A stretch of DNA of 64,000 nt from Acinetobacter sp. ANC 4204 (lineage in GTDB: Bacteria > Pseudomonadota > Gammaproteobacteria > Pseudomonadales > Moraxellaceae): NCBI RefSeq assembly GCF_002135205.1, contig NZ_NEFZ01000009.1:62001-126000 (forward strand), written 5' to 3'. The stretch's first letter is position 1. Every line of letters begins with the position of its first letter. The notes beneath the pieces were generated by a model. That model saw only the letters and a list, made by a program, of their open reading frames with translations. It was not told the origin of the DNA and searched no databases. Both the position numbers and the translations under genes were made by a program. Shown here piece by piece: positions 1 to 64,000 of this stretch.

Positions 1-249
1 GCGCCTTTCCGTATCTTTAATATCGGCAATAATAATCCTGTTAAATTGATTGAATATATTCATGCAATTGAAAAAGCATTAGATAAAGAAGCCATTTTGG
101 ACTTATTACCTTTACAAGCAGGTGATGTACCCGACACTTTTGCTTACAGTACAGCCTTGGAACAAAGTGTAGGCTATAAGCCTTCAGTTTCAGTTGAAGA
201 CGGCGTCCAACAGTTTGTACAGTGGTATCGAAATTTCTACCAAGTTTAA
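1..249 (+). CDS. UDP-glucuronate 4-epimerase-type NAD-dependent epimerase, C-terminal fragment
   Basis: The frame is open from base 1 and ends at the TAA at 247-249, so only the last 82 residues are present. The visible part ([17 protein letters not shown], then [13 protein letters not shown] and a closing [14 protein letters not shown]) is the typical C-terminus of extended short-chain dehydrogenase/reductase enzymes that convert UDP-glucuronate to UDP-galacturonate. The NAD-binding Rossmann part and the catalytic Tyr/Lys lie outside the window. With the neighbouring ATP-grasp gene and ilvE, it looks like the end of a surface-polysaccharide locus, where it would supply a nucleotide sugar for outer-core LOS. 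Another member of the SDR epimerase family is possible because the substrate-specific part is missing. Confidence 0.8.
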
Positions 250-282
250 AGACGAATGTGGTCATTAAACTGTACAAAATAA

Positions 283-311
283 AACCCCTAATTTTTTTAT
301 GATTAGGGGTT
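283..311 (+). terminator. Rho-independent terminator after the epimerase gene
   Basis: A perfect 10-bp stem (283-292 with 302-311) flanks a T-rich loop, 34 bases past the epimerase stop. Runs of A to the left and T to the right make it usable on both strands. It would end the leftward-lying polysaccharide operon. Confidence 0.7.
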
Positions 312-479
312 CTATTTTCCATGATATTTAAATCGACAATCTTAGATATAATCAATTTTAATTGTCAGGCTTTTTAATCATTAAAGAGCATCTGCACAGT
401 ATTCAAATAATATCCTATTTCAGAATATCGAATAATCAAATCTTTTTTAAATTAATCCAATAATACTCTGTAGGCCACA

Positions 480-1355
480 TTAAGAGCGCCATAAGGCTCC
501 CAGTTTGATATCCCACTCAGCAGGAGAAATAACCATACGCCCTGCGTTTGGTGTTAATGTAATTTCGCTAAACAGTATTGCATCTTGCGACAATAAAAAA
601 TCTATTCGGCTATAGCCATATTCCAAACAAAGTTTTTCAGATAACTCCATCATCTTCTTCATCCTGCAAGGCTCAATAACTGGTTGCGGTGTATTTTCTT
701 TCAAGTCAACGGTGAACGGCTGTAATGACCAAGAGGTATCATAAATATTTGAATATTCAGTACCATCATGCCCACGAACATCAACCTCAACATACATCGG
801 TTGCCCTTCAAAACAGTGAACTCGGCAGGTCGTAATAGTCGCAAGTGTTTCAGCATCACGATATAAATCAACATAATGCTCCGCCAAAATAAGCGGCGAA
901 ATATTTTTATAGTGCCACTCGCGTTTGCGGTAGTACATATTCATCTTTAAACTATTTTTGAGCTTAATTTCTGTCCGATTAAAATCAAATGAATCTTTAT
1001 CATGACAAATCGTAGCACTTCCACTATCGTGCGTGCATTTTAAAACAAACCTGTTTGGAAATTGATCAAAATTAATATCATTAAAATCACAATATGTCCC
1101 AATCAATGGAACCATATATTCTTCACCAATTCGATCTATCACCAGCTCTCTGACAGCGAATTTATCTGCTAATTTAGTGTGTAGTGCGCTTCTTTCAAAA
1201 ATCATTCGCGCAGTCACTTTCTCATTAAAACTTTCTGGTTGATTAAAATTTGGAGTATATCCCAATTTATTAATAAACCTTTTTGTTAGATATTTTTCAT
1301 CCGAAACAAACATCGTTCTAATTACTTTTGCTTGATATATAAGATTGTTAATCAT
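480..1355 (-). CDS. TupA-like ATP-grasp protein of polysaccharide biosynthesis
   Basis: The 291-residue product matches the TupA-like ATP-grasp family, named for teichuronopeptide synthesis and common in capsule and LOS loci. Visible signatures are the N-terminal LTKRFINKLGYTPNFNQPES segment followed by FNEKV, the central FVLKCTHDSGS stretch expected to bind ATP, and the C-terminal YSRIDFLL...LFSEITLTPNAG segment, where acidic residues would bind Mg. No signal peptide or membrane segment is seen, so it is probably cytosolic and joins an amino acid or similar group to a sugar or acid. The donor and acceptor cannot be told. It is convergent with the epimerase gene and more AT-rich than ilvE, which fits an exchangeable polysaccharide locus. 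The start codon has only a weak ribosome binding site. Confidence 0.75.
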   Translation of the reverse strand: MINNLIYQAKVIRTMFVSDEKYLTKRFINKLGYTPNFNQPESFNEKVTARMIFERSALHTKLADKFAVRELVIDRIGEEYMVPLIGTYCDFNDINFDQFPNRFVLKCTHDSGSATICHDKDSFDFNRTEIKLKNSLKMNMYYRKREWHYKNISPLILAEHYVDLYRDAETLATITTCRVHCFEGQPMYVEVDVRGHDGTEYSNIYDTSWSLQPFTVDLKENTPQPVIEPCRMKKMMELSEKLCLEYGYSRIDFLLSQDAILFSEITLTPNAGRMVISPAEWDIKLGALWRS

Positions 1356-1516
1356 TGGTTAAATTTTAAATACATCTCATTTTTACCAAATAATAACAAA
1401 TTTATTCAATTGTGTATGCTTTGTGAATATTATATTTTTTCAGAAACTAATAGATAATGTTGTATTGATCATTTTAAAATCAAAATTAGTCAATAAAAAT
1501 AAAATAGAGAAAATAA

Positions 1517-1540
1517 AAAAGGGCTCCGAAGAGCCCTTTT
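1517..1540 (-). terminator. ilvE terminator with TTCG tetraloop
   Basis: On the minus strand a 10-bp GC-rich stem (1531-1540 with 1517-1526) closes a TTCG loop and is followed by a T-rich tract. It sits 14 bases past the ilvE stop and insulates ilvE from the polysaccharide genes. Confidence 0.9.
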
Positions 1541-1553
1541 CACATCAAATTAC

Positions 1554-2480
1554 TTATTTTACATAAGTCAACCAATGTGCATATTTCGGATCTTTACCTT
1601 TAACCGCATTAAAGAATGTGGTTTGAATTTGTTCAGTAATTGGGCCACGCGTACCTGAACCGATTTCACGGTCATCATATTCACGAATTGGCGTCACTTC
1701 AGCAGCCGTTCCTGTAAAGAATGCTTCATCTGCAATATAGAACTCATCACGGGTAATACGACGCTCAACCACGTCATATCCTAAATCTTTTGCAATGGTA
1801 ATAATGGTTTGACGTGTAATACCATCCAGTGCACCACCTGCGATGTCTGGCGTATGTAATACACCATCTTTGACCAAGAATACGTTTTCACCAGAACCTT
1901 GACATACATAACCTTGTGGGTCGAGCAACATTGCTTCGTCATAACCAGAATGTGCCACTTCTTGGTGAGCCAAAATCGACAAAGTGTAATTACCTGACGC
2001 TTTTGCTTTACACATCGTCACGTTTGGATGGTGGTGAGTAAACGATGAAGTTTTCACACGAATACCTTTCGCCATCGCTTCATCACCGAGGTAGGCACCC
2101 CAACTCCATGCAGCAACAACAGCATGAATAGTATTATCTGTAGCAGCAATACCCAGCTTTTCCGAACCAATAAAGATAATTGGACGCAAGTAACAAGATG
2201 CTAATTTATTTTCACGAACCACATCAATTTGAGCTTGCTCTAGTGCTGCTTGATCAAATGGAACTTTCATTTGATAAATTTTTGCAGAGTTCAATAAACG
2301 CTTAGTGTGTTCTTTTAAACGGAAAATAGCCGTGCCATTCGGTGTTTCATAGGCACGGACACCTTCAAACACACCCATGCTGTAATGCAAGGTATGTGTT
2401 AAGACGTGAGTTTTCGCTTCACGCCAGTCAACCAATTGTCCATCTTGCCAAATAAAACCATCACGATCAGCCAAATTCAT
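1554..2480 (-). CDS. ilvE: Branched-chain amino acid aminotransferase
   Basis: This 308-residue class IV PLP-dependent aminotransferase carries out the last step of leucine, isoleucine and valine synthesis, moving an amino group between glutamate and the branched 2-oxo acids. Family marks include the N-terminal LADRDGFIWQDGQLVDW, the HTLHYSMGVFEG segment, the PLP lysine in MCKAKASGNY, and the C-terminal FFTGTAAEVTPI loop. An ATG three codons into the longest frame (2480) is preferred because family members begin MNLADRDGF. In Acinetobacter ilvE is the conserved left border of the LOS outer-core locus, which agrees with the genes beyond its terminator. It may be co-transcribed with glnE, 33 bases upstream. 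Confidence 0.95.
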   Translation of the reverse strand: MNLADRDGFIWQDGQLVDWREAKTHVLTHTLHYSMGVFEGVRAYETPNGTAIFRLKEHTKRLLNSAKIYQMKVPFDQAALEQAQIDVVRENKLASCYLRPIIFIGSEKLGIAATDNTIHAVVAAWSWGAYLGDEAMAKGIRVKTSSFTHHHPNVTMCKAKASGNYTLSILAHQEVAHSGYDEAMLLDPQGYVCQGSGENVFLVKDGVLHTPDIAGGALDGITRQTIITIAKDLGYDVVERRITRDEFYIADEAFFTGTAAEVTPIREYDDREIGSGTRGPITEQIQTTFFNAVKGKDPKYAHWLTYVK

Positions 2481-2513
2481 GACACACACTCCAAATTTAT
2501 ATACACAGTCATG

Positions 2514-5258
2514 TTACCCAATGCTCACAATTGAGCTTGGATCAATTAATCTTTGCCATAATTTGCAAACGATCACTCGGGTATCGCGCCAGTCCGCAGC
2601 ATTTACTTGCATGGATTGATTCGCAAGGGCTAAGCGGTGGCTCTCGGCTCGTTCACTGAGATAAGCTTGAATCAATGCGGTCGCATCGTCGCTGGATAAG
2701 CAACTGGCTTTTGCGGCGTCTTCAAGGATTCGTACATTGTCGGAATAATGGGCAAGATCTGGATGAGACCCACTCCACGCCAACACAGCATACTGTGCCA
2801 TAAATTCGATATCGACGATACCACCTGCGTCTTGTTTTAAATGAAAAATTCCATCTTTTTGTTGTTCTTTAGAAGAACCCAAATGGTCTTTCATTTTCTG
2901 ACGCATGTTCAACACTTCTGCACGTACATTTTCTTCATCACGCGGTTGCGTCAAAATTTGGCAACGCAGTGCTTCAAACTTATCACGTAGGCTGGCCTCA
3001 CCTGCAATCGAACGAGCACGCACCAATGCTTGATGCTCCCACATCCATGCACTTTTCAATTGATATTGCTCAAAAGCCTTTAAACTCGTCACCAATACCC
3101 CAGCTTCCCCTGATGGACGTAAGCGGGTATCAATTTCATAAACCCGACCATCAAGCGTTTGAGTCGTCATTAGTGACATAAATTTCTGAGCTACCCGCAT
3201 GGCAAATTCAAATCCACTGATGGCCTTTAACCCATCAGTATCAGCCTGCTCATCCATATAATGAATAAAGACCAAATCTAAGTCTGAGCCATAACCCAGT
3301 TCGATCCCGCCAACTTTACCGTAGCCCACGACTGCAAATGCCAAATGATCAATCGAACAACGTTGACCGTCCGTATCAAGCGGATAACCATGTTTCTTTG
3401 CGGTGATTTGGTAAGCCAAATTCAAAGTTGTACTGACCGAAACCTCTGCAATATCCGTCAAAGCATCAGATACTTTCATCAATGGGCTTTCTGCCAAGAC
3501 ATCGCTAGCCGCGACTGCCAACACATTGGATTTTTTGAATAGGCGCAGTACACGCATCAAGTCTTCAACATCATCCAGCTCAATGCGGAGTAACTGTTGA
3601 CGTAGCGAATCTTCCAAATCTTGACGGCGAGGCAGCTCAAAATCCATTGACAAAAATTCATCCAACAAGACTGGATAGTGAGTTAATTCTTCACAAATCC
3701 ATGGGCTCACTGTTGCCATTTTGACTAAGCGTTGTAAAGCCCCTTTGCTCTCAATCAACATGACCAAATATACGGTGCGTCGCATCACTGACTCCACCAA
3801 GGGCATGAGACGTAGCAATGCGGCTTGTGGTTTATCTGACTGTAAAATCGCTTCAATCAAATGTGGCCAAAACATCTTTAAACGTTGTACCGCTTTGGCA
3901 GGCAGCTTTTTCAACGCATGACCATGCCAAAACTCGTGTATAAGATTTTTCGCCCCCTCATCCAAGACTTCATTTAAACGCGTCTCAAGTTGACTAAAAC
4001 TTTCCACAAAAGGGTCATGTTCTTTTTCTTTAATTAAATGCTCAAACTGGTAAATGACTTTGGCGCGCTTTTGGTTTAAATACTCAATAAATGTATCCCA
4101 ACTTGCGAAGCCCAAAGTATCAATCATACGCTGACGCAGTTCAGGTTCTGTTGGTAAAGACTGGGTTTGTTGATCATTCAAGGCTTGAATCGCATGCTCT
4201 ACACGGCGCAAAAACAAATAAGCATCTTCTAGCTCATTGACTGCTTGCCCATCCAGTAGACCCACTTCACCCAAATGATGCAAGCTGACTAAACATTGAC
4301 GGTCTTGTAACTCTAATTTTGCCCCGCCATAAATTAATTGGAACACTTGTACAATAAATTCGACTTCACGAATACCGCCCGCACCTAACTTAATATCGTC
4401 TTCAATATTACGGCGTAGCACCTCACGCTCAATCATGGCTTTCATTTCGCGCATGGCTTCAAAAGCAGTGTAATCGACATACTTACGGAATACGAAAGGA
4501 CGAGTCATGCCCAATAACGCATTCCCCTCTTTTCCACCCGTAACAATTCGCGCCTTGATCCACGCATAGCGCTCCCACTCGCGCCCATGCTGACTTAAAT
4601 ATTTTTCCAGAGCGGCATGACTAATCGCCAGTGCTGAACCGTCACCCCAAGGACGCAAACGCATATCTACACGGAAAACAAAACCATCCGCAGTGATATG
4701 GTCCAGCAAATAAATCAGCTTCTGTCCCCACAAAATACAAAACTGTTGTACATCAATACACTTGCGCCCATCTGTTTCACCCTGCTCGTCAAAGGCAAAA
4801 ATCAGATCAATATCACTGGACAAATTCAGCTCTTGTGCACCGAGTTTCCCCATCGCAACCACGATTAAATCTTGAAGTTTATGGTTATAGCCTACAGGTT
4901 GCCCATATTTAGCAATCAAGGGTACTAATGCAAATTCTTTAGCAACGCATATCGCCGCATCAGCAAAATCAGAGAGCTCGCGCGTCAAGGTCATCACATC
5001 AATCAACTGATTGGCATCTTGCCAAATCCAACGAAACATGAGGCGTGCCCGTAAAACACGGAGTGCGCGCATCCATGTATTTTCATCACTTATATCTTGT
5101 AAAGTCTGCTGAACTACAGCAAAAATTTGTTCGGTCGTCAGTGGCTGAGAAAACTGATCAATAGCATAATCTTTTTCGATATCAATATGATGTATAGATA
5201 GGACTTGTTCAGCATATTGACTTGCGCGCAATGTCTTTTGCAATTGCTCAGCATTCAT
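2514..5258 (-). CDS. glnE: Bifunctional glutamine synthetase adenylyltransferase / adenylyl-removing enzyme
   Basis: The 914-residue protein has the double nucleotidyltransferase layout of GlnE. The first domain holds MGKLGAQELN followed by SSDIDLIFAFDEQG at about residues 140-165; the second holds YGKVGGIELGYGSDLDLVF in the last third. Each is followed by a helical GlnD-PII-uridylyltransferase-like domain (for example GAGGIREVEFIVQ and QDAGGIVDIEFMAQ). The enzyme adenylylates glutamine synthetase under nitrogen excess and removes the AMP under limitation, in response to PII and glutamine. The chosen ATG (5258) drops a five-codon extension so that the product starts MNAEQLQKTL. ilvE follows on the same strand, so the two may form a transcription unit. 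Confidence 0.95.
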   Translation of the reverse strand: MNAEQLQKTLRASQYAEQVLSIHHIDIEKDYAIDQFSQPLTTEQIFAVVQQTLQDISDENTWMRALRVLRARLMFRWIWQDANQLIDVMTLTRELSDFADAAICVAKEFALVPLIAKYGQPVGYNHKLQDLIVVAMGKLGAQELNLSSDIDLIFAFDEQGETDGRKCIDVQQFCILWGQKLIYLLDHITADGFVFRVDMRLRPWGDGSALAISHAALEKYLSQHGREWERYAWIKARIVTGGKEGNALLGMTRPFVFRKYVDYTAFEAMREMKAMIEREVLRRNIEDDIKLGAGGIREVEFIVQVFQLIYGGAKLELQDRQCLVSLHHLGEVGLLDGQAVNELEDAYLFLRRVEHAIQALNDQQTQSLPTEPELRQRMIDTLGFASWDTFIEYLNQKRAKVIYQFEHLIKEKEHDPFVESFSQLETRLNEVLDEGAKNLIHEFWHGHALKKLPAKAVQRLKMFWPHLIEAILQSDKPQAALLRLMPLVESVMRRTVYLVMLIESKGALQRLVKMATVSPWICEELTHYPVLLDEFLSMDFELPRRQDLEDSLRQQLLRIELDDVEDLMRVLRLFKKSNVLAVAASDVLAESPLMKVSDALTDIAEVSVSTTLNLAYQITAKKHGYPLDTDGQRCSIDHLAFAVVGYGKVGGIELGYGSDLDLVFIHYMDEQADTDGLKAISGFEFAMRVAQKFMSLMTTQTLDGRVYEIDTRLRPSGEAGVLVTSLKAFEQYQLKSAWMWEHQALVRARSIAGEASLRDKFEALRCQILTQPRDEENVRAEVLNMRQKMKDHLGSSKEQQKDGIFHLKQDAGGIVDIEFMAQYAVLAWSGSHPDLAHYSDNVRILEDAAKASCLSSDDATALIQAYLSERAESHRLALANQSMQVNAADWRDTRVIVCKLWQRLIDPSSIVSIG

Positions 5259-5340
5259 GATCGACCCTTTCACATTATTTTGGTTATTTATAACAGCAGA
5301 TCATGATATTAAGCGAATTATTTTTATAAAGAAAACATGA

Positions 5341-6609
5341 TTATTCAATAAATTCTTGTTGGGGCGAAACCAAAGACAAAGCTTGGTGTGCGCTGTTTGA
5401 GCGCGGTAAGCTGACGATGAAGGTTGACCCAACGCCCTCTTTAGACGTTACAGAAATTTCGCCTTTATTTAAGTCAACGAAACGTTTGCAGAGTACTAAT
5501 CCTAGACCCGTACCTTTTTCCCCCGCTGTACCTTTAAAGCTAATCGTCAACTTCGGTTCAAATAATGATTCAATTTGCCCATGCGTCATGCCTAAACCTG
5601 TGTCTTGAATATAAATATCAATAAAGTCATCGCGCTGTTTGGCATCAATCGTTACCACACCATTGCCATGCATATGGGTGAATTTGAGTGCATTTGAGAC
5701 CAAGTTCTGAATGACAGAAGTCACCATATTGATATCGGCAAAAATTCTTAAATCATCAGGGACACGGTCGATCAGTTGAATATTTTTATTGACCGCTAGA
5801 CCATTTAGTACATCAAAGACAATTTGTGAAGACTGTTTAAGTTTATAATGAATCGGATGGTAGAAAGAACGCCCTCCCTCCGCCATAGCCCAATTCAGCA
5901 AGCTTTCTAACAAGCTATAAGTCGATTGGGCAGTATCATGTAAATAGTCTGCAATACTTTGTATACCCAACTCATCCAAACTCTCACGCTCATCTGCCAA
6001 AACTTCTGAGAAACCGATTAAACCATGAAATGGTGCCCTTAAATCATGTGCAATAATTTGAAAGAATTTGGTTTTACTTACATTCATTGCAACTTGCTGC
6101 TCATATAACTCCTTAAGTTCTGCATTTTCCATACGCAAATACAGAATATTAAGAAAACTCATTGCAAGCTCTTTCACACTGTCAATCGCATCTCGATCAA
6201 AAGCATCCTGTTGCTCATCAAACAAAATCAACTGACCAATCGACTTTGCATCCTCTTTTAAGTCTATTGCGACCATTCGATGATGCACAAAGCCCAAATC
6301 GGAGAGAGATTGCGACATTTTTTTATAATTTGGATGTTGTACATCTATAAAGAAATGGTCATCAAAATAAACTGAAAAATTGCTTTCAGCGGGTCGATGA
6401 ACAGCGTTAAAGGAATTTTGAGCAACATACCAAATATAAGGCTCATCTATAAATGTTAAAATCGCTGTTCTTGCTCGCAAAATTTTTCTTGCAAACTTAA
6501 GGAAGCTTTGAATTTTGTTATCTTGAGTATTTACACCCAATAATAAAGATAAGTGACAAGCACTCAATTGTTCTGTATCAGACCCGATTTCCAGTAAATG
6601 AATACTCAT
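5341..6609 (-). CDS. GAF-domain sensor histidine kinase (orphan)
   Basis: The 422 residues show an N-terminal GAF-like sensory domain (about 25-165, including ARTAILTFIDEPYIWYVA), a short coiled linker, a HisKA dimerisation domain with the phospho-accepting His188 in FFQIIAHDLRAPFHG, and a HATPase domain with N box (QNLVSNALKF, about 301-310), G1 box DTGLGM (336-341) and G2 box GTGLGL (366-371). There is no signal peptide or membrane segment, so the kinase should be cytosolic and sense an internal cue. No response regulator lies next to it: glnE is downstream and tRNA-Leu upstream. Its partner is therefore encoded elsewhere. The ligand of the GAF domain cannot be predicted. Confidence 0.85.
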   Translation of the reverse strand: MSIHLLEIGSDTEQLSACHLSLLLGVNTQDNKIQSFLKFARKILRARTAILTFIDEPYIWYVAQNSFNAVHRPAESNFSVYFDDHFFIDVQHPNYKKMSQSLSDLGFVHHRMVAIDLKEDAKSIGQLILFDEQQDAFDRDAIDSVKELAMSFLNILYLRMENAELKELYEQQVAMNVSKTKFFQIIAHDLRAPFHGLIGFSEVLADERESLDELGIQSIADYLHDTAQSTYSLLESLLNWAMAEGGRSFYHPIHYKLKQSSQIVFDVLNGLAVNKNIQLIDRVPDDLRIFADINMVTSVIQNLVSNALKFTHMHGNGVVTIDAKQRDDFIDIYIQDTGLGMTHGQIESLFEPKLTISFKGTAGEKGTGLGLVLCKRFVDLNKGEISVTSKEGVGSTFIVSLPRSNSAHQALSLVSPQQEFIE

Positions 6610-6847
6610 TTCTGCCTCATCTTTTGTGATTTTATCGGCACAAACCCATTATTTATTCTATGTATTAGCAAACTTTCACTATTAAAACAATATAAAAATA
6701 CAACAATACGATGATGGCATTTAACAAAAAAATCAACTATGGCGAGACTTTATCTTTGGATTTATTTTACTATTTGAAAAAACATGATTTATCTGTACTT
6801 TTATAACTTCAAGTCATCAACAGCCTCAGCCATAAATTTCCGGCAAT
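6610..6847. other. Intergenic stretch between the histidine kinase and tRNA-Leu
   Basis: AT-rich spacer without a credible reading frame. It should hold the promoter of the leftward histidine kinase gene, but no convincing -35/-10 pair was identified. Confidence 0.4.
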
Positions 6848-6850
6848 AAA

Positions 6851-6880
6851 AAACCCCAAGACTGAATATGCTTGGGGTTT
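6851..6880 (-). terminator. Terminator of tRNA-Leu
   Basis: A perfect 10-bp stem (6851-6860 with 6871-6880) with a 10-base loop; read on the minus strand it is followed by TTTTATTG. It lies ten bases past the tRNA 3' end. Confidence 0.85.
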
Positions 6881-6889
6881 TTAATATCT

Positions 6890-6977
6890 TGGTCCCGAGG
6901 GTCGGACTCGAACCGACACGTCATCTCTGACAGCGGATTTTGAGTCCGCCGCGTCTACCAATTTCACCACCTCGGGA
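6890..6977 (-). tRNA. tRNA-Leu(CAA)
   Basis: Read on the minus strand, the sequence folds as a class II tRNA. The acceptor stem TCCCGAG pairs with CTCGGGA, followed by an encoded CCA (6890-6892). The D arm has GGTAGACGC. The anticodon stem GCGGA/TCCGC closes the loop CTCAAAA, with anticodon CAA, and a long variable arm precedes the T arm GGTTCGAGTCC. CAA decodes UUG leucine codons. It is a single tRNA gene with its own terminator. Confidence 0.96.
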
Positions 6978-7159
6978 AGGTGTTGATGCGTATATTAAAC
7001 TTTTTGAAAAACTTGTCAACGTAAGTTGATGACAATTGTCTATTTTTAAGTCACATGTGCTTTTTTAGCTTTATATTTGTGCAATATCAGCGTTCATGTC
7101 CAAAAAAGCATATACTAGCGCCAATTTTATATCCTCTATTTTGACGCTGCTTTTCCATC

Positions 7160-8200
7160 ATGCAACTTTCTGATTTTAATTTTGACCTCCCCGATGAACT
7201 CATTGCTCGTTATCCTTTAAACACGCGCAGTGCTTCTCGTCTTTTACACCTCGATGCACAAGGTCGATACCACGACCACCAATTTACCGATATTCTCGAA
7301 TTACTCAATGAAGGCGATTTATTGGTGCTCAATGACACCAAAGTGATGAAAGCACGTCTCAAAGGTAAGCGTGCTAGTGGTGGTGCAGTCGAAGTTCTGG
7401 TCGAACGCATGCAAGATGCATTTATTGCACACTGTCACATAAAAGCCAGCAACACACCCAAAGCGGGAGCTGAACTTTTTATTGGCCCAGATGCTGTTAA
7501 AGTCACGGTGCTAGGTCGTCATGAAAATTTATTTATTGTGAAGTTTTCGCAGCCAATTCTCAATGTTTTGGATTTATACGGCCAACTACCCATTCCGCCG
7601 TACTTTAACCGCGAAGCCGAAGCGATTGATACCGAGCGCTATCAAACAGTATTTAATGATCCAACCAAGTTAGCCAGTGTCGCGGCACCGACCGCAAGTC
7701 TACACTTCGATCAAAAACTGTTAGATCAGCTTGCAGCTAAAGGCATTCAAAAAACGTTTGTCACTTTACACGTGGGTGCAGGCACCTTTCTGCCTGTACG
7801 TACCGATGACATTGCCAATCACATTATGCATAGTGAATGGTGTGATGTTCCTGAGCATTCAGTTGAGCTTATTCGTCAAACCAAAGCGCGTGGTAATAAA
7901 GTCATTTCTGTCGGAACGACAGCGACACGTGCGGTTGAAAGTGCAGCGCAGGCACATGATGGTGAACTGAAAGCTTGGACTGGAGATACCCAAATTTTTA
8001 TCTACCCAGGTTATGAGTTCAAAGTGGTGGATCGTCTTATCACCAACTTCCATCTGCCTGAATCGACTCTCTTGATGTTGGTTTCAGCGCTGTCAAATCG
8101 TGATAATATTTTGATGGCTTATCAACATGCAGTTGCAAACCAGTACCGCTTCTTTAGTTATGGCGATGCCATGTTAGTCGACCAACTTCAACCCAAATAA
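7160..8200 (+). CDS. queA: S-adenosylmethionine:tRNA ribosyltransferase-isomerase
   Basis: QueA transfers the ribose part of SAM to 7-aminomethyl-7-deazaguanine in tRNA to form epoxyqueuosine. The 346-residue product has the usual family length and starts [20 protein letters not shown], with [38 protein letters not shown] and [17 protein letters not shown], all highly conserved in QueA. Tgt, the preceding enzyme of the same pathway, is about 2 kb downstream on the same strand, separated by an unrelated gene pair. A TATACT hexamer at 7111-7116 could be the -10 box, though no good -35 was found. Confidence 0.97.
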
Positions 8201-8208
8201 GAAGAACC

Positions 8209-9237
8209 ATGCCTCTCGATACGATCAAACATTCTATTCATATTCGACGTAAAAAGAATCAGGTCGTGTTTGATAATATCGACAGGCTTTGGGACATTGC
8301 TCGGAGTGCGGACACTGCCCAAGAAATCTTGGATCGGTTGCATCCATGGAAAGCACCGATTACCCTTAAATTTGAAAATGTGTTGCCCATTCTACTGGGA
8401 ATAATCGGCATTTTTTTTATTGTGCCTGTGTTTTTTGCAGGACAACATATTTGGACATTATTTAGCTTTTTATTTGGCTTAGCTTGCTTGCTTTGGGCCT
8501 ATTTAAGTTATGAACAGGATGATGCCCTTGAGGAAGTCATAGACCACCTCGAAAAGCAAATTATTCATAAAAAATATCAGCTCAATGAGTTCACACCACC
8601 GCAGTACATTGGTGTTCCGCTACAACCTGCGTATTTTATCCCACAACTCAAACAATTGTTTCCGATCTTTAACCAAGGAACCATCAGTAATGATATTCCC
8701 TACTATGCCAGCACGATTTGGCAGGATGAGGACGGACAACAACATCAGGTCTTATTATTTCAATATCACTTTGTCGATGAAATTCGGGTGCGAGACAAAG
8801 ATGGCAATGAAATGAAAGTCAAAGAAGTGCACAAAGACCTATGGGGATGTTTTGTGTTTGATGTACCGACTCAAGGGATTGCCATCACAGCATACAATAA
8901 AAAATTTTATTATCCTTATAGCTTTCCGTGGCATAGCAGTGACATTCAAATCAACCAAAAGCTCAAATTTTTTGGTGCCGACCAAATGCACATGGCTAAA
9001 CTGCTATCACCTGCTTTTGTATTACGTGTCGCTGACTTCTTCCAATCACGTGAAGGTGATTTACTCTTTCATCCTGAAAAAAATATTTTGTGCTATATCA
9101 GCCCGCAAGACCTGTTTGAAATATCCAGTAAAGCAAAAAAAATCAATGACATTTCGACATTGCGTGGACACTTACGTACTTTTAAATTACCTTATCTAGA
9201 GCGTTTAGAATCCGATCTAACGCAATTTTTAAAATAA
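8209..9237 (+). CDS. Membrane protein of unknown function paired with LemA
   Basis: The 342-residue product is not assigned to a family with certainty. A basic N-terminus (HIRRKKNQ) precedes two membrane segments at about residues 60-80 and 84-103 (VLPILLGIIGIFFIVPVFF and WTLFSFLFGLACLLWAYLSY), which leaves a large C-terminal domain of roughly 235 residues on the cytosolic side. That domain is rich in aromatic residues and has no recognised catalytic motif. It starts eight bases after queA and ends just before lemA, so queA, this gene and lemA may share a transcript. LemA proteins are often encoded with a two-membrane-segment partner (DUF3137-like), and this gene occupies that place. Equating it with DUF3137 is inference only. 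Confidence 0.6.
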   Translation: MPLDTIKHSIHIRRKKNQVVFDNIDRLWDIARSADTAQEILDRLHPWKAPITLKFENVLPILLGIIGIFFIVPVFFAGQHIWTLFSFLFGLACLLWAYLSYEQDDALEEVIDHLEKQIIHKKYQLNEFTPPQYIGVPLQPAYFIPQLKQLFPIFNQGTISNDIPYYASTIWQDEDGQQHQVLLFQYHFVDEIRVRDKDGNEMKVKEVHKDLWGCFVFDVPTQGIAITAYNKKFYYPYSFPWHSSDIQINQKLKFFGADQMHMAKLLSPAFVLRVADFFQSREGDLLFHPEKNILCYISPQDLFEISSKAKKINDISTLRGHLRTFKLPYLERLESDLTQFLK

Positions 9238-9262
9238 TGATATTTTGCCGTTAGAGGGTCGT

Positions 9263-9832
9263 ATGGGGCTATTGATTTTCTTCTTGATTATTATTGCAAT
9301 CGTGTTTGGCGTGATTGTCATTCGTAATAATATTGTCAGACACCACAATGCAACCATTCGCGCATGGTCAGATGTGGCTACTTATGAACGTCAAAAGATC
9401 AAAATTTTAGATGGGCTAGAACCTTTGGTCGAACAATATTCCAGTTTTGAAAAAGGCACCTTGGAAAAAGTCACTGAACTCCGTCAGAACATTCTTAACC
9501 TGAACTTGAACAATACGGATGTCAATCAATTACAGCGTATTGAAGCTTTAAACCAAGAACTAATGCGTAGCCTTAATGTCGTGGTCGAAAATTATCCTGA
9601 GCTCAAAGCCAATGATATTTATCTCAAAATGATGAATGAAATTGAGGAACAAAACGAAAATGTCGGTGCTGCGATCAGCATCTTTAACCGCAATGTCGAG
9701 CTGTTTAACAATCATATTCAAATTTTTCCAAACAACATTGTTAACACCATGACTGTCGGCAAAAAAGCGGTCCGTCCGTTCCGCGACTCAGTTGCGCTAC
9801 AAAATTTTGATTACCGCCCAAACTTTAATTAG
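9263..9832 (+). CDS. LemA family membrane protein
   Basis: The 189-residue product has one N-terminal membrane anchor (GLLIFFLIIIAIVFGVIVIRNNIV) followed by a long helical domain. The segments HHNATIRAWSDVATYERQK, NELM-like helices and a C-terminal FNRNVELFNNHIQIFPNN, where the family normally has the YN..(I/V)..FP motif, identify it as LemA. The ATG at 9263 is preferred to an upstream TTG (9245) because GAGGG sits just ahead of it and the product then begins directly with the anchor. LemA function is poorly known; it is widespread in Gram-negative bacteria. It ends in a strong terminator and forms a pair with the two-membrane-segment gene upstream. Confidence 0.85.
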   Translation: MGLLIFFLIIIAIVFGVIVIRNNIVRHHNATIRAWSDVATYERQKIKILDGLEPLVEQYSSFEKGTLEKVTELRQNILNLNLNNTDVNQLQRIEALNQELMRSLNVVVENYPELKANDIYLKMMNEIEEQNENVGAAISIFNRNVELFNNHIQIFPNNIVNTMTVGKKAVRPFRDSVALQNFDYRPNFN

Positions 9833-9859
9833 CAGGGTGATTAGACCGATATTTGCTTA

Positions 9860-9882
9860 AAGGCACTTTAAATGAGTGCCTT
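9860..9882 (+). terminator. Terminator after lemA
   Basis: An 8-bp stem AAGGCACT/AGTGCCTT (9860-9867 with 9875-9882) with a 7-base loop is followed by a T tract, 28 bases past the lemA stop. Confidence 0.9.
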
Positions 9883-11265
<1,383 letters not shown>

Positions 11266-11369
11266 TTGTTGTGAGCATTTGCGCTTGGTAAAAAGACAAG
11301 GTAAATTGCAGAACAAGTCTATTTATGATCAATTCGTTGATCACCGTTTTTTTAGTTTAGGAATTTGAA

Positions 11370-11699
11370 ATGAGCCTTTTTATTTCTACAGCTCACGCAG
11401 CGGGTGAAGCTGCACAACAACCAAGTATGGTCGCAAACTTGTTGATGATTGCTGTTTTTATTGCCATCTTCTACTTTTTAATTTGGCGCCCTCAAGCTAA
11501 ACGTGCAAAAGAGCACCGTTCTTTGGTTGAAAGTCTTGGTGTAGGCAGTGAAGTTGTTTTTGCTGGTGGCCTCATGGGTAAAATCACTAAACTCGAAGGC
11601 GACTTCGCTGTGGTTGAACTGAGCCGTGGTGTAGACGTAAAAATCCAACGCGCAAGTGTGATTTCAGTTCTTCCTGAAGGCACATTAAATAACCTTTAA
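11370..11699 (+). CDS. yajC: Sec translocon accessory protein YajC
   Basis: This is a small inner-membrane subunit of the SecDF-YajC complex, which assists SecYEG late in protein export. The 109-residue product has a short periplasmic start, one membrane helix (LLMIAVFIAIFYFLIWRPQ), the family RPQAKRAKEHRSLVESL segment, and a cytosolic beta-rich tail (VVFAGGLMGKITKLEGDF). It lies between tgt and secD as in other gamma-proteobacteria. A strong hairpin with a T run follows its stop, so secDF expression may depend partly on read-through. Confidence 0.96.
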   Translation: MSLFISTAHAAGEAAQQPSMVANLLMIAVFIAIFYFLIWRPQAKRAKEHRSLVESLGVGSEVVFAGGLMGKITKLEGDFAVVELSRGVDVKIQRASVISVLPEGTLNNL

Positions 11700-11710
11700 T
11701 CAAAAAAATT

Positions 11711-11735
11711 AGTCGTGCATCCGCACGACTTTTTT
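11711..11735 (+). terminator. Terminator or attenuator between yajC and secD
   Basis: A perfect 8-bp GC-rich stem (AGTCGTGC/GCACGACT, 11711-11718 with 11723-11730) with a 4-base loop is followed at once by TTTTT. It lies 11 bases after the yajC stop and 20 bases before secD, inside an otherwise uninterrupted operon. Confidence 0.8.
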
Positions 11736-11754
11736 CATTTTAAGAAGAAAACGA

Positions 11755-13656
11755 ATGCGTTACCCAGCATGGAAATATCTACTGATTATCGTGGTTTTGA
11801 TTATCAGTACATTATATGCCCTGCCTAGTTTGTATCCGGATGAACCTGCGGTTCAAATTTCTGGTGCCAAAGCTGGTACCCAAATTGACCAAAGCATCGT
11901 ACAAAAAGCAGAGCAGATTTTAAAATCTGAAAGTATCTCAAGCCATGACAACAGCTTTAGTAATAATGCTGCCCTGTTACGTCTTGACTCTAGCGAAGCA
12001 CAATTAAAAGCCAAAGAGGCGCTACGTCGTGGGCTTGGTGATGACTATGTTGTCGCACTAAACTTGGCACCAACAACACCAGAGTGGCTACAAAAAATTG
12101 GTGCAAAACCAATGAAGCTCGGTCTGGATTTACGTGGTGGTGTTCACTTCTTGTTAGAAGTGGATATGGATAAAGCAATTTCTCAGCGCATGGAAACCTC
12201 TGCGACAGACTTACGTCGACAGTTCCGTGACAACAAGATTAAATTTAACAGTCTTGGATTAAACAACAACACGATTACCATTCAGTTTGCGAACAACGAT
12301 GATCGTACGACTGCTCAAGACTACTTACGTAGCAATGGCAATGAGTTTAATCAGCAAGCGGTCGCAACTGCGACAGGTTCAACCTTACGTTTAACCTATA
12401 CCGACGTTCGTCGCCAAGAAATTCAGTCTTATGCGGTAAACCAGAACTTAACCACCTTACGTAACCGTATTAATGAGTTAGGTGTGGCAGAAGCCTTGGT
12501 ACAAACCCAAGGCAATAACCGTATCGTGGTTGAACTCCCGGGTGTACAAGACACAGCCGAAGCAAAACGTGTTTTAGGGCGTACTGCAAACTTAGAATTC
12601 CGTTTGGTCTCTGACCAGAATGATCAAGTCATTGACCAATATACTGGCAAGAGTAATGGGCAACCGCTTCCACCAGGCACTGAACTTTTTGCCTATCAGT
12701 CTTTGGACAGCGGACGTGAATTACTGTTAAACCGTAATCGTATTTTAACGGGTGAACGCGTTCAAAATGCATCAAGTGGCTTTAGCCAAGACACGGGCGG
12801 TGCTGAGGTAAACATTACCTTAGACACAGCTGGTGGTAAACTGATGTCCGATGCAACCCGTAATGCGGTAGGTAAGCGTATGGCCGTGTTGTTCATTGAA
12901 AATAAACAACGTATTAGCTATATCACCGATCCTACCACTGGTGCGCAAACAGAAGTCCGTACCCCGTATGCAGAATCTGTAGTGATTAACGCTGCAACCA
13001 TTCAAGCAGTACTCGGCTCACAATTCCGTATCACCGGTTTAGATTCTCCTCAAGAGGCGTCTGAGCTAGCATTGATGCTGCGTGCAGGTGCACTTGCTGC
13101 ACCAATGTACTTTGTAGAAGAACGTGTCGTTGGTCCAAGTCTCGGTCAAGAAAACATTGATAAAGGGGTTCTATCAACTCAAATCGGTTTCTTACTCGTC
13201 GCGATTTGGATGGTGGTCTTCTTCCGTCTATTTGGTTTAATTGCAAACTTTGCTTTGGTCTTCAACTTAGCCATGATTTTAACCGTCATGTCTTGGATTG
13301 GCGCTTCTCTTACCCTACCGGGTATTGCAGGTATCGTGATTACCATTGGTATGGCCGTCGATGCCAACGTCCTCATCTGTGAGCGAATACGTGAAGAAAT
13401 GAAATGGGGAGCATCGCCCAAACAAGCTATTGTGGCGGGTTATGATCGTGCCTATAACACCATTCTCGACTCAAACTTAACCACATTCTTGGTTGCGTTT
13501 ATCTTATTTGCTATCGGCACAGGCCCAATTAAAGGCTTCGCTGTAACCTTAATGATCGGTATTGTCTGCTCAATGTTTACTGCAATCACAGTAACACGTG
13601 CAATTGTACAGCTCATCTATGGCAAAAAACGAAACTTGAAAAAGTTGAGCATATAA
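11755..13656 (+). CDS. secD: Protein translocase subunit SecD
   Basis: The 633-residue SecD has an N-terminal membrane segment, the conserved LGLDLRGGVHFLLEVDM motif at the start of the large periplasmic P1 domain, and a C-terminal block of five membrane helices. That block includes FRLFGLIANFALVFNLAMIL, the ITIGMAVDANVLICERIREE motif and a final LMIGIVCSMFTAI helix. SecD and SecF form an RND-type proton-driven unit that pulls exported proteins from SecYEG into the periplasm. secF follows after 11 bases. The ATG (11755) has AAGAAGAAA just upstream. Confidence 0.97.
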   Translation: MRYPAWKYLLIIVVLIISTLYALPSLYPDEPAVQISGAKAGTQIDQSIVQKAEQILKSESISSHDNSFSNNAALLRLDSSEAQLKAKEALRRGLGDDYVVALNLAPTTPEWLQKIGAKPMKLGLDLRGGVHFLLEVDMDKAISQRMETSATDLRRQFRDNKIKFNSLGLNNNTITIQFANNDDRTTAQDYLRSNGNEFNQQAVATATGSTLRLTYTDVRRQEIQSYAVNQNLTTLRNRINELGVAEALVQTQGNNRIVVELPGVQDTAEAKRVLGRTANLEFRLVSDQNDQVIDQYTGKSNGQPLPPGTELFAYQSLDSGRELLLNRNRILTGERVQNASSGFSQDTGGAEVNITLDTAGGKLMSDATRNAVGKRMAVLFIENKQRISYITDPTTGAQTEVRTPYAESVVINAATIQAVLGSQFRITGLDSPQEASELALMLRAGALAAPMYFVEERVVGPSLGQENIDKGVLSTQIGFLLVAIWMVVFFRLFGLIANFALVFNLAMILTVMSWIGASLTLPGIAGIVITIGMAVDANVLICERIREEMKWGASPKQAIVAGYDRAYNTILDSNLTTFLVAFILFAIGTGPIKGFAVTLMIGIVCSMFTAITVTRAIVQLIYGKKRNLKKLSI

Positions 13657-13667
13657 GGAGATCGACG

Positions 13668-14639
13668 ATGACTGATGTGACTCAACAAACTTCAAAAAAA
13701 TACGGCCGTCCTGATGACGATCGCGTGATTAATTTTATGAAGATTGCGCTGCCTGCAGCTGTTCTTTCTATTATTTTAACGATTGGCAGCCTATTTTTCA
13801 TTTTCACCAAGGGTCTTAACTTAGGTTTGGACTTTACTGGTGGTATTTCAGCCGAATTGAACTATAGTAAGGCAGTAAAGTCAGCCGATGTCTCTGCTGC
13901 ACTAACCAAAGCTGGCTTTCATGATCCCGTGGTACAAACCATTGGTTCGGATCGTGACTTAATTGTACGTATGCCTGTACAAGAAGACACAGCAGCAGAA
14001 GACTTAACCAAAACCATTACCCAAGCGGTACAGCTTCCAGATAACTCGGCTTCTGTCAACAAAGTTGATGTCGTCGGTGGGCAAGTGGGTAATGAGCTCT
14101 ACATTCGCTCAGCAGGTGCTGTGGGTTTAGCTCTATTACTGATGCTGGTTTATGTCACCATTCGCTTTGAGTTCAAACTGGCAATGGGTGCAGTACTATC
14201 ATTGTTCCATGACGTTGTAGTAACCATCGGTATTTTTGCCATGATGCAATGGCCGTTTGACTTAACGGTTTTAGCTGCTGTTTTGGCCCTGATTGGCTTC
14301 TCGCTGAATGACAACATTGTTGTATCGGATCGTATTCGTGAAAACTTCCGTAAGATTCGTGGTGCAACGCCTTTAGAAATCGTTAACATTGCATTGACTG
14401 AAACATTACGTCGTACCATTCACACCTCAATGACTTTATTACTGGTGGTGATCTCGATGATGTTACTCGGTGGTGATGGTCTGAAATGGTTCTCTGTAGC
14501 GATGTTTGTCGGGGTTTTTGTGGGTACCTATTCTTCAATCTATATCGGTACAGCCTTTGCCTTATGGCGTGGTCTAAACCGTCAAGACTTCATTGTACAA
14601 GTGAAGCCTGAGTTTGAAGAAGAAAATGAAATTCCATAA
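13668..14639 (+). CDS. secF: Protein translocase subunit SecF
   Basis: The 323-residue partner of SecD has the first membrane helix, then LNLGLDFTGGISAEL opening the P4 periplasmic domain. It ends in a five-helix block with FKLAMGAVLSLFHDVVVTIG, LIGFSLNDNIVVSDRIRENF and LRRTIHTSMTLL. The start follows AAGGAGATCGACG, a strong ribosome binding site, 11 bases after the secD stop. It ends the operon at a hairpin terminator shared with the convergent phosphopantetheinyl transferase gene. Confidence 0.97.
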   Translation: MTDVTQQTSKKYGRPDDDRVINFMKIALPAAVLSIILTIGSLFFIFTKGLNLGLDFTGGISAELNYSKAVKSADVSAALTKAGFHDPVVQTIGSDRDLIVRMPVQEDTAAEDLTKTITQAVQLPDNSASVNKVDVVGGQVGNELYIRSAGAVGLALLLMLVYVTIRFEFKLAMGAVLSLFHDVVVTIGIFAMMQWPFDLTVLAAVLALIGFSLNDNIVVSDRIRENFRKIRGATPLEIVNIALTETLRRTIHTSMTLLLVVISMMLLGGDGLKWFSVAMFVGVFVGTYSSIYIGTAFALWRGLNRQDFIVQVKPEFEEENEIP

Positions 14640-14663
14640 ACTCATATAGCTACGTCAAAAGAA

Positions 14664-14685
14664 AAGCCTCTCAATCGAGAGGCTT
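14664..14685. terminator. Bidirectional terminator between secF and the phosphopantetheinyl transferase gene
   Basis: A 9-bp stem AAGCCTCTC/GAGAGGCTT (14664-14672 with 14677-14685) has T runs on both sides when read from either strand. The stop codon of the minus-strand gene (14671-14673) lies within the hairpin. Confidence 0.85.
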
Positions 14686-15345
14686 TTTTATATCGGTATG
14701 AAGCTGTTGTATCAACTCAATCTGAGGCAACGCATAGCCACGGCAGGACTGCTCTGCCCGCCATGCCACAGTCAACATCACATCTCCCAACTCAAAATTT
14801 TGATAGGCGAAACTACCAATGAGAGGATGGTTACACATGCCACCATTATGCATTGGATGTGCTTGGGTATTCAGTTCATTTAAGTTTAAACGAATACCCA
14901 AACCTGATGCTTTAAGCACCGCTTCTTTGGTGGTCCAAACTTTAAACCAGTAGGATTTTTCCTGCTCAATCTGTTGCCATAGCTCAAGTTCATCAACATG
15001 AAAAGCGTGTTGAGCCAAAGCACCAAAACGTACTTTTCGACTTAACTCTTCAACATCCACGCCCAAATCAGCCACTTTTTCACTCATGGCTAAAGCATAG
15101 TAATTTTGACTGTGACTATGATTGAAATGAAAAGAAGGCTGATCAACCCAATAGGGTTTGCCTGTCTCGCTCAGTGCAATGGCATGATCATCGACGATCA
15201 TCTGTCGTTGTTCAGATAAGCATTGATTGCGATATTGATAAATGGCTTGTTTTCGCTGTGCAATTTGCTCGACACGTGACAGATTGTAATCCACCTGTAC
15301 AATGTCCTTAATCTTTTTCAGCTCAACACGTATTGTCCTTGCCAC
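14671..15345 (-). CDS. Sfp-type 4'-phosphopantetheinyl transferase
   Basis: The enzyme moves the phosphopantetheine arm of coenzyme A to a serine of carrier proteins. The 224-residue product has the three Sfp-superfamily marks: PSFHFNHSHSQNY, DLGVDVEELSRKV with the Mg-binding Asp/Glu, and WFKVWTTKEAVLKASGLGI. Its length suits the broad-range Sfp/EntD/HetI group rather than the 125-residue AcpS. No siderophore, polyketide or non-ribosomal peptide genes are in the window, so its carrier protein (fatty acid ACP or a siderophore synthetase) is unknown. It is convergent with secF and upstream of nothing co-directional until der, which has its own terminator. Confidence 0.88.
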   Translation of the reverse strand: MARTIRVELKKIKDIVQVDYNLSRVEQIAQRKQAIYQYRNQCLSEQRQMIVDDHAIALSETGKPYWVDQPSFHFNHSHSQNYYALAMSEKVADLGVDVEELSRKVRFGALAQHAFHVDELELWQQIEQEKSYWFKVWTTKEAVLKASGLGIRLNLNELNTQAHPMHNGGMCNHPLIGSFAYQNFELGDVMLTVAWRAEQSCRGYALPQIELIQQLHTDIKKPLD

Positions 15346-15383
15346 GTTGCCTTCCTATCATCATTTCATGCATCATAAAATAA

Positions 15384-15411
15384 AAAAGCCCAAAGATCAC
15401 TTTGGGCTTTT
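15384..15411 (-). terminator. der terminator
   Basis: A perfect 12-bp stem (15384-15395 with 15400-15411) with a 4-base loop lies about 25 bases past the der stop; the minus strand then runs into TTA-rich sequence. Confidence 0.85.
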
Positions 15412-15435
15412 CAGCATCAGAACCTTAATACCTGA

Positions 15436-16845
15436 TTAACGTTTGAATTTCTTCTCTGCTTTCTTAAACTTCTGAACATAACGACGCTTACGCGCTGCTG
15501 TACGCTCATCCACTTGCGACCTACGTCCTTCAAATGGGTTTTCAGAGGTTTTAAACTCAATACGCACTGGCGTACCCTCAAGCTTATACACTTTACGGAA
15601 TACGTTTTCCAAATAACGGCGGTAGTCATGTGGAGTCTTGTCGACTTTGTTGCCGTGAATCACGATGGTTGGTGGATTTTGTCCACCCATATGTGCATAA
15701 CGCATCTTGATACGACGACCTTGTACCATAGGTGGTTGATGCGCATCGGTTGCATCATTTAAAATTTGTGTAATTTTCGCAGGCGAGACTTTCAAATGCG
15801 ATGAGTCATAAGCACGGTGAATTGATGGATACATTTCACCAACACCCGTACCATGCAAAGCAGAAATCAGGTGGATCTTCGCCCAAGGAATAAAGTCAAA
15901 ACGGCGCTCTACATCCAACTTACATTGCTTACGATCATACTCGGACATATTGTCCCATTTGTTAATCGCAATCACCATCGCTCGGCCTGCTTCAAGCGCA
16001 TAGCCAATTAAGTGTAAGTCTTGTTCTACAATACCTTCACGCGCATCAACCACTATGACCACCACATGGGCATCTTTCATGGCTTGTAAGGTTTTCACGA
16101 TTGAGAATTTCTCAATCATTTCATCAACCTTACCTTTACGACGAACACCTGCTGTGTCAATTAAGGTGTACTGACGGCCATCACGCTCAAACGGAATATA
16201 GATTGAATCACGGGTGGTTCCCGGTTGGTCAAATGCCACCACACGCTCTTCACCCAATAAACGGTTGACTAACGTTGATTTACCCACATTCGGACGACCA
16301 ATAATCGCTAAGCGTAAACCTGTGTGCTTATCATGTTCGTCTGGGTTTTCATCTTCAGGCACATCATGTAGAACTTCTTCCAGCATTTGCTGAACACCGC
16401 GACCATGGCTTGCTGCCACTTGCAGAGGTTCACCCATACCGAGTTTGTAAAACTCAACCAAAGCTGCTTCAGCGTGTACACCATCGACTTTATTGGCAAC
16501 CAAAAAAACTTTTTTGCCTAATGTACGCAGTTCGCGAGCAATTTGTTCATCTGAGGCTAACAAGCCTGCGCGAGCATCGACCACAAAAACAATAATATCA
16601 GCCTCATTAATGGCTGTTTTAGACTGTTCTGCCATGTAAGAGTCGATACCCCCCTCATTTTCGCCGATACCGCCTGTATCAACCACAATGAAAGACTTAT
16701 TTTGATATACAGCGTCACCATATTTACGGTCACGCGTCAGGCCAGCAAAGTCAGCAACAAGCGCGTCACGACTCTTGGTGATCTGATTGAATAGCGTTGA
16801 TTTTCCGACGTTCGGACGGCCAATGAGCGCAATTACGGGTTTCAT
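15436..16845 (-). CDS. der: Ribosome-associated GTPase Der (EngA)
   Basis: Der is the double-GTPase required for 50S subunit maturation. The 469-residue product has two G domains in tandem, with P loops GRPNVGKS at residues 9-16 and 183-190, switch segments DTGGI and DTAGVR, and base-recognition motifs NKVD and NKWD. A C-terminal KH-like domain ends in a basic tail ([19 protein letters not shown]). It lies downstream of bamB in the conserved hisS-yfgM-bamB-der order, but a hairpin at 16934-16964 separates it from bamB. Confidence 0.97.
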
Positions 16846-16933
16846 AGATTAACCTTTATTCAAGATCAGCCAGTAAGACTGGTCTGAACATCAGAAACTG
16901 GAAGAAAAATAAGGTGAAAAACCTGAATAAAAA

Positions 16934-16964
16934 CTCGGGGTCTTGTCTAAACAAATACCCCGAG
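16934..16964 (-). terminator. Terminator between bamB and der
   Basis: On the minus strand CTCGGGG (16958-16964) pairs with CCCCGAG (16934-16940) around a 17-base loop, followed by TTTTTATT. It lies 50 bases past the bamB stop and about 90 bases upstream of der, so der likely also has its own promoter. Confidence 0.6.
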
Positions 16965-17013
16965 GAAATTTAAAAATACGAATTTCGACTAGTTTAACAT
17001 AAGTCGAACAGAA

Positions 17014-18159
17014 TTAACGATTCTGCCAAATGCTTAATGCACCCTTTCGTGTTGCAACATAAAGTTGATCATCAATCACACGTAAAGTACGCACTTCACC
17101 AGAAGTCTTAGCACGACCAATCAATTCACCTGTTGCAGGGTTAATCATGTGCAATACACCATCTAGATCACCCACAATCAGGTCTTGACCTAACATCACA
17201 GGATTACTCAATTGGCGATTCAGCAGACTGTCATTTTCCCACAGTTTTTGACCCGTCGTAATTTCATAAGCCACTAATTTACCATCGGCCTGTGCAACAA
17301 ACACGCCATTGCCAACCACTTCAGGGCGTTGTGTACTACTCGAATCTTCACTCCATACCACTTGCTGTGAAGCCAAATCCGTCATAGTGACTTGACCTTG
17401 ATAACTGGTAGTAATCAAATACTGACCTGCAACTACTGGGTCACCGTCGATATCATTTAAACGCTGAATATCCGAACGACCATCCGACACGGCTACACGA
17501 CGCTGCATTCGTGGCACACCCGTAACTACATCTAAAGCATAGACATAGGCATTTGCAGTAGAAATGAGTACTGTGCGCGAATCAACAGGCACTGGTGCCG
17601 CATTACCACGAAGGCTAAGTTGAACATTTGGTAAGTTATAGGTCCACACTTGTTGACCTGTCGCCAAATCATGTGCAAAAACGGTTCCATCATTACTGAC
17701 AGAAATCACACGCCCCGCTTGAACCAACGATGGCGCAAGTAGTGCCCCTGTTAGTTGTGCTGTCCATTTTTGCTCGCCTGTCGCTTGGTCTAAAGCAAAC
17801 AATTGGCCTTTAGCATTACCCACTATGACATAACCATCAGCCGCTTCCACACCTGAGCTTAAGCCAGCCTTAGACACTTCTTTCTGCCAAAGTTTTTGTT
17901 TGCCTTTATAAGCCGTCACTTCACCTTTTGGATCAAGCGCAAAAACCACACCATTGTCTGCATCTAGACGTAACCGTAAAGGGTCCGCTGTCGAAGTTGA
18001 AGACACACTTTGAGAAAATACAGGGGTCAGCGTTTTCGCTTGAGTCAGTTTTGGAAGTGGATTCGGCTTAACTTCTTCTACTTTGCCACTACTTGCACAA
18101 CCCGCAAGAGCCAAAGTCAATACGGTTAATGCGCACGAAATTTTGTATTTTCTATTCAT
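17014..18159 (-). CDS. bamB: Outer membrane assembly lipoprotein BamB
   Basis: BamB is the beta-propeller lipoprotein of the BAM complex, which folds outer-membrane proteins. The 381-residue precursor has a signal peptide with the lipobox LALAGC (Cys21), then eight PQQ-like propeller blades. These are seen as repeats of the type GxVxAhDxxTGQxxW, for example GTVFAHDLATGQQVWTYN and GQLFALDQATGEQKWTAQL. It overlaps yfgM by one base (18159), which indicates translational coupling. No aspartate after the lipid-bearing cysteine is seen (CASSG), which fits transport to the outer membrane. Confidence 0.96.
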   Translation of the reverse strand: MNRKYKISCALTVLTLALAGCASSGKVEEVKPNPLPKLTQAKTLTPVFSQSVSSTSTADPLRLRLDADNGVVFALDPKGEVTAYKGKQKLWQKEVSKAGLSSGVEAADGYVIVGNAKGQLFALDQATGEQKWTAQLTGALLAPSLVQAGRVISVSNDGTVFAHDLATGQQVWTYNLPNVQLSLRGNAAPVPVDSRTVLISTANAYVYALDVVTGVPRMQRRVAVSDGRSDIQRLNDIDGDPVVAGQYLITTSYQGQVTMTDLASQQVVWSEDSSSTQRPEVVGNGVFVAQADGKLVAYEITTGQKLWENDSLLNRQLSNPVMLGQDLIVGDLDGVLHMINPATGELIGRAKTSGEVRTLRVIDDQLYVATRKGALSIWQNR

Positions 18160-18854
18160 TAAGATTCTTCCGCAACGGTTTCTATGATTGGACGTTCGAT
18201 TTCAGGATCATCAACTAAAATACCAACACTTTCGAGTTTAATTTGTAAAATTTGGCGTTCTTGTTTACGTTCAACCAACTGATCCCATGCACTTTGGTAG
18301 GCTTTTTTGGCATTGTCGATATCATTTTTAGCCACATAGACATCACCCAAAGCTTCATCAGCCGTTGCTTTAAAAGCAGGATCAGTCACTTGCGCTAATG
18401 TTTTAATTGAATCATCAAATTTCTTTTGTGCCAATTGAGCATACGCCAAGCGTAGTTTTACAATTTGCACTAAACCATCGTCATCGACTTTCGAGTTTTC
18501 AACTTTTTTCAACGCTTTTTCAGCACTTGCATAATCTGCTTTGTCATAAGCTAATTTTGCCATCAACAATTGCGTTTGAATGGCCTGAGCCGAATCTGGT
18601 GCATCTTTTACGATTTTATCCGCAGTTGCTGACAAGGCAGTAAATGCATCACCTTGCGTTGCACGTGCTTCATCCATCAATTGCTGAACTTTAGCCGTGT
18701 TCATTTGGTTCTCGGCCAAAGTCTTCTTCTGCCAGTATTGCCATCCAAAAAAGGCAATCAGCGCAATTAAAATCCCACTAATAATGGCTGAACCATATTT
18801 CTTAGTAAAAGACTTTAAACTATCAAGTTGTTCTTCATCACTTAATGCGCTCAT
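18159..18854 (-). CDS. yfgM: YfgM-like membrane-anchored TPR protein
   Basis: The 231-residue product has a cytosolic N-terminus (EEQLDSLKSFTKKYGS), one membrane helix at about residues 20-38 (AIISGILIALIAFFGWQYW), and a helical periplasmic part with TPR-like repeats (KADYASAEKALKKVEN, KNDIDNAKKAYQSAWDQL). This is the UPF0070/YfgM layout. E. coli YfgM is an ancillary SecYEG partner that passes clients to periplasmic chaperones. It sits between hisS and bamB, its usual position, and overlaps bamB by a base. Confidence 0.9.
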   Translation of the reverse strand: MSALSDEEQLDSLKSFTKKYGSAIISGILIALIAFFGWQYWQKKTLAENQMNTAKVQQLMDEARATQGDAFTALSATADKIVKDAPDSAQAIQTQLLMAKLAYDKADYASAEKALKKVENSKVDDDGLVQIVKLRLAYAQLAQKKFDDSIKTLAQVTDPAFKATADEALGDVYVAKNDIDNAKKAYQSAWDQLVERKQERQILQIKLESVGILVDDPEIERPIIETVAEES

Positions 18855-18881
18855 GTGACTACCCTTTCCTTATATTTTGGC

Positions 18882-20177
18882 TTATTTTGAAGAAAATTTT
18901 TCAATCATAAATGGCACGATGTCATCCACCGCAACCAAAGTTTGTTCAGCTGTTGCCAACTCTTTTACGGCAAACTGCGCAGCTTCCACCTCACGCTCAC
19001 CCAAAATGAGGGCAAACAATGCGCCAGATTGATCCGCTTTTTTCATCTGTGACTTCATTGAACCCTGAGAGCCTACTTTCAAACGAATCGTGCTCGATGC
19101 TGCATCCAACTGATTGCGAATTTGCTCTGCAAGGACTAAAGCTTTGCCTTGAGACGCTGGATCTGCCAACAAAAACATTTCGCAGTCACGTACAGGTGTA
19201 GCATCTTCAACTTGCTCAAGAAGCAATAATAAACGCTCTATACCCATTGCAAAACCAACGGCTGGCACAGACTGATCTGCTTTGCCTTTGAGCTGTCCAA
19301 CTAGACCATCATAACGACCACCGGCACAGACCGTGCCTTGTGAACCCAAATGCGTAGTGGTCCATTCAAAAACGGTTTTGTTGTAATAATCCAAGCCACG
19401 CACCAATTTCTGGTTAATGACAAAGCTTACACCTGCATCCGTTAAATATTGCTGCAAGGTTGCAAAGTGATTCAACGTTTCCTCACCCATAAAGTCATGC
19501 AACTTCGGTGCATTTTCCAAAATGGCTTGAGTTTTTGCATCTTTAGAGTCAAGAATGCGCAGTGGATTGGTGGTTAAACGACGCTGTGAGTCTTCATCCA
19601 AATCACCCTTGTGTGATTCTAAGAACTCCACCAATGCCGCACGATAAGCAGCACGCTCATCAGACTCACCTAAAGTATTCAATTCAAGTTGAACTTTGTC
19701 TGCCACACCCATGCGTTTCCACAGACGTGCGGTCATCAAAATCAGCTCAGCATCCATATCTGGGGTTGCTACACCAAAGGTTTCCACGCCAAATTGGTGG
19801 AACTGACGGTAACGGCCCTTTTGTGGCTTTTCATAACGAAACATCGGGCCAATATACCAAACCCGAGGAGTGGCACCACGAAGCAAGTTATGCTCAAGCA
19901 TGGCGCGTACACAGCCTGCTGTTCCTTCAGGACGCAAAGTCAAAGACTCAGGCGGATTACCTTTATCCAAGAAGGTGTACATTTCTTTTTCAACGATATC
20001 CGTTGCATCCCCAATTGAACGTTTGAACAAATTGGTCTGTTCAACAATAGGTAAACGAATTTGTTGGTAGCCATAAGCATCCATCAATGATGCGAGATGC
20101 TGTTCAAGACGTCTCCATGCAGAGGTTTGCGTAGGAAGAATGTCATTAAAACCTTTGATTGCGACTATTGAACTCAT
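18882..20177 (-). CDS. hisS: Histidyl-tRNA synthetase
   Basis: A class II aminoacyl-tRNA synthetase of 431 residues. Motif 2 ([16 protein letters not shown]), the histidine-A loop ([15 protein letters not shown]), the [13 protein letters not shown] segment and motif 3 ([15 protein letters not shown]) are visible. A C-terminal anticodon-binding domain contains the typical [16 protein letters not shown]. It charges tRNA-His. It lies three bases downstream of ispG and is probably translated from the same message. Confidence 0.97.
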
Positions 20178-20180
20178 GAT

Positions 20181-21302
20181 CTACTCAGAAAAACTTGTGC
20201 GAATAATCTCTTTAGCTTTAGCGTCTTCAAGATCGCTAACACGTTGACGAACCATCGCTTCGATTTCGTCAACCAACTGATTTGTGTCAATTAAATGGCT
20301 CTTTTCGCCATTACGATACACCAGTGAACGTGGACTTGCACCAACTACACCAATATCGGCTTCTTTGGCTTCACCCGGACCATTCACTTTACACCCAATC
20401 ACCGACACATCCATTGGGGTACGAATATCTTCTAAACGTTCTTCTAAAGCCTGCATCACTGAAATCACGTTAAACTCTTGACGTGAACAGCTCGGACAAG
20501 CAATAAAGTTAATACCATTTGAGCGAAGACTAAGTGATTTTAAAATATCAAAGCCAATCTTAATCTCTTCTTCAGGTTCCGCTGCCAAGGAAATACGCAT
20601 GGTGTCACCAATGCCATCCAACAGCAAACCGCCCAATGCAATCGCAGACTTCACCGAACCTGTTCGATAAATCCCCGCTTCTGTTACACCAAGGTGTAAA
20701 GGATTATCAATTTGCTGTGAAAGTAGGCGATAAGCGTCCATGGTTAAAAACACATTGGATGCTTTCACTGAAACTTTGAACTCATGGAAATCTAAACGAT
20801 CCAGAATATCAATATGGCGCATCGCCGACTCTAGCAATGCCTGACCAGTCGGCTCACCATATTTCTTTTGAATATCTTTCTCTAGTGAACCCGCATTCAC
20901 CCCAATACGCATAGAAATATCGTTATGACGCGCCGCGGCTACCACTTCACGGATTTTGGCTTCAGAGCCAATATTTCCCGGGTTAATCCGTAAACAGTCA
21001 GCTCCTAAGTCTGCAACACGCAGTGCAATCTTGTAATCAAAGTGAATGTCTGCAACCAAAGGCACCGATGAACGCTTACGAATCTCACCAAAAGCTTCTG
21101 CCGCTTCCATCGTTGGCACAGAAACACGCATAATGTCTGCACCTACATCTGCACAACGCTGAATTTGTGCCAATGTTGCCTCAACATCACAAGTTTCGGT
21201 ATTGGTCATACTTTGAATGCTGATCGGTGCATCACCACCGACATAGACTGAACCCACACGAATTTTGCGAGTAGGCTTGCGTTTAATTGGATTTACAATC
21301 AT
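20181..21302 (-). CDS. ispG: 4-hydroxy-3-methylbut-2-enyl diphosphate synthase
   Basis: IspG reduces methylerythritol cyclodiphosphate to HMBDP in the MEP isoprenoid pathway. The 373-residue product has the N-terminal TIM-barrel segments ([27 protein letters not shown]). The C-terminal [4Fe-4S] site is formed by [12 protein letters not shown] and [18 protein letters not shown], whose three cysteines and glutamate bind the cluster. The length is typical of the bacterial short form. It is part of the rodZ-ispG-hisS group. Confidence 0.97.
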
Positions 21303-21320
21303 GGCTTTTCCTTGATCCCA

Positions 21321-22097
21321 TTAACGTGACAAGCGGAAATCTGCTTTTCCACCGACGGTATATGGTGACAATGAAATACTTTCATTATTTAAGCTGAGTG
21401 ACACAGCAGCCGCATCATCAATACGAATTTGAAAAGGGGTCTCTCCAGACAACTCAAGTGTTGAAGCCTGACGACCTGTTGCCAAAACTTTACCTGTTGA
21501 ATCAACAATATGCACAGATGTTGGGCGATTGAACTCAAGTTTCAACTGATCCCCTGTGGTTGCAGCAGCGCCATTCATATTAATAATTTGAACATCTGAT
21601 TCTGCTTGTTGAGCTGTCGTCTCATCAGCACCACCTGACCAATTTTGAATGACACCAAATAATGCTGCCAAAATGGCAATAACAACAATTGCAACTAGTC
21701 CGCGTTTCAACCACTTACGATTGCGGTCGCGATTAGAACCTGGCAATTTGCCCATAATTTTAATTGGCGAATTATTCAAAGCATGATTCGGCAGAAGTCC
21801 CGTATCATTGGCATAGATGTCATCGAAACGTTGGATAATCGTAGTTGCATCCACTTTCAGGTACTTCGCATAGGTACGATAGTAACCTTTAATAAACGTA
21901 GCTTCTGGAAGTGCCGTATATTCGTCCTGCTCAAGTGCAGTTAATGTCTTGAGTGGAATATTGAGCTCTTTCGAAACGTCGCTTAATTCACGTTTTTGTG
22001 CAATACGAATTTGACGAAGATAATCACCTGGACGCTGGATATTTCCTAAAGCATTGCTAGAACCATTCGATTGTGGTGAATTAGGATTTACTTCCAT
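21321..22097 (-). CDS. rodZ: Cytoskeletal and cell-shape protein RodZ
   Basis: RodZ links MreB filaments to the elongation machinery. The 258 residues hold a Xre-like helix-turn-helix domain at about 24-95 (GDYLRQIRIAQKRELSDVSK, TLTALEQDEYTALPEATFI), a basic juxtamembrane stretch (NRDRNRKWLKRG) and one membrane helix (LVAIVVIAILAALFGVI). A periplasmic DUF4115 domain follows (LKLEFNRPTSVHIVDSTGKV, LELSGETPFQIRID). Its start overlaps the end of pilF by 10 bases, so the two are translationally coupled. Confidence 0.94.
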   Translation of the reverse strand: MEVNPNSPQSNGSSNALGNIQRPGDYLRQIRIAQKRELSDVSKELNIPLKTLTALEQDEYTALPEATFIKGYYRTYAKYLKVDATTIIQRFDDIYANDTGLLPNHALNNSPIKIMGKLPGSNRDRNRKWLKRGLVAIVVIAILAALFGVIQNWSGGADETTAQQAESDVQIINMNGAAATTGDQLKLEFNRPTSVHIVDSTGKVLATGRQASTLELSGETPFQIRIDDAAAVSLSLNNESISLSPYTVGGKADFRLSR

Positions 22098-22888
22098 ACG
22101 GCCTCAGTAGTGTACTGTAATTGCAAATAACGTTTGTATTCTTGACTATCTGGGTACAAGGCACGTAGCTGATTGACCAGTACTTGCGACCCCAAAGTGT
22201 CATGGTTTGCACGCGCAATTCGGATACCGATCCAAAGCGCACGCGCATCTAAGTTTTTCTCGCCAACGGCTCGCACAAATTGTTCATAATATTGTGTCGC
22301 TTCAGCGTATTGTTGGCGTAAATATAAAATTTCCGCCATTTCGATCATGGCAAGATAGGCATTTGAACTCACCTGTAGGGCTTGTTTAAAAGCAGCTTCT
22401 GCTTCGGCTACTCGACCTACCTGAATATACGCACGACCTAAATTTTCGAATGCTCGATAACGTTGATCATAGCCCAAAGTTGAAGCAGCAACTTGAAGTT
22501 GATCAATCGCGTCATTATAACGCCCAATTTGATATAAATACGTACCGTAGTTGTTACGAGCCTGTGCATTTTTTGGCTCAGTCGCAATGGCATGCTTGAA
22601 ATAACGCTCAGCTTTTGCCACATTTTGCGGACTACCTTCGCGTTGTAACAGCACACCCATCATCATATTTGCAGATGCATCACGTGAGTCGATGTCTAAG
22701 GCCTGATCTAATGTACGTTTCGCCGTATCATAATCGTTTGACTTAATATATTCAGCTGCCAACTGAGTTCTAACTTGTACTGCTTTCGTCGGATCACCTT
22801 TCGTATTCACGGTTTGGCAACCCACTAAGTACCACACAGACACACCCAATGTCAGTGCAAGGTAAAGTTTAGAAACGGGTTTTTTCAA
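22088..22888 (-). CDS. pilF: Type IV pilus biogenesis lipoprotein PilF/PilW
   Basis: The 266-residue precursor has a lipoprotein signal (WYLVGC, Cys24) and about six TPR repeats, for example NDYDTAKRTLDQALDIDSRD, YFKHAIATEPKNAQARNNYG and AEAAFKQALQVSSNAYLAMI. This is the outer-membrane pilotin that assembles PilQ secretin multimers for type IV pili and twitching motility. It lies between rlmN and rodZ, as in Pseudomonas and Acinetobacter. Confidence 0.95.
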   Translation of the reverse strand: MKKPVSKLYLALTLGVSVWYLVGCQTVNTKGDPTKAVQVRTQLAAEYIKSNDYDTAKRTLDQALDIDSRDASANMMMGVLLQREGSPQNVAKAERYFKHAIATEPKNAQARNNYGTYLYQIGRYNDAIDQLQVAASTLGYDQRYRAFENLGRAYIQVGRVAEAEAAFKQALQVSSNAYLAMIEMAEILYLRQQYAEATQYYEQFVRAVGEKNLDARALWIGIRIARANHDTLGSQVLVNQLRALYPDSQEYKRYLQLQYTTEAVWK

Positions 22889-22904
22889 TTGGCATCCCCT
22901 TATA

Positions 22905-24140
22905 TTATCCTTGTGAACGTAGAATTTCGTTTTTCTCTGCTACTTTCTTTTTCCACTGCTCTGCACGACGAGTTCGATCCGCTACTTGGCCCACCAACTG
23001 TCCGCAGGCAGCATCAATATCATCGCCACGCGTTTGACGAATCGTACACACAAATCCCGCATCAGACAAAGTTTTTTGGAAAGAAATAATGCGGTTGCGA
23101 CTTGAACGACCATAAGGCGCATGTGGAAATGGATTAAATGGAATTAAATTAATTTTACTTGGTAAGTTCTTCAACAATTTAATCATCTGCTGCGCATGCT
23201 CAGGATGATCATTCACCCCATCCAACATCACATATTCAATCGTGACATGCTTACGTGCACTTTCATTGCCATCTTTGGCGATATACCGCTGACATGCTGC
23301 AATCAATTGTGCCAATGGATATTTTTTATTGATTGGAACCAACTCATTCCGCAGTTCATCATTTGGCGCGTGTAAGGAGATTGCCAATGCAACATCAATA
23401 TCTTGTGCCAATTGATCAATTTTCGGGACCACACCTGAAGTCGATAAGGTCACACGGCGTTTAGACATACCATAAGCAAAATCGTCTAGCATGATACGCA
23501 TTGAGCTCAATACGGCATCATAGTTGAGTAATGGCTCGCCCATGCCCATCATCACCACGTTGGTTACCGAACGCTCACGCTCAGCTACAGGCACATCTTC
23601 CATATAAGAATAGTTTGCAACCCACAACTGACCAATAATTTCATCTGGGTTTAAGTCGCGCTGAAAACCTTGTTTACCCGTTGAACAAAATGAACAATCC
23701 AGTGCACAGCCGACTTGAGATGAGATACATAAAGTACGGCGTAAACCACTACGATGTTCAGCAGGAATCAATACAGTTTCAACTAAAGAGCCTTCGCCCT
23801 CACCGACACGAAAAACCCATTTACGGGTACCATCTTTAGAATAATTCTTATGTACCACTTCAGGTGCTTTAATTTCACACAACTTTTCAAGTTTTTCACG
23901 TAATTTGCCTGAGATATTGGTCATCTCAGCAAAATCAGTCACAAAAAATTGGTGAATCCATTTCATCACCTGTCCTGCACGAAATTTTTTCTCTCCCATA
24001 TCTTCGAAGAATTTTTCAAGCTGCGGACGTGACATGCCAAGTAAGTTCACTTTCGCAACAGAATTTTGCTGTGCAGGAGCGGATGGAGATTGTTGCTGTT
24101 CAGCCGAAACTGTAGAGACAGCGACCACTTCAGTACTCAT
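22905..24140 (-). CDS. rlmN: Dual-specificity 23S rRNA/tRNA adenine-C2 methyltransferase
   Basis: A radical SAM enzyme that methylates A2503 of 23S rRNA and A37 of some tRNAs. The cluster motif [11 protein letters not shown], the [10 protein letters not shown] segment, the [15 protein letters not shown] stretch and the C-terminal [18 protein letters not shown] with its catalytic Cys are present. At 411 residues it is slightly long because of a Gln/Ser/Ala-rich N-terminus of about 30 residues before [13 protein letters not shown]. The first 30 residues may be dispensable or a later start may be used. Confidence 0.96.
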
Positions 24141-24216
24141 GTGTATTACCTAAACCATGTCTAACGATGAAAGGAGAAGCTCAATAAACGAGCAGAAATA
24201 TATTCAGGGAATAAAA

Positions 24217-24250
24217 AAACCAGATAAGTATAATAACACTTATCTGGTTT
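24217..24250 (-). terminator. ndk terminator
   Basis: A perfect 13-bp stem (24217-24229 with 24238-24250) lies just past the ndk stop; the minus strand continues with TTTTATTCC. Confidence 0.85.
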
Positions 24251-24262
24251 GAATACTTCGAA

Positions 24263-24694
24263 TTAACGAGTACGCGGAGCAATCTCAGTTTGAGCGAAGA
24301 AGTAGTTCACTTCACGATCAGCAGATGCTACAGAGTCAGAACCGTGAGCAGCGTTTTCGTCGATGCTTACAGCGAAGTCAGCGCGGATAGTGCCTGGAGC
24401 TGCTTCTTTAGGATTCGTTGCGCCAAGGATTTCGCGGTGAGCAAGAACTGCGTTTTCGCCTTCAAGCACTGAAACAACAACTGGACCAGAAGTCATGAAC
24501 GCAACTAGGTCAGCAAAGAAACCACGTTCTTTGTGCTCTGCGTAGAAACCTTCAGCTTCAGTTTGAGTCAAGTGTTTCATTTTAGTTGCAACGATTTGAA
24601 GACCAGCTTTTTCAAAACGAGCAAAAATGTCACCGATGTGGTTTTTAGCAACTGCGTCTGGTTTTACGATAGATAAAGTACGTTCAATAGCCAT
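24263..24694 (-). CDS. ndk: Nucleoside diphosphate kinase
   Basis: The 143-residue enzyme balances nucleoside triphosphate pools through a phospho-histidine. It starts [15 protein letters not shown] and contains the active-site [16 protein letters not shown] with the catalytic His. Its length and order next to rlmN are standard. A strong AAGGAGCCAATC ribosome binding site precedes the ATG. Its own terminator isolates it from rlmN. Confidence 0.98.
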
Positions 24695-24804
24695 GATTGG
24701 CTCCTTAAGTCAATGTAGACATGAAAATTTTGGCGCATTATACCGAGATAATGCACAATTATCTGCTTTTACTCTGTAAAAAGTTGCTTTTTTCGATGCA
24801 CGGA

Positions 24805-25005
24805 TTATCGTGCTTCGTCAATCCATGCCATCTGAATTGCCTCAAGCAACCCTTCAGTTGACTTGTTAGGATCATCACTAAAGTCTGGTAAGGCACACAC
24901 CCACGCATGTAAATCTGTAAAACGAATCCACTGCGGATCGACATCTGGATGAGCTTCATAGAGCTCAATAGCAATATCAATAGTGTCCGACCAACGTAAG
25001 CCCAT
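24805..25005 (-). CDS. iscX: Fe-S cluster assembly protein IscX
   Basis: The 66-residue acidic product begins MGLRWSDTIDIAIELYEAHP and contains RFTDLHAWVCALPDFSDDPN, the family hallmark, and ends AIQMAWIDEAR. IscX binds IscS and iron and adjusts Fe-S cluster assembly. In enterobacteria it closes the isc operon; here it stands alone upstream of ndk, apart from iscSUA, which are not in the window. The length matches E. coli IscX (66). Confidence 0.95.
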   Translation of the reverse strand: MGLRWSDTIDIAIELYEAHPDVDPQWIRFTDLHAWVCALPDFSDDPNKSTEGLLEAIQMAWIDEAR

Positions 25006-25095
25006 AGTGGCGTCTCATCACAATATAGAAGATGCTGTACTGTAGCAAACTCTGAAATTTAAGCGTTAGTCTGTTTTGTGCAAAACTGCACTTTT

Positions 25096-25647
25096 TTACA
25101 ACACGATATTTAAAAGTGGTGCACTACAAATTAAAGCCACTGCTACAACCGCGCCAATTGCAGCCCCGACCAAAACATCACTTGGATAATGTAGCCCCAA
25201 AATCATCCGAGATGCAGCGACCAAAACAGTAAAAGGCAACATAAGGATCAATAAAATTGGCTGTACGAAACCTAGCAATGTACTCACCATCACCGCATGT
25301 AAGGTATGACCTGAAGGGAAACTAAAATGATCAAGCGGTCGCTCACCCATTCGAATCACCTGATGCACTTGATAAGGTCGTGGACGAATCGTTTTTATTT
25401 TTAGAACCTTATAAATCAAAGTACCGCATAGTGAACCCAAAACCAAATACACAATTTGCAGACTATAGACCAGACCTTGCAACAGCCAAGTTAAAGCCAA
25501 CATGGTGTACCAAAAAACACCATCGCCCAATCGGCTGATTCGTTTGAAAAAATTGGCTACTGTCTGTGAATGGGAAAAATGATTAAGATAAACACAGCCC
25601 TTTAGATCTAAATCTAATATTCTTATTTTTGCAGTTTTAAGATTCAT
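25096..25647 (-). CDS. PAP2-family membrane phosphatase
   Basis: The 183-residue product is an integral membrane phosphatase with about five helices and the three PAP2 motifs: KIKTIRPRP (motif 1), FPSGHTLH (motif 2) and SRMILGLHYPSDVLVG (motif 3). Such enzymes remove phosphate from phosphatidate, undecaprenyl diphosphate or similar lipids at the periplasmic face. The ATG at 25647 is preceded by AAGGAG at 8 bases, which decides against the longer frame. It lies downstream of a glycosyltransferase of the MgtA/SqdX type; both are preceded by the same 17-bp motif. Together they might make glycolipids from diacylglycerol. Undecaprenyl pyrophosphatase is an alternative. Confidence 0.85.
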   Translation of the reverse strand: MNLKTAKIRILDLDLKGCVYLNHFSHSQTVANFFKRISRLGDGVFWYTMLALTWLLQGLVYSLQIVYLVLGSLCGTLIYKVLKIKTIRPRPYQVHQVIRMGERPLDHFSFPSGHTLHAVMVSTLLGFVQPILLILMLPFTVLVAASRMILGLHYPSDVLVGAAIGAVVAVALICSAPLLNIVL

Positions 25648-25756
25648 ACCACTTCTCCTTAACAACAACGTTGAAAGTTCAGCTGGAAAATCATTGTTAT
25701 GCCGACGATTTTAGCCCGTCTAAGGGATTTTATTACGCTTCATTTTAAAGGATATT

Positions 25757-25773
25757 TTTGACAGTTTGATGAT
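25757..25773 (-). promoter_or_regulatory. 17-bp motif, copy 1 (upstream of the PAP2 gene)
   Basis: On the minus strand the sequence ATCATCAAACTGTCAAA lies about 110 bases upstream of the PAP2 start. An identical copy lies at 27155-27171 upstream of the glycosyltransferase. The CTGTCAA half resembles a PhoB half-site; the other half matches weakly. Confidence 0.45.
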
Positions 25774-25816
25774 CTTCACTAAACTCATCCATAAATACCC
25801 GCACTCATTTACAATT

Positions 25817-27109
25817 TTAACCACGAAGCGATGATGATGCTTTTAGACTCGCCACCTGATATAAAGCTTGCTCAAACTGTTTCACAGGATATTGCCAACC
25901 AACACTTTCAATATCTTGACGCGCTTGAGCTCCCATGGTTTTAAGTACAGTTTGCGCTGGCAACTGTATAATCGTTTGCATAAAATGTGCCACCTGTCCA
26001 AAAGGACTCAGCCAACCTGTTTTTCCATGTTGGACATATCGCTGCGGGCTTGCATAATTATACGCCACCACAGGTAAACCACTTGCCATCGCTTCAAGTA
26101 CCACATTGCCAAAAGTTTCTATTTGGCTAGCAAAAACAAAAACATCCGCACTGGCATAGGCCTGAGCGAGTGACTGTCCTGTTAAGCTGCCTGTAAAAAT
26201 CACATCTGAACCATTGGCCATCTCCGTTAAACGCTTACGATCCGGCCCATCCCCCACAATCACCATTTTAAATTTGCGTGATGACTGCTTCTTGATATTC
26301 AAATAACTTTGAATGAGCACATCCACCTCTTTTTCAGGAGATAAACGCCCTACATATAAAAGCACAGTGGTATTTGCATCTGCTTGCCAATACAGACGCA
26401 TTTGTTCCGAGCGATGTTCTGGCTGAAAACGTATGGTATCTACCCCTCGTCCAACCTCAACCAAAGGACAGGTCACTCCAAAATCCTGAAGTTGATTTAA
26501 GGTGGTTTGACTCGGCACACAAGTGAGTACCGTATGGTTATGAAACCAACGAAGATAGCTTTCAATCGGCTTTACCAGCAAAGCTAAATCAAAAAAGCGA
26601 CTAAAATCATGAAAAGTTGAATGAAAGCCACTAGATACTGGAATTTGATGCGCTTGAGCGGCATACAGTGCAGTCAATCCCAAAGGGCCTTCCGTTACAA
26701 TATGCACGACATCTGGACTGAAACGCTCAATCGCCTTGCTGACTTTGACATACTGAGGCATGCCAAATTGCATCTCCGTATATTTTGGAATACTTTTCGC
26801 CCAGACCAAACACTCGTGTTCGGCCTGAAACTCTGTGCATATATTTTTTTGCATTGGGCGGATCAACTGAATGCGGTGCCCCTGTTTTTGCAAGCCTTTA
26901 CATAATTGTAACAGTGAATTTGCGACACCATTGATTTCTGGTGACCATGTTTCAGTCACGATAGTAATTTTTAATTTAGGCTTAAGAGTTTCTTGAAGCA
27001 GGGAAAGCTCTTGCTGAAAATTTTGTTGATGTTGTTGTTTTAAATAAAACCGCTGTGGTTCGGGGAAATTGTGCTGTTTGAATAATTTTGTTGTCATTGA
27101 ACCGATCAT
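25817..27109 (-). CDS. GT4-family glycosyltransferase, MgtA/SqdX/Agt type
   Basis: The 430-residue product has a GT-B fold. After an N-terminal extension of about 45 residues comes LKITIVTETWSPEINGVANS, then DVVHIVTEGPLGLTALYAA, SGFHSTFHDFSRFF, the diagnostic VEVGRGVDTIRFQPEHRSEQ, LLYVGRLSPEKEVDVLI and the donor-binding FGNVVLEAMASGLPVVAY. These features match enzymes that glycosylate diacylglycerol or mannosylate lipids (MgtA, SqdX and phosphate-stress Agt). No membrane helix is seen. The start is either 27109 or 27097; neither has a clear ribosome binding site. Its neighbour is a PAP2 phosphatase and the same 17-bp motif precedes both, which suggests co-regulated lipid work. The sugar and acceptor are not known. 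Confidence 0.85.
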   Translation of the reverse strand: MIGSMTTKLFKQHNFPEPQRFYLKQQHQQNFQQELSLLQETLKPKLKITIVTETWSPEINGVANSLLQLCKGLQKQGHRIQLIRPMQKNICTEFQAEHECLVWAKSIPKYTEMQFGMPQYVKVSKAIERFSPDVVHIVTEGPLGLTALYAAQAHQIPVSSGFHSTFHDFSRFFDLALLVKPIESYLRWFHNHTVLTCVPSQTTLNQLQDFGVTCPLVEVGRGVDTIRFQPEHRSEQMRLYWQADANTTVLLYVGRLSPEKEVDVLIQSYLNIKKQSSRKFKMVIVGDGPDRKRLTEMANGSDVIFTGSLTGQSLAQAYASADVFVFASQIETFGNVVLEAMASGLPVVAYNYASPQRYVQHGKTGWLSPFGQVAHFMQTIIQLPAQTVLKTMGAQARQDIESVGWQYPVKQFEQALYQVASLKASSSLRG

Positions 27110-27154
27110 ACTACACCAAACTTTTCTTATTTTAAGTAAAGCTTAACTGAACTA

Positions 27155-27171
27155 TTTGACAGTTTGATGAT
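27155..27171 (-). promoter_or_regulatory. 17-bp motif, copy 2 (upstream of the glycosyltransferase)
   Basis: Exact repeat of 25757-25773, 46 bases upstream of the glycosyltransferase start. The minus strand reads CAATCAT, CAAA, CTGTCAA, which resembles the 7-4-7 spacing of a Pho box with 5/7 and 6/7 matches to CTGTCAT. A possible -10 (TAAAAT) is at 27129-27134. Confidence 0.45.
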
Positions 27172-27205
27172 TGAATGATGAAACTAATTTAACACTCCCC
27201 ACGCA

Positions 27206-27234
27206 AAAAGATAGGCCACTGGGCCATATCTTTT
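27206..27234 (-). terminator. Terminator of the pilus operon
   Basis: On the minus strand AAAAGATATGGCC pairs with GGCCTATCTTTT around a 4-base loop with one bulge, then T-rich sequence. It lies 24 bases past the last pilus gene. Confidence 0.8.
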
Positions 27235-27257
27235 ATATATGAAGCATTACACTTCGT

Positions 27258-27674
27258 TTAAAACATTAAGTTAATATAAAGGTTATCTCGATAAACTCCA
27301 GCCGGCGTCAATGCCGTTGGTCGCTCCATCAATTGCACCAATACCACAAACTTACTTTGTGCAGTTGCAGGTTGTGAGATAGGACTATTCCAACGCGAAG
27401 CACTCGCACCCGAAATATTCATTTGCGTTCTTAGTTTATGATTTTTCTCATTCACTAAATAACTGCTACCCGTTGCATTCATTAAATTACGAGAATTAAA
27501 CTTAATCGCATAATTACTATCGCATGCGACTGAAAAAGAAGTCGCAGCCTGACTTAGATAGGAAGAACTCAAATTCAGCTGGCTTGAGGTTAAGCGCTCA
27601 ATTTGACACTGTTTTGCATAGGTCAAAGCTGATGCTCCTACACAAAACACGAATAAAACAACTCTCAGTTTCAT
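27258..27674 (-). CDS. SCPU (spore coat U)-domain pilus subunit
   Basis: The 138-residue precursor has a signal peptide (MKLRVVLFVFCVGASALTYA) and a single SCPU domain of about 118 residues. It starts KQCQIERLTSSQ, holds a second Cys in FSVACDSNYA, and ends with the beta strand GVYRDNLYINLMF typical of donor-strand-complemented subunits. The ATG at 27674 is preferred over an upstream one because GGAG lies ahead of it and the signal peptide starts there. It is the last gene of the operon, where Csu-type systems encode the two-domain tip adhesin. This product has one domain only, so it may be a short tip or minor subunit. It overlaps no neighbour; the usher stop is 16 bases upstream. Confidence 0.8.
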   Translation of the reverse strand: MKLRVVLFVFCVGASALTYAKQCQIERLTSSQLNLSSSYLSQAATSFSVACDSNYAIKFNSRNLMNATGSSYLVNEKNHKLRTQMNISGASASRWNSPISQPATAQSKFVVLVQLMERPTALTPAGVYRDNLYINLMF

Positions 27675-27690
27675 GGCACTACTACTCCAT

Positions 27691-29994
27691 CTATTTACAA
27701 TGAAGATCCATTGCTGGTTGATTCTCTTCATTTACTGTATCTGTAATATTGAGTTCTGCTGAACAACTGCGCGCATCTTTGGTTTTAATCTGTATATTAT
27801 ATGTACCAGGGATCAAACCATAAAGCATGACACTACCATCAGTAGAAATCGGATAAACTTCCCCTTCACCATTATTATTAATATAAAGTTCAGAGCCTGG
27901 TGCAAAAGTATTATTATTACTGTCTAATGGTCTTATATTGACTTGTTTTGCATGAAAAACAGGAAAATCTATAATATAACCACGTTGATTCAATGCTGTT
28001 AATTGTTTATTTGAATATTGTATTTTATCTTCCACAGGTAATTGATTTTGATCAAATGCAATATCATATTTTACATATGGAATAATATCATGAATAAACG
28101 CATAGCCTTTTTTATTGGTTTTATCAACATAAGTCAGTGACCTCAAAATATCAATATCCTGATAATCACCCACTTTAACCAATGTAAATGCATTGTCGAC
28201 CATTTTAGTGAAACTGAGTTTATTACCTAACCAGACTACTGCACCTCGGTAGTTTAGCTGTGTTTCACGATCATCACGACCTTGAATATGATAGAAGTCC
28301 AAATCACCCACGTCAGTTTTTACTACACCATTTGCATTAAACATCGTTTCATCATTACGACGATTGACCCCAACTGAATAGTCGAAACCAACCTGATTAG
28401 AGTCATATTTAACCAATTGAAGGTTGGTATTCTGATCTGCTGACTGACTAAAATAAACCGACTTATCATCAAAACTATAACTAAGTGACAAAATCCCCCC
28501 AGAATCCTTACGATCACCAAAAGCATTGAAATAACTTAAACCAAAGGAGACTCTACGTCCGAAATTTCGGTTAAAGCCAATATTAATGACTTTCTGATCA
28601 CTATTCGGAAAATCTGGGTCATCATAATATTTTTGTTCGGCATAATTAATATTAACATTCTGTAAATACGGCACATTACTCATACCAAAGTAAGCAAGAT
28701 TTTCAAATTTTGGGTAATTAGAAGAAATCCCTAATTCATCTCCAAGAAATTTAAAATTCCTCTCTGTATATTTAGAACTTGCTCCCATTGAGAAACGGCC
28801 AAAGTCTTTACTTGCAGATAATCCATAAGAATAATTAAACTGGTTATCATCATCATGAGATGCAAGGACTACACTATCCAAAACAAAAATATTGCTAACA
28901 GCCTGCGTCCACATAAAGCCTACATTTTGTATATCTTTACTGTATGACAAGTTTGTTCCAAGCGTTGTAGAGTTTGTCAGTCCTTTTCGATAATAAGTAT
29001 TTACAAAGAAATCACGATAATCACTACTGTCCATATTATAGTTATAACGTAATTTACCAACAGCAATACTATATTCATTCAAACCTGAGCGTAGCAGCCG
29101 ATTGGTTACCATGATCGGAAAACTCTGCACACTTCGATTTCCAAGTACATCTTCAACGACAATTTGAGCATTACCTGCTTGTTGAATTTGCGCACCCATT
29201 AATAAATTATAATCACCAGGACTGACTTTCTGGCTGTATATATTTACTCCATTGATATACAAATCAACTGTGGAAGGAACCCGCGCACTGCCTTGTAAAC
29301 TTGGCATATTCCAATAAATAAAGTTTGGTCTCTCGGTATAATTTGTTCCCCAATTCAATCCCGCAAAGCGTAGAGAATTAATCAAGGGATTATAGGTTGT
29401 AGTGGTATCACCGATGGTTAACCGAGTCATATTTTTGGGAAATTCAAAATCAACACTACTACTGAGTCGCACCACCCGTTCATCTGTAGGAGTGTTCTGG
29501 TATAGCATGGAGTTTTTCATGATCCAGTAATCTTTAAAAACCCCTAACTCCATCAAGCCACTATAAGAGTCATTATTATTGCTATTGGCATATACGAAAT
29601 CATAATTAATAAAGCCACCAAAACTGGCCTTTTCAGGAATGATGTTATTGTTTAATGCATTAAAGTCCGTTTCAAAAAGTTCTGTTGGAATCGTGAGCTT
29701 AATGGATTGCGATGAATCATCAAAAGTTGACTGAACACCACTTGATGACACCAAGCAGAATTCTGGTCGCGAAGCTAAGGTTTTTAATTGCGCAGTTGAA
29801 ATTTGACGTTCTGCCAGTACCTGACATTCAAGATAATATTGATCGCCCTGCTTTAATAAGGCGACATCTGTATGATGATCTAGATCATTAATCCAAAGGT
29901 TCGCAATATTTTCTTCCAGCACACCCTCACTGGCATTTACATTGAGTGCTAAAAAAAAATGAATAACGATCAGTATTTTTATTTTCGTATTCAT
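27691..29994 (-). CDS. Outer-membrane usher of an archaic chaperone-usher pilus
   Basis: The 767-residue precursor has a signal peptide (KIKILIVIHFFLALNVNAS) and an N-terminal periplasmic domain. The translocation pore follows (NFIYWNMPSLQGSARVPSTVDLYINGVNIYSQKVSPGDYNL starts the plug region), then many short alternating strands, and C-terminal domains that include GSELYINNNGEGEVYPIS and a final Cys near SCSAELNI. The size is small for PapC-like ushers and typical of the CsuD/sigma-like archaic class. It secretes and polymerises the pilus subunits delivered by the chaperone encoded 18 bases upstream. The ATG at 29994 gives the expected signal peptide. Confidence 0.88.
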   Translation of the reverse strand: MNTKIKILIVIHFFLALNVNASEGVLEENIANLWINDLDHHTDVALLKQGDQYYLECQVLAERQISTAQLKTLASRPEFCLVSSSGVQSTFDDSSQSIKLTIPTELFETDFNALNNNIIPEKASFGGFINYDFVYANSNNNDSYSGLMELGVFKDYWIMKNSMLYQNTPTDERVVRLSSSVDFEFPKNMTRLTIGDTTTTYNPLINSLRFAGLNWGTNYTERPNFIYWNMPSLQGSARVPSTVDLYINGVNIYSQKVSPGDYNLLMGAQIQQAGNAQIVVEDVLGNRSVQSFPIMVTNRLLRSGLNEYSIAVGKLRYNYNMDSSDYRDFFVNTYYRKGLTNSTTLGTNLSYSKDIQNVGFMWTQAVSNIFVLDSVVLASHDDDNQFNYSYGLSASKDFGRFSMGASSKYTERNFKFLGDELGISSNYPKFENLAYFGMSNVPYLQNVNINYAEQKYYDDPDFPNSDQKVINIGFNRNFGRRVSFGLSYFNAFGDRKDSGGILSLSYSFDDKSVYFSQSADQNTNLQLVKYDSNQVGFDYSVGVNRRNDETMFNANGVVKTDVGDLDFYHIQGRDDRETQLNYRGAVVWLGNKLSFTKMVDNAFTLVKVGDYQDIDILRSLTYVDKTNKKGYAFIHDIIPYVKYDIAFDQNQLPVEDKIQYSNKQLTALNQRGYIIDFPVFHAKQVNIRPLDSNNNTFAPGSELYINNNGEGEVYPISTDGSVMLYGLIPGTYNIQIKTKDARSCSAELNITDTVNEENQPAMDLHCK

Positions 29995-30012
29995 TACACC
30001 CCCCACCTTGGA

Positions 30013-30717
30013 CTAATCCGAGAATTTGAGTTCCACCATTTTATCGTTCTTATCCGTAAACAATTGAACGTAATAATTTTTAGGGTTTGTTATTCGTGTA
30101 TTGTTTAGATCATAAGACATACTTTTATTTGCAAGCAAATAATTCATGGTTTCCGTTTTAAAAACTTCTTTTTTATTTGCATCTACAATTTTCAAATTTG
30201 CGATTTGAATATGCGATTTTGCATTATTTTTAACAATCAACTTATTATTTTCAACGTTGAAATTTAGTTTAACATCTTCCTGCTTACCAACAAAGAGGGG
30301 TAAATTAAAGCTGACCAGAAAATTTACTGAAGATTCTTTTACAGCCTGTGGAATTTCATCAACAATCACACGCCATGTCCCTTCTTGTTGCCCTTCTAAA
30401 ACCGACTCTACCGGGCGATTAAAACCGACGCGAATGGTTTGCTTGCCATTGGCTTGTAAAATAAAATTCTTAGGGTTAATAATTAAACTATTGTCAGGCT
30501 CAAGCACATTTTCGCCATTGTCTTTTTGAGTCCACTTAAATGCTTTAACTTCAAAAATTCGCTTTTCTGTCTCATCTTTAGATTCTAGGGTTAATGTTGT
30601 TGTTCTTTGCTTTGCGGGATTTTGAATATACATTTGGACTGGGTCAACTGAAACACCAGCATGTGTTCCCGACATATACAGCATCGAAGACACCAGAATT
30701 GCTATTATTCTTTTCAT
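30013..30717 (-). CDS. Periplasmic pilus chaperone
   Basis: The 234-residue precursor has a signal peptide ending THAG or nearby, then the PapD-like double immunoglobulin fold. Visible marks are VDPVQMYIQNPAKQRTTTLTLE, FKWTQKDNGENVLEPDNSL, the FILQANGKQTIRVGF strand where subunits bind, and a second domain beginning LPLFV. It holds pilin subunits and hands them to the usher. Its features fit the FGL-long/CsuC-like archaic chaperones. An attenuator-like hairpin precedes the gene, so it should be made in lower amounts than the pilin. Confidence 0.88.
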   Translation of the reverse strand: MKRIIAILVSSMLYMSGTHAGVSVDPVQMYIQNPAKQRTTTLTLESKDETEKRIFEVKAFKWTQKDNGENVLEPDNSLIINPKNFILQANGKQTIRVGFNRPVESVLEGQQEGTWRVIVDEIPQAVKESSVNFLVSFNLPLFVGKQEDVKLNFNVENNKLIVKNNAKSHIQIANLKIVDANKKEVFKTETMNYLLANKSMSYDLNNTRITNPKNYYVQLFTDKNDKMVELKFSD

Positions 30718-30746
30718 GTTACACCCCTTATTATAATTTTAAAAAA

Positions 30747-30774
30747 CCTAACCTGATACTGTGATCAAGTTAGG
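30747..30774 (-). terminator. Attenuator-like hairpin between the pilin and chaperone genes
   Basis: On the minus strand CCTAACTTGAT (30764-30774) pairs with ATCAGGTTAGG (30747-30757), an 11-bp stem with one G-T pair, followed directly by TTTTTT. It lies 16 bases past the pilin stop. Partial termination here would give more pilin than chaperone and usher message. Confidence 0.8.
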
Positions 30775-30789
30775 CTTAGTTTGACCAGA

Positions 30790-31314
30790 TTAGTAGTAAA
30801 CTTTAATTTTATAAGTATCGTTGTATGTACCCGCACGTTGGAAGGCACTTACTGCTGCATTTGTAACAGATACAGAGTATACATCATCAGCTAGACCATT
30901 GTGATTTGAGTTACCAAATGGAATCACACCACCGCCTGTTTTATTTGTAACAATTGTTGTTGGTACACGAACACTACCATCATCTTCATGTTTCACATAA
31001 GTGCTGGCACTTGTACCAGTGTTTGCTGTTTGAATGTTAAGCGTATAGTGGGTATTACTACGCACAGTGTAGGTTGAACTCTGAGTTCCGCCATTTTTAT
31101 TCAACGTAATGGCACTACCACCGAGCACTTCACATTTTTTAGGAATTTCCAATTTAATTGGAATATCTTTTTCACAACCAAGTGAAGTACAGTTACCCCA
31201 ATTATATCCGCCACCACCACGTGCTGCTTCGCCACCTTCATCATCAGCAAAAACTGCTGTTGAGCCAAGACCTAATGCAACTGCCATTAAAGATGTTTGA
31301 ACTAACTTATTCAT
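30790..31314 (-). CDS. Major pilin of the archaic chaperone-usher operon
   Basis: The 174-residue precursor has a signal peptide (NKLVQTSLMAVALGLGSTAVFA) and an unusual acidic, glycine-rich N-terminal segment (DDEGGEAARGGGGYNWG). A beta-rich domain of about 125 residues follows and ends in GTYNDTYKIKVYY. All three cysteines (NC, GC, KKC) fall in the first third of the mature chain, so one may be unpaired. GGAGA lies only one base from the upstream ATG (31320) but seven bases from the ATG at 31314, which decides the start. As the first gene of the operon and before an attenuator it should be the main shaft subunit. Sequence identity to known Csu pilins looks low. Confidence 0.75.
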   Translation of the reverse strand: MNKLVQTSLMAVALGLGSTAVFADDEGGEAARGGGGYNWGNCTSLGCEKDIPIKLEIPKKCEVLGGSAITLNKNGGTQSSTYTVRSNTHYTLNIQTANTGTSASTYVKHEDDGSVRVPTTIVTNKTGGGVIPFGNSNHNGLADDVYSVSVTNAAVSAFQRAGTYNDTYKIKVYY

Positions 31315-31320
31315 AGCCAT

Positions 31321-32065
31321 TCTCCGGGACGTTTATTTTTAAAACCTGATTAATTGTTATGGTTACCCTTAATCAAAACTGGGCCTTTCTTGGCTACCAA
31401 GCTTTTTGTTAAGCGTGTTTTAATTGTAGTTATTCTGAACAAAAAACCACCTATACGCCCCTTTTCACTCAAAAAGACAACAAGTACGCATTTTTTAAAA
31501 AAGTAAATTTAAATAACTATTTTTATTTATATTTTTATATATCCTATATTTTTGAAGTCCCAAAAAATAGTTACACAACTTTCAGGGATGCACTTTTTTT
31601 GTGCATTTTAATATTTAAAATAGTTCCCTGTTTTATATTGGAAATTTATGACATTTTAGTTTTACATTTCATTACATCTTCGATTGAATAATTTCTTATT
31701 TTGCTGAAAATTTCATTTTTCATTCTTTTTTTAGTTGAATTTTCAACTATTTTATACATTTATAGCGATTACTTCATGAAAACCGAAAGTTTATTCACAT
31801 CCTATTTACCCAGTTCTAGGGATTGAATAAGATGACCAAAACCTCACTTTCAAACTTAAAAATTACATGAATGTGCGTTTTAGAAAACTTAAACCGACAC
31901 TTCAAACCTAAATGTAATCTCAAGTACTCTTTTCTAGGATTTTCTTTATGAAAAATAAAATCCACAAAAACATTATTAATCCAATAATTTTATAAAGAAT
32001 ATTAAACTAAGATATAGCCACAAAAACAGATCATTCATTTGTGTTTTTTCTATTGGAACTCCCCC
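31321..32065. other. AT-rich upstream region of the pilus operon
   Basis: About 745 bases without a credible reading frame on either strand and noticeably richer in A and T than the flanking genes. It should contain the promoter and any operators of the pilus operon. I see no clear -35/-10 pair or repeat family. Such long untranslated AT-rich leaders are often targets of H-NS-type silencing, which is inference here. Confidence 0.5.
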
Positions 32066-32206
32066 CTAAGCACCCTCTTTTAGTGCTAAAACCACAGTGA
32101 CGGCTCTATTTTTAGCATTGTGAGCTACTGCGGCACCGTCACTAGAACAACCAACACTCAACGCATAGCAGAAAAAAATCTTGTAAAAACAAGGATTCTT
32201 TAAAGA
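32066..32206 (-). pseudogene. Orphan 46-codon reading-frame relic without a start
   Basis: On the minus strand an open frame runs from the codon after a TAA (32207-32209) to TAG at 32066-32068. It has a well-formed C-terminus (CYALSVGCSSDGAAVAHNAK, then NRAVTVVLALKEGA) but no ATG. The composition looks like real protein coding rather than AT-rich noise. The family was not recognised. It lies directly beyond a second copy of the ilvC 3' end and may be the trace of a lost element. Confidence 0.4.
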
Positions 32207-32232
32207 TTAAACTAGAATTTAGTTTAATCTTT
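32202..32232. repeat. Perfect 12-bp inverted repeat
   Basis: AAAGATTAAACT (32202-32213) pairs with AGTTTAATCTTT (32221-32232) around a 7-base loop. The right arm overlaps the duplicated ilvC tail. No T run follows on the minus strand, so it is not a standard terminator. Confidence 0.7.
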
Positions 32233-32261
32233 ATCTACGATTTTGTTCCTTGAATCCAAGG
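32228..32261 (-). pseudogene. Degenerate second copy of the ilvC 3' end
   Basis: The 20 bases TCTTTATCTACGATTTTGTT (32228-32247) are identical to the end of ilvC (32386-32405). The next bases through AATCCAAGG also match except for a one-base deletion and a substitution. The copy is in the same orientation 158 bases away and could not be translated in frame. It may be an att-like duplication left by an integrative element that used the ilvC end, or the scar of a recombination. Confidence 0.7.
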
Positions 32262-32270
32262 TACAAAAAA

Positions 32271-32293
32271 AGATAAAAGCACTGCTTTTATCT
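32271..32293 (-). terminator. Second terminator downstream of ilvC
   Basis: A perfect 10-bp stem (32271-32280 with 32284-32293) with a 3-base loop, followed on the minus strand by TTTTTTGTACC. Confidence 0.8.
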
Positions 32294-32324
32294 TGTTGAG
32301 GTACCTAAGCTTAAACATAAAAAA

Positions 32325-32345
32325 ACCCACTCAAATAGAGTGGGT
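32325..32345 (-). terminator. First terminator downstream of ilvC
   Basis: ACCCACTC/GAGTGGGT (32325-32332 with 32338-32345), then TTTTTATG on the minus strand, about 30 bases past the ilvC stop. Confidence 0.85.
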
Positions 32346-32375
32346 CTTCGCATTCAAATCAATTGATTCAAGAAA

Positions 32376-33428
<1,053 letters not shown>

Positions 33429-33454
33429 TCACCAAGAGTTTATTTTTTGATGAA

Positions 33455-33476
33455 ATCCTCCTTTTATCAAAAGGAG
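33455..33476. repeat. Palindrome in the ilvH-ilvC spacer
   Basis: CCTCCTTTT and AAAAGGAGG face each other around a 3-base loop in the 103-base spacer between ilvH and ilvC. It resembles the left palindrome of the repeat after leuS (39631-39655) in sequence type. It may affect ilvC expression or be a small intergenic repeat. Confidence 0.6.
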
Positions 33477-33495
33477 GTTGAATCGTGTTAATTAA

Positions 33496-33987
33496 TTAAA
33501 TGGTTAAAACTTTTTCGCCACGCGCGATGCCTGAAACACCAGAACGTACAACTTCAAGAATGGTATTCTCTGCTAATGCATCAATAAAACCATCAATTTT
33601 TTCAGTCGTACCCGCGATTTGAATGGTATAAGTCGTTGGGGTAACATCCACGATTTGCGCACGGAAAATGTCCGCAGTTCGTTTAATTTCAGCACGTGCC
33701 GAGCCAAGTGATTTGACCTTAATCAACATCAATTCACGCTCAATATGCGCACCTTCAGACAGATCAACCACTTTTACAACTTCAACTAATTTGTTGAGCT
33801 GCTTCGTGATTTGTTCAATTTTATGGTCATCACCATAAGTCGTTAGAGTCAAACGAGATAAAGTCGGATCTTCGGTTGGCGCAACGTTTAAGGTCTCGAT
33901 GTTATAACCACGTTGAGAAAATAAACCCACCAAACGAGAAAGCGCACCAGCTTCGTTTTCTACAAGTACAGAGATAATGTGTCTCAT
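33496..33987 (-). CDS. ilvH: Acetolactate synthase small (regulatory) subunit
   Basis: The 163-residue product starts [35 protein letters not shown], the ACT domain that binds valine and confers feedback inhibition (residues 1-75). A second ACT-like domain follows (about 80-160). It forms the holoenzyme with IlvI, whose gene overlaps this start by four bases (ATGA), so the two are coupled. Its length is usual for IlvH. Confidence 0.97.
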
Positions 33988-35711
33988 GACGTGCGCTCCC
34001 CTTTACCTAACCACATATCTTGCATTGACTGACCTGCAATAAGCATTGGATAAACATGCTCGGTACGGTCAACCATAACGTTGATGAATACACATTTATC
34101 GTTGATTGCCATTGCTTCTGCAAGCTTAGACTCAAGCTCATCGGCATGGTTAATCTGAATACCTACATGACCATACGCTTCCATCAATTTAGGGAAGTCA
34201 GGCAATGAATCTACATAAGAACTCGAATGACGTCCTTCATAGTTCATATCTTGCCACTGCTTTACCATCCCTAAAGCTTGGTTATTCAAGCAGAGGATTT
34301 TTACGTTAAGGTCATATTGCTTACACGTCGAAAGCTCTTGGATACACATCTGGATGGATGCTTCACCTGTGATACATACTACTTGTTGGTCTGGGAAAGC
34401 TAATTTCGCAGCCATCGCGTAAGGTAAGCCCACACCCATGGTGCCAAGACCACCTGAATTAATCCATTGACGTGGACGCTTATACTTGTAGTAGTTTGCA
34501 CCAAACATTTGGTGCTGACCTACGTCAGAAGTAATGATTGCTTCACCATTGGTGATTTTATCCAACGCTTCGACCACTTGCTGTGGCTTCATTGAACCAT
34601 CAGTCGGTTTGTCATATTTCAAACCATGAACTTTACGCCATTCATTGATTTGTGCCCACCACGCGGCAATGTCTTCAGGATTTGGTTTAGACACATTCAT
34701 CTGCTTGAGCTGTGTCAACATTTCTTGAAGAACAGGTTCTACCGCACCCACGATTGGGATATGCGCCATGATGGTTTTTGAAATCGTCGCAGGGTCGATA
34801 TCAATATGAATCACTTTTGCATTTGGACAGAATTTTGCAGGATTGTTGGTTACACGGTCATCGAAACGCGCGCCAATACACAAAATCACATCGGCATTGT
34901 GCATGGTCATATTGGCTTCATACGTACCATGCATACCCAACATACCAATGAACTGTGGATCATTGCCTGGAAAGGCACCCAGACCCATCAAAGTATTGGT
35001 CACTGGGTAGCCTAGAATATGCGCCAACTCAGTCAACTGTTCTGATGCATTACCTTGTACAACACCACCACCTGTATAAATTACAGGGCGTTTTGCGTGA
35101 ATTAGCTCTTCAATGGCTTTACGAATTTGACCTGAGTGACCACGATGCGGTGGTTGATACGAACGCATCTTCACTTTTTCTGGGTATTCGTAAGCAAACT
35201 TTTCAGCAGGATTAGTTGCATCTTTAGGAATATCAACCACCACAGGACCTGGACGGCCTGAAGATGCGATATAAAAAGCCTTCTTAATAATCGAAGGAAT
35301 TTCGCTGGCATGGCGCACTTGGAAACTATGTTTTACGATCGGGCGAGAAATACCGACCATATCTGTTTCTTGGAATGCATCTTCACCAATTAAATGTGAC
35401 GCAACCTGACCTGACAAAATCACCATTGGGATTGAGTCCATATAAGCCGTTGCAATTGGAGTCACAGTATTGGTTGCACCCGGACCTGAAGTCACGAGCA
35501 CCACACCCGTCTTACCTGTTACGCGCGAGTAAGCATCGGCCATATGACCAGCAGCTTGTTCATGGCGCACGAGGTAATGATTGATTTTGTCTTGTTGAAA
35601 GAACGCGTCGTAGATATGTAAAACTGCGCCGCCTGGGTATCCAAATACATGTTCAACGCCTTCGTCCGCCAATGCGCGAACGAGCATTTCACCACCAGAT
35701 AAAAGTTCCAA
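33984..35711 (-). CDS. ilvI: Acetolactate synthase large subunit
   Basis: The thiamine diphosphate enzyme condenses pyruvate with pyruvate or 2-oxobutyrate. The 575-residue product shows the N-terminal [19 protein letters not shown], the catalytic Glu in [15 protein letters not shown], the FAD-binding middle domain ([20 protein letters not shown]) and the C-terminal cofactor domain ([25 protein letters not shown]). The usual GDG of the cofactor motif reads GEA here ([20 protein letters not shown]), followed by the expected NN. A D-to-E change is known in related bacteria, and the enzyme is likely active. It heads the operon. Confidence 0.96.
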
Positions 35712-35786
35712 CGTGATTCACCCTAATCTTTATCACTGCAATGGTGGGAGGCACCAGCAGTGTTTCATTCATTGATTGTCTGCACT

Positions 35787-35795
35787 GTTATAGCA
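35787..35795 (-). promoter_or_regulatory. Candidate extended -10 promoter of ilvIHC
   Basis: On the minus strand TGCTATAAC (TGN plus TATAAC) lies 76-84 bases upstream of the ilvI start, giving a leader of about 70 bases. No good -35 was found, as is common for extended -10 promoters. The leader shows no obvious leucine/valine/isoleucine-rich attenuation peptide. Confidence 0.4.
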
Positions 35796-36481
35796 CACAT
35801 ATTTCTTAGTTTTCATAGCAATAGGAAAAAATTCTGATCTGTATGCTGTTTGAGCACTATGAGATCTAAAATGTGTTGGGATAAACACATTTTTTTTACT
35901 TTGTTCACGGTCTCGGCTAGAAAGCGTGTCCATTGCATGAAATGACACTTTATCGAAGGGTGATCGAGTAAAGGCATATAAAACTAAAGACAGCATTTTT
36001 AGGAGTTTCGTGACTAATGTCAAGTTTAAAAATTAGCTTTTTTTTGTTTATTTACAGACCGTTTATTTTTTATGCACCTTGATCAAAGAAACGAGGAAAG
36101 TTTTTCTTTATTTTTTAAAGTTCAAACCCATGATTTTCTATTGCTCTGAATTTATTAATAAAAAAAGGTCATGAAATCCATAAATAAGTTTAATAATACC
36201 TTTGCTTTAAAACTATTTCGGCACTTTGCATATTAAGTTTTTAGGCTTAAACCCATTTTTATATACAGATTTTTATAAGTTTATTCTTCTTTCTAACTGC
36301 CTAACTGTGCCAGAACACATATATTGTGATGTCAATTGAGTATTACAGCTAAAAAACACAAAAAAACTTAGATGAAAAGACAGGCCAAACAATTTTTATT
36401 GTTCAAAAATAAGCATAAAATAGCCATAACGATAAACCCAATCAAATCGAATGATTAGGGATATAAAAAGGACAATCGCAG
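35796..36481. other. Long gene-free spacer between ilvI and the DUF4124 gene
   Basis: Roughly 690 AT-rich bases between divergent genes. The only frames longer than 60 codons have atypical composition and no ribosome binding site. It should contain the two divergent promoters. The length exceeds what two promoters need, so a small RNA or a lost gene is possible, but no convincing hairpin terminator was found. Confidence 0.45.
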
Positions 36482-36847
36482 ATGAGTTTTCCGTTTACAA
36501 AAATGCTTTTAGGTTTGGCTTGCATGGGGCTAACCGTGGTGACTACACAAAGCTTTGCCAAAACCTATTATAAGTGGGTGGACAGCCAAGGTTCGACACA
36601 TTACACCACCACGCCACCACCCAAAACAGCAAAGAAGCAAGGTAAAATAGATACTTATGGTTGGAAGAACTCGCCTCAACAGACGACAACAGAAGCACCG
36701 ACCCCAAGCAATGTCCCGAGTCCTACACCAGCAATACCAGATGCTGTACCCACTGTAACCCCCGCAGCACCCGTGGAATTCGAAAACCAACAACGCGACG
36801 CCAATAAAGCATTACAAAAAGGGCAACGGGCTCAACCTGCGATTTAA
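36482..36847 (+). CDS. DUF4124 domain protein (secreted)
   Basis: The 121-residue precursor has a signal peptide (FTKMLLGLACMGLTVVTTQSFA), a short DUF4124 domain (KTYYKWVDSQGSTHYTTTPP) and a Pro/Thr-rich tail of about 60 residues with no fold. DUF4124 proteins are small periplasmic or cell-surface proteins of unknown role in gamma- and beta-proteobacteria. AAAGGAC precedes the ATG. It is a single gene upstream of leuS. Confidence 0.8.
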   Translation: MSFPFTKMLLGLACMGLTVVTTQSFAKTYYKWVDSQGSTHYTTTPPPKTAKKQGKIDTYGWKNSPQQTTTEAPTPSNVPSPTPAIPDAVPTVTPAAPVEFENQQRDANKALQKGQRAQPAI

Positions 36848-36976
36848 ACAACTCATACAGTTTCAGCTATATTTTCAACTTCTTTAATTTCCTGCACAAA
36901 TCATGGTGCAAAATTCACTTTTAGGTGCATTTTGCGCTATGCTGTGCAACAAACTTTTTTTAATCATTGTTCTTAA

Positions 36977-39622
<2,646 letters not shown>

Positions 39623-39630
39623 AGCCTTTG

Positions 39631-39718
39631 AGCCTCCCTTTTATAAAGGGAGGCTTGGTGGGATTTTATTAGAAAATCTCCCTTGCGAAGCATTGCTTCT
39701 CACCTCTTTCAAAAGAGG
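39631..39718. repeat. Composite palindromic intergenic repeat after leuS
   Basis: Three palindromic blocks lie in tandem: AGCCTCCCTTT/AAAGGGAGGCT (39631-39655), a GCGAAGCATTGCTTCTC block (39684-39700) and CCTCTTT/AAAGAGG-type arms (39702-39718), linked by TTGGTGGGATTTTATTAG. Palindromes of the CCTCCCTTTT type recur between genes in Acinetobacter genomes. The element may be a REP-like repeat and may also act as the leuS transcript end. Confidence 0.6.
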
Positions 39719-39749
39719 CGGAAATGAAAAGGAATAAACAATTCCCAAA

Positions 39750-39778
39750 CAAAGCCCGTTGCCAGTCAACGGGCTTTG
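39750..39778. repeat. Perfect 12-bp hairpin before lptE
   Basis: CAAAGCCCGTTG (39750-39761) pairs with CAACGGGCTTTG (39767-39778) around CCAGT. No T run follows on either strand, so its role as a terminator is doubtful; it could be a transcript-stabilising hairpin upstream of lptE. Confidence 0.65.
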
Positions 39779-39839
39779 CACATACAATCACGACATATTA
39801 TTTTTCTTTTATCAAAAAGAGCAAAACAGAGGACAACAC

Positions 39840-40349
39840 ATGCATTTAGGCAAACGTTTGGCAGCCATTGTTTTAACTTGTGGCCTAGGTGCAAGCTTAG
39901 TCGGTTGTGGCTTTCATTTAAAAGGAACCAACCCAAGTACAACACCGATTGCTTATTCAAAAATAAATCTAGTTCTGCCAAAAGACACTGATGAGTTACA
40001 TGAAAAATTAGCCATCTACCTTGGTGCATCTGGGGTTCAGTTGAGCAATGGTTCAGATGCCTATGTACTCCATGTTTTAGACTATAAACCACAGCGTTTA
40101 GAACTCAATGGTAAACTGATTGAAGTCATTTTACGACTAAACGTCACCTTCCGTATTGAAGATGCGCAAGGTCGCCCGATTACGGAGCCACGAACAGTTG
40201 TCGCGACACGTACATACCAATATAACGTTGAAACCGTCAACACCGATGATCAAGAAAAGACTTACTTGAACCAAGTCATCGTCGATGATATTGCTCAACA
40301 AATTGTTCGTCAGATTTCTTTGAATCGTTTACCCCCTGCCCAACAATAA
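39840..40349 (+). CDS. lptE: LPS/LOS transport lipoprotein LptE
   Basis: LptE plugs the LptD barrel and helps insert LOS into the outer leaflet. The 169-residue precursor has a signal peptide with the lipobox SLVGC (Cys23) followed by GFHLKG, the classic start of mature LptE, then EDAQGRPITEPRTVVATRTY and a C-terminal IVDDIAQQIVRQISLNRL helix. The ATG at 39840, with AGAGGAC ahead, gives this signal, so the upstream in-frame ATG at 39759 is rejected. The next gene is holA, 9 bases on. Confidence 0.93.
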   Translation: MHLGKRLAAIVLTCGLGASLVGCGFHLKGTNPSTTPIAYSKINLVLPKDTDELHEKLAIYLGASGVQLSNGSDAYVLHVLDYKPQRLELNGKLIEVILRLNVTFRIEDAQGRPITEPRTVVATRTYQYNVETVNTDDQEKTYLNQVIVDDIAQQIVRQISLNRLPPAQQ

Positions 40350-40358
40350 GGTTATTGA

Positions 40359-41348
40359 ATGAAACTTGACTATCTGCAAGCCTTAAAACGTGTCGATGAA
40401 GCCCGTGGTGCGTGGGTGATGCAAGGTCAAGAGCCATTACTTGAACAAAACTTACTAGATGCATTTCGGATCAGCTGGCAAAAACAAGAGATCGAACGGC
40501 AACGTCATGACATTAATAATGTTAATGATTGGAAAAATGTCTTTAATGCACTCAACAGCTTATCCTTATTTTCCAGCCAGTTAGCCATTGAAGTTCATGG
40601 CAATATTAAGCCTGATGCCAACGGCCTTAAGCTGCTAAAAAGTTATATCCAAAACAATGAACAGAATTTGCTTTTGGTCGTGATGCCCAAGCAAGACAGT
40701 GCTAGCCTAAAAACTGGCTTTTTTCAAACTGTTGAAGCCAATGGTGTGCATGTGGCCCTGACCGCGAATTATCCGCGGGATCGTCAGCAGATTTTAGGCA
40801 TTGAAGCAGATAAACTGGGGATAAAACTCAGTCAGGATGCATGGCAATGGTTAGAACAGCATCATGAACATAACCTACTTGCAGCAAAAAACAGCTTGAT
40901 GCGTGTCAGCGATACTTTTGCTGAAGTTGAACTGATTCAAATTGATCACTTACAAGCTTGTTTGCAAGACCAGTCCCGTTATAGCACCTTCGATTTAAGC
41001 GATGCCCTACTCGAAGGAAATTTAGCGCAATCCATTAAAATTTATCAATATCTGATTGCTTCAGGCGAACCTCTCAGTCTGATTTTGTGGAGTATCAGCA
41101 AAGAAATGCGTTTATTGATGCAACTATTTGAACAACCACAAAATGCGCTACAACTCGGCATTTGGAAAAATAAAGTTAGCGTCTATCAACACGCTTTACG
41201 TCGACTAAATCCGCACTGTTTTTTGACATGGCCCCATTTATTACTACGGATTGATGCTTCAATTAAGGGTTTACAACATGAAAATGCAGAACATGTCGTG
41301 ATGCAAGCGATTGCCTCACTCTGTGGAAAATCACTTTTTCCAGCTTAA
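40359..41348 (+). CDS. holA: DNA polymerase III delta subunit
   Basis: The delta subunit opens the beta sliding clamp within the clamp loader. The 329-residue product starts MKLDYLQALKRVDEARGAWVMQGQEPLLEQN and contains LSLFSSQLAIEV, the beta-binding region, and a C-terminal collar domain (FDLSDALLEGNLAQSIKIYQYL, then PLSLILWSISKEMRLL). It follows lptE closely, as in E. coli. The expected next gene nadD is absent; macA follows with its own promoter. Confidence 0.93.
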   Translation: MKLDYLQALKRVDEARGAWVMQGQEPLLEQNLLDAFRISWQKQEIERQRHDINNVNDWKNVFNALNSLSLFSSQLAIEVHGNIKPDANGLKLLKSYIQNNEQNLLLVVMPKQDSASLKTGFFQTVEANGVHVALTANYPRDRQQILGIEADKLGIKLSQDAWQWLEQHHEHNLLAAKNSLMRVSDTFAEVELIQIDHLQACLQDQSRYSTFDLSDALLEGNLAQSIKIYQYLIASGEPLSLILWSISKEMRLLMQLFEQPQNALQLGIWKNKVSVYQHALRRLNPHCFLTWPHLLLRIDASIKGLQHENAEHVVMQAIASLCGKSLFPA

Positions 41349-41427
41349 ATTCACGGTATCTTCATTTTTAAAATAATAATCATTTCTATTTGTTCAAAAA
41401 ATTCACGATTTATCCGTATTTCGCTTC

Positions 41428-41433
41428 TATAAT
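41428..41433 (+). promoter_or_regulatory. Candidate -10 box of the macABC operon
   Basis: A perfect TATAAT 31 bases upstream of the macA ATG. The -35 region (about 41402-41410, TTCACG/ACGATT) is weak, so an activator may be needed. Prediction by eye. Confidence 0.45.
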
Positions 41434-41463
41434 GTTCCTAATTTTGTTTACTCCCTGATTCCA

Positions 41464-42801
41464 ATGCAAAAAATAAAAGCTTTTAAAATGATCATAGCAG
41501 TACTCTGTATTGCTGTAGTTGCTTATGTCGCATGGACATACTTCAAGCCAAAACAAGAACAACCTCAATATATTACCGAAAGTGTTAGTCGTGGCGACCT
41601 CGAAAACACGGTATTAGCTACAGGTACTTTAGATGCGACCAAACTGGTAAGTGTCGGTGCACAGGTATCAGGCCAAGTACAAAAAATGTATGTGCAATTA
41701 GGGGACGAAGTCAAACAAGGACAATTAATCGCTCAAATTGATTCAACGACCCAAGAAAACAGCTTTAAAACAGCAGAAGCAAATATTAAGAATCTAGAAG
41801 CGCAGCGCCTACAACAAGAAGCCAACTTAAATGAAATGCAGTTGGCCTATAAACGTCAACAACAAATGTATGCCCAAGATGCAACATCTAAAGCAGAATT
41901 AGAATCTGCCGAAGCAAGCTATAAAACAGCCCAAGCCCAAATAAAAGCGATTGATGCACAAATTGAATCTGCAAAAGTGACCAAATCAACAGCTCAAACC
42001 AATATTGGTTATACCCGTATTGTGGCACCGACTGACGGTACCGTTGTTGCGATTGTGACTGAAGAAGGTCAAACGGTGAATGCTAATCAAAGTACACCAA
42101 CCATTGTCAAAATTGCAAAACTACAGAATATGACCATTAAGGCACAGGTCAGTGAAGCGGACATTATGAAAGTGCAAAAAGGACAAGCTGTGTACTTTAC
42201 AACTTTAGGGGATGACAGCAAACGTTATGCAAGTTTGCGTCAGGTTGAGCCTGCGCCAGACTCAATTACAGATGATGACACCAGTACCAGTACATCTACA
42301 AGTACAGCTATTTATTATAATGCGCTATTTGATGTGCCAAATCACGATGGCAAACTTCGTATTGATATGACAGCACAAGTATATATCGTACTTGACTCTG
42401 CAAAAAATGCCTTGCTTGTCCCTTCTTCTGCGCTTTCTACCCGCACTACAAATGCAAATCGTAGTAGTAACTCTAATACAGAGGCTGCATCTTCTGCACA
42501 AAATAAATCTGATGCAGATCATCCACAAGCTCCTCGCTTAGAGCGTCTCAAATTAAATGCTGCACAGCAACAATTGGTCAAAGACGGCAAAGCAACGGTG
42601 AGTGTCGTTCGTGTTTTACAGGCAGATGGTTCTGCTCAACCTAAACAAGTCTTGGTTGGTATTAATAACCGTGTCAATGCACAAGTTATTGCAGGCTTAA
42701 AAGAAGGTGATCAAGTGGTCATTGCTGACAGCTCTGATACTGCTGCTGCAACCGCAAACAGCAGCAACCGTCGTCGTAACGGCCCACCGATGGGAATGTA
42801 A
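41464..42801 (+). CDS. macA: MacA-type periplasmic adaptor of a macrolide/lipid efflux pump
   Basis: The 445-residue adaptor has one N-terminal membrane segment ([20 protein letters not shown]) and a barrel-sandwich (lipoyl) domain ([20 protein letters not shown]). A long coiled-coil hairpin spans about residues 100-180. A second half-lipoyl segment ([24 protein letters not shown]) and a membrane-proximal domain follow. It is longer than E. coli MacA (371) because of two low-complexity insertions: a Thr/Ser run at about 275-285 ([12 protein letters not shown]) and a Ser/Asn/Ala stretch near 330-355. It joins the MacB transporter to the outer-membrane channel. macB starts two bases after its stop. 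Confidence 0.93.
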
Positions 42802-42803
42802 GC

Positions 42804-44795
42804 ATGACAAAAAGAGCCTTGCTTGAAGTCAGCAATTTGGTGCGAGAGTTTCCAGCTGGCGAAAGTACTGTACAAATTCTCAAAGGGATTGATCTGACCA
42901 TTTATGAGGGTGAACTGGTTGCCATTGTCGGGCAATCGGGTTCAGGTAAATCGACCCTCATGAATATCTTAGGTTGTCTTGATCGACCAACTTCGGGTAG
43001 TTATCAGGTCAATGGACGAGAAACTGGCAAACTTGAACCAGACCAACTGGCTGAGTTGCGTCGTGAGTATTTTGGTTTCATTTTCCAGCGTTATCATCTC
43101 TTGGGTGATCTCTCAGCCGAGGGAAATGTCGAAGTTCCTGCCGTTTATGCTGGAGTGAGCCCTTATCAAAGAAAGCAGAGAGCCACTGCGCTACTGACGG
43201 AACTAGGTTTAGGTAACAAAACTCAAAACCGTCCAAGTCAACTTTCTGGGGGGCAACAACAACGTGTCTCAATTGCACGTGCGCTAATGAATGGTGGAGA
43301 TGTTATTCTCGCTGATGAACCAACAGGCGCATTAGACTCGCATAGCGGTATCGAAGTAATGCGAATTTTACGCGAACTGAATGCCGCAGGCCATACCATT
43401 ATTTTGGTCACTCATGACATGCAAGTGGCAAAAAATGCCTCGCGTATTATTGAAATCAGTGATGGCCTAATCATTGCCGACCGAGTTAATCAACCCGAAT
43501 ACGACACAGAACTACATAGAGATCCAGATGCAGAAACTGCGATTTCTGCCCAGCAAGAAAAAAATAAAAGCGTCTCAGCATGGCGCTCCTTGCTCGACCG
43601 TCTAGGTGAAGCTTTCCGCATGGCACTATTGTCCATGAATGCTCACCGCATGCGAACTTTTTTGACCATGCTCGGTATTATTATCGGGATTGCGTCTGTC
43701 GTAACTGTAGTGGCATTAGGAAATGGCTCGCAGAAGCAGATTTTGAATAATATTAGTAGCCTAGGAACCAATACCATTACCGTATTTCAGGGACGTGGCT
43801 TCGGTGACAACTCTAAAACGGCTAATTTCAAAACGCTTGTTCCAGGCGATGCCGACGCTTTAGCAACTCAACCCTATGTGAGTGCTGTCAGCCCCATGGT
43901 GAGTTCATCCAAAACGATTCGTTATCAAGAAAATGAAGCCAGTGCCACGATCAATGGAATTGGTGCCGACTACTTTACAGTCAAAGGTCTCACCTTTAAA
44001 AGTGGACAAACCTTTGATCAGCGTAGTGTACGTGATCGTACCCAAGACGTAATCATTGATACCAACACCCAAAAACAATTCTTTAGTGACGGATCTGATC
44101 CTGTCGGTCAAGTGGTCTTACTTGGCAGCGTGCCTGCGCGCATTATTGGAATCGTGGAACCACAAAACAGTGCTATGGGCTCTGATGATACATTAAATGT
44201 CTATATGCCTTACACGACAGTAATGAGCCGTATGCTCGGTCAGAGCAATGTGCGCAATATTATTGTGCAAATCAATGATAAATATTCAACCAGTGCTGCT
44301 GAAAATGCGATTGTAAACTTACTCACCCTACGTCATGGTCAACAAGACGTATTTACCATGAACAGTGACAGTATTCGCCAAACCATTGAAAAAACCACCA
44401 GTACCATGACCCTATTGGTTTCTGCTATTGCGGTGATTTCATTGGTAGTTGGTGGTATTGGTGTGATGAATATTATGCTGGTATCGGTCACAGAACGGAC
44501 GCAAGAAATTGGTGTTCGGATGGCCGTAGGTGCACGTCAGAGTGATATTTTACAGCAGTTCTTGATTGAAGCCATTCTAGTCTGCCTAATTGGTGGTGTT
44601 TTGGGTGTACTACTCTCCCTTGGACTAGGGCAAATCATTGAGAAGTTTGCAGGGGATAATTTTGCTGTGGCTTATTCCACCACGTCCATTATTGCCGCAT
44701 TTGTCTGTTCAACTTTAATTGGTGTGGTGTTTGGTTTCTTACCTGCAAAAAATGCAGCCAAACTTGATCCTGTTGCAGCACTCGCTCGAGAATAA
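42804..44795 (+). CDS. macB: MacB-type ABC transporter
   Basis: The 663-residue protein fuses an ATPase domain with a four-helix membrane domain. The ATPase has Walker [10 protein letters not shown], signature [15 protein letters not shown], Walker [14 protein letters not shown] and H loop VTHD. The membrane part begins at about residue 275 ([29 protein letters not shown]), is followed by a large periplasmic MacB-PCD domain of about 220 residues, and ends with three helices ([20 protein letters not shown] and on). It is a mechanotransmitter that drives export of substrates from the periplasm through the outer-membrane channel. Confidence 0.96.
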
Positions 44796-44804
44796 GGAAA
44801 AAAT

Positions 44805-46214
44805 ATGCCTTTTTTATTTACACGCCTTTGTACTGCAATGCTGCTTGGGAGCACATTGGTTGGTTGTGCAGCCGTGGTTAAAACCCCTTATCAAACGCCA
44901 GTCGTACAAACGCCGACTCAGTTTCAGTATGACAAAGCGACTGCACAACAACGCCAACAAGCGATTTATACCGACCAATGGTGGACGTTGTTTGGCGATA
45001 CACAGCTTAATCAACTGGTCGATGCCGTGCTCGCAAAAAATGCCGATCTGGCCGTTGCAGGGATGACCTTAAAGCAAGCACGCTTACAAGCAGAACTTGC
45101 AGAAAATCAGCAAAAGCCACGTGTCAGCTCTACGGTATCTACAGGTCATCAGTTCGACTTAAACTCAGGCAATGACAGCTCAAGCGGTCTGTCTTTAGGT
45201 GCAGGTTTAAGTTATGAAGTCGATTTATTTGGTAAATTGGCCCGTCAAACTGAAGCAAAAAGATGGGAAGCTCTTGCCACCGAGCAAGATTTACAAGCCA
45301 CTGCTCAAAGCTTAATTGGCACCACGGCGAAGCTATATTGGCAATTGGCCTATTATAATGAAAGCCGTATAACAGCTGAGCAAAGCCTTGCCACCTCACA
45401 AAAACTCTATGACTTGGTTAAAGTTCAGTATCAAGCTGGGGCTGTATCAGGACTGGACTTAACCCAAGCGGAACAGTCCGTACAAAGTCAAAAAGCCAGT
45501 CTAAGTCAAATTCAGCAAAGTTTGGTCGAGACCCGTACCGCAATTGCAGTGTTACTGCATATACCTGTGCAGCAGTTAAGTGTTGATGAACCACAGCGTT
45601 TACCACGTTTAGCTTTGCCAAGTATTGCAGCGGGCTTACCTGCCGACATTTTGTCACGCCGTCCAGACTTAAAAGCGGCTGAGCTACGTTTACGTGAGAG
45701 TTTAGCCACTAAAGATGCTACCACGGCGAGCTATTATCCTTCGATCAGTTTGACAGGGAATCTAGGATCAACGAGCACTTCACTAACGCAGCTGCTCAAG
45801 AACCCTGCACTAACATTAGGCGCAAGTTTAAGTCTGCCGTTCTTGCAATATAACGACATGAAACGTGACCTTGCGATTAGTCAATTAGACTATGAAAAAG
45901 CCATTGTGCAATATCGTCAGACCTTGTACCAAGCCTTTGCCGATGTGGAAAATGCACTGTCTGCACGAACTGAGTTGAGTCAACAAGTACAATTGCAACA
46001 GCAGAATTTGGAACTGGCTGAAAAAGTGGAACGTTTGACCCAAGTCCGCTATCGCTATGGTGCCGTGGCTTTAAAAACCTTATTGGACCAACAAGAAACC
46101 ACTCGCACTGCGCGCTTAACATTGGTCAATACCAAACAAAGCCAATACAACGCTTATGTCACGCTGATGCAAGCTTTGGGCGGAAGTCCTGTAAAAGAAC
46201 TAGTAAAACAATAG
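44805..46214 (+). CDS. Outer-membrane efflux lipoprotein of the TolC/NodT family
   Basis: The 469-residue precursor has a lipobox (LVGCAAV, with Cys near residue 21) and two repeats of the outer-membrane efflux protein domain. Each repeat holds a strand-rich barrel part (SGLSLGAGLSYEVDLFGKLARQ and TLGASLSLPFLQYNDMKRDL) and long helices (QAEQSVQSQKASLSQIQQSL). This is the RND/ABC outer-membrane channel, NodT class. It follows macB by nine bases with AAGGAAAA ahead, so the cluster supplies a complete pump, whereas E. coli MacAB borrows TolC. Confidence 0.94.
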   Translation: MPFLFTRLCTAMLLGSTLVGCAAVVKTPYQTPVVQTPTQFQYDKATAQQRQQAIYTDQWWTLFGDTQLNQLVDAVLAKNADLAVAGMTLKQARLQAELAENQQKPRVSSTVSTGHQFDLNSGNDSSSGLSLGAGLSYEVDLFGKLARQTEAKRWEALATEQDLQATAQSLIGTTAKLYWQLAYYNESRITAEQSLATSQKLYDLVKVQYQAGAVSGLDLTQAEQSVQSQKASLSQIQQSLVETRTAIAVLLHIPVQQLSVDEPQRLPRLALPSIAAGLPADILSRRPDLKAAELRLRESLATKDATTASYYPSISLTGNLGSTSTSLTQLLKNPALTLGASLSLPFLQYNDMKRDLAISQLDYEKAIVQYRQTLYQAFADVENALSARTELSQQVQLQQQNLELAEKVERLTQVRYRYGAVALKTLLDQQETTRTARLTLVNTKQSQYNAYVTLMQALGGSPVKELVKQ

Positions 46215-46238
46215 TCCTAGCGCTATGGCTTTGTTCTC

Positions 46239-46655
46239 TTATTCTTTCACCAGATCTGGATTATTCTGGATCTGGTGAATACGTTTAATCTTGTCCTGAT
46301 CATCAAAAACAACTTCATACGAAAGTTGCTGACCATTGAAATACATCTCTGTTGGAGAGCCAATCACTTCCCAAAGACCAATGGTGGCAATATCCGCAGT
46401 CGTGTGCCATAGCGTTCGGCTGATTCTGGCTGCTTTTGAGTAGCCTTGCTGGAAGGTATAAATCTCTTTACGTTCACCATTTACAGTTTCTGAAGTGACG
46501 GGTGCACCCAATTCGGAAATCACATAATTTCGATGTTTCCCCACCTCCAAAACTGCCATATTCTTTTTATGTGGCTGGTTACTTGCCATCACTGCAGCAC
46601 AACCTTGAAGTGAAAGAAGAGTGACTAATCCCAAAACAACAGCTATTTTCTTCAC
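46239..46655 (-). CDS. Small lipoprotein with a BamE/SmpA-like domain
   Basis: The GTG at 46655, with TAGGT ahead of it, gives a 138-residue precursor with a lipobox signal peptide (KKIAVVLGLVTLLSLQGC). The mature part has MAVLEVGKHRNYVISELGAP, a pattern seen in BamE/SmpA-like small domains, then KEIYTFQQGYSK and a C-terminal segment ending QNNPDLVKE. The role is unknown. The frame extends upstream to 46703, but that start would bury the signal peptide. An 11-bp inverted repeat (46246-46256 with 46269-46279) lies within the 3' end of the gene; it could act on either transcript. Confidence 0.6.
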   Translation of the reverse strand: MKKIAVVLGLVTLLSLQGCAAVMASNQPHKKNMAVLEVGKHRNYVISELGAPVTSETVNGERKEIYTFQQGYSKAARISRTLWHTTADIATIGLWEVIGSPTEMYFNGQQLSYEVVFDDQDKIKRIHQIQNNPDLVKE

Positions 46656-46963
46656 GCTTTTTGACCTACCCCTAAAGCTAAAAAATAATATGTTTATCGA
46701 CATTCTATTTAGAATTTTCGATTAAACAAAAAACCAGCCTTAATTAGCATATAAAGAATAGGATGACAAACAAATGATTAGTTATATTTGTTGATATATT
46801 TTAAATGATCGCTATTTTTTGAATTAAACCTTACATCAAAACTTATAAGACTATGTTCACCAGAGTTTTTTATATTGACGTAAATCTTGCTGTTTTATAT
46901 GCTGATCAAAATATAATTACATTATATAGCTACAAAATTGATTTTATGGCATTTTCATTTTGG
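46656..46963. other. AT-rich spacer upstream of the cassette
   Basis: About 300 bases without a gene, between the leftward lipoprotein gene and the rightward cassette. It contains a candidate sigma-70 promoter reading toward the cassette: TTGACG (46875-46880), a 17-base spacer and TATGCT (46898-46903), plus a nearby TATAAT (46912-46917). Confidence 0.45.
46875..46903 (+). promoter_or_regulatory. Candidate promoter reading into the integron cassette
   Basis: TTGACG (five of six to consensus), exactly 17 bases, then TATGCT (four of six). It lies about 60 bases outside the inferred cassette boundary, so the recipient site would supply the promoter of the otherwise promoterless cassette gene. 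Confidence 0.4.
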
Positions 46964-47956
46964 TTAAGCGGTAAGTCTACCGTGTAACTGTAGTTAAGCA
47001 GGAAAAGTGTTGGCAGAAGCGAAGGTAAATAAGCGTGAGTGGCACGGCACTCATCATTCTTGGAGCTACCATCCCCAAGCATTCCGTTGGTCGGGCGAGA
47101 TGATATCTGGAATCAATATCTTGCCTATTGCAACGGAAATGCGCGCATGGATGATGCAACGTGGGCTGCTATCTCTTATGCCCCCTGAAGAACCAAGCAA
47201 TAAAGGCGGATTTACAAATCCATACACAACTAGTGGTATTACCTTATCTCTTCTGATGAGCAGAATAATAAATTGCTCACATGACTTTACAAGTAACCCA
47301 GATTGTAATCTTGATGAGGTGGACTCAGAAATTGAAAGGCTAAGACTTAATAACGAAATACTATTGTACTCTGCACGATTATGCGAAGTTGCAATTAAAC
47401 AGCTTTTATACTGCACGCAAATACCGGAAAAAAGATATAAAAAAATGGCATTGGGTCAACTACTTGAATCTCCATGCCCATCGTGCAAAAGGGCTAATGG
47501 AAAAGAGCCTCATCTGGTTTCTTTGGTCGGCACTCTGGCACATCCTTATCACTTGTGTTTTGAATTTGAGCACTGTGCGATGGACCATATGAATATAGTT
47601 AACAAGCTGAGAAACTCTAACTCAGCTCATTCTGATATTGAAGGTCTGAATATAAGAACCCCTAGCATCTCTAGATCTCAGCATTTTCAGCAAAGTACTG
47701 AAATCTTGAGTGATGTTGCGCATATGCTGTCACATATCGAACATTTAGAGCAAAAGATGATTAGCGACTTACAAGCAAAAGGCAACGCCATAAATCGTCT
47801 TAAACTAGACGGATTAAAGGCAGAAGACTGTAACTTTAACTTGGTTCCATGTGTGGATTTTAATTTTCACTCGCCAAAACATGCCTAACAATGCCATTAA
47901 CTCGGACGGATTTTTCGCTCCCGTTGGTCGCGAAAAACCGCTGGTGATGGCTGACG
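46964..47956 (+). mobile_element. Solitary integron gene cassette (no integrase), about 993 bp
   Basis: The left end is GTTAAGC (46963-46969), which fits the GTTRRRY core. The right end is an attC site that starts at 47883. The cassette's own R' (GTTAAGC) is complementary to the attC R'' (GCCTAAC) at six of seven positions, as expected if the two were joined in the circular form. Recombination would fall after the G, so the empty target is predicted to read TTTTGG then TTATATTTTTG. A second GTTAAGC at 46993-46999 is an alternative left end 30 bases inside. No intI or attI is in the window, so this is probably an insertion at a secondary site. The boundaries are inferred by eye. Confidence 0.75.
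47007..47888 (+). CDS. Cassette-borne protein of unknown function
   Basis: The 293-residue product was not recognised. It has no signal peptide or membrane segment. The N-terminal third is basic and aromatic (KREWHGTHHSWSYHPQAF). The middle has a Cys-rich patch (LESPCPSCKRANGKEPH) followed by HPYHLCFEFEHCAMDHM, which could bind zinc. The C-terminal third is helical (ILSDVAHMLSHIEHLEQKMI). The start is uncertain: GTG at 47007 or TTG at 47010 have AGGAAAAG ahead and lie close to the recombination point, as cassette genes do; an internal ATG at 47100 is the alternative. The TAA stop lies inside the attC R'' box. Rare codons (ATA, AGA, AGG) are more common than in the neighbours. Function cannot be assigned. 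Confidence 0.7.
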   Translation: MLAEAKVNKREWHGTHHSWSYHPQAFRWSGEMISGINILPIATEMRAWMMQRGLLSLMPPEEPSNKGGFTNPYTTSGITLSLLMSRIINCSHDFTSNPDCNLDEVDSEIERLRLNNEILLYSARLCEVAIKQLLYCTQIPEKRYKKMALGQLLESPCPSCKRANGKEPHLVSLVGTLAHPYHLCFEFEHCAMDHMNIVNKLRNSNSAHSDIEGLNIRTPSISRSQHFQQSTEILSDVAHMLSHIEHLEQKMISDLQAKGNAINRLKLDGLKAEDCNFNLVPCVDFNFHSPKHA

Positions 47957-47962
47957 TTATAT
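47883..47962 (+). other. attC recombination site of the cassette
   Basis: R'' is GCCTAAC (47883-47889) and the right end is GACGTTATAT, with G^TT at 47956-47958. Between them are complementary arms: GCCAT (47893-47897) with ATGGC (47947-47951), and an inner stem CGG-A-TTTTTCGC (47907-47918) with GCGAAAAACCG (47930-47940) in which A47910 is extrahelical. The loop is 11 bases. The total of 80 bases and the imperfect hairpin with an unpaired base are typical of attC sites. Confidence 0.8.
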
Positions 47963-47992
47963 TTTTGAACTTCCTTATCTCACTTCAAAAAC

Positions 47993-48015
47993 AAAGCCGC
48001 TCTAAAAGCGGCTTT
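47993..48015 (-). terminator. fabI terminator
   Basis: AAAGCCGCT (47993-48001) pairs with AGCGGCTTT (48007-48015); on the minus strand it is followed by GTTTTTG. It lies 25 bases past the fabI stop. Confidence 0.75.
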
Positions 48016-48039
48016 ATCAAATAATTTAGAGCAATCTAA

Positions 48040-48843
48040 TTATTCATCATCCATCATGCTTTGGCTCATACCAACCGTATTAAAGCCACCATCAACATAC
48101 ATGATTTCGCCTGTAATACCTGAAGCCCACGGTGAGCAAAGGAACAATGCAGCATTGCCCACTTCTTCAATGGTCACATTACGTTTTAGTGGTGCAATCT
48201 TTTCATTGGCATCTAACATTTTACGGAAAGACTTGATGCCTGATGCTGCCAAAGTACGGATTGGGCCCGCAGAAATTGCATTCACACGAATCCCTTCTGC
48301 ACCCAAGCTTGAAGCCAAATAACGTACACCCGCTTCTAATGATGCCTTCGCCATACCCATCACGTTGTAGTTTGGCATCACGCGCTCAGAACCTTGGTAA
48401 GTCAAGGTCAATAAGCACCCTTGACGTGCAACCAATAATGGCTTCGCTGCACGTGCCATCGCAATGAAACTATATGCACTGATGTCATGCGCCACTTTAA
48501 AGCCATCACGATCCGTTACATCAGTAAAGTCACCATCTAAGGTATGTGCAGGTGCAAAACCAATCGAATGCACTACACCATCTAAACCATCCCAATGTTT
48601 TGCCAATTCAACAAAAGTCTGTTCAATTTCAGTATCAATAGCCACATCACACGGTAGAACAATCGTTGAACCAAATTGTGCTGCAAATTCATCCACACGT
48701 TTTTTCAGTTTTTCATTTGGATAAGTAAACGCAAGTTCCGCACCTTCGCGGTGAAGCGCTTGAGCAATACCAAATGCAATTGATAATTTACTTGCAATAC
48801 CTGCGATTAAAAAACGCTTTCCAGCCAATAGTCCTTGTGCCAT
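48040..48843 (-). CDS. fabI: Enoyl-ACP reductase (NADH), FabI
   Basis: FabI carries out the last reduction of each fatty acid elongation round. The 267-residue SDR protein has the atypical nucleotide-binding start [33 protein letters not shown], the catalytic pair Tyr-x6-Lys in [26 protein letters not shown], and [14 protein letters not shown]. The ATG at 48843 is preferred to the upstream TTG (48858) because it gives the usual [13 protein letters not shown] start. It is the target of triclosan in related bacteria. It stands alone with its own terminator. Confidence 0.97.
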
Positions 48844-48940
48844 GTGACTCTCACTCAAAATAATTTATCTGCATAATGCCAAGTTTAAGTTGAAACCGAA
48901 ATTGCATAATGCGCCTTTTTTCAATTCATCAACATTCAAT

Positions 48941-48974
48941 AACACATACGACCCGATGAAGGGGCGTATGTGTT
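48941..48974 (-). terminator. Hairpin after the Bax inhibitor-1 gene
   Basis: AACACATACG (48941-48950) pairs with CGTATGTGTT (48965-48974), and an inner CCC/GGG extends the stem. It lies 14 bases past the stop. The following T run on the minus strand is short, so termination may be weak. Confidence 0.5.
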
Positions 48975-48987
48975 AAGACTCGATAGA

Positions 48988-49722
48988 TTAGTCATCGCCA
49001 CGTAGCATGCTGAGTAGACGCAAGAATGAATAGTACATCCACACCAAAGTCGCTAGTAGTGCAATACCACACAGCCACTCCATCGCTTTCGGCGCGTGTT
49101 GTGCCGCAGCACTTTCAATCAAATCAAAATCTAAAATTAAGTTCAGTGATGCAATCACTGCAACAAAAGCAGCAAAACCTAGACCTAATAAGTTATTTTC
49201 AAATAAAAATGGAATGCTTGAACCAAAAGCCAAACGCATGACCATCTGCACCACAAAGACAATTGCGATGGCAATTGAAGCCGACATCACCACAGATTTG
49301 AATTTTTCTGTGGCACGAATAATTTGAAAACGATACAAACCAAACATCACCAAAGTGGTGACAAAAGTTGCCAATAGTGCTTGTAAAGGCACACCCGGAT
49401 ATTTCAATTGGAAAATGACCGATACCCCTCCCAAAAAAGCACCTTCAAACAAGGCATAAGGAATAGCAAGAGTTCGAGCGGTATTCGGTTTAAAGGTTGC
49501 AATGAGGCCTAAAATTAGACCACCAATCGCGCCGACTAAGGTTGCAGCATAAGCCAGCGAAATATTTAGGGTCATGAAACAGTAGAAAAACAGCGCCATA
49601 CCGACCACAGCCGCAATCACTGTAAGTAATACAGACTTCTGAATAGCACCTTGAACAGTCATCGGTTGACTATAATCCGCATGTGTTTCCACGCGGTTCA
49701 AAATAGGGTTATTACTTTGCAT
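48988..49722 (-). CDS. Bax inhibitor-1/YccA-family membrane protein
   Basis: The 244-residue product has a short cytosolic N-terminus (NPILNRVETHADYSQPMTVQGA) and seven membrane helices, for example SVLLTVIAAVVGMALFFYCF, YALFEGAFLGGVSVIFQL and LLGLGFAAFVAVIASLNLIL. The DFDLIESAA motif near the last helix has acidic residues that act as the pH/calcium gate in BI-1/YetJ proteins. E. coli YccA modulates FtsH. The gene is single and flanked by orn and fabI. The role in this organism is not known. Confidence 0.88.
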   Translation of the reverse strand: MQSNNPILNRVETHADYSQPMTVQGAIQKSVLLTVIAAVVGMALFFYCFMTLNISLAYAATLVGAIGGLILGLIATFKPNTARTLAIPYALFEGAFLGGVSVIFQLKYPGVPLQALLATFVTTLVMFGLYRFQIIRATEKFKSVVMSASIAIAIVFVVQMVMRLAFGSSIPFLFENNLLGLGFAAFVAVIASLNLILDFDLIESAAAQHAPKAMEWLCGIALLATLVWMYYSFLRLLSMLRGDD

Positions 49723-49851
49723 AACTCAACTCTTTGTTATAATTTAATTAATTTACTTTATCATAAAGCTTGTTTTAAACTTGTATAGCAAAAAAGTGTT
49801 TCTTTTTTCTACACAAACACCCTCAGCTTTATTCTATTCGATTTCAATAAA

Positions 49852-49871
49852 AAAGAGGCTAACGCCTCTTT
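49852..49871 (-). terminator. orn terminator
   Basis: AAAGAGGC/GCCTCTTT (49852-49859 with 49864-49871) with a 4-base loop, then TTTATTG on the minus strand, ten bases past the orn stop. Confidence 0.85.
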
Positions 49872-49880
49872 CTTTAGTAC

Positions 49881-50435
49881 TTATTTATTCATAATAAAAA
49901 AGTATTCGCGATAATACTTCAGTTCTGCAATCGAATCACGAATGTCATCCATCGCTAAGTGTGAAGCATTCTTTTTCAAGCCACTCATAATTTCTGGACG
50001 CCAGCGTTTAGCCAACTCTTTAACCGAAGACACATCTAAATTACGATAATGGAAATATTGTTCCATTTCAGGCATTAAACGGTGTAAAAAACGACGGTCT
50101 TGGCAGATTGAATTGCCACACATTGGTGAGCTTTTTGGATTGACCCATTTCTTTAGAAATTCTAAAGTTTGCTGCTCAGCATCTTGCGCAGTCAATTTAC
50201 TGCGACGTACACGTTCAATTAAGCCTGATTGACCATGTTGGCGAGTGTTCCACTCATCCATTGCATTTAGTACGCGATCTGGCTGATGTACAGCAAGCAC
50301 AGGCCCTTCAGCTAAAATATTTAAGTTATCATCCGTCACAATTGTAGCAACTTCAATAATTTGGTCGTTATCAGTATCGAGACCTGTCATTTCAAGGTCA
50401 ATCCAAATCAAACGCGTATCAGCGGTGCTGCTCAT
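49881..50435 (-). CDS. orn: Oligoribonuclease
   Basis: Orn degrades 2- to 5-nucleotide RNAs, including pGpG from c-di-GMP turnover, to mononucleotides. The 184-residue DEDDh exonuclease starts with [20 protein letters not shown] (acidic pair), holds [21 protein letters not shown], and ends with the [20 protein letters not shown] motif that contains the catalytic His and Asp. It is divergent from rsgA, an arrangement common in gamma-proteobacteria. Confidence 0.97.
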
Positions 50436-50559
50436 AAATGTGCAATCTTATTCGGCTTAAAAACGATGATAGTAGCAAATTAATTGCTTCGATGCTGTAA
50501 CTGCTACCCTGCTTCGTGCTATTTTTGCCATCTTGAATTCATGGTTTTTTAGGATATGA

Positions 50560-51618
50560 ATGGCTTTAATTCGTAAACGTCGTTTAACTGAACAGCAACA
50601 ACGTCGCATTCAGAAACAACAGCAAACACGTCAAGAAGATATCGACACTTCAAATGATTTAGAAGGCTTGGTGGTACAACACTATGGCCGTCAGCTTGAA
50701 GTGCAAGCCCTTACGACCCCAGATCCACATCCCATCAAACCAACGGTACAAGCAGGCGAACCTGAACCGTTTTGGAAACCGATTGAACTCGGCAGTATTT
50801 GGCGCTGTCATACACGTACCAACCTCGAACTATTGGTCACAGGTGATCGTGTCAAATGGCAAGCCGACCCAAATACAGGACTGGGAATCATCAATGCCAT
50901 ACAGCCACGTCAGTCCCTACTGACTCGTCCAGACCGTTACCATAAAGTGAAACCTGTCGCTGCCAATATCAGATTGATTGTAATTGTGTTTGCGCCACTG
51001 CCTGAGCCTGCACCAGGTCTAATTGACCGTTATTTGGTGGCCTGTGCCGATGCCAATATTCCAGCACTGTTGGTGCTGAATAAAACCGATTTACTCAAAG
51101 ACAATGACCCAATTTTAGCGTTGATTGCGGAATATCAAGCCTTAGGCTATGAAGTGATGCAAACACAAGCCGATGGTGACTTAACGGCTCTGACCCAGCG
51201 TTTAAAAAATGAAACGGTAGCCTTTGTCGGTCAGTCTGGTGTTGGCAAAAGCACCCTGATTAATGCCATCGTGCCTGACGCTGCACAAAAAACCAATGTG
51301 ATTTCTGAAAACTCAGCCTTAGGGCAGCACACCACGACCTCTACCCGTTTGATTGGTTTTGGCGAAGGTGCCTCGCTGATTGACTCACCGGGAATTCGTG
51401 AGTTCGGTTTATGGCATTTAGATGCCGACAAAGTGCAACATGGTTTTCCTGAAATTGAAAACTTATTGGGCTACTGTCAGTTCCGTAACTGTACCCATAA
51501 ACATGAAAAACAATGCGCTTTACGCTTAGCTGCGGCAAATGGTGAAATTTTAACGCGCCGTTTAGACAGCTATTTACGTCTGATTGATGAAATTGCTGAA
51601 GCTCAGCAAAAAAATTAA
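50560..51618 (+). CDS. rsgA: Small ribosomal subunit biogenesis GTPase RsgA
   Basis: RsgA checks the decoding centre of immature 30S subunits. The 352-residue product has a basic Gln/Arg-rich N-terminus, an OB-fold and a circularly permuted G domain with the motif order NKTD, then GQSGVGKSTL, then DSPGIREF. A C-terminal zinc knuckle is seen in CQFRNCTHKHEKQCAL. The divergent orn gene is 124 bases away, so the promoters share that spacer. Confidence 0.96.
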   Translation: MALIRKRRLTEQQQRRIQKQQQTRQEDIDTSNDLEGLVVQHYGRQLEVQALTTPDPHPIKPTVQAGEPEPFWKPIELGSIWRCHTRTNLELLVTGDRVKWQADPNTGLGIINAIQPRQSLLTRPDRYHKVKPVAANIRLIVIVFAPLPEPAPGLIDRYLVACADANIPALLVLNKTDLLKDNDPILALIAEYQALGYEVMQTQADGDLTALTQRLKNETVAFVGQSGVGKSTLINAIVPDAAQKTNVISENSALGQHTTTSTRLIGFGEGASLIDSPGIREFGLWHLDADKVQHGFPEIENLLGYCQFRNCTHKHEKQCALRLAAANGEILTRRLDSYLRLIDEIAEAQQKN

Positions 51619-51715
51619 TTTTTATTCAACCTTAGCCCTTGAAGCGGTGATTTTGATCACCATATTTTATGAGCTATACTCTCTAGCAATTTTTGAATTG
51701 TAATTTAGGTGACTT

Positions 51716-52123
51716 GTGGAACGTTGGTTGGAGTTTATGGGGAATCACCCCTTCTTATTTGGAACACTTGCGGTATTGGTTGTTTTGTTTTTCGTACTTG
51801 AAGGACAACGCAATGGTCGCAAAATTTCACCACAATCTTTAGGTATTTTAGTGAAAGCTAAAAATGCCATGTTGATTGACTTACGTGATGCCAAAGATTT
51901 CCGTGAAGGTCATATCAGTGGAAGTCGCAACATTCCCTACAGCCAAATTACCAAACATGTTGAAGAGTTAAAAGCTGCAGATCGTCCACTCGTGTTCATC
52001 TGTAACTTAGGTCAAGTGGCAGGCACTGCTTTACAACAAGTTGCGCATACTGACAGCTATCGTTTAGATGGCGGGATTAGCAACTGGAAAGCTCAAGGCT
52101 TACCACTGGTCAAAGCTAAATAA
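51716..52123 (+). CDS. yibN: YibN-like membrane-anchored rhodanese
   Basis: The 135-residue product starts with GTG and has one N-terminal membrane helix (PFLFGTLAVLVVLFFVL) and a cytosolic rhodanese domain (MLIDLRDAKDFREGHISGSR, then PLVFICNLGQVAGTALQQ). The cysteine in the ICNLGQVAG loop is the predicted sulfur carrier. The order with grxC and secB is the same as yibN-grxC-secB in E. coli, which supports the name. The substrate is unknown. Confidence 0.88.
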   Translation: MERWLEFMGNHPFLFGTLAVLVVLFFVLEGQRNGRKISPQSLGILVKAKNAMLIDLRDAKDFREGHISGSRNIPYSQITKHVEELKAADRPLVFICNLGQVAGTALQQVAHTDSYRLDGGISNWKAQGLPLVKAK

Positions 52124-52142
52124 TTCGCACAAGGAGAAACTC

Positions 52143-52397
52143 ATGGCTCAAGTCACTATTTACTCAACGACTGTATGTCCATATTGCGTTCGCGCAAAAC
52201 AGCTTCTTGAGCGTAAAGGCGTTGAATATAAAGAAATTAATTTATCTAAAGAAGCGCCTGAAGTCCGCATTGAATTGATGCAACGTACCAATCACCGTAC
52301 GGTCCCACAAATTTTTATTGATGACCAATTTATTGGTGGTTTTGATCAACTTTATGCTTTAGAGCGTGAAGGCAAACTCGACCAACTATTGGCATAA
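52143..52397 (+). CDS. grxC: Glutaredoxin 3
   Basis: The 84-residue dithiol glutaredoxin has the CPYC active site in STTVCPYCVRAKQLL, a cis-proline loop (NHRTVPQIFIDDQFIGGFDQL) and the usual length. It reduces disulfides with glutathione. The ATG at 52143 with AAGGAGAAACTC ahead is preferred over the longer frame that begins within yibN. It sits between yibN and secB. Confidence 0.96.
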   Translation: MAQVTIYSTTVCPYCVRAKQLLERKGVEYKEINLSKEAPEVRIELMQRTNHRTVPQIFIDDQFIGGFDQLYALEREGKLDQLLA

Positions 52398-52424
52398 TTA
52401 GCTCAGCATATTAAGGATTAGAAA

Positions 52425-52874
52425 ATGAGTGAAGCTCAACCACAACTTGCTTTAGAACGTATTTACACAAAAGATATTTCTTTTGAAGTCCCTGGGGCGC
52501 AAGTTTTTACCAAAGAATGGCAACCAGAGTTGAACATCAACTTGTCATCTTCTGCTGAAAAAGTTGATCCAACTCACTACGAAGTTTCACTTAAAGTGGT
52601 TGTACAAGCAAACAATGCAGGCGACACGGCGTTTATCGTCGATGTCACTCAAGCGGGTATTTTCCTTGTAGATGCTGTTGAAGAAGAACGTCTTCCATAC
52701 ATCTTAGGTGCATATTGTCCAAACATTTTATTCCCGTTCCTTCGTGAAGCGGTGAATGACATGGTGACTAAAGGTAGCTTCCCACAATTGTTACTTACAC
52801 CAATTAACTTTGATGCTGAGTTCGAAGCAAATATGCAGCGTGCTCAAGCCGCTGCTGTTGAAGGTCAAGCTTAA
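52425..52874 (+). CDS. secB: Protein-export chaperone SecB
   Basis: SecB keeps secretory precursors unfolded and hands them to SecA. The 149-residue acidic product contains [37 protein letters not shown] and [20 protein letters not shown], all SecB hallmarks, and has the usual length of about 150. A strong terminator shared with the convergent b562-like gene follows. Confidence 0.97.
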
Positions 52875-52897
52875 ACTTTTAAGCCCTTCAAACATAA

Positions 52898-52921
52898 AAA
52901 AGACCGCTTTTGCGGTCTTTT
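52898..52921. terminator. Bidirectional terminator between secB and the b562-like gene
   Basis: AAAAGACCGC (52898-52907) pairs with GCGGTCTTTT (52912-52921) around TTTT. T-rich tracts follow on both strands; it lies between convergent genes. Confidence 0.9.
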
Positions 52922-52934
52922 TTATTGTACTGAA

Positions 52935-53324
52935 TTATTTAAACGTTTTATGACCTTGCTGCTTAATGGCTTCAAACTTGGCTGAACTTTGTTTGGCTTC
53001 AGTCAACTTTCCTGCATGTACGAGATGTTGAGCATGTTCAATCTCTTGAGATAATACATCAAAACTTTGCTCATATTGCTTCACTTGAGCACTGTCTTTT
53101 GCTTGTTTCGCTAATTTTCCGGGCTTATTTTGTTTGGCAGTTACTGCGGCTTTTTGCATTTCAGTTAATGCGTTATTTGCCTCTGTGGCAGTCTGGGCTT
53201 GAGCAAAAGCCTTTGAGTTCTTCGCCAAAGATTTCATCGCGCCTTCTAGCACTTCCGATGCTTGTGCAAATCCTGCCAAACATATACCACTGCTCAACAG
53301 CATGACCTTTAATAGTGTTTTCAT
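52935..53324 (-). CDS. Cytochrome b562-like periplasmic protein
   Basis: The 129-residue precursor has a signal peptide (LLKVMLLSSGICLAGFAQA) and a mature four-helix bundle of about 107 residues. The mature N-terminus SEVLEGAMKSLAKNSK places a Met at position 8, and the end FEAIKQQGHKTFK places a His near the C-terminus, in line with the Met7/His102 heme ligands of E. coli cytochrome b562. The segments TEANNALTEMQKAAVTAKQN and YEQSFDVLSQEIEHAQHLVH align with that family. There is no CXXCH, so heme, if bound, would be non-covalent. Physiological partners are unknown. Confidence 0.8.
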   Translation of the reverse strand: MKTLLKVMLLSSGICLAGFAQASEVLEGAMKSLAKNSKAFAQAQTATEANNALTEMQKAAVTAKQNKPGKLAKQAKDSAQVKQYEQSFDVLSQEIEHAQHLVHAGKLTEAKQSSAKFEAIKQQGHKTFK

Positions 53325-53351
53325 TCTTATTCCTATGAGTTTGCAAAAAAA

Positions 53352-53372
53352 AATGCAGCCTAAGGCTGCATT
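53352..53372 (-). terminator. coaBC terminator
   Basis: AATGCAGCC (53352-53360) pairs with GGCTGCATT (53364-53372); on the minus strand TTTTTTTGC follows. It separates coaBC from the b562-like gene. Confidence 0.88.
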
Positions 53373-53402
53373 AAATATGGCAAAAACTAAGAACGATGTA
53401 AA

Positions 53403-54677
53403 TTAAAAATCATCATCACTTTCAGGGTCTCGGTGTAAAGCATCATGAATCGCTTCAACCAACTGCAACGCAATTTCTTGTTTCGACGCTTTTTCCAAAT
53501 CGCGCTTTTGCATTTTATAATGTTCTGCAAAAAAGACTATCATCGCATTTTCATCAGAAGCAAAACCAATATCAGGGCGTGACACATCATTACAGGCAAT
53601 CATATCGAGCTTTTTCGCCACCAATTTACCTGCAGCATATTCTTCGACATTGCGTGTTTCTGCTGCAAAGCCAACCATGAACGGGCGTTTATCTTGCTGT
53701 GCAATGGTCGCCACAATATCAGGGTTTTTGATTAAAGAAACATTGAGCTCATCCCCTGCTTTCTTAATCTTATGCTCTGCAACTTCTGCAACGCGATAGT
53801 CTGCAACAGCAGCAGTCGCGATAAACACATCACAGCCTTCATCCAACATTTGCATACTGATATCCAACATTTTCATGGCAGATGAAACATTGATCCGGCG
53901 TACACCATTCGGCGTGTCTAAGCTGACAGGACCTGCAATTAAAGTCACTTTGGCTCCAGCCGCATAACATGCAGCGGCAAGAGCAAAGCCCATTTTACCC
54001 GTACTGTGGTTGGAAATATAACGCACAGGATCAATCGCTTCACGCGTTGGCCCAGCAGTAATGGTGACTTTTTTACCGGCCAGCATCCCAAATTTTTCAG
54101 CCATGGCACGCTGCGCTTTATGGAAGTATTCCGTTACCTGATGCGCCAAATCCTCGGGCTCAGGCATACGGCCTAAACCAACATCACCACAAGCTTGAGC
54201 ACCCGCATCTGGCATGATTACATGCACGCCATCGTCTACCAAAGTCGCTAAATTACGCTGCGTCGCTTTTGCTGCCCACATTTGTTGGTTCATGGCAGGT
54301 GCAACCCACACAGGGGCTTTGGTGGCTAAATATAAAGTAGAAAGCAGGTCATCAGCTAAACCCGCAGCAAACTTTGCAATGGTGTTACAACTAGCAGGCG
54401 CAACCAAAAGCAAGTCTGCCCAGCGTGCCAGCTCAATATGTCCCATGCCCGCTTCGGCTTCAGGGTCTAACAATTCAGTATGCACAGGATTGCCTGACAA
54501 GGCTTGGAATGTTAATGGGGTAATAAAGGCTTGTGCGCCTTCGGTCATGACCACACGGACTTGAAAACCTGCGTCTTTTAAACGACGAACTAAGATGGCA
54601 CTTTTATAGGCAGCAATACCGCCCGTAACAGCTAAAAGGATATTTTTATTTGGAATCACACTGAGATCAAAGCTCAC
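53403..54677 (-). CDS. coaBC: Bifunctional phosphopantothenoylcysteine decarboxylase / phosphopantothenate-cysteine ligase
   Basis: CoaBC makes 4'-phosphopantetheine for coenzyme A. The 424-residue fusion has an N-terminal FMN-binding CoaC domain (KNILLAVTGGIAAYKSAILV, then LVAPASCNTIAKFAAGLADD and VAPAMNQQMW with the active-site residues). The C-terminal CoaB domain begins near residue 195 (KKVTITAGPTREAIDPVRYI, SNHSTGKMG, AAVADYR and KIKKAGDELNVSLIKNPDIV). It is divergent from radC. Confidence 0.97.
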   Translation of the reverse strand: MSFDLSVIPNKNILLAVTGGIAAYKSAILVRRLKDAGFQVRVVMTEGAQAFITPLTFQALSGNPVHTELLDPEAEAGMGHIELARWADLLLVAPASCNTIAKFAAGLADDLLSTLYLATKAPVWVAPAMNQQMWAAKATQRNLATLVDDGVHVIMPDAGAQACGDVGLGRMPEPEDLAHQVTEYFHKAQRAMAEKFGMLAGKKVTITAGPTREAIDPVRYISNHSTGKMGFALAAACYAAGAKVTLIAGPVSLDTPNGVRRINVSSAMKMLDISMQMLDEGCDVFIATAAVADYRVAEVAEHKIKKAGDELNVSLIKNPDIVATIAQQDKRPFMVGFAAETRNVEEYAAGKLVAKKLDMIACNDVSRPDIGFASDENAMIVFFAEHYKMQKRDLEKASKQEIALQLVEAIHDALHRDPESDDDF

Positions 54678-54788
54678 GAACAGGCTACCTTTCTGTTGCA
54701 GTGGCGCTCACAATAGCATTAAATAGTCTTATACCCAATAATCGGTTGGGTCATGTTCCTCAAATTAAGAATAAAAAAGTATAAAAGA

Positions 54789-55481
54789 ATGTACTTATCT
54801 ATAAAAAAATGGCCCGAACAAGAACGGCCACGTGAACGCTTGTTACAACAAGGGCCTGCCAGCCTCTCTGATGCGGAACTACTGGCTATTTTTATCCGCT
54901 CGGGCTCAACACAACATTCTGCGGTCGAATTGGCCCGTCTGCTGTTACAGCATTTCGGCAGTCTGAATGCCGTTTTCGATGCTGAACTGCCCGAACTCAG
55001 CCAATTTCACGGCATTGGTCCGACCAAGTATTCACAATTAATGGCCGTCAAAGAATTGGGACGACGCTACAGTAGTCAGCAGCTCAAGCAAGAAAAGTTA
55101 GAGCTCAATCATTCAGCTCAGTTACTCAAGTTTTTACAATATGAATTTTCAAGCGAGAACCAAGAGGTTTTTGCCGTACTCTGTCTCGATGCACATTTAA
55201 GAAAAATAAACTTTAAAAAGTTGTTCTTTGGTGCAGTAAATTCTTGTGAAATCTCGATCAACCAATTGCTACGTTATTGTATTGCTCAACATGCTACCTT
55301 TATGGTGATTGCCCATAACCATCCGCTTGGAAAAGCTCAGCCCTCCGCGGCGGATATCGGACTGACCGAGCGTATTCTTCAAGCCAGTCAGCTCGTGGAC
55401 ATTCAACTGATTGATCATTTTATTTTATCGCCTGAAGGTACATTTTCTTTTGCTGAACACGACCTGATCCAACCCACTTAA
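54789..55481 (+). CDS. radC: RadC-family JAB/MPN domain protein
   Basis: The 230-residue product has a helix-hairpin-helix-like N-terminus (LLQQGPASLSDAELLAIFIR, then FHGIGPTKYSQLMAVKELGR). The C-terminal JAMM zinc site reads MVIAHNHPLGKAQPSAADIG. Such proteins were linked to DNA repair, but their function is disputed. The ATG at 54789 is chosen so that the protein begins near the conserved KKWPEQERPRERLL; an upstream ATG at 54753 would add 12 residues. No SD is clear for either. coaBC is divergent, the standard arrangement. Confidence 0.92.
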   Translation: MYLSIKKWPEQERPRERLLQQGPASLSDAELLAIFIRSGSTQHSAVELARLLLQHFGSLNAVFDAELPELSQFHGIGPTKYSQLMAVKELGRRYSSQQLKQEKLELNHSAQLLKFLQYEFSSENQEVFAVLCLDAHLRKINFKKLFFGAVNSCEISINQLLRYCIAQHATFMVIAHNHPLGKAQPSAADIGLTERILQASQLVDIQLIDHFILSPEGTFSFAEHDLIQPT

Positions 55482-55556
55482 ATATGCAGACAAATGATTG
55501 ACAAATACGGTGACAAATATGAAGATCAAGCAAAATTGTAAAAGAATTCTAATCAC

Positions 55557-56468
55557 ATGATTGTGCGTGATCAGCCCAGTATTTTTAAGGTGCTTTTTTC
55601 ATGGCGTGGCACCATTCTTCCCAAAGTTTTACCCCCTTTGGGCGTGGTCATGTTGGTCTCTGCCATTATTGGCATTTTGTCCTATGTCGGCTATTTTCAT
55701 TTCCCTGAACTGCCCTTGGTCGGCTTCACCCTCATTGGGGTGGTACTTTCCATTTTCCTCGGCTTTAAAAATAGTGCCTGCTATGACCGTTGGTGGGAAG
55801 CACGGAAGCTATGGGGTATTTTAATTGCCAATTCACGTCACTTTGACCGTGACTGTCGTATCTTGACTCAAGGTCGCCGTGAACGTGTGATTCAACATGT
55901 GATTGTCTTTGCCAATGTCTTGCGTGACCGTTTACGCCATCAAACAGCCAATCCTACCGAGCTGGTGGAAACCAGTGGCCTAAGTCAAAATGCACTGACT
56001 CAGCTGTATCAACAAGCCAATGCCCCGCAGTACACCCTCAGTTTGATTCAGTGGGAGTTAATGCAAGCATTAAAAGAAGGTGAAATTAGCGACATTGTGT
56101 ATGCACAGTTGAATCAGCATGTTGCTGACCTAAGTGTAGTGCAAACCGGTTGTGACCGTATTGCGACAACACCGCTACCTTTTGCCTACTCGGTATTACT
56201 CAATCGTACGGTGTATTTTTTCTGCCTCATTTTACCGTTTAGCTTGGGCTCAACTTTAGGTATTTTCACCCCGCTTTTGGTTGGTGTGTTGGCCTATACC
56301 TTCTTAGGACTCGATGCTTTAAGCTCGGAAATTGAAGAACCTTTCGGAACGCAAAGTAATGATTTGCCGCTGGACTCGATGGTGCGTACTATTGAAATTG
56401 AACTGCTTGGGACTTTAGGTAAACCGACACCTCCCCCGATTCAAGCACAAGACAATAATCTACTCTAA
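55557..56468 (+). CDS. Bestrophin-family anion channel (YneE/RFP-TM)
   Basis: The 303-residue product has two N-terminal membrane helices (PPLGVVMLVSAIIGILSYVG and LPLVGFTLIGVVLSIFLGF), the bestrophin signature FKNSACYDRWWEARKLWG, and later helices (YFFCLILPFSLGSTLGIF and LLVGVLAYTFLGLDAL). A C-terminal tail with EIEEPFGTQSNDLPLD matches bestrophin homologues. Bacterial bestrophins form pentameric channels for anions or cations. The ATG has no strong ribosome binding site. It stands alone. Confidence 0.9.
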   Translation: MIVRDQPSIFKVLFSWRGTILPKVLPPLGVVMLVSAIIGILSYVGYFHFPELPLVGFTLIGVVLSIFLGFKNSACYDRWWEARKLWGILIANSRHFDRDCRILTQGRRERVIQHVIVFANVLRDRLRHQTANPTELVETSGLSQNALTQLYQQANAPQYTLSLIQWELMQALKEGEISDIVYAQLNQHVADLSVVQTGCDRIATTPLPFAYSVLLNRTVYFFCLILPFSLGSTLGIFTPLLVGVLAYTFLGLDALSSEIEEPFGTQSNDLPLDSMVRTIEIELLGTLGKPTPPPIQAQDNNLL

Positions 56469-56537
56469 GCGAACTCACACTTACCTTCTCTTAGGCCATA
56501 TATAGCTCATGGAGAAGGTAGCGATCCTCAAAAACAT

Positions 56538-57389
56538 TTAGATAAAACTATCCCAAATCCCCACTTGTCCCTCTTTGACTCTGGGAATATTGCCCAATTT
56601 AATCCATGGCATATTGTCACCATGAAAATCACTACCGACTGATACTTTTAAACCATGCTCGGCAATCATCCGATCCACCATTTGACGGGTAGAGGTCGGT
56701 TCAACACTGGGTGGCAACTCAACCGCATCCCCACCAAACTGCGCAAAGATTTCAATCAGGTAGCGAATATTGGTGGCCGATAAATCATAACGTGTCGGAT
56801 GCGCCAATACTGCAAAACCGCCACTGGCATGAATCACCTGAATGGTTTCTTCTAAGCCCAGTCCATCAAATTTCACGTAGGCTTTTTTGCCTTCTTTAAT
56901 ATATTTATCAAACGCTTGTTGCGCGCGACTCACATACTTTTTTTCAACCAAGGTCTTGGCAATATGGGTTCGAGTCACGCGGTCAGGCATCTGTTCAACT
57001 TTCGCCAAAACATCGAGATAAATATCCTCACCAATCAGTGGAATCAATAAATCACAAATTTCTTTGGCGCGGCGCGCGCGGATTTGTTTTTGCTGTTCAA
57101 GACATTTTTGTAGTGGCTCTAAATCTTGCATATTCAATGCAACCACATGCACGCCATAGTTTTTCTTAGTCGAGGGTCTCGACCACTGACTGGAAATTTC
57201 TACACCTGAAATAATACGCATCGCATGCGACTTTGCAGCCAACTCTGCTAAAGCAAGGCCATCCATGGTGTCATGGTCTGTCAAAGCCAAGGTATGAATA
57301 CCTTTTTCCGCTGCAGCATCAACCAATTGCTTCGGTGTAAAAGTGCCATCAGAAATATTGCTGTGAGTATGTAAATCTACGCCTTCCAT
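56538..57389 (-). CDS. PHP-domain phosphoesterase (YciV / RNase AM type)
   Basis: The 283-residue product has PHP metal motifs: VDLHTHSNISDGTFTP at the N-terminus, ALTDHDTMDGLALAE, and a GSDFHGD motif near the C-terminus, with several His/Asp ligands for three metals. Related E. coli RNase AM (YciV) cleaves 3',5'-nucleoside bisphosphates and trims 5' ends of small rRNAs. The ATG at 57389 is preferred over an adjacent GTG. It is divergent from yciB with 44 bases between starts, matching the yci gene cluster order. Confidence 0.88.
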   Translation of the reverse strand: MEGVDLHTHSNISDGTFTPKQLVDAAAEKGIHTLALTDHDTMDGLALAELAAKSHAMRIISGVEISSQWSRPSTKKNYGVHVVALNMQDLEPLQKCLEQQKQIRARRAKEICDLLIPLIGEDIYLDVLAKVEQMPDRVTRTHIAKTLVEKKYVSRAQQAFDKYIKEGKKAYVKFDGLGLEETIQVIHASGGFAVLAHPTRYDLSATNIRYLIEIFAQFGGDAVELPPSVEPTSTRQMVDRMIAEHGLKVSVGSDFHGDNMPWIKLGNIPRVKEGQVGIWDSFI

Positions 57390-57433
57390 CACTTATACTA
57401 GCTATTTATTTGAACAGATTTAGATACTCTAAC

Positions 57434-58048
57434 ATGAAAGCACTTTTAGACTTTGTGCCGCTGATCATTTTCTTTTATTTATATAAAACTGTAGATCCGA
57501 AAAATACTGATCACCCATTACTTCAATTGATTGGTTCTGCTGGGGGTGTCGATAATAATAATATTCTTGTAGCCACCACAGGTTTAATTATTTCGATGCT
57601 GATGGTTTACGGCGCACTGTTCTTCATGCAAAAGTTCCGTTTAGACAAACAACAGTGGATTGTGTTGTTTATGACGGTTATTTTCGGCGGTGTTACCTTA
57701 ATGCTGTCAGATGACTTTTACATCAAACTCAAAGCAGCCTTACTGAATATAATTTTCTCAGGTGCTTTCTTACTTTCCCCTTATTTTGGCAAAGAACGCA
57801 AACCGCTGATCAAACGTTTGTTCGGCCCAATCTTCAATTTAACCGACGCAGGTTGGAAAAATTTAAACTTTGCATGGGCGGCCATGTTTGCTCTCATGTC
57901 TTTTTTACACGTATTTTTCGCATTTTTATTTATGGACGGAAAATATTGGGGAGAATTCACGGCTTTTGGTGACATGATCGTGATGTTTTCCTTTATCATT
58001 ATTCAGTTTATTGTATTACGTAAATACTTTAAATCTTCTGAAGAGTAA
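57434..58048 (+). CDS. yciB: Inner-membrane septation protein YciB (IspZ)
   Basis: The 204-residue protein has about five membrane helices. It begins MKALLDFVPLIIFFYLYKTV and contains LQLIGSAGGVDNNNILVATTGLIIS, then LIKRLFGPIFNLTDAGWKNLNFAWA, the conserved family segment. YciB acts with cell-envelope elongation and septation complexes. The ATG at 57434 is the conserved start; the upstream one is within the divergent promoter region. yciI follows 29 bases on. Confidence 0.93.
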   Translation: MKALLDFVPLIIFFYLYKTVDPKNTDHPLLQLIGSAGGVDNNNILVATTGLIISMLMVYGALFFMQKFRLDKQQWIVLFMTVIFGGVTLMLSDDFYIKLKAALLNIIFSGAFLLSPYFGKERKPLIKRLFGPIFNLTDAGWKNLNFAWAAMFALMSFLHVFFAFLFMDGKYWGEFTAFGDMIVMFSFIIIQFIVLRKYFKSSEE

Positions 58049-58077
58049 TTTAGCCAGAACATACATCGAGAATTCAT

Positions 58078-58380
58078 ATGCCGCTATTCGTTGTCACATG
58101 TACCGATCAGGAAGGGACTGTCGAAAAACGCCTTGCTACACGTCCAGAACATCTTGTTCGTTTACAAAAGCTCAATGATGAAGGTCGTTTAATTGTTGCT
58201 GGTGCAATGCCTAAAGACCCAAGCAATCCACAAGCGGGTTTTTATGGCAGTACGATCATTGTTGACTTTGACTCACGTGAAGCACTCGATGCATGGTTAC
58301 AGGAAGAGCCTTTCTTAAAAGCAGGGGTTTATCGTCATATTGATGTTAAACCATTTAATAAAGCATTCCCTCAAGGATAA
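58078..58380 (+). CDS. YciI family protein
   Basis: The 100-residue product belongs to the dimeric ferredoxin-like YciI family. It has PLFVVTCTDQEGTVEKRL, RPEHLVRLQKLNDEGRLIVAG and the characteristic YGSTIIVDFDSREALDAWLQ then DPF-like EPFLKAGVYRHIDVKPF. A role as a small-molecule dehydratase is suggested for some members; none is shown for this one. It is next to yciB as in many gamma-proteobacteria, and the following secreted protein starts four bases after its stop. Confidence 0.88.
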   Translation: MPLFVVTCTDQEGTVEKRLATRPEHLVRLQKLNDEGRLIVAGAMPKDPSNPQAGFYGSTIIVDFDSREALDAWLQEEPFLKAGVYRHIDVKPFNKAFPQG

Positions 58381-58384
58381 GGTC

Positions 58385-58891
58385 ATGCGTGTCGTTGTCA
58401 CAAGCTTATTGGGTTTATCTCTTCTTTCTTCTATGGCATGGGCGGTTGAAACCGCACCTGCTCCAAGTGTAGCCCCTGCCGTCCAAGCAACGACTGCGGC
58501 TCCACCACCATCTGGACACAACACCGCTACACAACCAAAAATTATTCCTGCTGTAGCAACCATTAGTCCAAATGGTCAACCACAGGAAGCCAAACCGCTC
58601 ACCGCTGAACAATTGGCGAAAAACAAAGCCCTCCAAGATGCCAAAGTCAAAGCATTGGTCAAAGACCAAGCTTCTCGCTTAGCTCAGTTAGAAAAAGCCA
58701 ATCTTGATGCTTTGGCACAAAACCAAGAGCTACAACTTAAAAATGACAGCCTCGGTGTACAAGTACAGGTTTTACAAAGCGAACGCAGTGCACAAATGTT
58801 TCTCTACGGTGCAGCAACCATCGCTGTGGGTGTCTTACTGGGTTTCTTAATTGCTAGTTACGTTTATACCAAACGCCGTCGTCAGTGGTAA
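58385..58891 (+). CDS. Membrane-anchored coiled-coil protein of unknown function
   Basis: The 168-residue product has an N-terminal signal peptide (VVVTSLLGLSLLSSMAWA), an Ala/Pro/Thr-rich stretch of about 50 residues, a predicted coiled coil (about 72-136, ALQDAKVKALVKDQASRLAQ and on), one C-terminal membrane helix (FLYGAATIAVGVLLGFLIAS) and a basic tail KRRRQW. The topology places the coiled coil in the periplasm. No family was recognised, though the layout is similar to other membrane-tethered spacer proteins. The ATG at 58385 follows yciI by four bases. Confidence 0.65.
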   Translation: MRVVVTSLLGLSLLSSMAWAVETAPAPSVAPAVQATTAAPPPSGHNTATQPKIIPAVATISPNGQPQEAKPLTAEQLAKNKALQDAKVKALVKDQASRLAQLEKANLDALAQNQELQLKNDSLGVQVQVLQSERSAQMFLYGAATIAVGVLLGFLIASYVYTKRRRQW

Positions 58892-58921
58892 GCTAAGCCC
58901 TATTAGAAACAATAGGGTACT

Positions 58922-60835
58922 GTGGCTTTGTCAAGCGCAATTCAAACTGCCGATTTAGAGTGGCAACAAGTTGATGGCATTGATGTGCCAGTTTCAAAAC
59001 AATTTGGCGATGTCTATTTTTCCAAAGACAATGGTCTACTCGAAACACGCCATGTGTTTTTAAATGGCAACGATTTATCTGAGCGCCTGTCAAATCTTCA
59101 GCCCTTTGAATATTTTAGTGTTGGTGAAACTGGCTTTGGCACAGGGCTCAACATCTTGGCACTTTGGCAACTTTGGCAACAAGTACGGCCAAATAACCAC
59201 AGCCATCTCCATGCCATTTCAGTTGAAAAATTTCCGCTATCTAAGGCTGATCTGATACGCGCACTCGATGCTTGGCCTGAACTTAAACCGATCGCCGATG
59301 AATTGATAACACAATACCCGCATCCGATTGCGGGTTGTCATCGCCTGAGCTTCCCTAATGAACGTTTTAGCCTAGACCTTTGGTTAGGCGATGCCCACGA
59401 TGTTTTCCCTAGTATGGCAAAAACCAGTAGCGTTAACGCATGGTTCCTCGATGGGTTTGCACCCTCATGTAATCCTGACATATGGGAAGAACAAGTTCTT
59501 CAACATATTATTCGCCTATCAGATGTCGGGACGACCTTTGCTTCATTTAGTGTTGCAGGCGTGCTCAAACGTGGTTTAACACAGCATGGTATTTCTATTT
59601 CACGTCCGCGTGGATTTAAACACAAACGCGAAATGCTCAAAGCCATCTGGTTCCCTGCTGAGCCTGAACATACATCAGATGCTGTAGACGCCAAATCGGT
59701 ATCGGATCAAAACCGACCTGGTCAACGACCATACCCTTTTAAACAGCGCCATATCGCAATCATAGGTGCAGGGATTGCAGGTTTAACTAGTGCATGGGCC
59801 TTTGCTGAGCGTGGGCACCAAGTCACGCTCTACGACCAATCTGAGCCACTCGCAGGAGGTTCAGGCAATCCGCTGGCCTTACTCAACCCCAAACTTTGTC
59901 CGATTGAACAAAGTCATGAACATCTCATGACCTTGGCTTGGCAACATGCTTTACAGCACTATTCCAAATTTCAAGCTTTTCGCCCGATTCAAGTACATCA
60001 ACTGGCGCTTAAAAAAGCCGAAGACTTACTCGATCTCGAACCACAATATCCTGCGGGTCTTTTGACAGCCGAAACCGCTGCTGATTCAGCGTTAATCACT
60101 GAATATTCCAGTCTGAATTTAACCGAAGCGGGCGCCGTTTCACCACATCAACTCAGAGATCAAATCTTAGCGCATCCGCTGATTCAGTTCGTACAAGCCA
60201 ACATTACTCAAATCCATCCAGAGCACAATGAAATCGTAGATGAACAAGCTCAATCTCTAGGTCAGTTTGATCACGTGATTGTGTGTTGTGCACGCCACAC
60301 GGCTACTTTCTTTGAGCAGTACCCTGTGCTGAAGCCCATTCGTGGACAAGTTAGCTGGGTGGAGAACACGTCACAAGCATTCGCACTTGATCAAGCCTAT
60401 AGCTATGGTGGCTATTGTATGCAGCTTGATGCTCAACAGCTCATCTTAGGCGCATCCTTCTATCCGAATCGGGACGACAGCGATGTTTTGCTTGAAGACC
60501 ATGTGCATAACTACGAGCTTATCCACAGTGTCTTTCCAGATTATGCACAATCACTTCCTGATGTGAGGACTTGGCAAGGCCGTGCATCCGTTCGCGCGCA
60601 AAGTTTGGACTATTTTCCAGTACTTGGTAGAATGTCCGAACAGTCTGAAGTTTATAGCTTTGCAGGCCTAGGCTCTAAGGGCTTCTTATTTGCGCCTTTA
60701 TGCAGTGAAATTTTAGTGGCACAGATACTAAAAGAGGCCTGCCCTGTTCCTGAGTCACTGCTACAAAAGCTCAGTCCAACCCGATTCCACAAGAAAGTCA
60801 AAGCCAAAAAGCCTTATTTTAAAGCGCAGTCTTAG
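58922..60835 (+). CDS. mnmC: Bifunctional tRNA mnm5s2U34 enzyme MnmC
   Basis: MnmC finishes the wobble uridine modification mnm5(s2)U. The 637-residue protein has an N-terminal SAM methyltransferase domain (VGETGFGTGLNILALWQLWQ, then WFLDGFAPSCNPDIWEEQVL). A C-terminal FAD-dependent oxidoreductase domain begins near residue 275 with HIAIIGAGIAGLTSAWAFAE, then LAGGSGNPLALLNPKL and FAGLGSKGFLFAPLCSEILV. It starts at GTG 58922 because the conserved region begins immediately after. Translation is not coupled to the gene upstream (30-base gap). Confidence 0.95.
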   Translation: MALSSAIQTADLEWQQVDGIDVPVSKQFGDVYFSKDNGLLETRHVFLNGNDLSERLSNLQPFEYFSVGETGFGTGLNILALWQLWQQVRPNNHSHLHAISVEKFPLSKADLIRALDAWPELKPIADELITQYPHPIAGCHRLSFPNERFSLDLWLGDAHDVFPSMAKTSSVNAWFLDGFAPSCNPDIWEEQVLQHIIRLSDVGTTFASFSVAGVLKRGLTQHGISISRPRGFKHKREMLKAIWFPAEPEHTSDAVDAKSVSDQNRPGQRPYPFKQRHIAIIGAGIAGLTSAWAFAERGHQVTLYDQSEPLAGGSGNPLALLNPKLCPIEQSHEHLMTLAWQHALQHYSKFQAFRPIQVHQLALKKAEDLLDLEPQYPAGLLTAETAADSALITEYSSLNLTEAGAVSPHQLRDQILAHPLIQFVQANITQIHPEHNEIVDEQAQSLGQFDHVIVCCARHTATFFEQYPVLKPIRGQVSWVENTSQAFALDQAYSYGGYCMQLDAQQLILGASFYPNRDDSDVLLEDHVHNYELIHSVFPDYAQSLPDVRTWQGRASVRAQSLDYFPVLGRMSEQSEVYSFAGLGSKGFLFAPLCSEILVAQILKEACPVPESLLQKLSPTRFHKKVKAKKPYFKAQS

Positions 60836-60900
60836 TTCTGCTTTTGACTCAAGTGCAGCGCATGGCGCTATAGAGAAAATTCATATTTCCAAGACATTAA

Positions 60901-60922
60901 AAAAGCGCCTTACGGCGCTTTT
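60901..60922. terminator. Bidirectional terminator between mnmC and the rhodanese gene
   Basis: AAAAGCGCC (60901-60909) pairs with GGCGCTTTT (60914-60922) around TTAC, with T tracts on both strands between convergent genes. Confidence 0.9.
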
Positions 60923-60933
60923 TTTGCTGTTGC

Positions 60934-61248
60934 TTAGTTGCCCTGCTCTAAGGCTAGACCAGCATCACGAGCAGCACGAGTACCGCCCATTAAAATGACA
61001 TACTCACGCGCACTATCAAAACCTTCAAGTAGCTCTGCTGCACGTGGTGCTTTGCTTCCGCCGCCACATAATATATAAATCGGTTGACCCGTCGACACCT
61101 GAGTAAGGCTCTGTGCCGATAGTCCTGTGATGGGCTGATTAACCGCCCCTTTCACGTGTGCTTCGGCATAAGCATTTGAATCGCGTACATCCCAGATGAT
61201 CGCATCCTCTGGGAACTCAAATGTTGTAATTTCTTGTTTACGGATCAT
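60934..61248 (-). CDS. Single-domain rhodanese
   Basis: The 104-residue cytosolic product has the rhodanese fold (DAIIWDVRDSNAYAEAHVKG, then GAVNQPITG) and the active-site loop LCGGGSKAPRAAELLEGF with the sulfur-carrying Cys. The ATG at 61248 has AAGGAG 7 bases ahead and is preferred over the longer frame. The gene is divergent from yajQ. It is a sulfur carrier by family; its partner is unknown. Confidence 0.88.
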   Translation of the reverse strand: MIRKQEITTFEFPEDAIIWDVRDSNAYAEAHVKGAVNQPITGLSAQSLTQVSTGQPIYILCGGGSKAPRAAELLEGFDSAREYVILMGGTRAARDAGLALEQGN

Positions 61249-61339
61249 TGCGCACTCCTTTGATGTAAACAACACTTGGCAAATGAAGAAAACATCCCTA
61301 GCATCTCAGATATTCTTTCTATTTGTAAAGGTCTAATCC

Positions 61340-61828
61340 ATGCCATCTTTTGATATTGTTTCAGAATTAGAAATTTTTGAGGTAAATCATGCTGTTCAGA
61401 ATACCCAAAAGGAAATTGCAACCCGTTTTGACTTCCGAGGTCAAGATGTTTCAATTGAACTCAATGAAAAAAACAAAGAAATTAAAATCTCAACAGAAAG
61501 TGATTTCCAGTGCGAACAAGTTTATACCATGTTAGAGAACCATTTCTTTAAGCGTAAAGTTGATATTCAAGCGCTTGATCCACAAAAAATGACCGCTTCA
61601 GGTAAAAATGTACTTCAAGTGGTGAAATTAAAAGACGGACTTGACTCAGATACCGCAAAAAAAATTAACAAAGCCATTAAAGAAAGTGGCATTAAAGTGC
61701 AATCTTCAATTCAAGGCGACAAAATTCGTGTGACTGATAAAAAGCGCGATACATTACAGCAAGTAATGACGTTTTTAAAAGAACAGCAATTTGGTCTGCC
61801 TTTACAGTTCAATAACTTTAAAGACTAA
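61340..61828 (+). CDS. yajQ: YajQ-family nucleotide-binding protein
   Basis: The 162-residue product starts MPSFDIVSELEIFEVNHAVQNTQKEI, then TRFDFRGQDVSIELNE, and has the characteristic ASGKNVLQVVKLKDGLDSDTA and RVTDKKRDTLQQVMTFLKEQ. Members bind cyclic di-GMP or RNA and some act as effectors in virulence. In the window no partner (for example a LysR regulator) is adjacent. The next gene follows 28 bases on. Confidence 0.94.
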   Translation: MPSFDIVSELEIFEVNHAVQNTQKEIATRFDFRGQDVSIELNEKNKEIKISTESDFQCEQVYTMLENHFFKRKVDIQALDPQKMTASGKNVLQVVKLKDGLDSDTAKKINKAIKESGIKVQSSIQGDKIRVTDKKRDTLQQVMTFLKEQQFGLPLQFNNFKD

Positions 61829-61856
61829 TCCCCTTGTTCGATCATTTGAGGTAACT

Positions 61857-62357
61857 ATGCCAAAGGCCAATCGCTTATCTAAAATTGTAAAAGCCACTTC
61901 TCGCTTGCCGAAAGCGTTGCGTACACGATTATGGAGTCAAGCTTTTGGTCGCATAGTTCCCATGGTCGGCAGTGCTCATATCCGTTATTTACAAGTGAGT
62001 CATAGTGAAGTCGTCGTCAAAATTGAAAACCACCGAGCTATGCAAAACCATATTGGTCAACTACATGCCTGTGCCATGGCCTTGATTGCTGAAACGGCAA
62101 CAGGTTTTGTCACAGGGATGAATGTGCCTGACCATTGCATCGTTCTGATTAAAAGCATGCATATTGACTTTAAACGTCCAAGTAAAGGTGCCATGACAGC
62201 GACAGCCACCTTAACACCAGAACAACAGCAACTGATGCAAACTACCGCCAAAGGTGAAACTTTAGTTTCTGTGACAGTAATGGATGAATCGGGTGAAGCA
62301 CCTGTTCAATGTGAAATGTTATGGGCTTGGCTCGATAAAGCATCATTAAAAAAATAA
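61857..62357 (+). CDS. DUF4442 hotdog-fold protein (putative thioesterase)
   Basis: The 166-residue product has a basic N-terminus (KANRLSKIVKATSRLPKALR), then VGSAHIRYLQVSHSEVVVKI and the central hotdog helix NHIGQLHACAMALIAETATG. This is the DUF4442/YiiD-C layout related to 4-hydroxybenzoyl-CoA thioesterases. Substrate unknown. The ATG at 61857 with GAGGTAACT ahead fits better than the longer frame overlapping yajQ. Confidence 0.85.
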   Translation: MPKANRLSKIVKATSRLPKALRTRLWSQAFGRIVPMVGSAHIRYLQVSHSEVVVKIENHRAMQNHIGQLHACAMALIAETATGFVTGMNVPDHCIVLIKSMHIDFKRPSKGAMTATATLTPEQQQLMQTTAKGETLVSVTVMDESGEAPVQCEMLWAWLDKASLKK

Positions 62358-62448
62358 GAATGTAAATATAACTTACTGTTTGGTAAGTATAAAATTTACA
62401 ACAATACGCTAAAGCCGCGACTAAAACTTACTATATCTTTGCTTCAAC

Positions 62449-62490
62449 TCAGCTCAAAATCATGCTACATAATATGAATATTTGAGCTGA
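62449..62490 (+). promoter_or_regulatory. Inverted repeat immediately upstream of the NTF2-like lipoprotein gene
   Basis: TCAGCTCAAA (62449-62458) and TTTGAGCTGA (62481-62490) are perfect 10-base arms around a 22-base loop that contains TACATAATAT (promoter -10-like). The right arm ends four bases before the ATG (62495). It could be an operator or, in RNA, a hairpin that hides the ribosome binding site. Confidence 0.5.
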
Positions 62491-62494
62491 CTTA

Positions 62495-62992
62495 ATGAAA
62501 AAAAGACTAATTTTAGCAACGACCCTATTTTCTTTAGGGCTTGTCGCCTGCCAACAACACAACCCAGCCAACACATCGGTTTCAACAACGCCGAGTCACC
62601 ATTCTGCCTCTGCTCTGACCGAACAGAATAAAAAAATTGTGGTGGACTTTTATGAAGGGGTTTTTAGCAAACATCAGGTTCAAACCTATTCAGACCGCTA
62701 TATTGGTACACAATATATTCAACATAATCCCTATGTTGCAGACGGCAAAGCGCCTTTTGTAAACTATTTCACCCAGTATTTTAAAGAACACCCACAAGCA
62801 AAAAGTACCATCAAACGTGTGATTTCCGATGGTGATTTGGTTGTACTGCACGTCCACTCCACCCAAAATGCACAAGACCGCGGAGAGGCTGTCGTTGATA
62901 TTTTCCGTGTCGAACAAGGCAAAATTGTAGAACATTGGGATGCCGTGCAGAGCGTGCCTGCCGAATCAGCAAATAGCAACACGATGTTCTAA
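62495..62992 (+). CDS. NTF2-like (SnoaL-type) lipoprotein
   Basis: The 165-residue precursor has a lipobox signal (FSLGLVACQQ, Cys near 19) and a Ser/Thr/His-rich linker. An NTF2/SnoaL-like domain follows: VVDFYEGVFSKHQVQTYSDR, then YIQHNPYVADGKAPFVNYFT, HVHSTQNAQDRG and VDIFRVEQGKIVEHWDAVQ. Related proteins are small hydrolases or isomerases or bind ligands; the enzyme role is not shown here. A lipid anchor places it in the envelope. It stands alone with an inverted repeat over its start. Confidence 0.82.
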   Translation: MKKRLILATTLFSLGLVACQQHNPANTSVSTTPSHHSASALTEQNKKIVVDFYEGVFSKHQVQTYSDRYIGTQYIQHNPYVADGKAPFVNYFTQYFKEHPQAKSTIKRVISDGDLVVLHVHSTQNAQDRGEAVVDIFRVEQGKIVEHWDAVQSVPAESANSNTMF

Positions 62993-63020
62993 AGCTTAAT
63001 CACTTTTCAAATAGTTATAA

Positions 63021-63046
63021 AAAAGCCAGTATTATTACTGGCTTTT
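63021..63046. terminator. Terminator between the NTF2-like gene and the YciA-type gene
   Basis: AAAAGCCAGT (63021-63030) pairs with ACTGGCTTTT (63037-63046) around a 6-base loop, between convergent genes; T tracts exist on both strands. Confidence 0.88.
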
Positions 63047-63060
63047 AGCTCGTCTCAAGC

Positions 63061-63483
63061 TTAATTGGCTTGATTGGCAAAAAATTTCTCTTTCACATCA
63101 GTTGGAATTTGGCGCTTATTGCCTTTGACATCCACTGCCACAAAGGTAAATACACCTTCAGTTACACGTACAGGTGGGCGTGAACTATCATGACTGTCCC
63201 ATACCTCAATTTCCATTTGAATCGAGGTATTGCCTACTTTTAAAATTTTAGTATAACAACTAATCACGTCCCCGACTTTGACAGGGACCAAGAACGTCAT
63301 CTGATTAATCGAAATCGTTGCACAACGCCCTTTACTAAAGCGTTCTGCATGAATTGCGCCGGCCAAATCCATTTGTGACACAATCCAACCACCAAACACA
63401 TCTCCACTCCAGTTGGTATCAGCTGGCATTGCAATCGTTTGAAGAGATAGCATCCCTTCTGGTTTCACATGAATCTCTGACAC
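63061..63483 (-). CDS. YciA-type acyl-CoA thioesterase
   Basis: The 140-residue hotdog enzyme has TIAMPADTNWSGDVFGGWIV, then QMDLAGAIHAERFSKGRCAT and INQMTFLVPVKVGDVISCYTK, the pattern of the YciA/Acot thioesterase family with the catalytic Asp in the first motif. It hydrolyses acyl-CoA. A GTG at 63483 with GGAG seven bases ahead is preferred to the longer frame, which would overlap trxC; it leaves 17 bases between the two genes. It is co-directional with trxC. Confidence 0.85.
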   Translation of the reverse strand: MSEIHVKPEGMLSLQTIAMPADTNWSGDVFGGWIVSQMDLAGAIHAERFSKGRCATISINQMTFLVPVKVGDVISCYTKILKVGNTSIQMEIEVWDSHDSSRPPVRVTEGVFTFVAVDVKGNKRQIPTDVKEKFFANQAN

Positions 63484-63500
63484 GTTGACTCCAATTTTCG

Positions 63501-63932
63501 TTATGACTGGGCTTGCAACTGTTGATCTAACCATTGTTGCAATTGTGGCGCACGGAGCGCGCCGCTTATTCTAGCAATTTCAGTAGTTTTATTCATTAAA
63601 ACTAAGGTTGGAATACTTCGCACATTAAAGGCACTACTTAATCGTGGAGATTCTTCGGTATTAATTTTGGCAAAAATCACTTGTGGATTTTGTTTCGCCA
63701 CTTCAGCAAAATGCGGTGCCATCATTTTACAAGGACCACACCACTCTGCCCATAAGTCAATCAATACAGGCAAATCACTATGGCTAATAAACTGACTAAA
63801 ATTTTGTTCATTCAACTCAATAGGTGTAGCAGGCAGAAGCGTAGCATGACATTGGCCACAACTCGGATTAGCATTCAGCTTCTCTTCAGGGACACGATTT
63901 TTTGCCATACAGGTCGGACAGACGATAATCAT
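63501..63932 (-). CDS. trxC: Thioredoxin 2 (zinc-finger type)
   Basis: The 143-residue product has an N-terminal zinc ribbon (IIVCPTCMAKNR and SCGQCHATLLP) and a thioredoxin domain with the WCGPC motif in WAEWCGPCKMMAPHF and the cis-Pro in VRSIPTLVLM. TrxC reduces disulfides, is often induced by oxidative stress, and uses the zinc finger to alter its redox behaviour. It starts right after the stop of the upstream gene (TAA-ATG), so translation is coupled. GGAG lies ahead at about 11 bases. Confidence 0.95.
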   Translation of the reverse strand: MIIVCPTCMAKNRVPEEKLNANPSCGQCHATLLPATPIELNEQNFSQFISHSDLPVLIDLWAEWCGPCKMMAPHFAEVAKQNPQVIFAKINTEESPRLSSAFNVRSIPTLVLMNKTTEIARISGALRAPQLQQWLDQQLQAQS

Positions 63933-64000
63933 TTAATTGACTCCAATATGTTGGTGTAAAAATTCTAATTGGGTCGAAATGGCTTTTTCAAACCAGGTGG
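63933..64000 (-). CDS. 3' end of an unidentified gene upstream of trxC
   Basis: A minus-strand frame enters from beyond the window and ends at TAA (63933-63935). The last residues read WFEKAISTQLEFLHQHIGVN. The stop directly abuts the trxC start codon, so the two are probably an operon. Too little remains to name the family. Confidence 0.5.
   Translation of the reverse strand, partial: TWFEKAISTQLEFLHQHIGVN

Follow-up and report, generated by a model that had tools for sequence, protein, structure and literature searches.

A single gene cassette at an integron platform without integrase beside fabI in Acinetobacter sp. ANC 4204

Integrons are normally found through their integrase or through clusters of attC sites, and attI sites that hold one cassette and have no integrase gene (intI) would escape both routes. 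A related class is the CALIN (attC sites without intI), which by default requires at least two attC sites, while IntegronFinder 2.0 does not detect attI sites beyond class 1, these being poorly described (PMC9024848). It has already been stated in print that a functional integron integrase can mobilise CALIN cassettes in trans (PMC12444791). In Acinetobacter baylyi, active IntI1 is described as costly, and fitter mutants with inactivated intI1 appeared after 30-42 days (PMC3510236); the same species is reported to lack lexA, and non-cognate integrases to work poorly on attI sites (PMC8946536). Our literature search, whose coverage leaves out most subscription journals, turned up nothing published on orphan attI sites in this genus.

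The window, as the whole 64,000-nucleotide stretch of Acinetobacter sp. ANC 4204 that was analysed is called here, holds the sole cassette of an integron platform without intI. All 6 plasmid records that match 49000-62000 come from Acinetobacter, in keeping with the host genus, with A. johnsonii the nearest (94.5% over 7% of the query). The features of the locus, in window coordinates, are:

46239..46703, minus strand: small BamE-like lipoprotein gene, left neighbour; Pfam BamE slightly under cut-off
46875..46903, plus strand: candidate Pc, promoter-like TTGACG-17-TATGCT upstream of attI; consensus match
~46933..46999, plus strand: predicted attI without intI; homology to intI-linked attI, alignments
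46994..47956, plus strand: gene cassette; left boundary from relatives' homology, right boundary from attC sequence and fold
47007..47888, plus strand: cassette gene, 293 aa, unclassified, HEPN-like R202-x5-H208; open reading frame with GTG start
47883..47962, plus strand: attC; R'' GCCTAAC at 47883-47889; crossover G47956|T47957
48040..48858, minus strand: fabI, right neighbour and anchor for locus comparison

The sequence-only reading had the cassette at a secondary GTT/GAT target with no attI near, and on both counts it has to be revised. With flank DNA alone as the query, 46933-46996 matches a site beside the integron integrase gene of G153 (77%, E 1.1e-5), the gene lying on the opposite strand; an attG secondary-site insertion was dropped on this match, and the cassette lies at the crossover of an attI that lacks intI. 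The order in G153 (L077) is intI (327 aa, intact), attI, cassette, attC, cassette, attC. Because a similar attI there adjoins an intact integron integrase and a cassette array, the window is best described as an intI-less platform with a single cassette. Judged by homology and by a crossover at the equal place, 46933-46999 is a predicted attI of an integron family that occurs in Acinetobacter and, in one case, on a Moraxella plasmid. On that plasmid, Moraxella osloensis pNP7-1 (L182, ~4875-5650), the attI closely resembles that of L077 (91% over 128 bases), and its first cassette is an AAC(3)-I gene; the intI match there is limited to the first 42 residues and lies beside an IS3 transposase gene.

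The site comprises a dyad with arms GTTAAGCGGTAAG/TCTACCGTGTAAC (46963-46988), a left half-site at ~46982-46988, and a right half-site GTTAAGC at 46993-46999 with the crossover G46993|T46994, a layout which we take to be attI1-like. Dyad and right half-site are conserved in the attI alignments. Dyad pairing holds in 90.9% of cells, and 8 cells show double changes, a level reached by 1/500 shuffles in a test that is inflated by related sequences and uses RNA pairing rules counting G-U; two of the five dyad measures are weaker, being reached by 34/500 and 29/500 shuffles. The model R1 gives the window attI 66.2 bits, the window being one of its 13 training rows.

GTTAAGC occurs twice at the left end, 30 bp apart, at 46963-46969 within the attI and at 46993-46999, where it holds the crossover. 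The earlier placement of the left end at 46964 is ruled out: homology with relatives continues through the first copy, which is the 5′ arm of the attI dyad, to 46993, so the true end lies 30 bp further right and the integrated cassette is 46994-47956 (963 bp, plus strand), between the BamE-like lipoprotein gene and fabI. The upstream DNA aligns with that of G172 (83% over ~1.2 kb) up to the crossover, with that of G008 (80%) up to the same base, and with that of G171 (75%) to within 2 bases of the crossover. On the right, host DNA begins after 47956, within the attC interval. Relatives carrying the region without a GTT-centred junction had been expected to count against a cassette; the relatives instead have an attI junction with other genes at it. 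A joined-flank search for the empty site was uninformative because slot content differs in every relative examined. The cassette matches 1/175 Acinetobacter genomes, its own. The BamE-like gene is also present in some relatives with the attI, while the nearest relative by fabI region (G115, L010; fabI 94.3%) has neither lipoprotein gene nor slot, and its outer-membrane factor gene directly adjoins fabI. The candidate Pc region is conserved in several relatives; promoter consensus matches in the scanned stretch (5 found, 4.6 expected) are not above chance. Rfam gave four matches, every one under its gathering score.

The right end bears an 80-base attC with R'' GCCTAAC, in which the stop codon of the single 293-codon gene lies. 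It is the best of seven matches above thresholds (16 arm pairs, -14.7) in a simple purpose-made scan, distinct from the IntegronFinder model, of both strands of the 64-kb window, and it is the one convincing attC there, fewer than the two of a CALIN. The bottom strand of 47876-47970 folds as a hairpin of -14.7 kcal/mol, equalled by 2/200 shuffles; with the R' of the circular form, the outer arms pair throughout (-15.9). Besides R''/R', the element has paired inner arms and a GTT crossover, and its left end is complementary to R'' as in a circular cassette, with R' GTTAAGC and R'' GCCTAAC agreeing at 6/7 positions. Sequence, fold, and scan thus bear out the sequence-only reading of a lone integron cassette with an attC, including its gene, its stop codon, its hairpin, and its R'/R'' pairing.

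The absence of a nearby intI, also asserted by that reading, holds as well. A TIGR02249 search of the own genome gave nothing over cut-off (five weaker matches in three open reading frames), and tblastn with Acinetobacter IntI left no trace in the 64-kb window; with no intI in cis, the locus is not a complete integron. IntI over cut-off is present in 7/173 Acinetobacter genomes. Among plasmids, a search for IntI at 1e-120 had no match, and one at 1e-60 drew at least 5000 records, all of those retrieved being less than 60% identical; the 12 matches listed are class 1 IntI1 or unannotated. It is possible that a plasmid-borne integrase is missing from the draft assembly. In a Peptidase_S24 search of the own genome, LexA was not separable from UmuD-like proteins.

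Comparison of one genome per species places an attI near fabI in eight species: that of the window, G172, G008, G057, G114, G166, G171, and G128, leaving out weaker attI-like matches near fabI in G032, G140, and G033. At none of the eight does tblastn find an intI trace, and none of the seven IntI-bearing genomes is among them. Upstream DNA divides the species into two groups, window/G172/G008/G171 and G057/G114/G166, within each of which homology reaches the crossover or stops at most 2 bp from it (seven species); for G128, the alignment to the second group breaks off at about -31 to -48, ~30-50 bp short. Over the first 900 bp past the crossover, the right flank alone is common to the slots, and their proteins are unrelated (best E 0.30 by blastp among 11 proteins). 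The right ends often retain attC pieces, and several relatives' attCs are collapsed or degenerate, so turnover at those slots may have ended long ago. In L086, L088, and L090, the attC is reduced to a few bases between R'' and R' (e.g., GCCTAAC-GCAGGC-GTTA), a form suggestive of a deleted hairpin, in which the cassette would be locked. One of the two fabI copies of a further genome (G174 C1, L093) has a slot that ends in a clear attC, itself starting ATCTAAC, in a stretch where R1 detects no attI.

The sites extend beyond fabI. R1 (13 rows) and then R2 (26 rows, used in the controls) were run over the genus. Nine sites beyond the R1 rows pass 1e-5 with R1, and R2 at E<=1e-5 reports 30 sites in 20/173 Acinetobacter genomes, 26 of the 30 being R2 training rows. 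In 142 other Gammaproteobacteria, R2 has no match at E<=1e-5 (three reach 1e-3, best 1.9e-4); in 299 genomes of the family (16 genera), 20 have a match at E<=1e-4, all Acinetobacter. Of the 30 sites, an intact intI adjoins one, an intI carrying a stop codon another, and intI remnants seven. Remnants lie beside attI in G153 C26, G116, G085, G168, G035, and G033 C9. The other 21 sites have no tblastn trace in the upstream DNA examined, which spans ~380 bases for G128 C133 and 1.5 kb for G130 and G146. G128 has the most sites of any genome examined, four (L141 = C133, L142, L143, and L144), in an assembly that is incomplete at 65% and 160 contigs. The expected R'', sought downstream of 15 scattered or fabI sites, is a perfect complement at some and missing at several.

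Different cassettes stand on common flanks. G153 C26, G116, G085, and G168 have one intI truncation in common and are 96-98% identical over the last 1 kb before the crossover, yet the first cassette at their attI differs in all four, a pattern suggesting that attI sites without an integrase receive their cassettes in trans. G153 also carries an intact IntI at another place in its genome, and G168 a partial IntI-like open reading frame (residues 5-163, 47%). Likewise, the intI-less attI sites of G143 and G166 are 94.7% identical over 1000 bp ending at the crossover, beyond which the two have no match except a 38-bp piece of G121's copy. Two other pairs at intI-less loci, G057/G128 and G041/G127, show 73% identity that also ends at the crossover. 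The G128 alignment at locus C reaches only about -130 relative to the crossover.

The reading we favour, with a probability of about 0.76, is that the cassette was loaded at the intI-less attI by an integron integrase from elsewhere, such as a further integron copy or a transiently present plasmid. This enzyme would have recombined the attC of the circular cassette with the attI at G46993|T46994, thereby inserting one gene downstream of a possible fixed promoter, with the lipoprotein gene and fabI on either side. The candidate Pc may drive the gene, and the attI and attC may continue to react. Since the assembly has no integron integrase over the cut-off, the cassette would now be frozen until one enters. 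An integrase acting in trans was also the proposal of the sequence-only reading, and it remains the best explanation of a locus that has no integrase in cis and whose attI holds other genes in other species.

The main competitor is a decayed chromosomal integron, in which an intI at this locus took up the cassette in cis and later disappeared, the same having happened in other species either independently or through flank recombination. Stepwise intI loss is described in Xanthomonas (PMC12444791), and IntI1 is reported to be costly in A. baylyi and to be inactivated in evolution experiments (PMC3510236); the intI remnants beside attI listed above fit such a course. If intI was lost in cis after each capture, homologous recombination could then have spread the intI-less flank, a course with which it agrees that some sites have their first cassette or downstream DNA in common (G143/G121, G033/G035 at C9/C1, and locus D over the first 73 bp past the crossover). 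Against this stand the lack of any tblastn intI trace at the fabI attI in all eight species and the single intI truncation that carries four different first cassettes. In both pairs tested, moreover, flanks and housekeeping genes are diverged to a similar degree: between G143 and G166, the attI flank is 94.7% identical, fabI 95.0%, and rpe 96.9%, and between G116 and G168, the flank is 96.4% and fabI 99.0%. Flanks no more alike than housekeeping genes argue against recent flank spread, and in these two pairs, they look vertically inherited. Decay in cis is therefore considered unlikely.

Two further explanations carry very little weight. One is the earlier view that an integrase in trans put the cassette at an attG-like secondary site other than an attI; although such insertion is a known process (Loot et al. 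2024, as cited in PMC12444791 and PMC12901181), it is highly improbable here, given that the target has the extended attI sequence common to intI-linked sites and a crossover at the right half-site. The other is that the feature does not belong to an integron at all and is a Xer/dif-type module or a chance hairpin by an ordinary gene. Tyrosine-recombinase sites in general resemble the layout of a dyad with half-sites, but elsewhere the same attI adjoins intI and attC arrays, the right-end attC ranks first in the window, and the Chroococcus and Vibrio homologues of the cassette protein have like complementary ends, which leaves this explanation hardly credible.

The cassette protein itself matches no family of Pfam or NCBIfam at E<=1, nor one of PADLOC at E<=10. 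Its close relatives are in a Chroococcus record (74%) and a Vibrio record (70%), both bounded by complementary ends (GTTAGGC/GCCTAAC or GTTAGGT/ACCTAAC); their right ends gave no full attC in the simple attC scan. A distant relative on a Phycisphaera plasmid (29%) is the sole match in plasmids, viral contigs contain no relative, and among 274 Gammaproteobacteria genomes, only its own has the protein. R202 and H208 are retained in all four proteins, so that the R-x5-H motif persists even at 29% identity. The window protein has no Pfam match and the three relatives no match to a HEPN family, while the Vibrio relative weakly matches PtuB1 (E 0.015); an AlphaFold model built from 3 sequences reaches a pLDDT of 41, too poor for use. 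A HEPN-type toxin or defence role is thus a guess based on the motif.

A scan of 11 distinct proteins from orphan sites, which does not include every gene of every slot, gave two clear defence-type matches (G171 TIR/PDC-S35 and G128 AbiD/Abi_2). The match at G128 C116 (PDC-S57, T5orf172) is weaker, that in G114 (PDC-S18) marginal, and that at G057 C4 hydrolase-like; the remaining proteins have none. With so few defence matches, no claim of a defence island is made. First genes at the same attI type in L091 and L144 include a TIR effector (PDC-S35, CAP12-type TIR) and an AbiD/Abi_2 protein.

More broadly, and with somewhat less than even confidence, Acinetobacter may have scattered integrase-less attI docking sites where a transient integrase loads and swaps cassettes in trans, in effect a distributed integron. 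With the same tentativeness, the docking sites would number up to four per genome in our sample, each with its own upstream region. Perhaps, too, and again on slightly unfavourable odds, the docking sites are kept and the enzyme borrowed where a standing integrase is costly. If trans-acting integrases serve the sites, integrase counts understate the breadth of gene capture in Acinetobacter (IntI in 7/173 genomes versus attI in 20/173), and loss of intI need not end the life of an integron. A distributed integron, if real, would be invisible to current finders.

Set beside the described systems, the locus resembles a sedentary chromosomal integron, with which it shares an attI with a cassette, an attC, and a G|TT crossover, and whose intact intI adjoins a similar attI in G153; it differs in having no intI at the locus (none over cut-off in the genome) and a single cassette. 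Like a CALIN, or a single attC lacking an integron integrase in the IntegronFinder classes, it has an attC without intI, but unlike a CALIN, it has an attI and one attC in the window. Insertions at attG or other secondary sites (Loot et al. 2024, as cited) likewise consist of a lone chromosomal cassette placed in trans; their targets are non-classical attG sites, whereas the target here is an attI. In Xanthomonas integrons with inactivated intI, as described in PMC12444791, intI is likewise lost or broken while the cassettes stay, in contrast to which the attI sites of Acinetobacter are several and scattered, and flanks with the same intI loss carry different cassettes.
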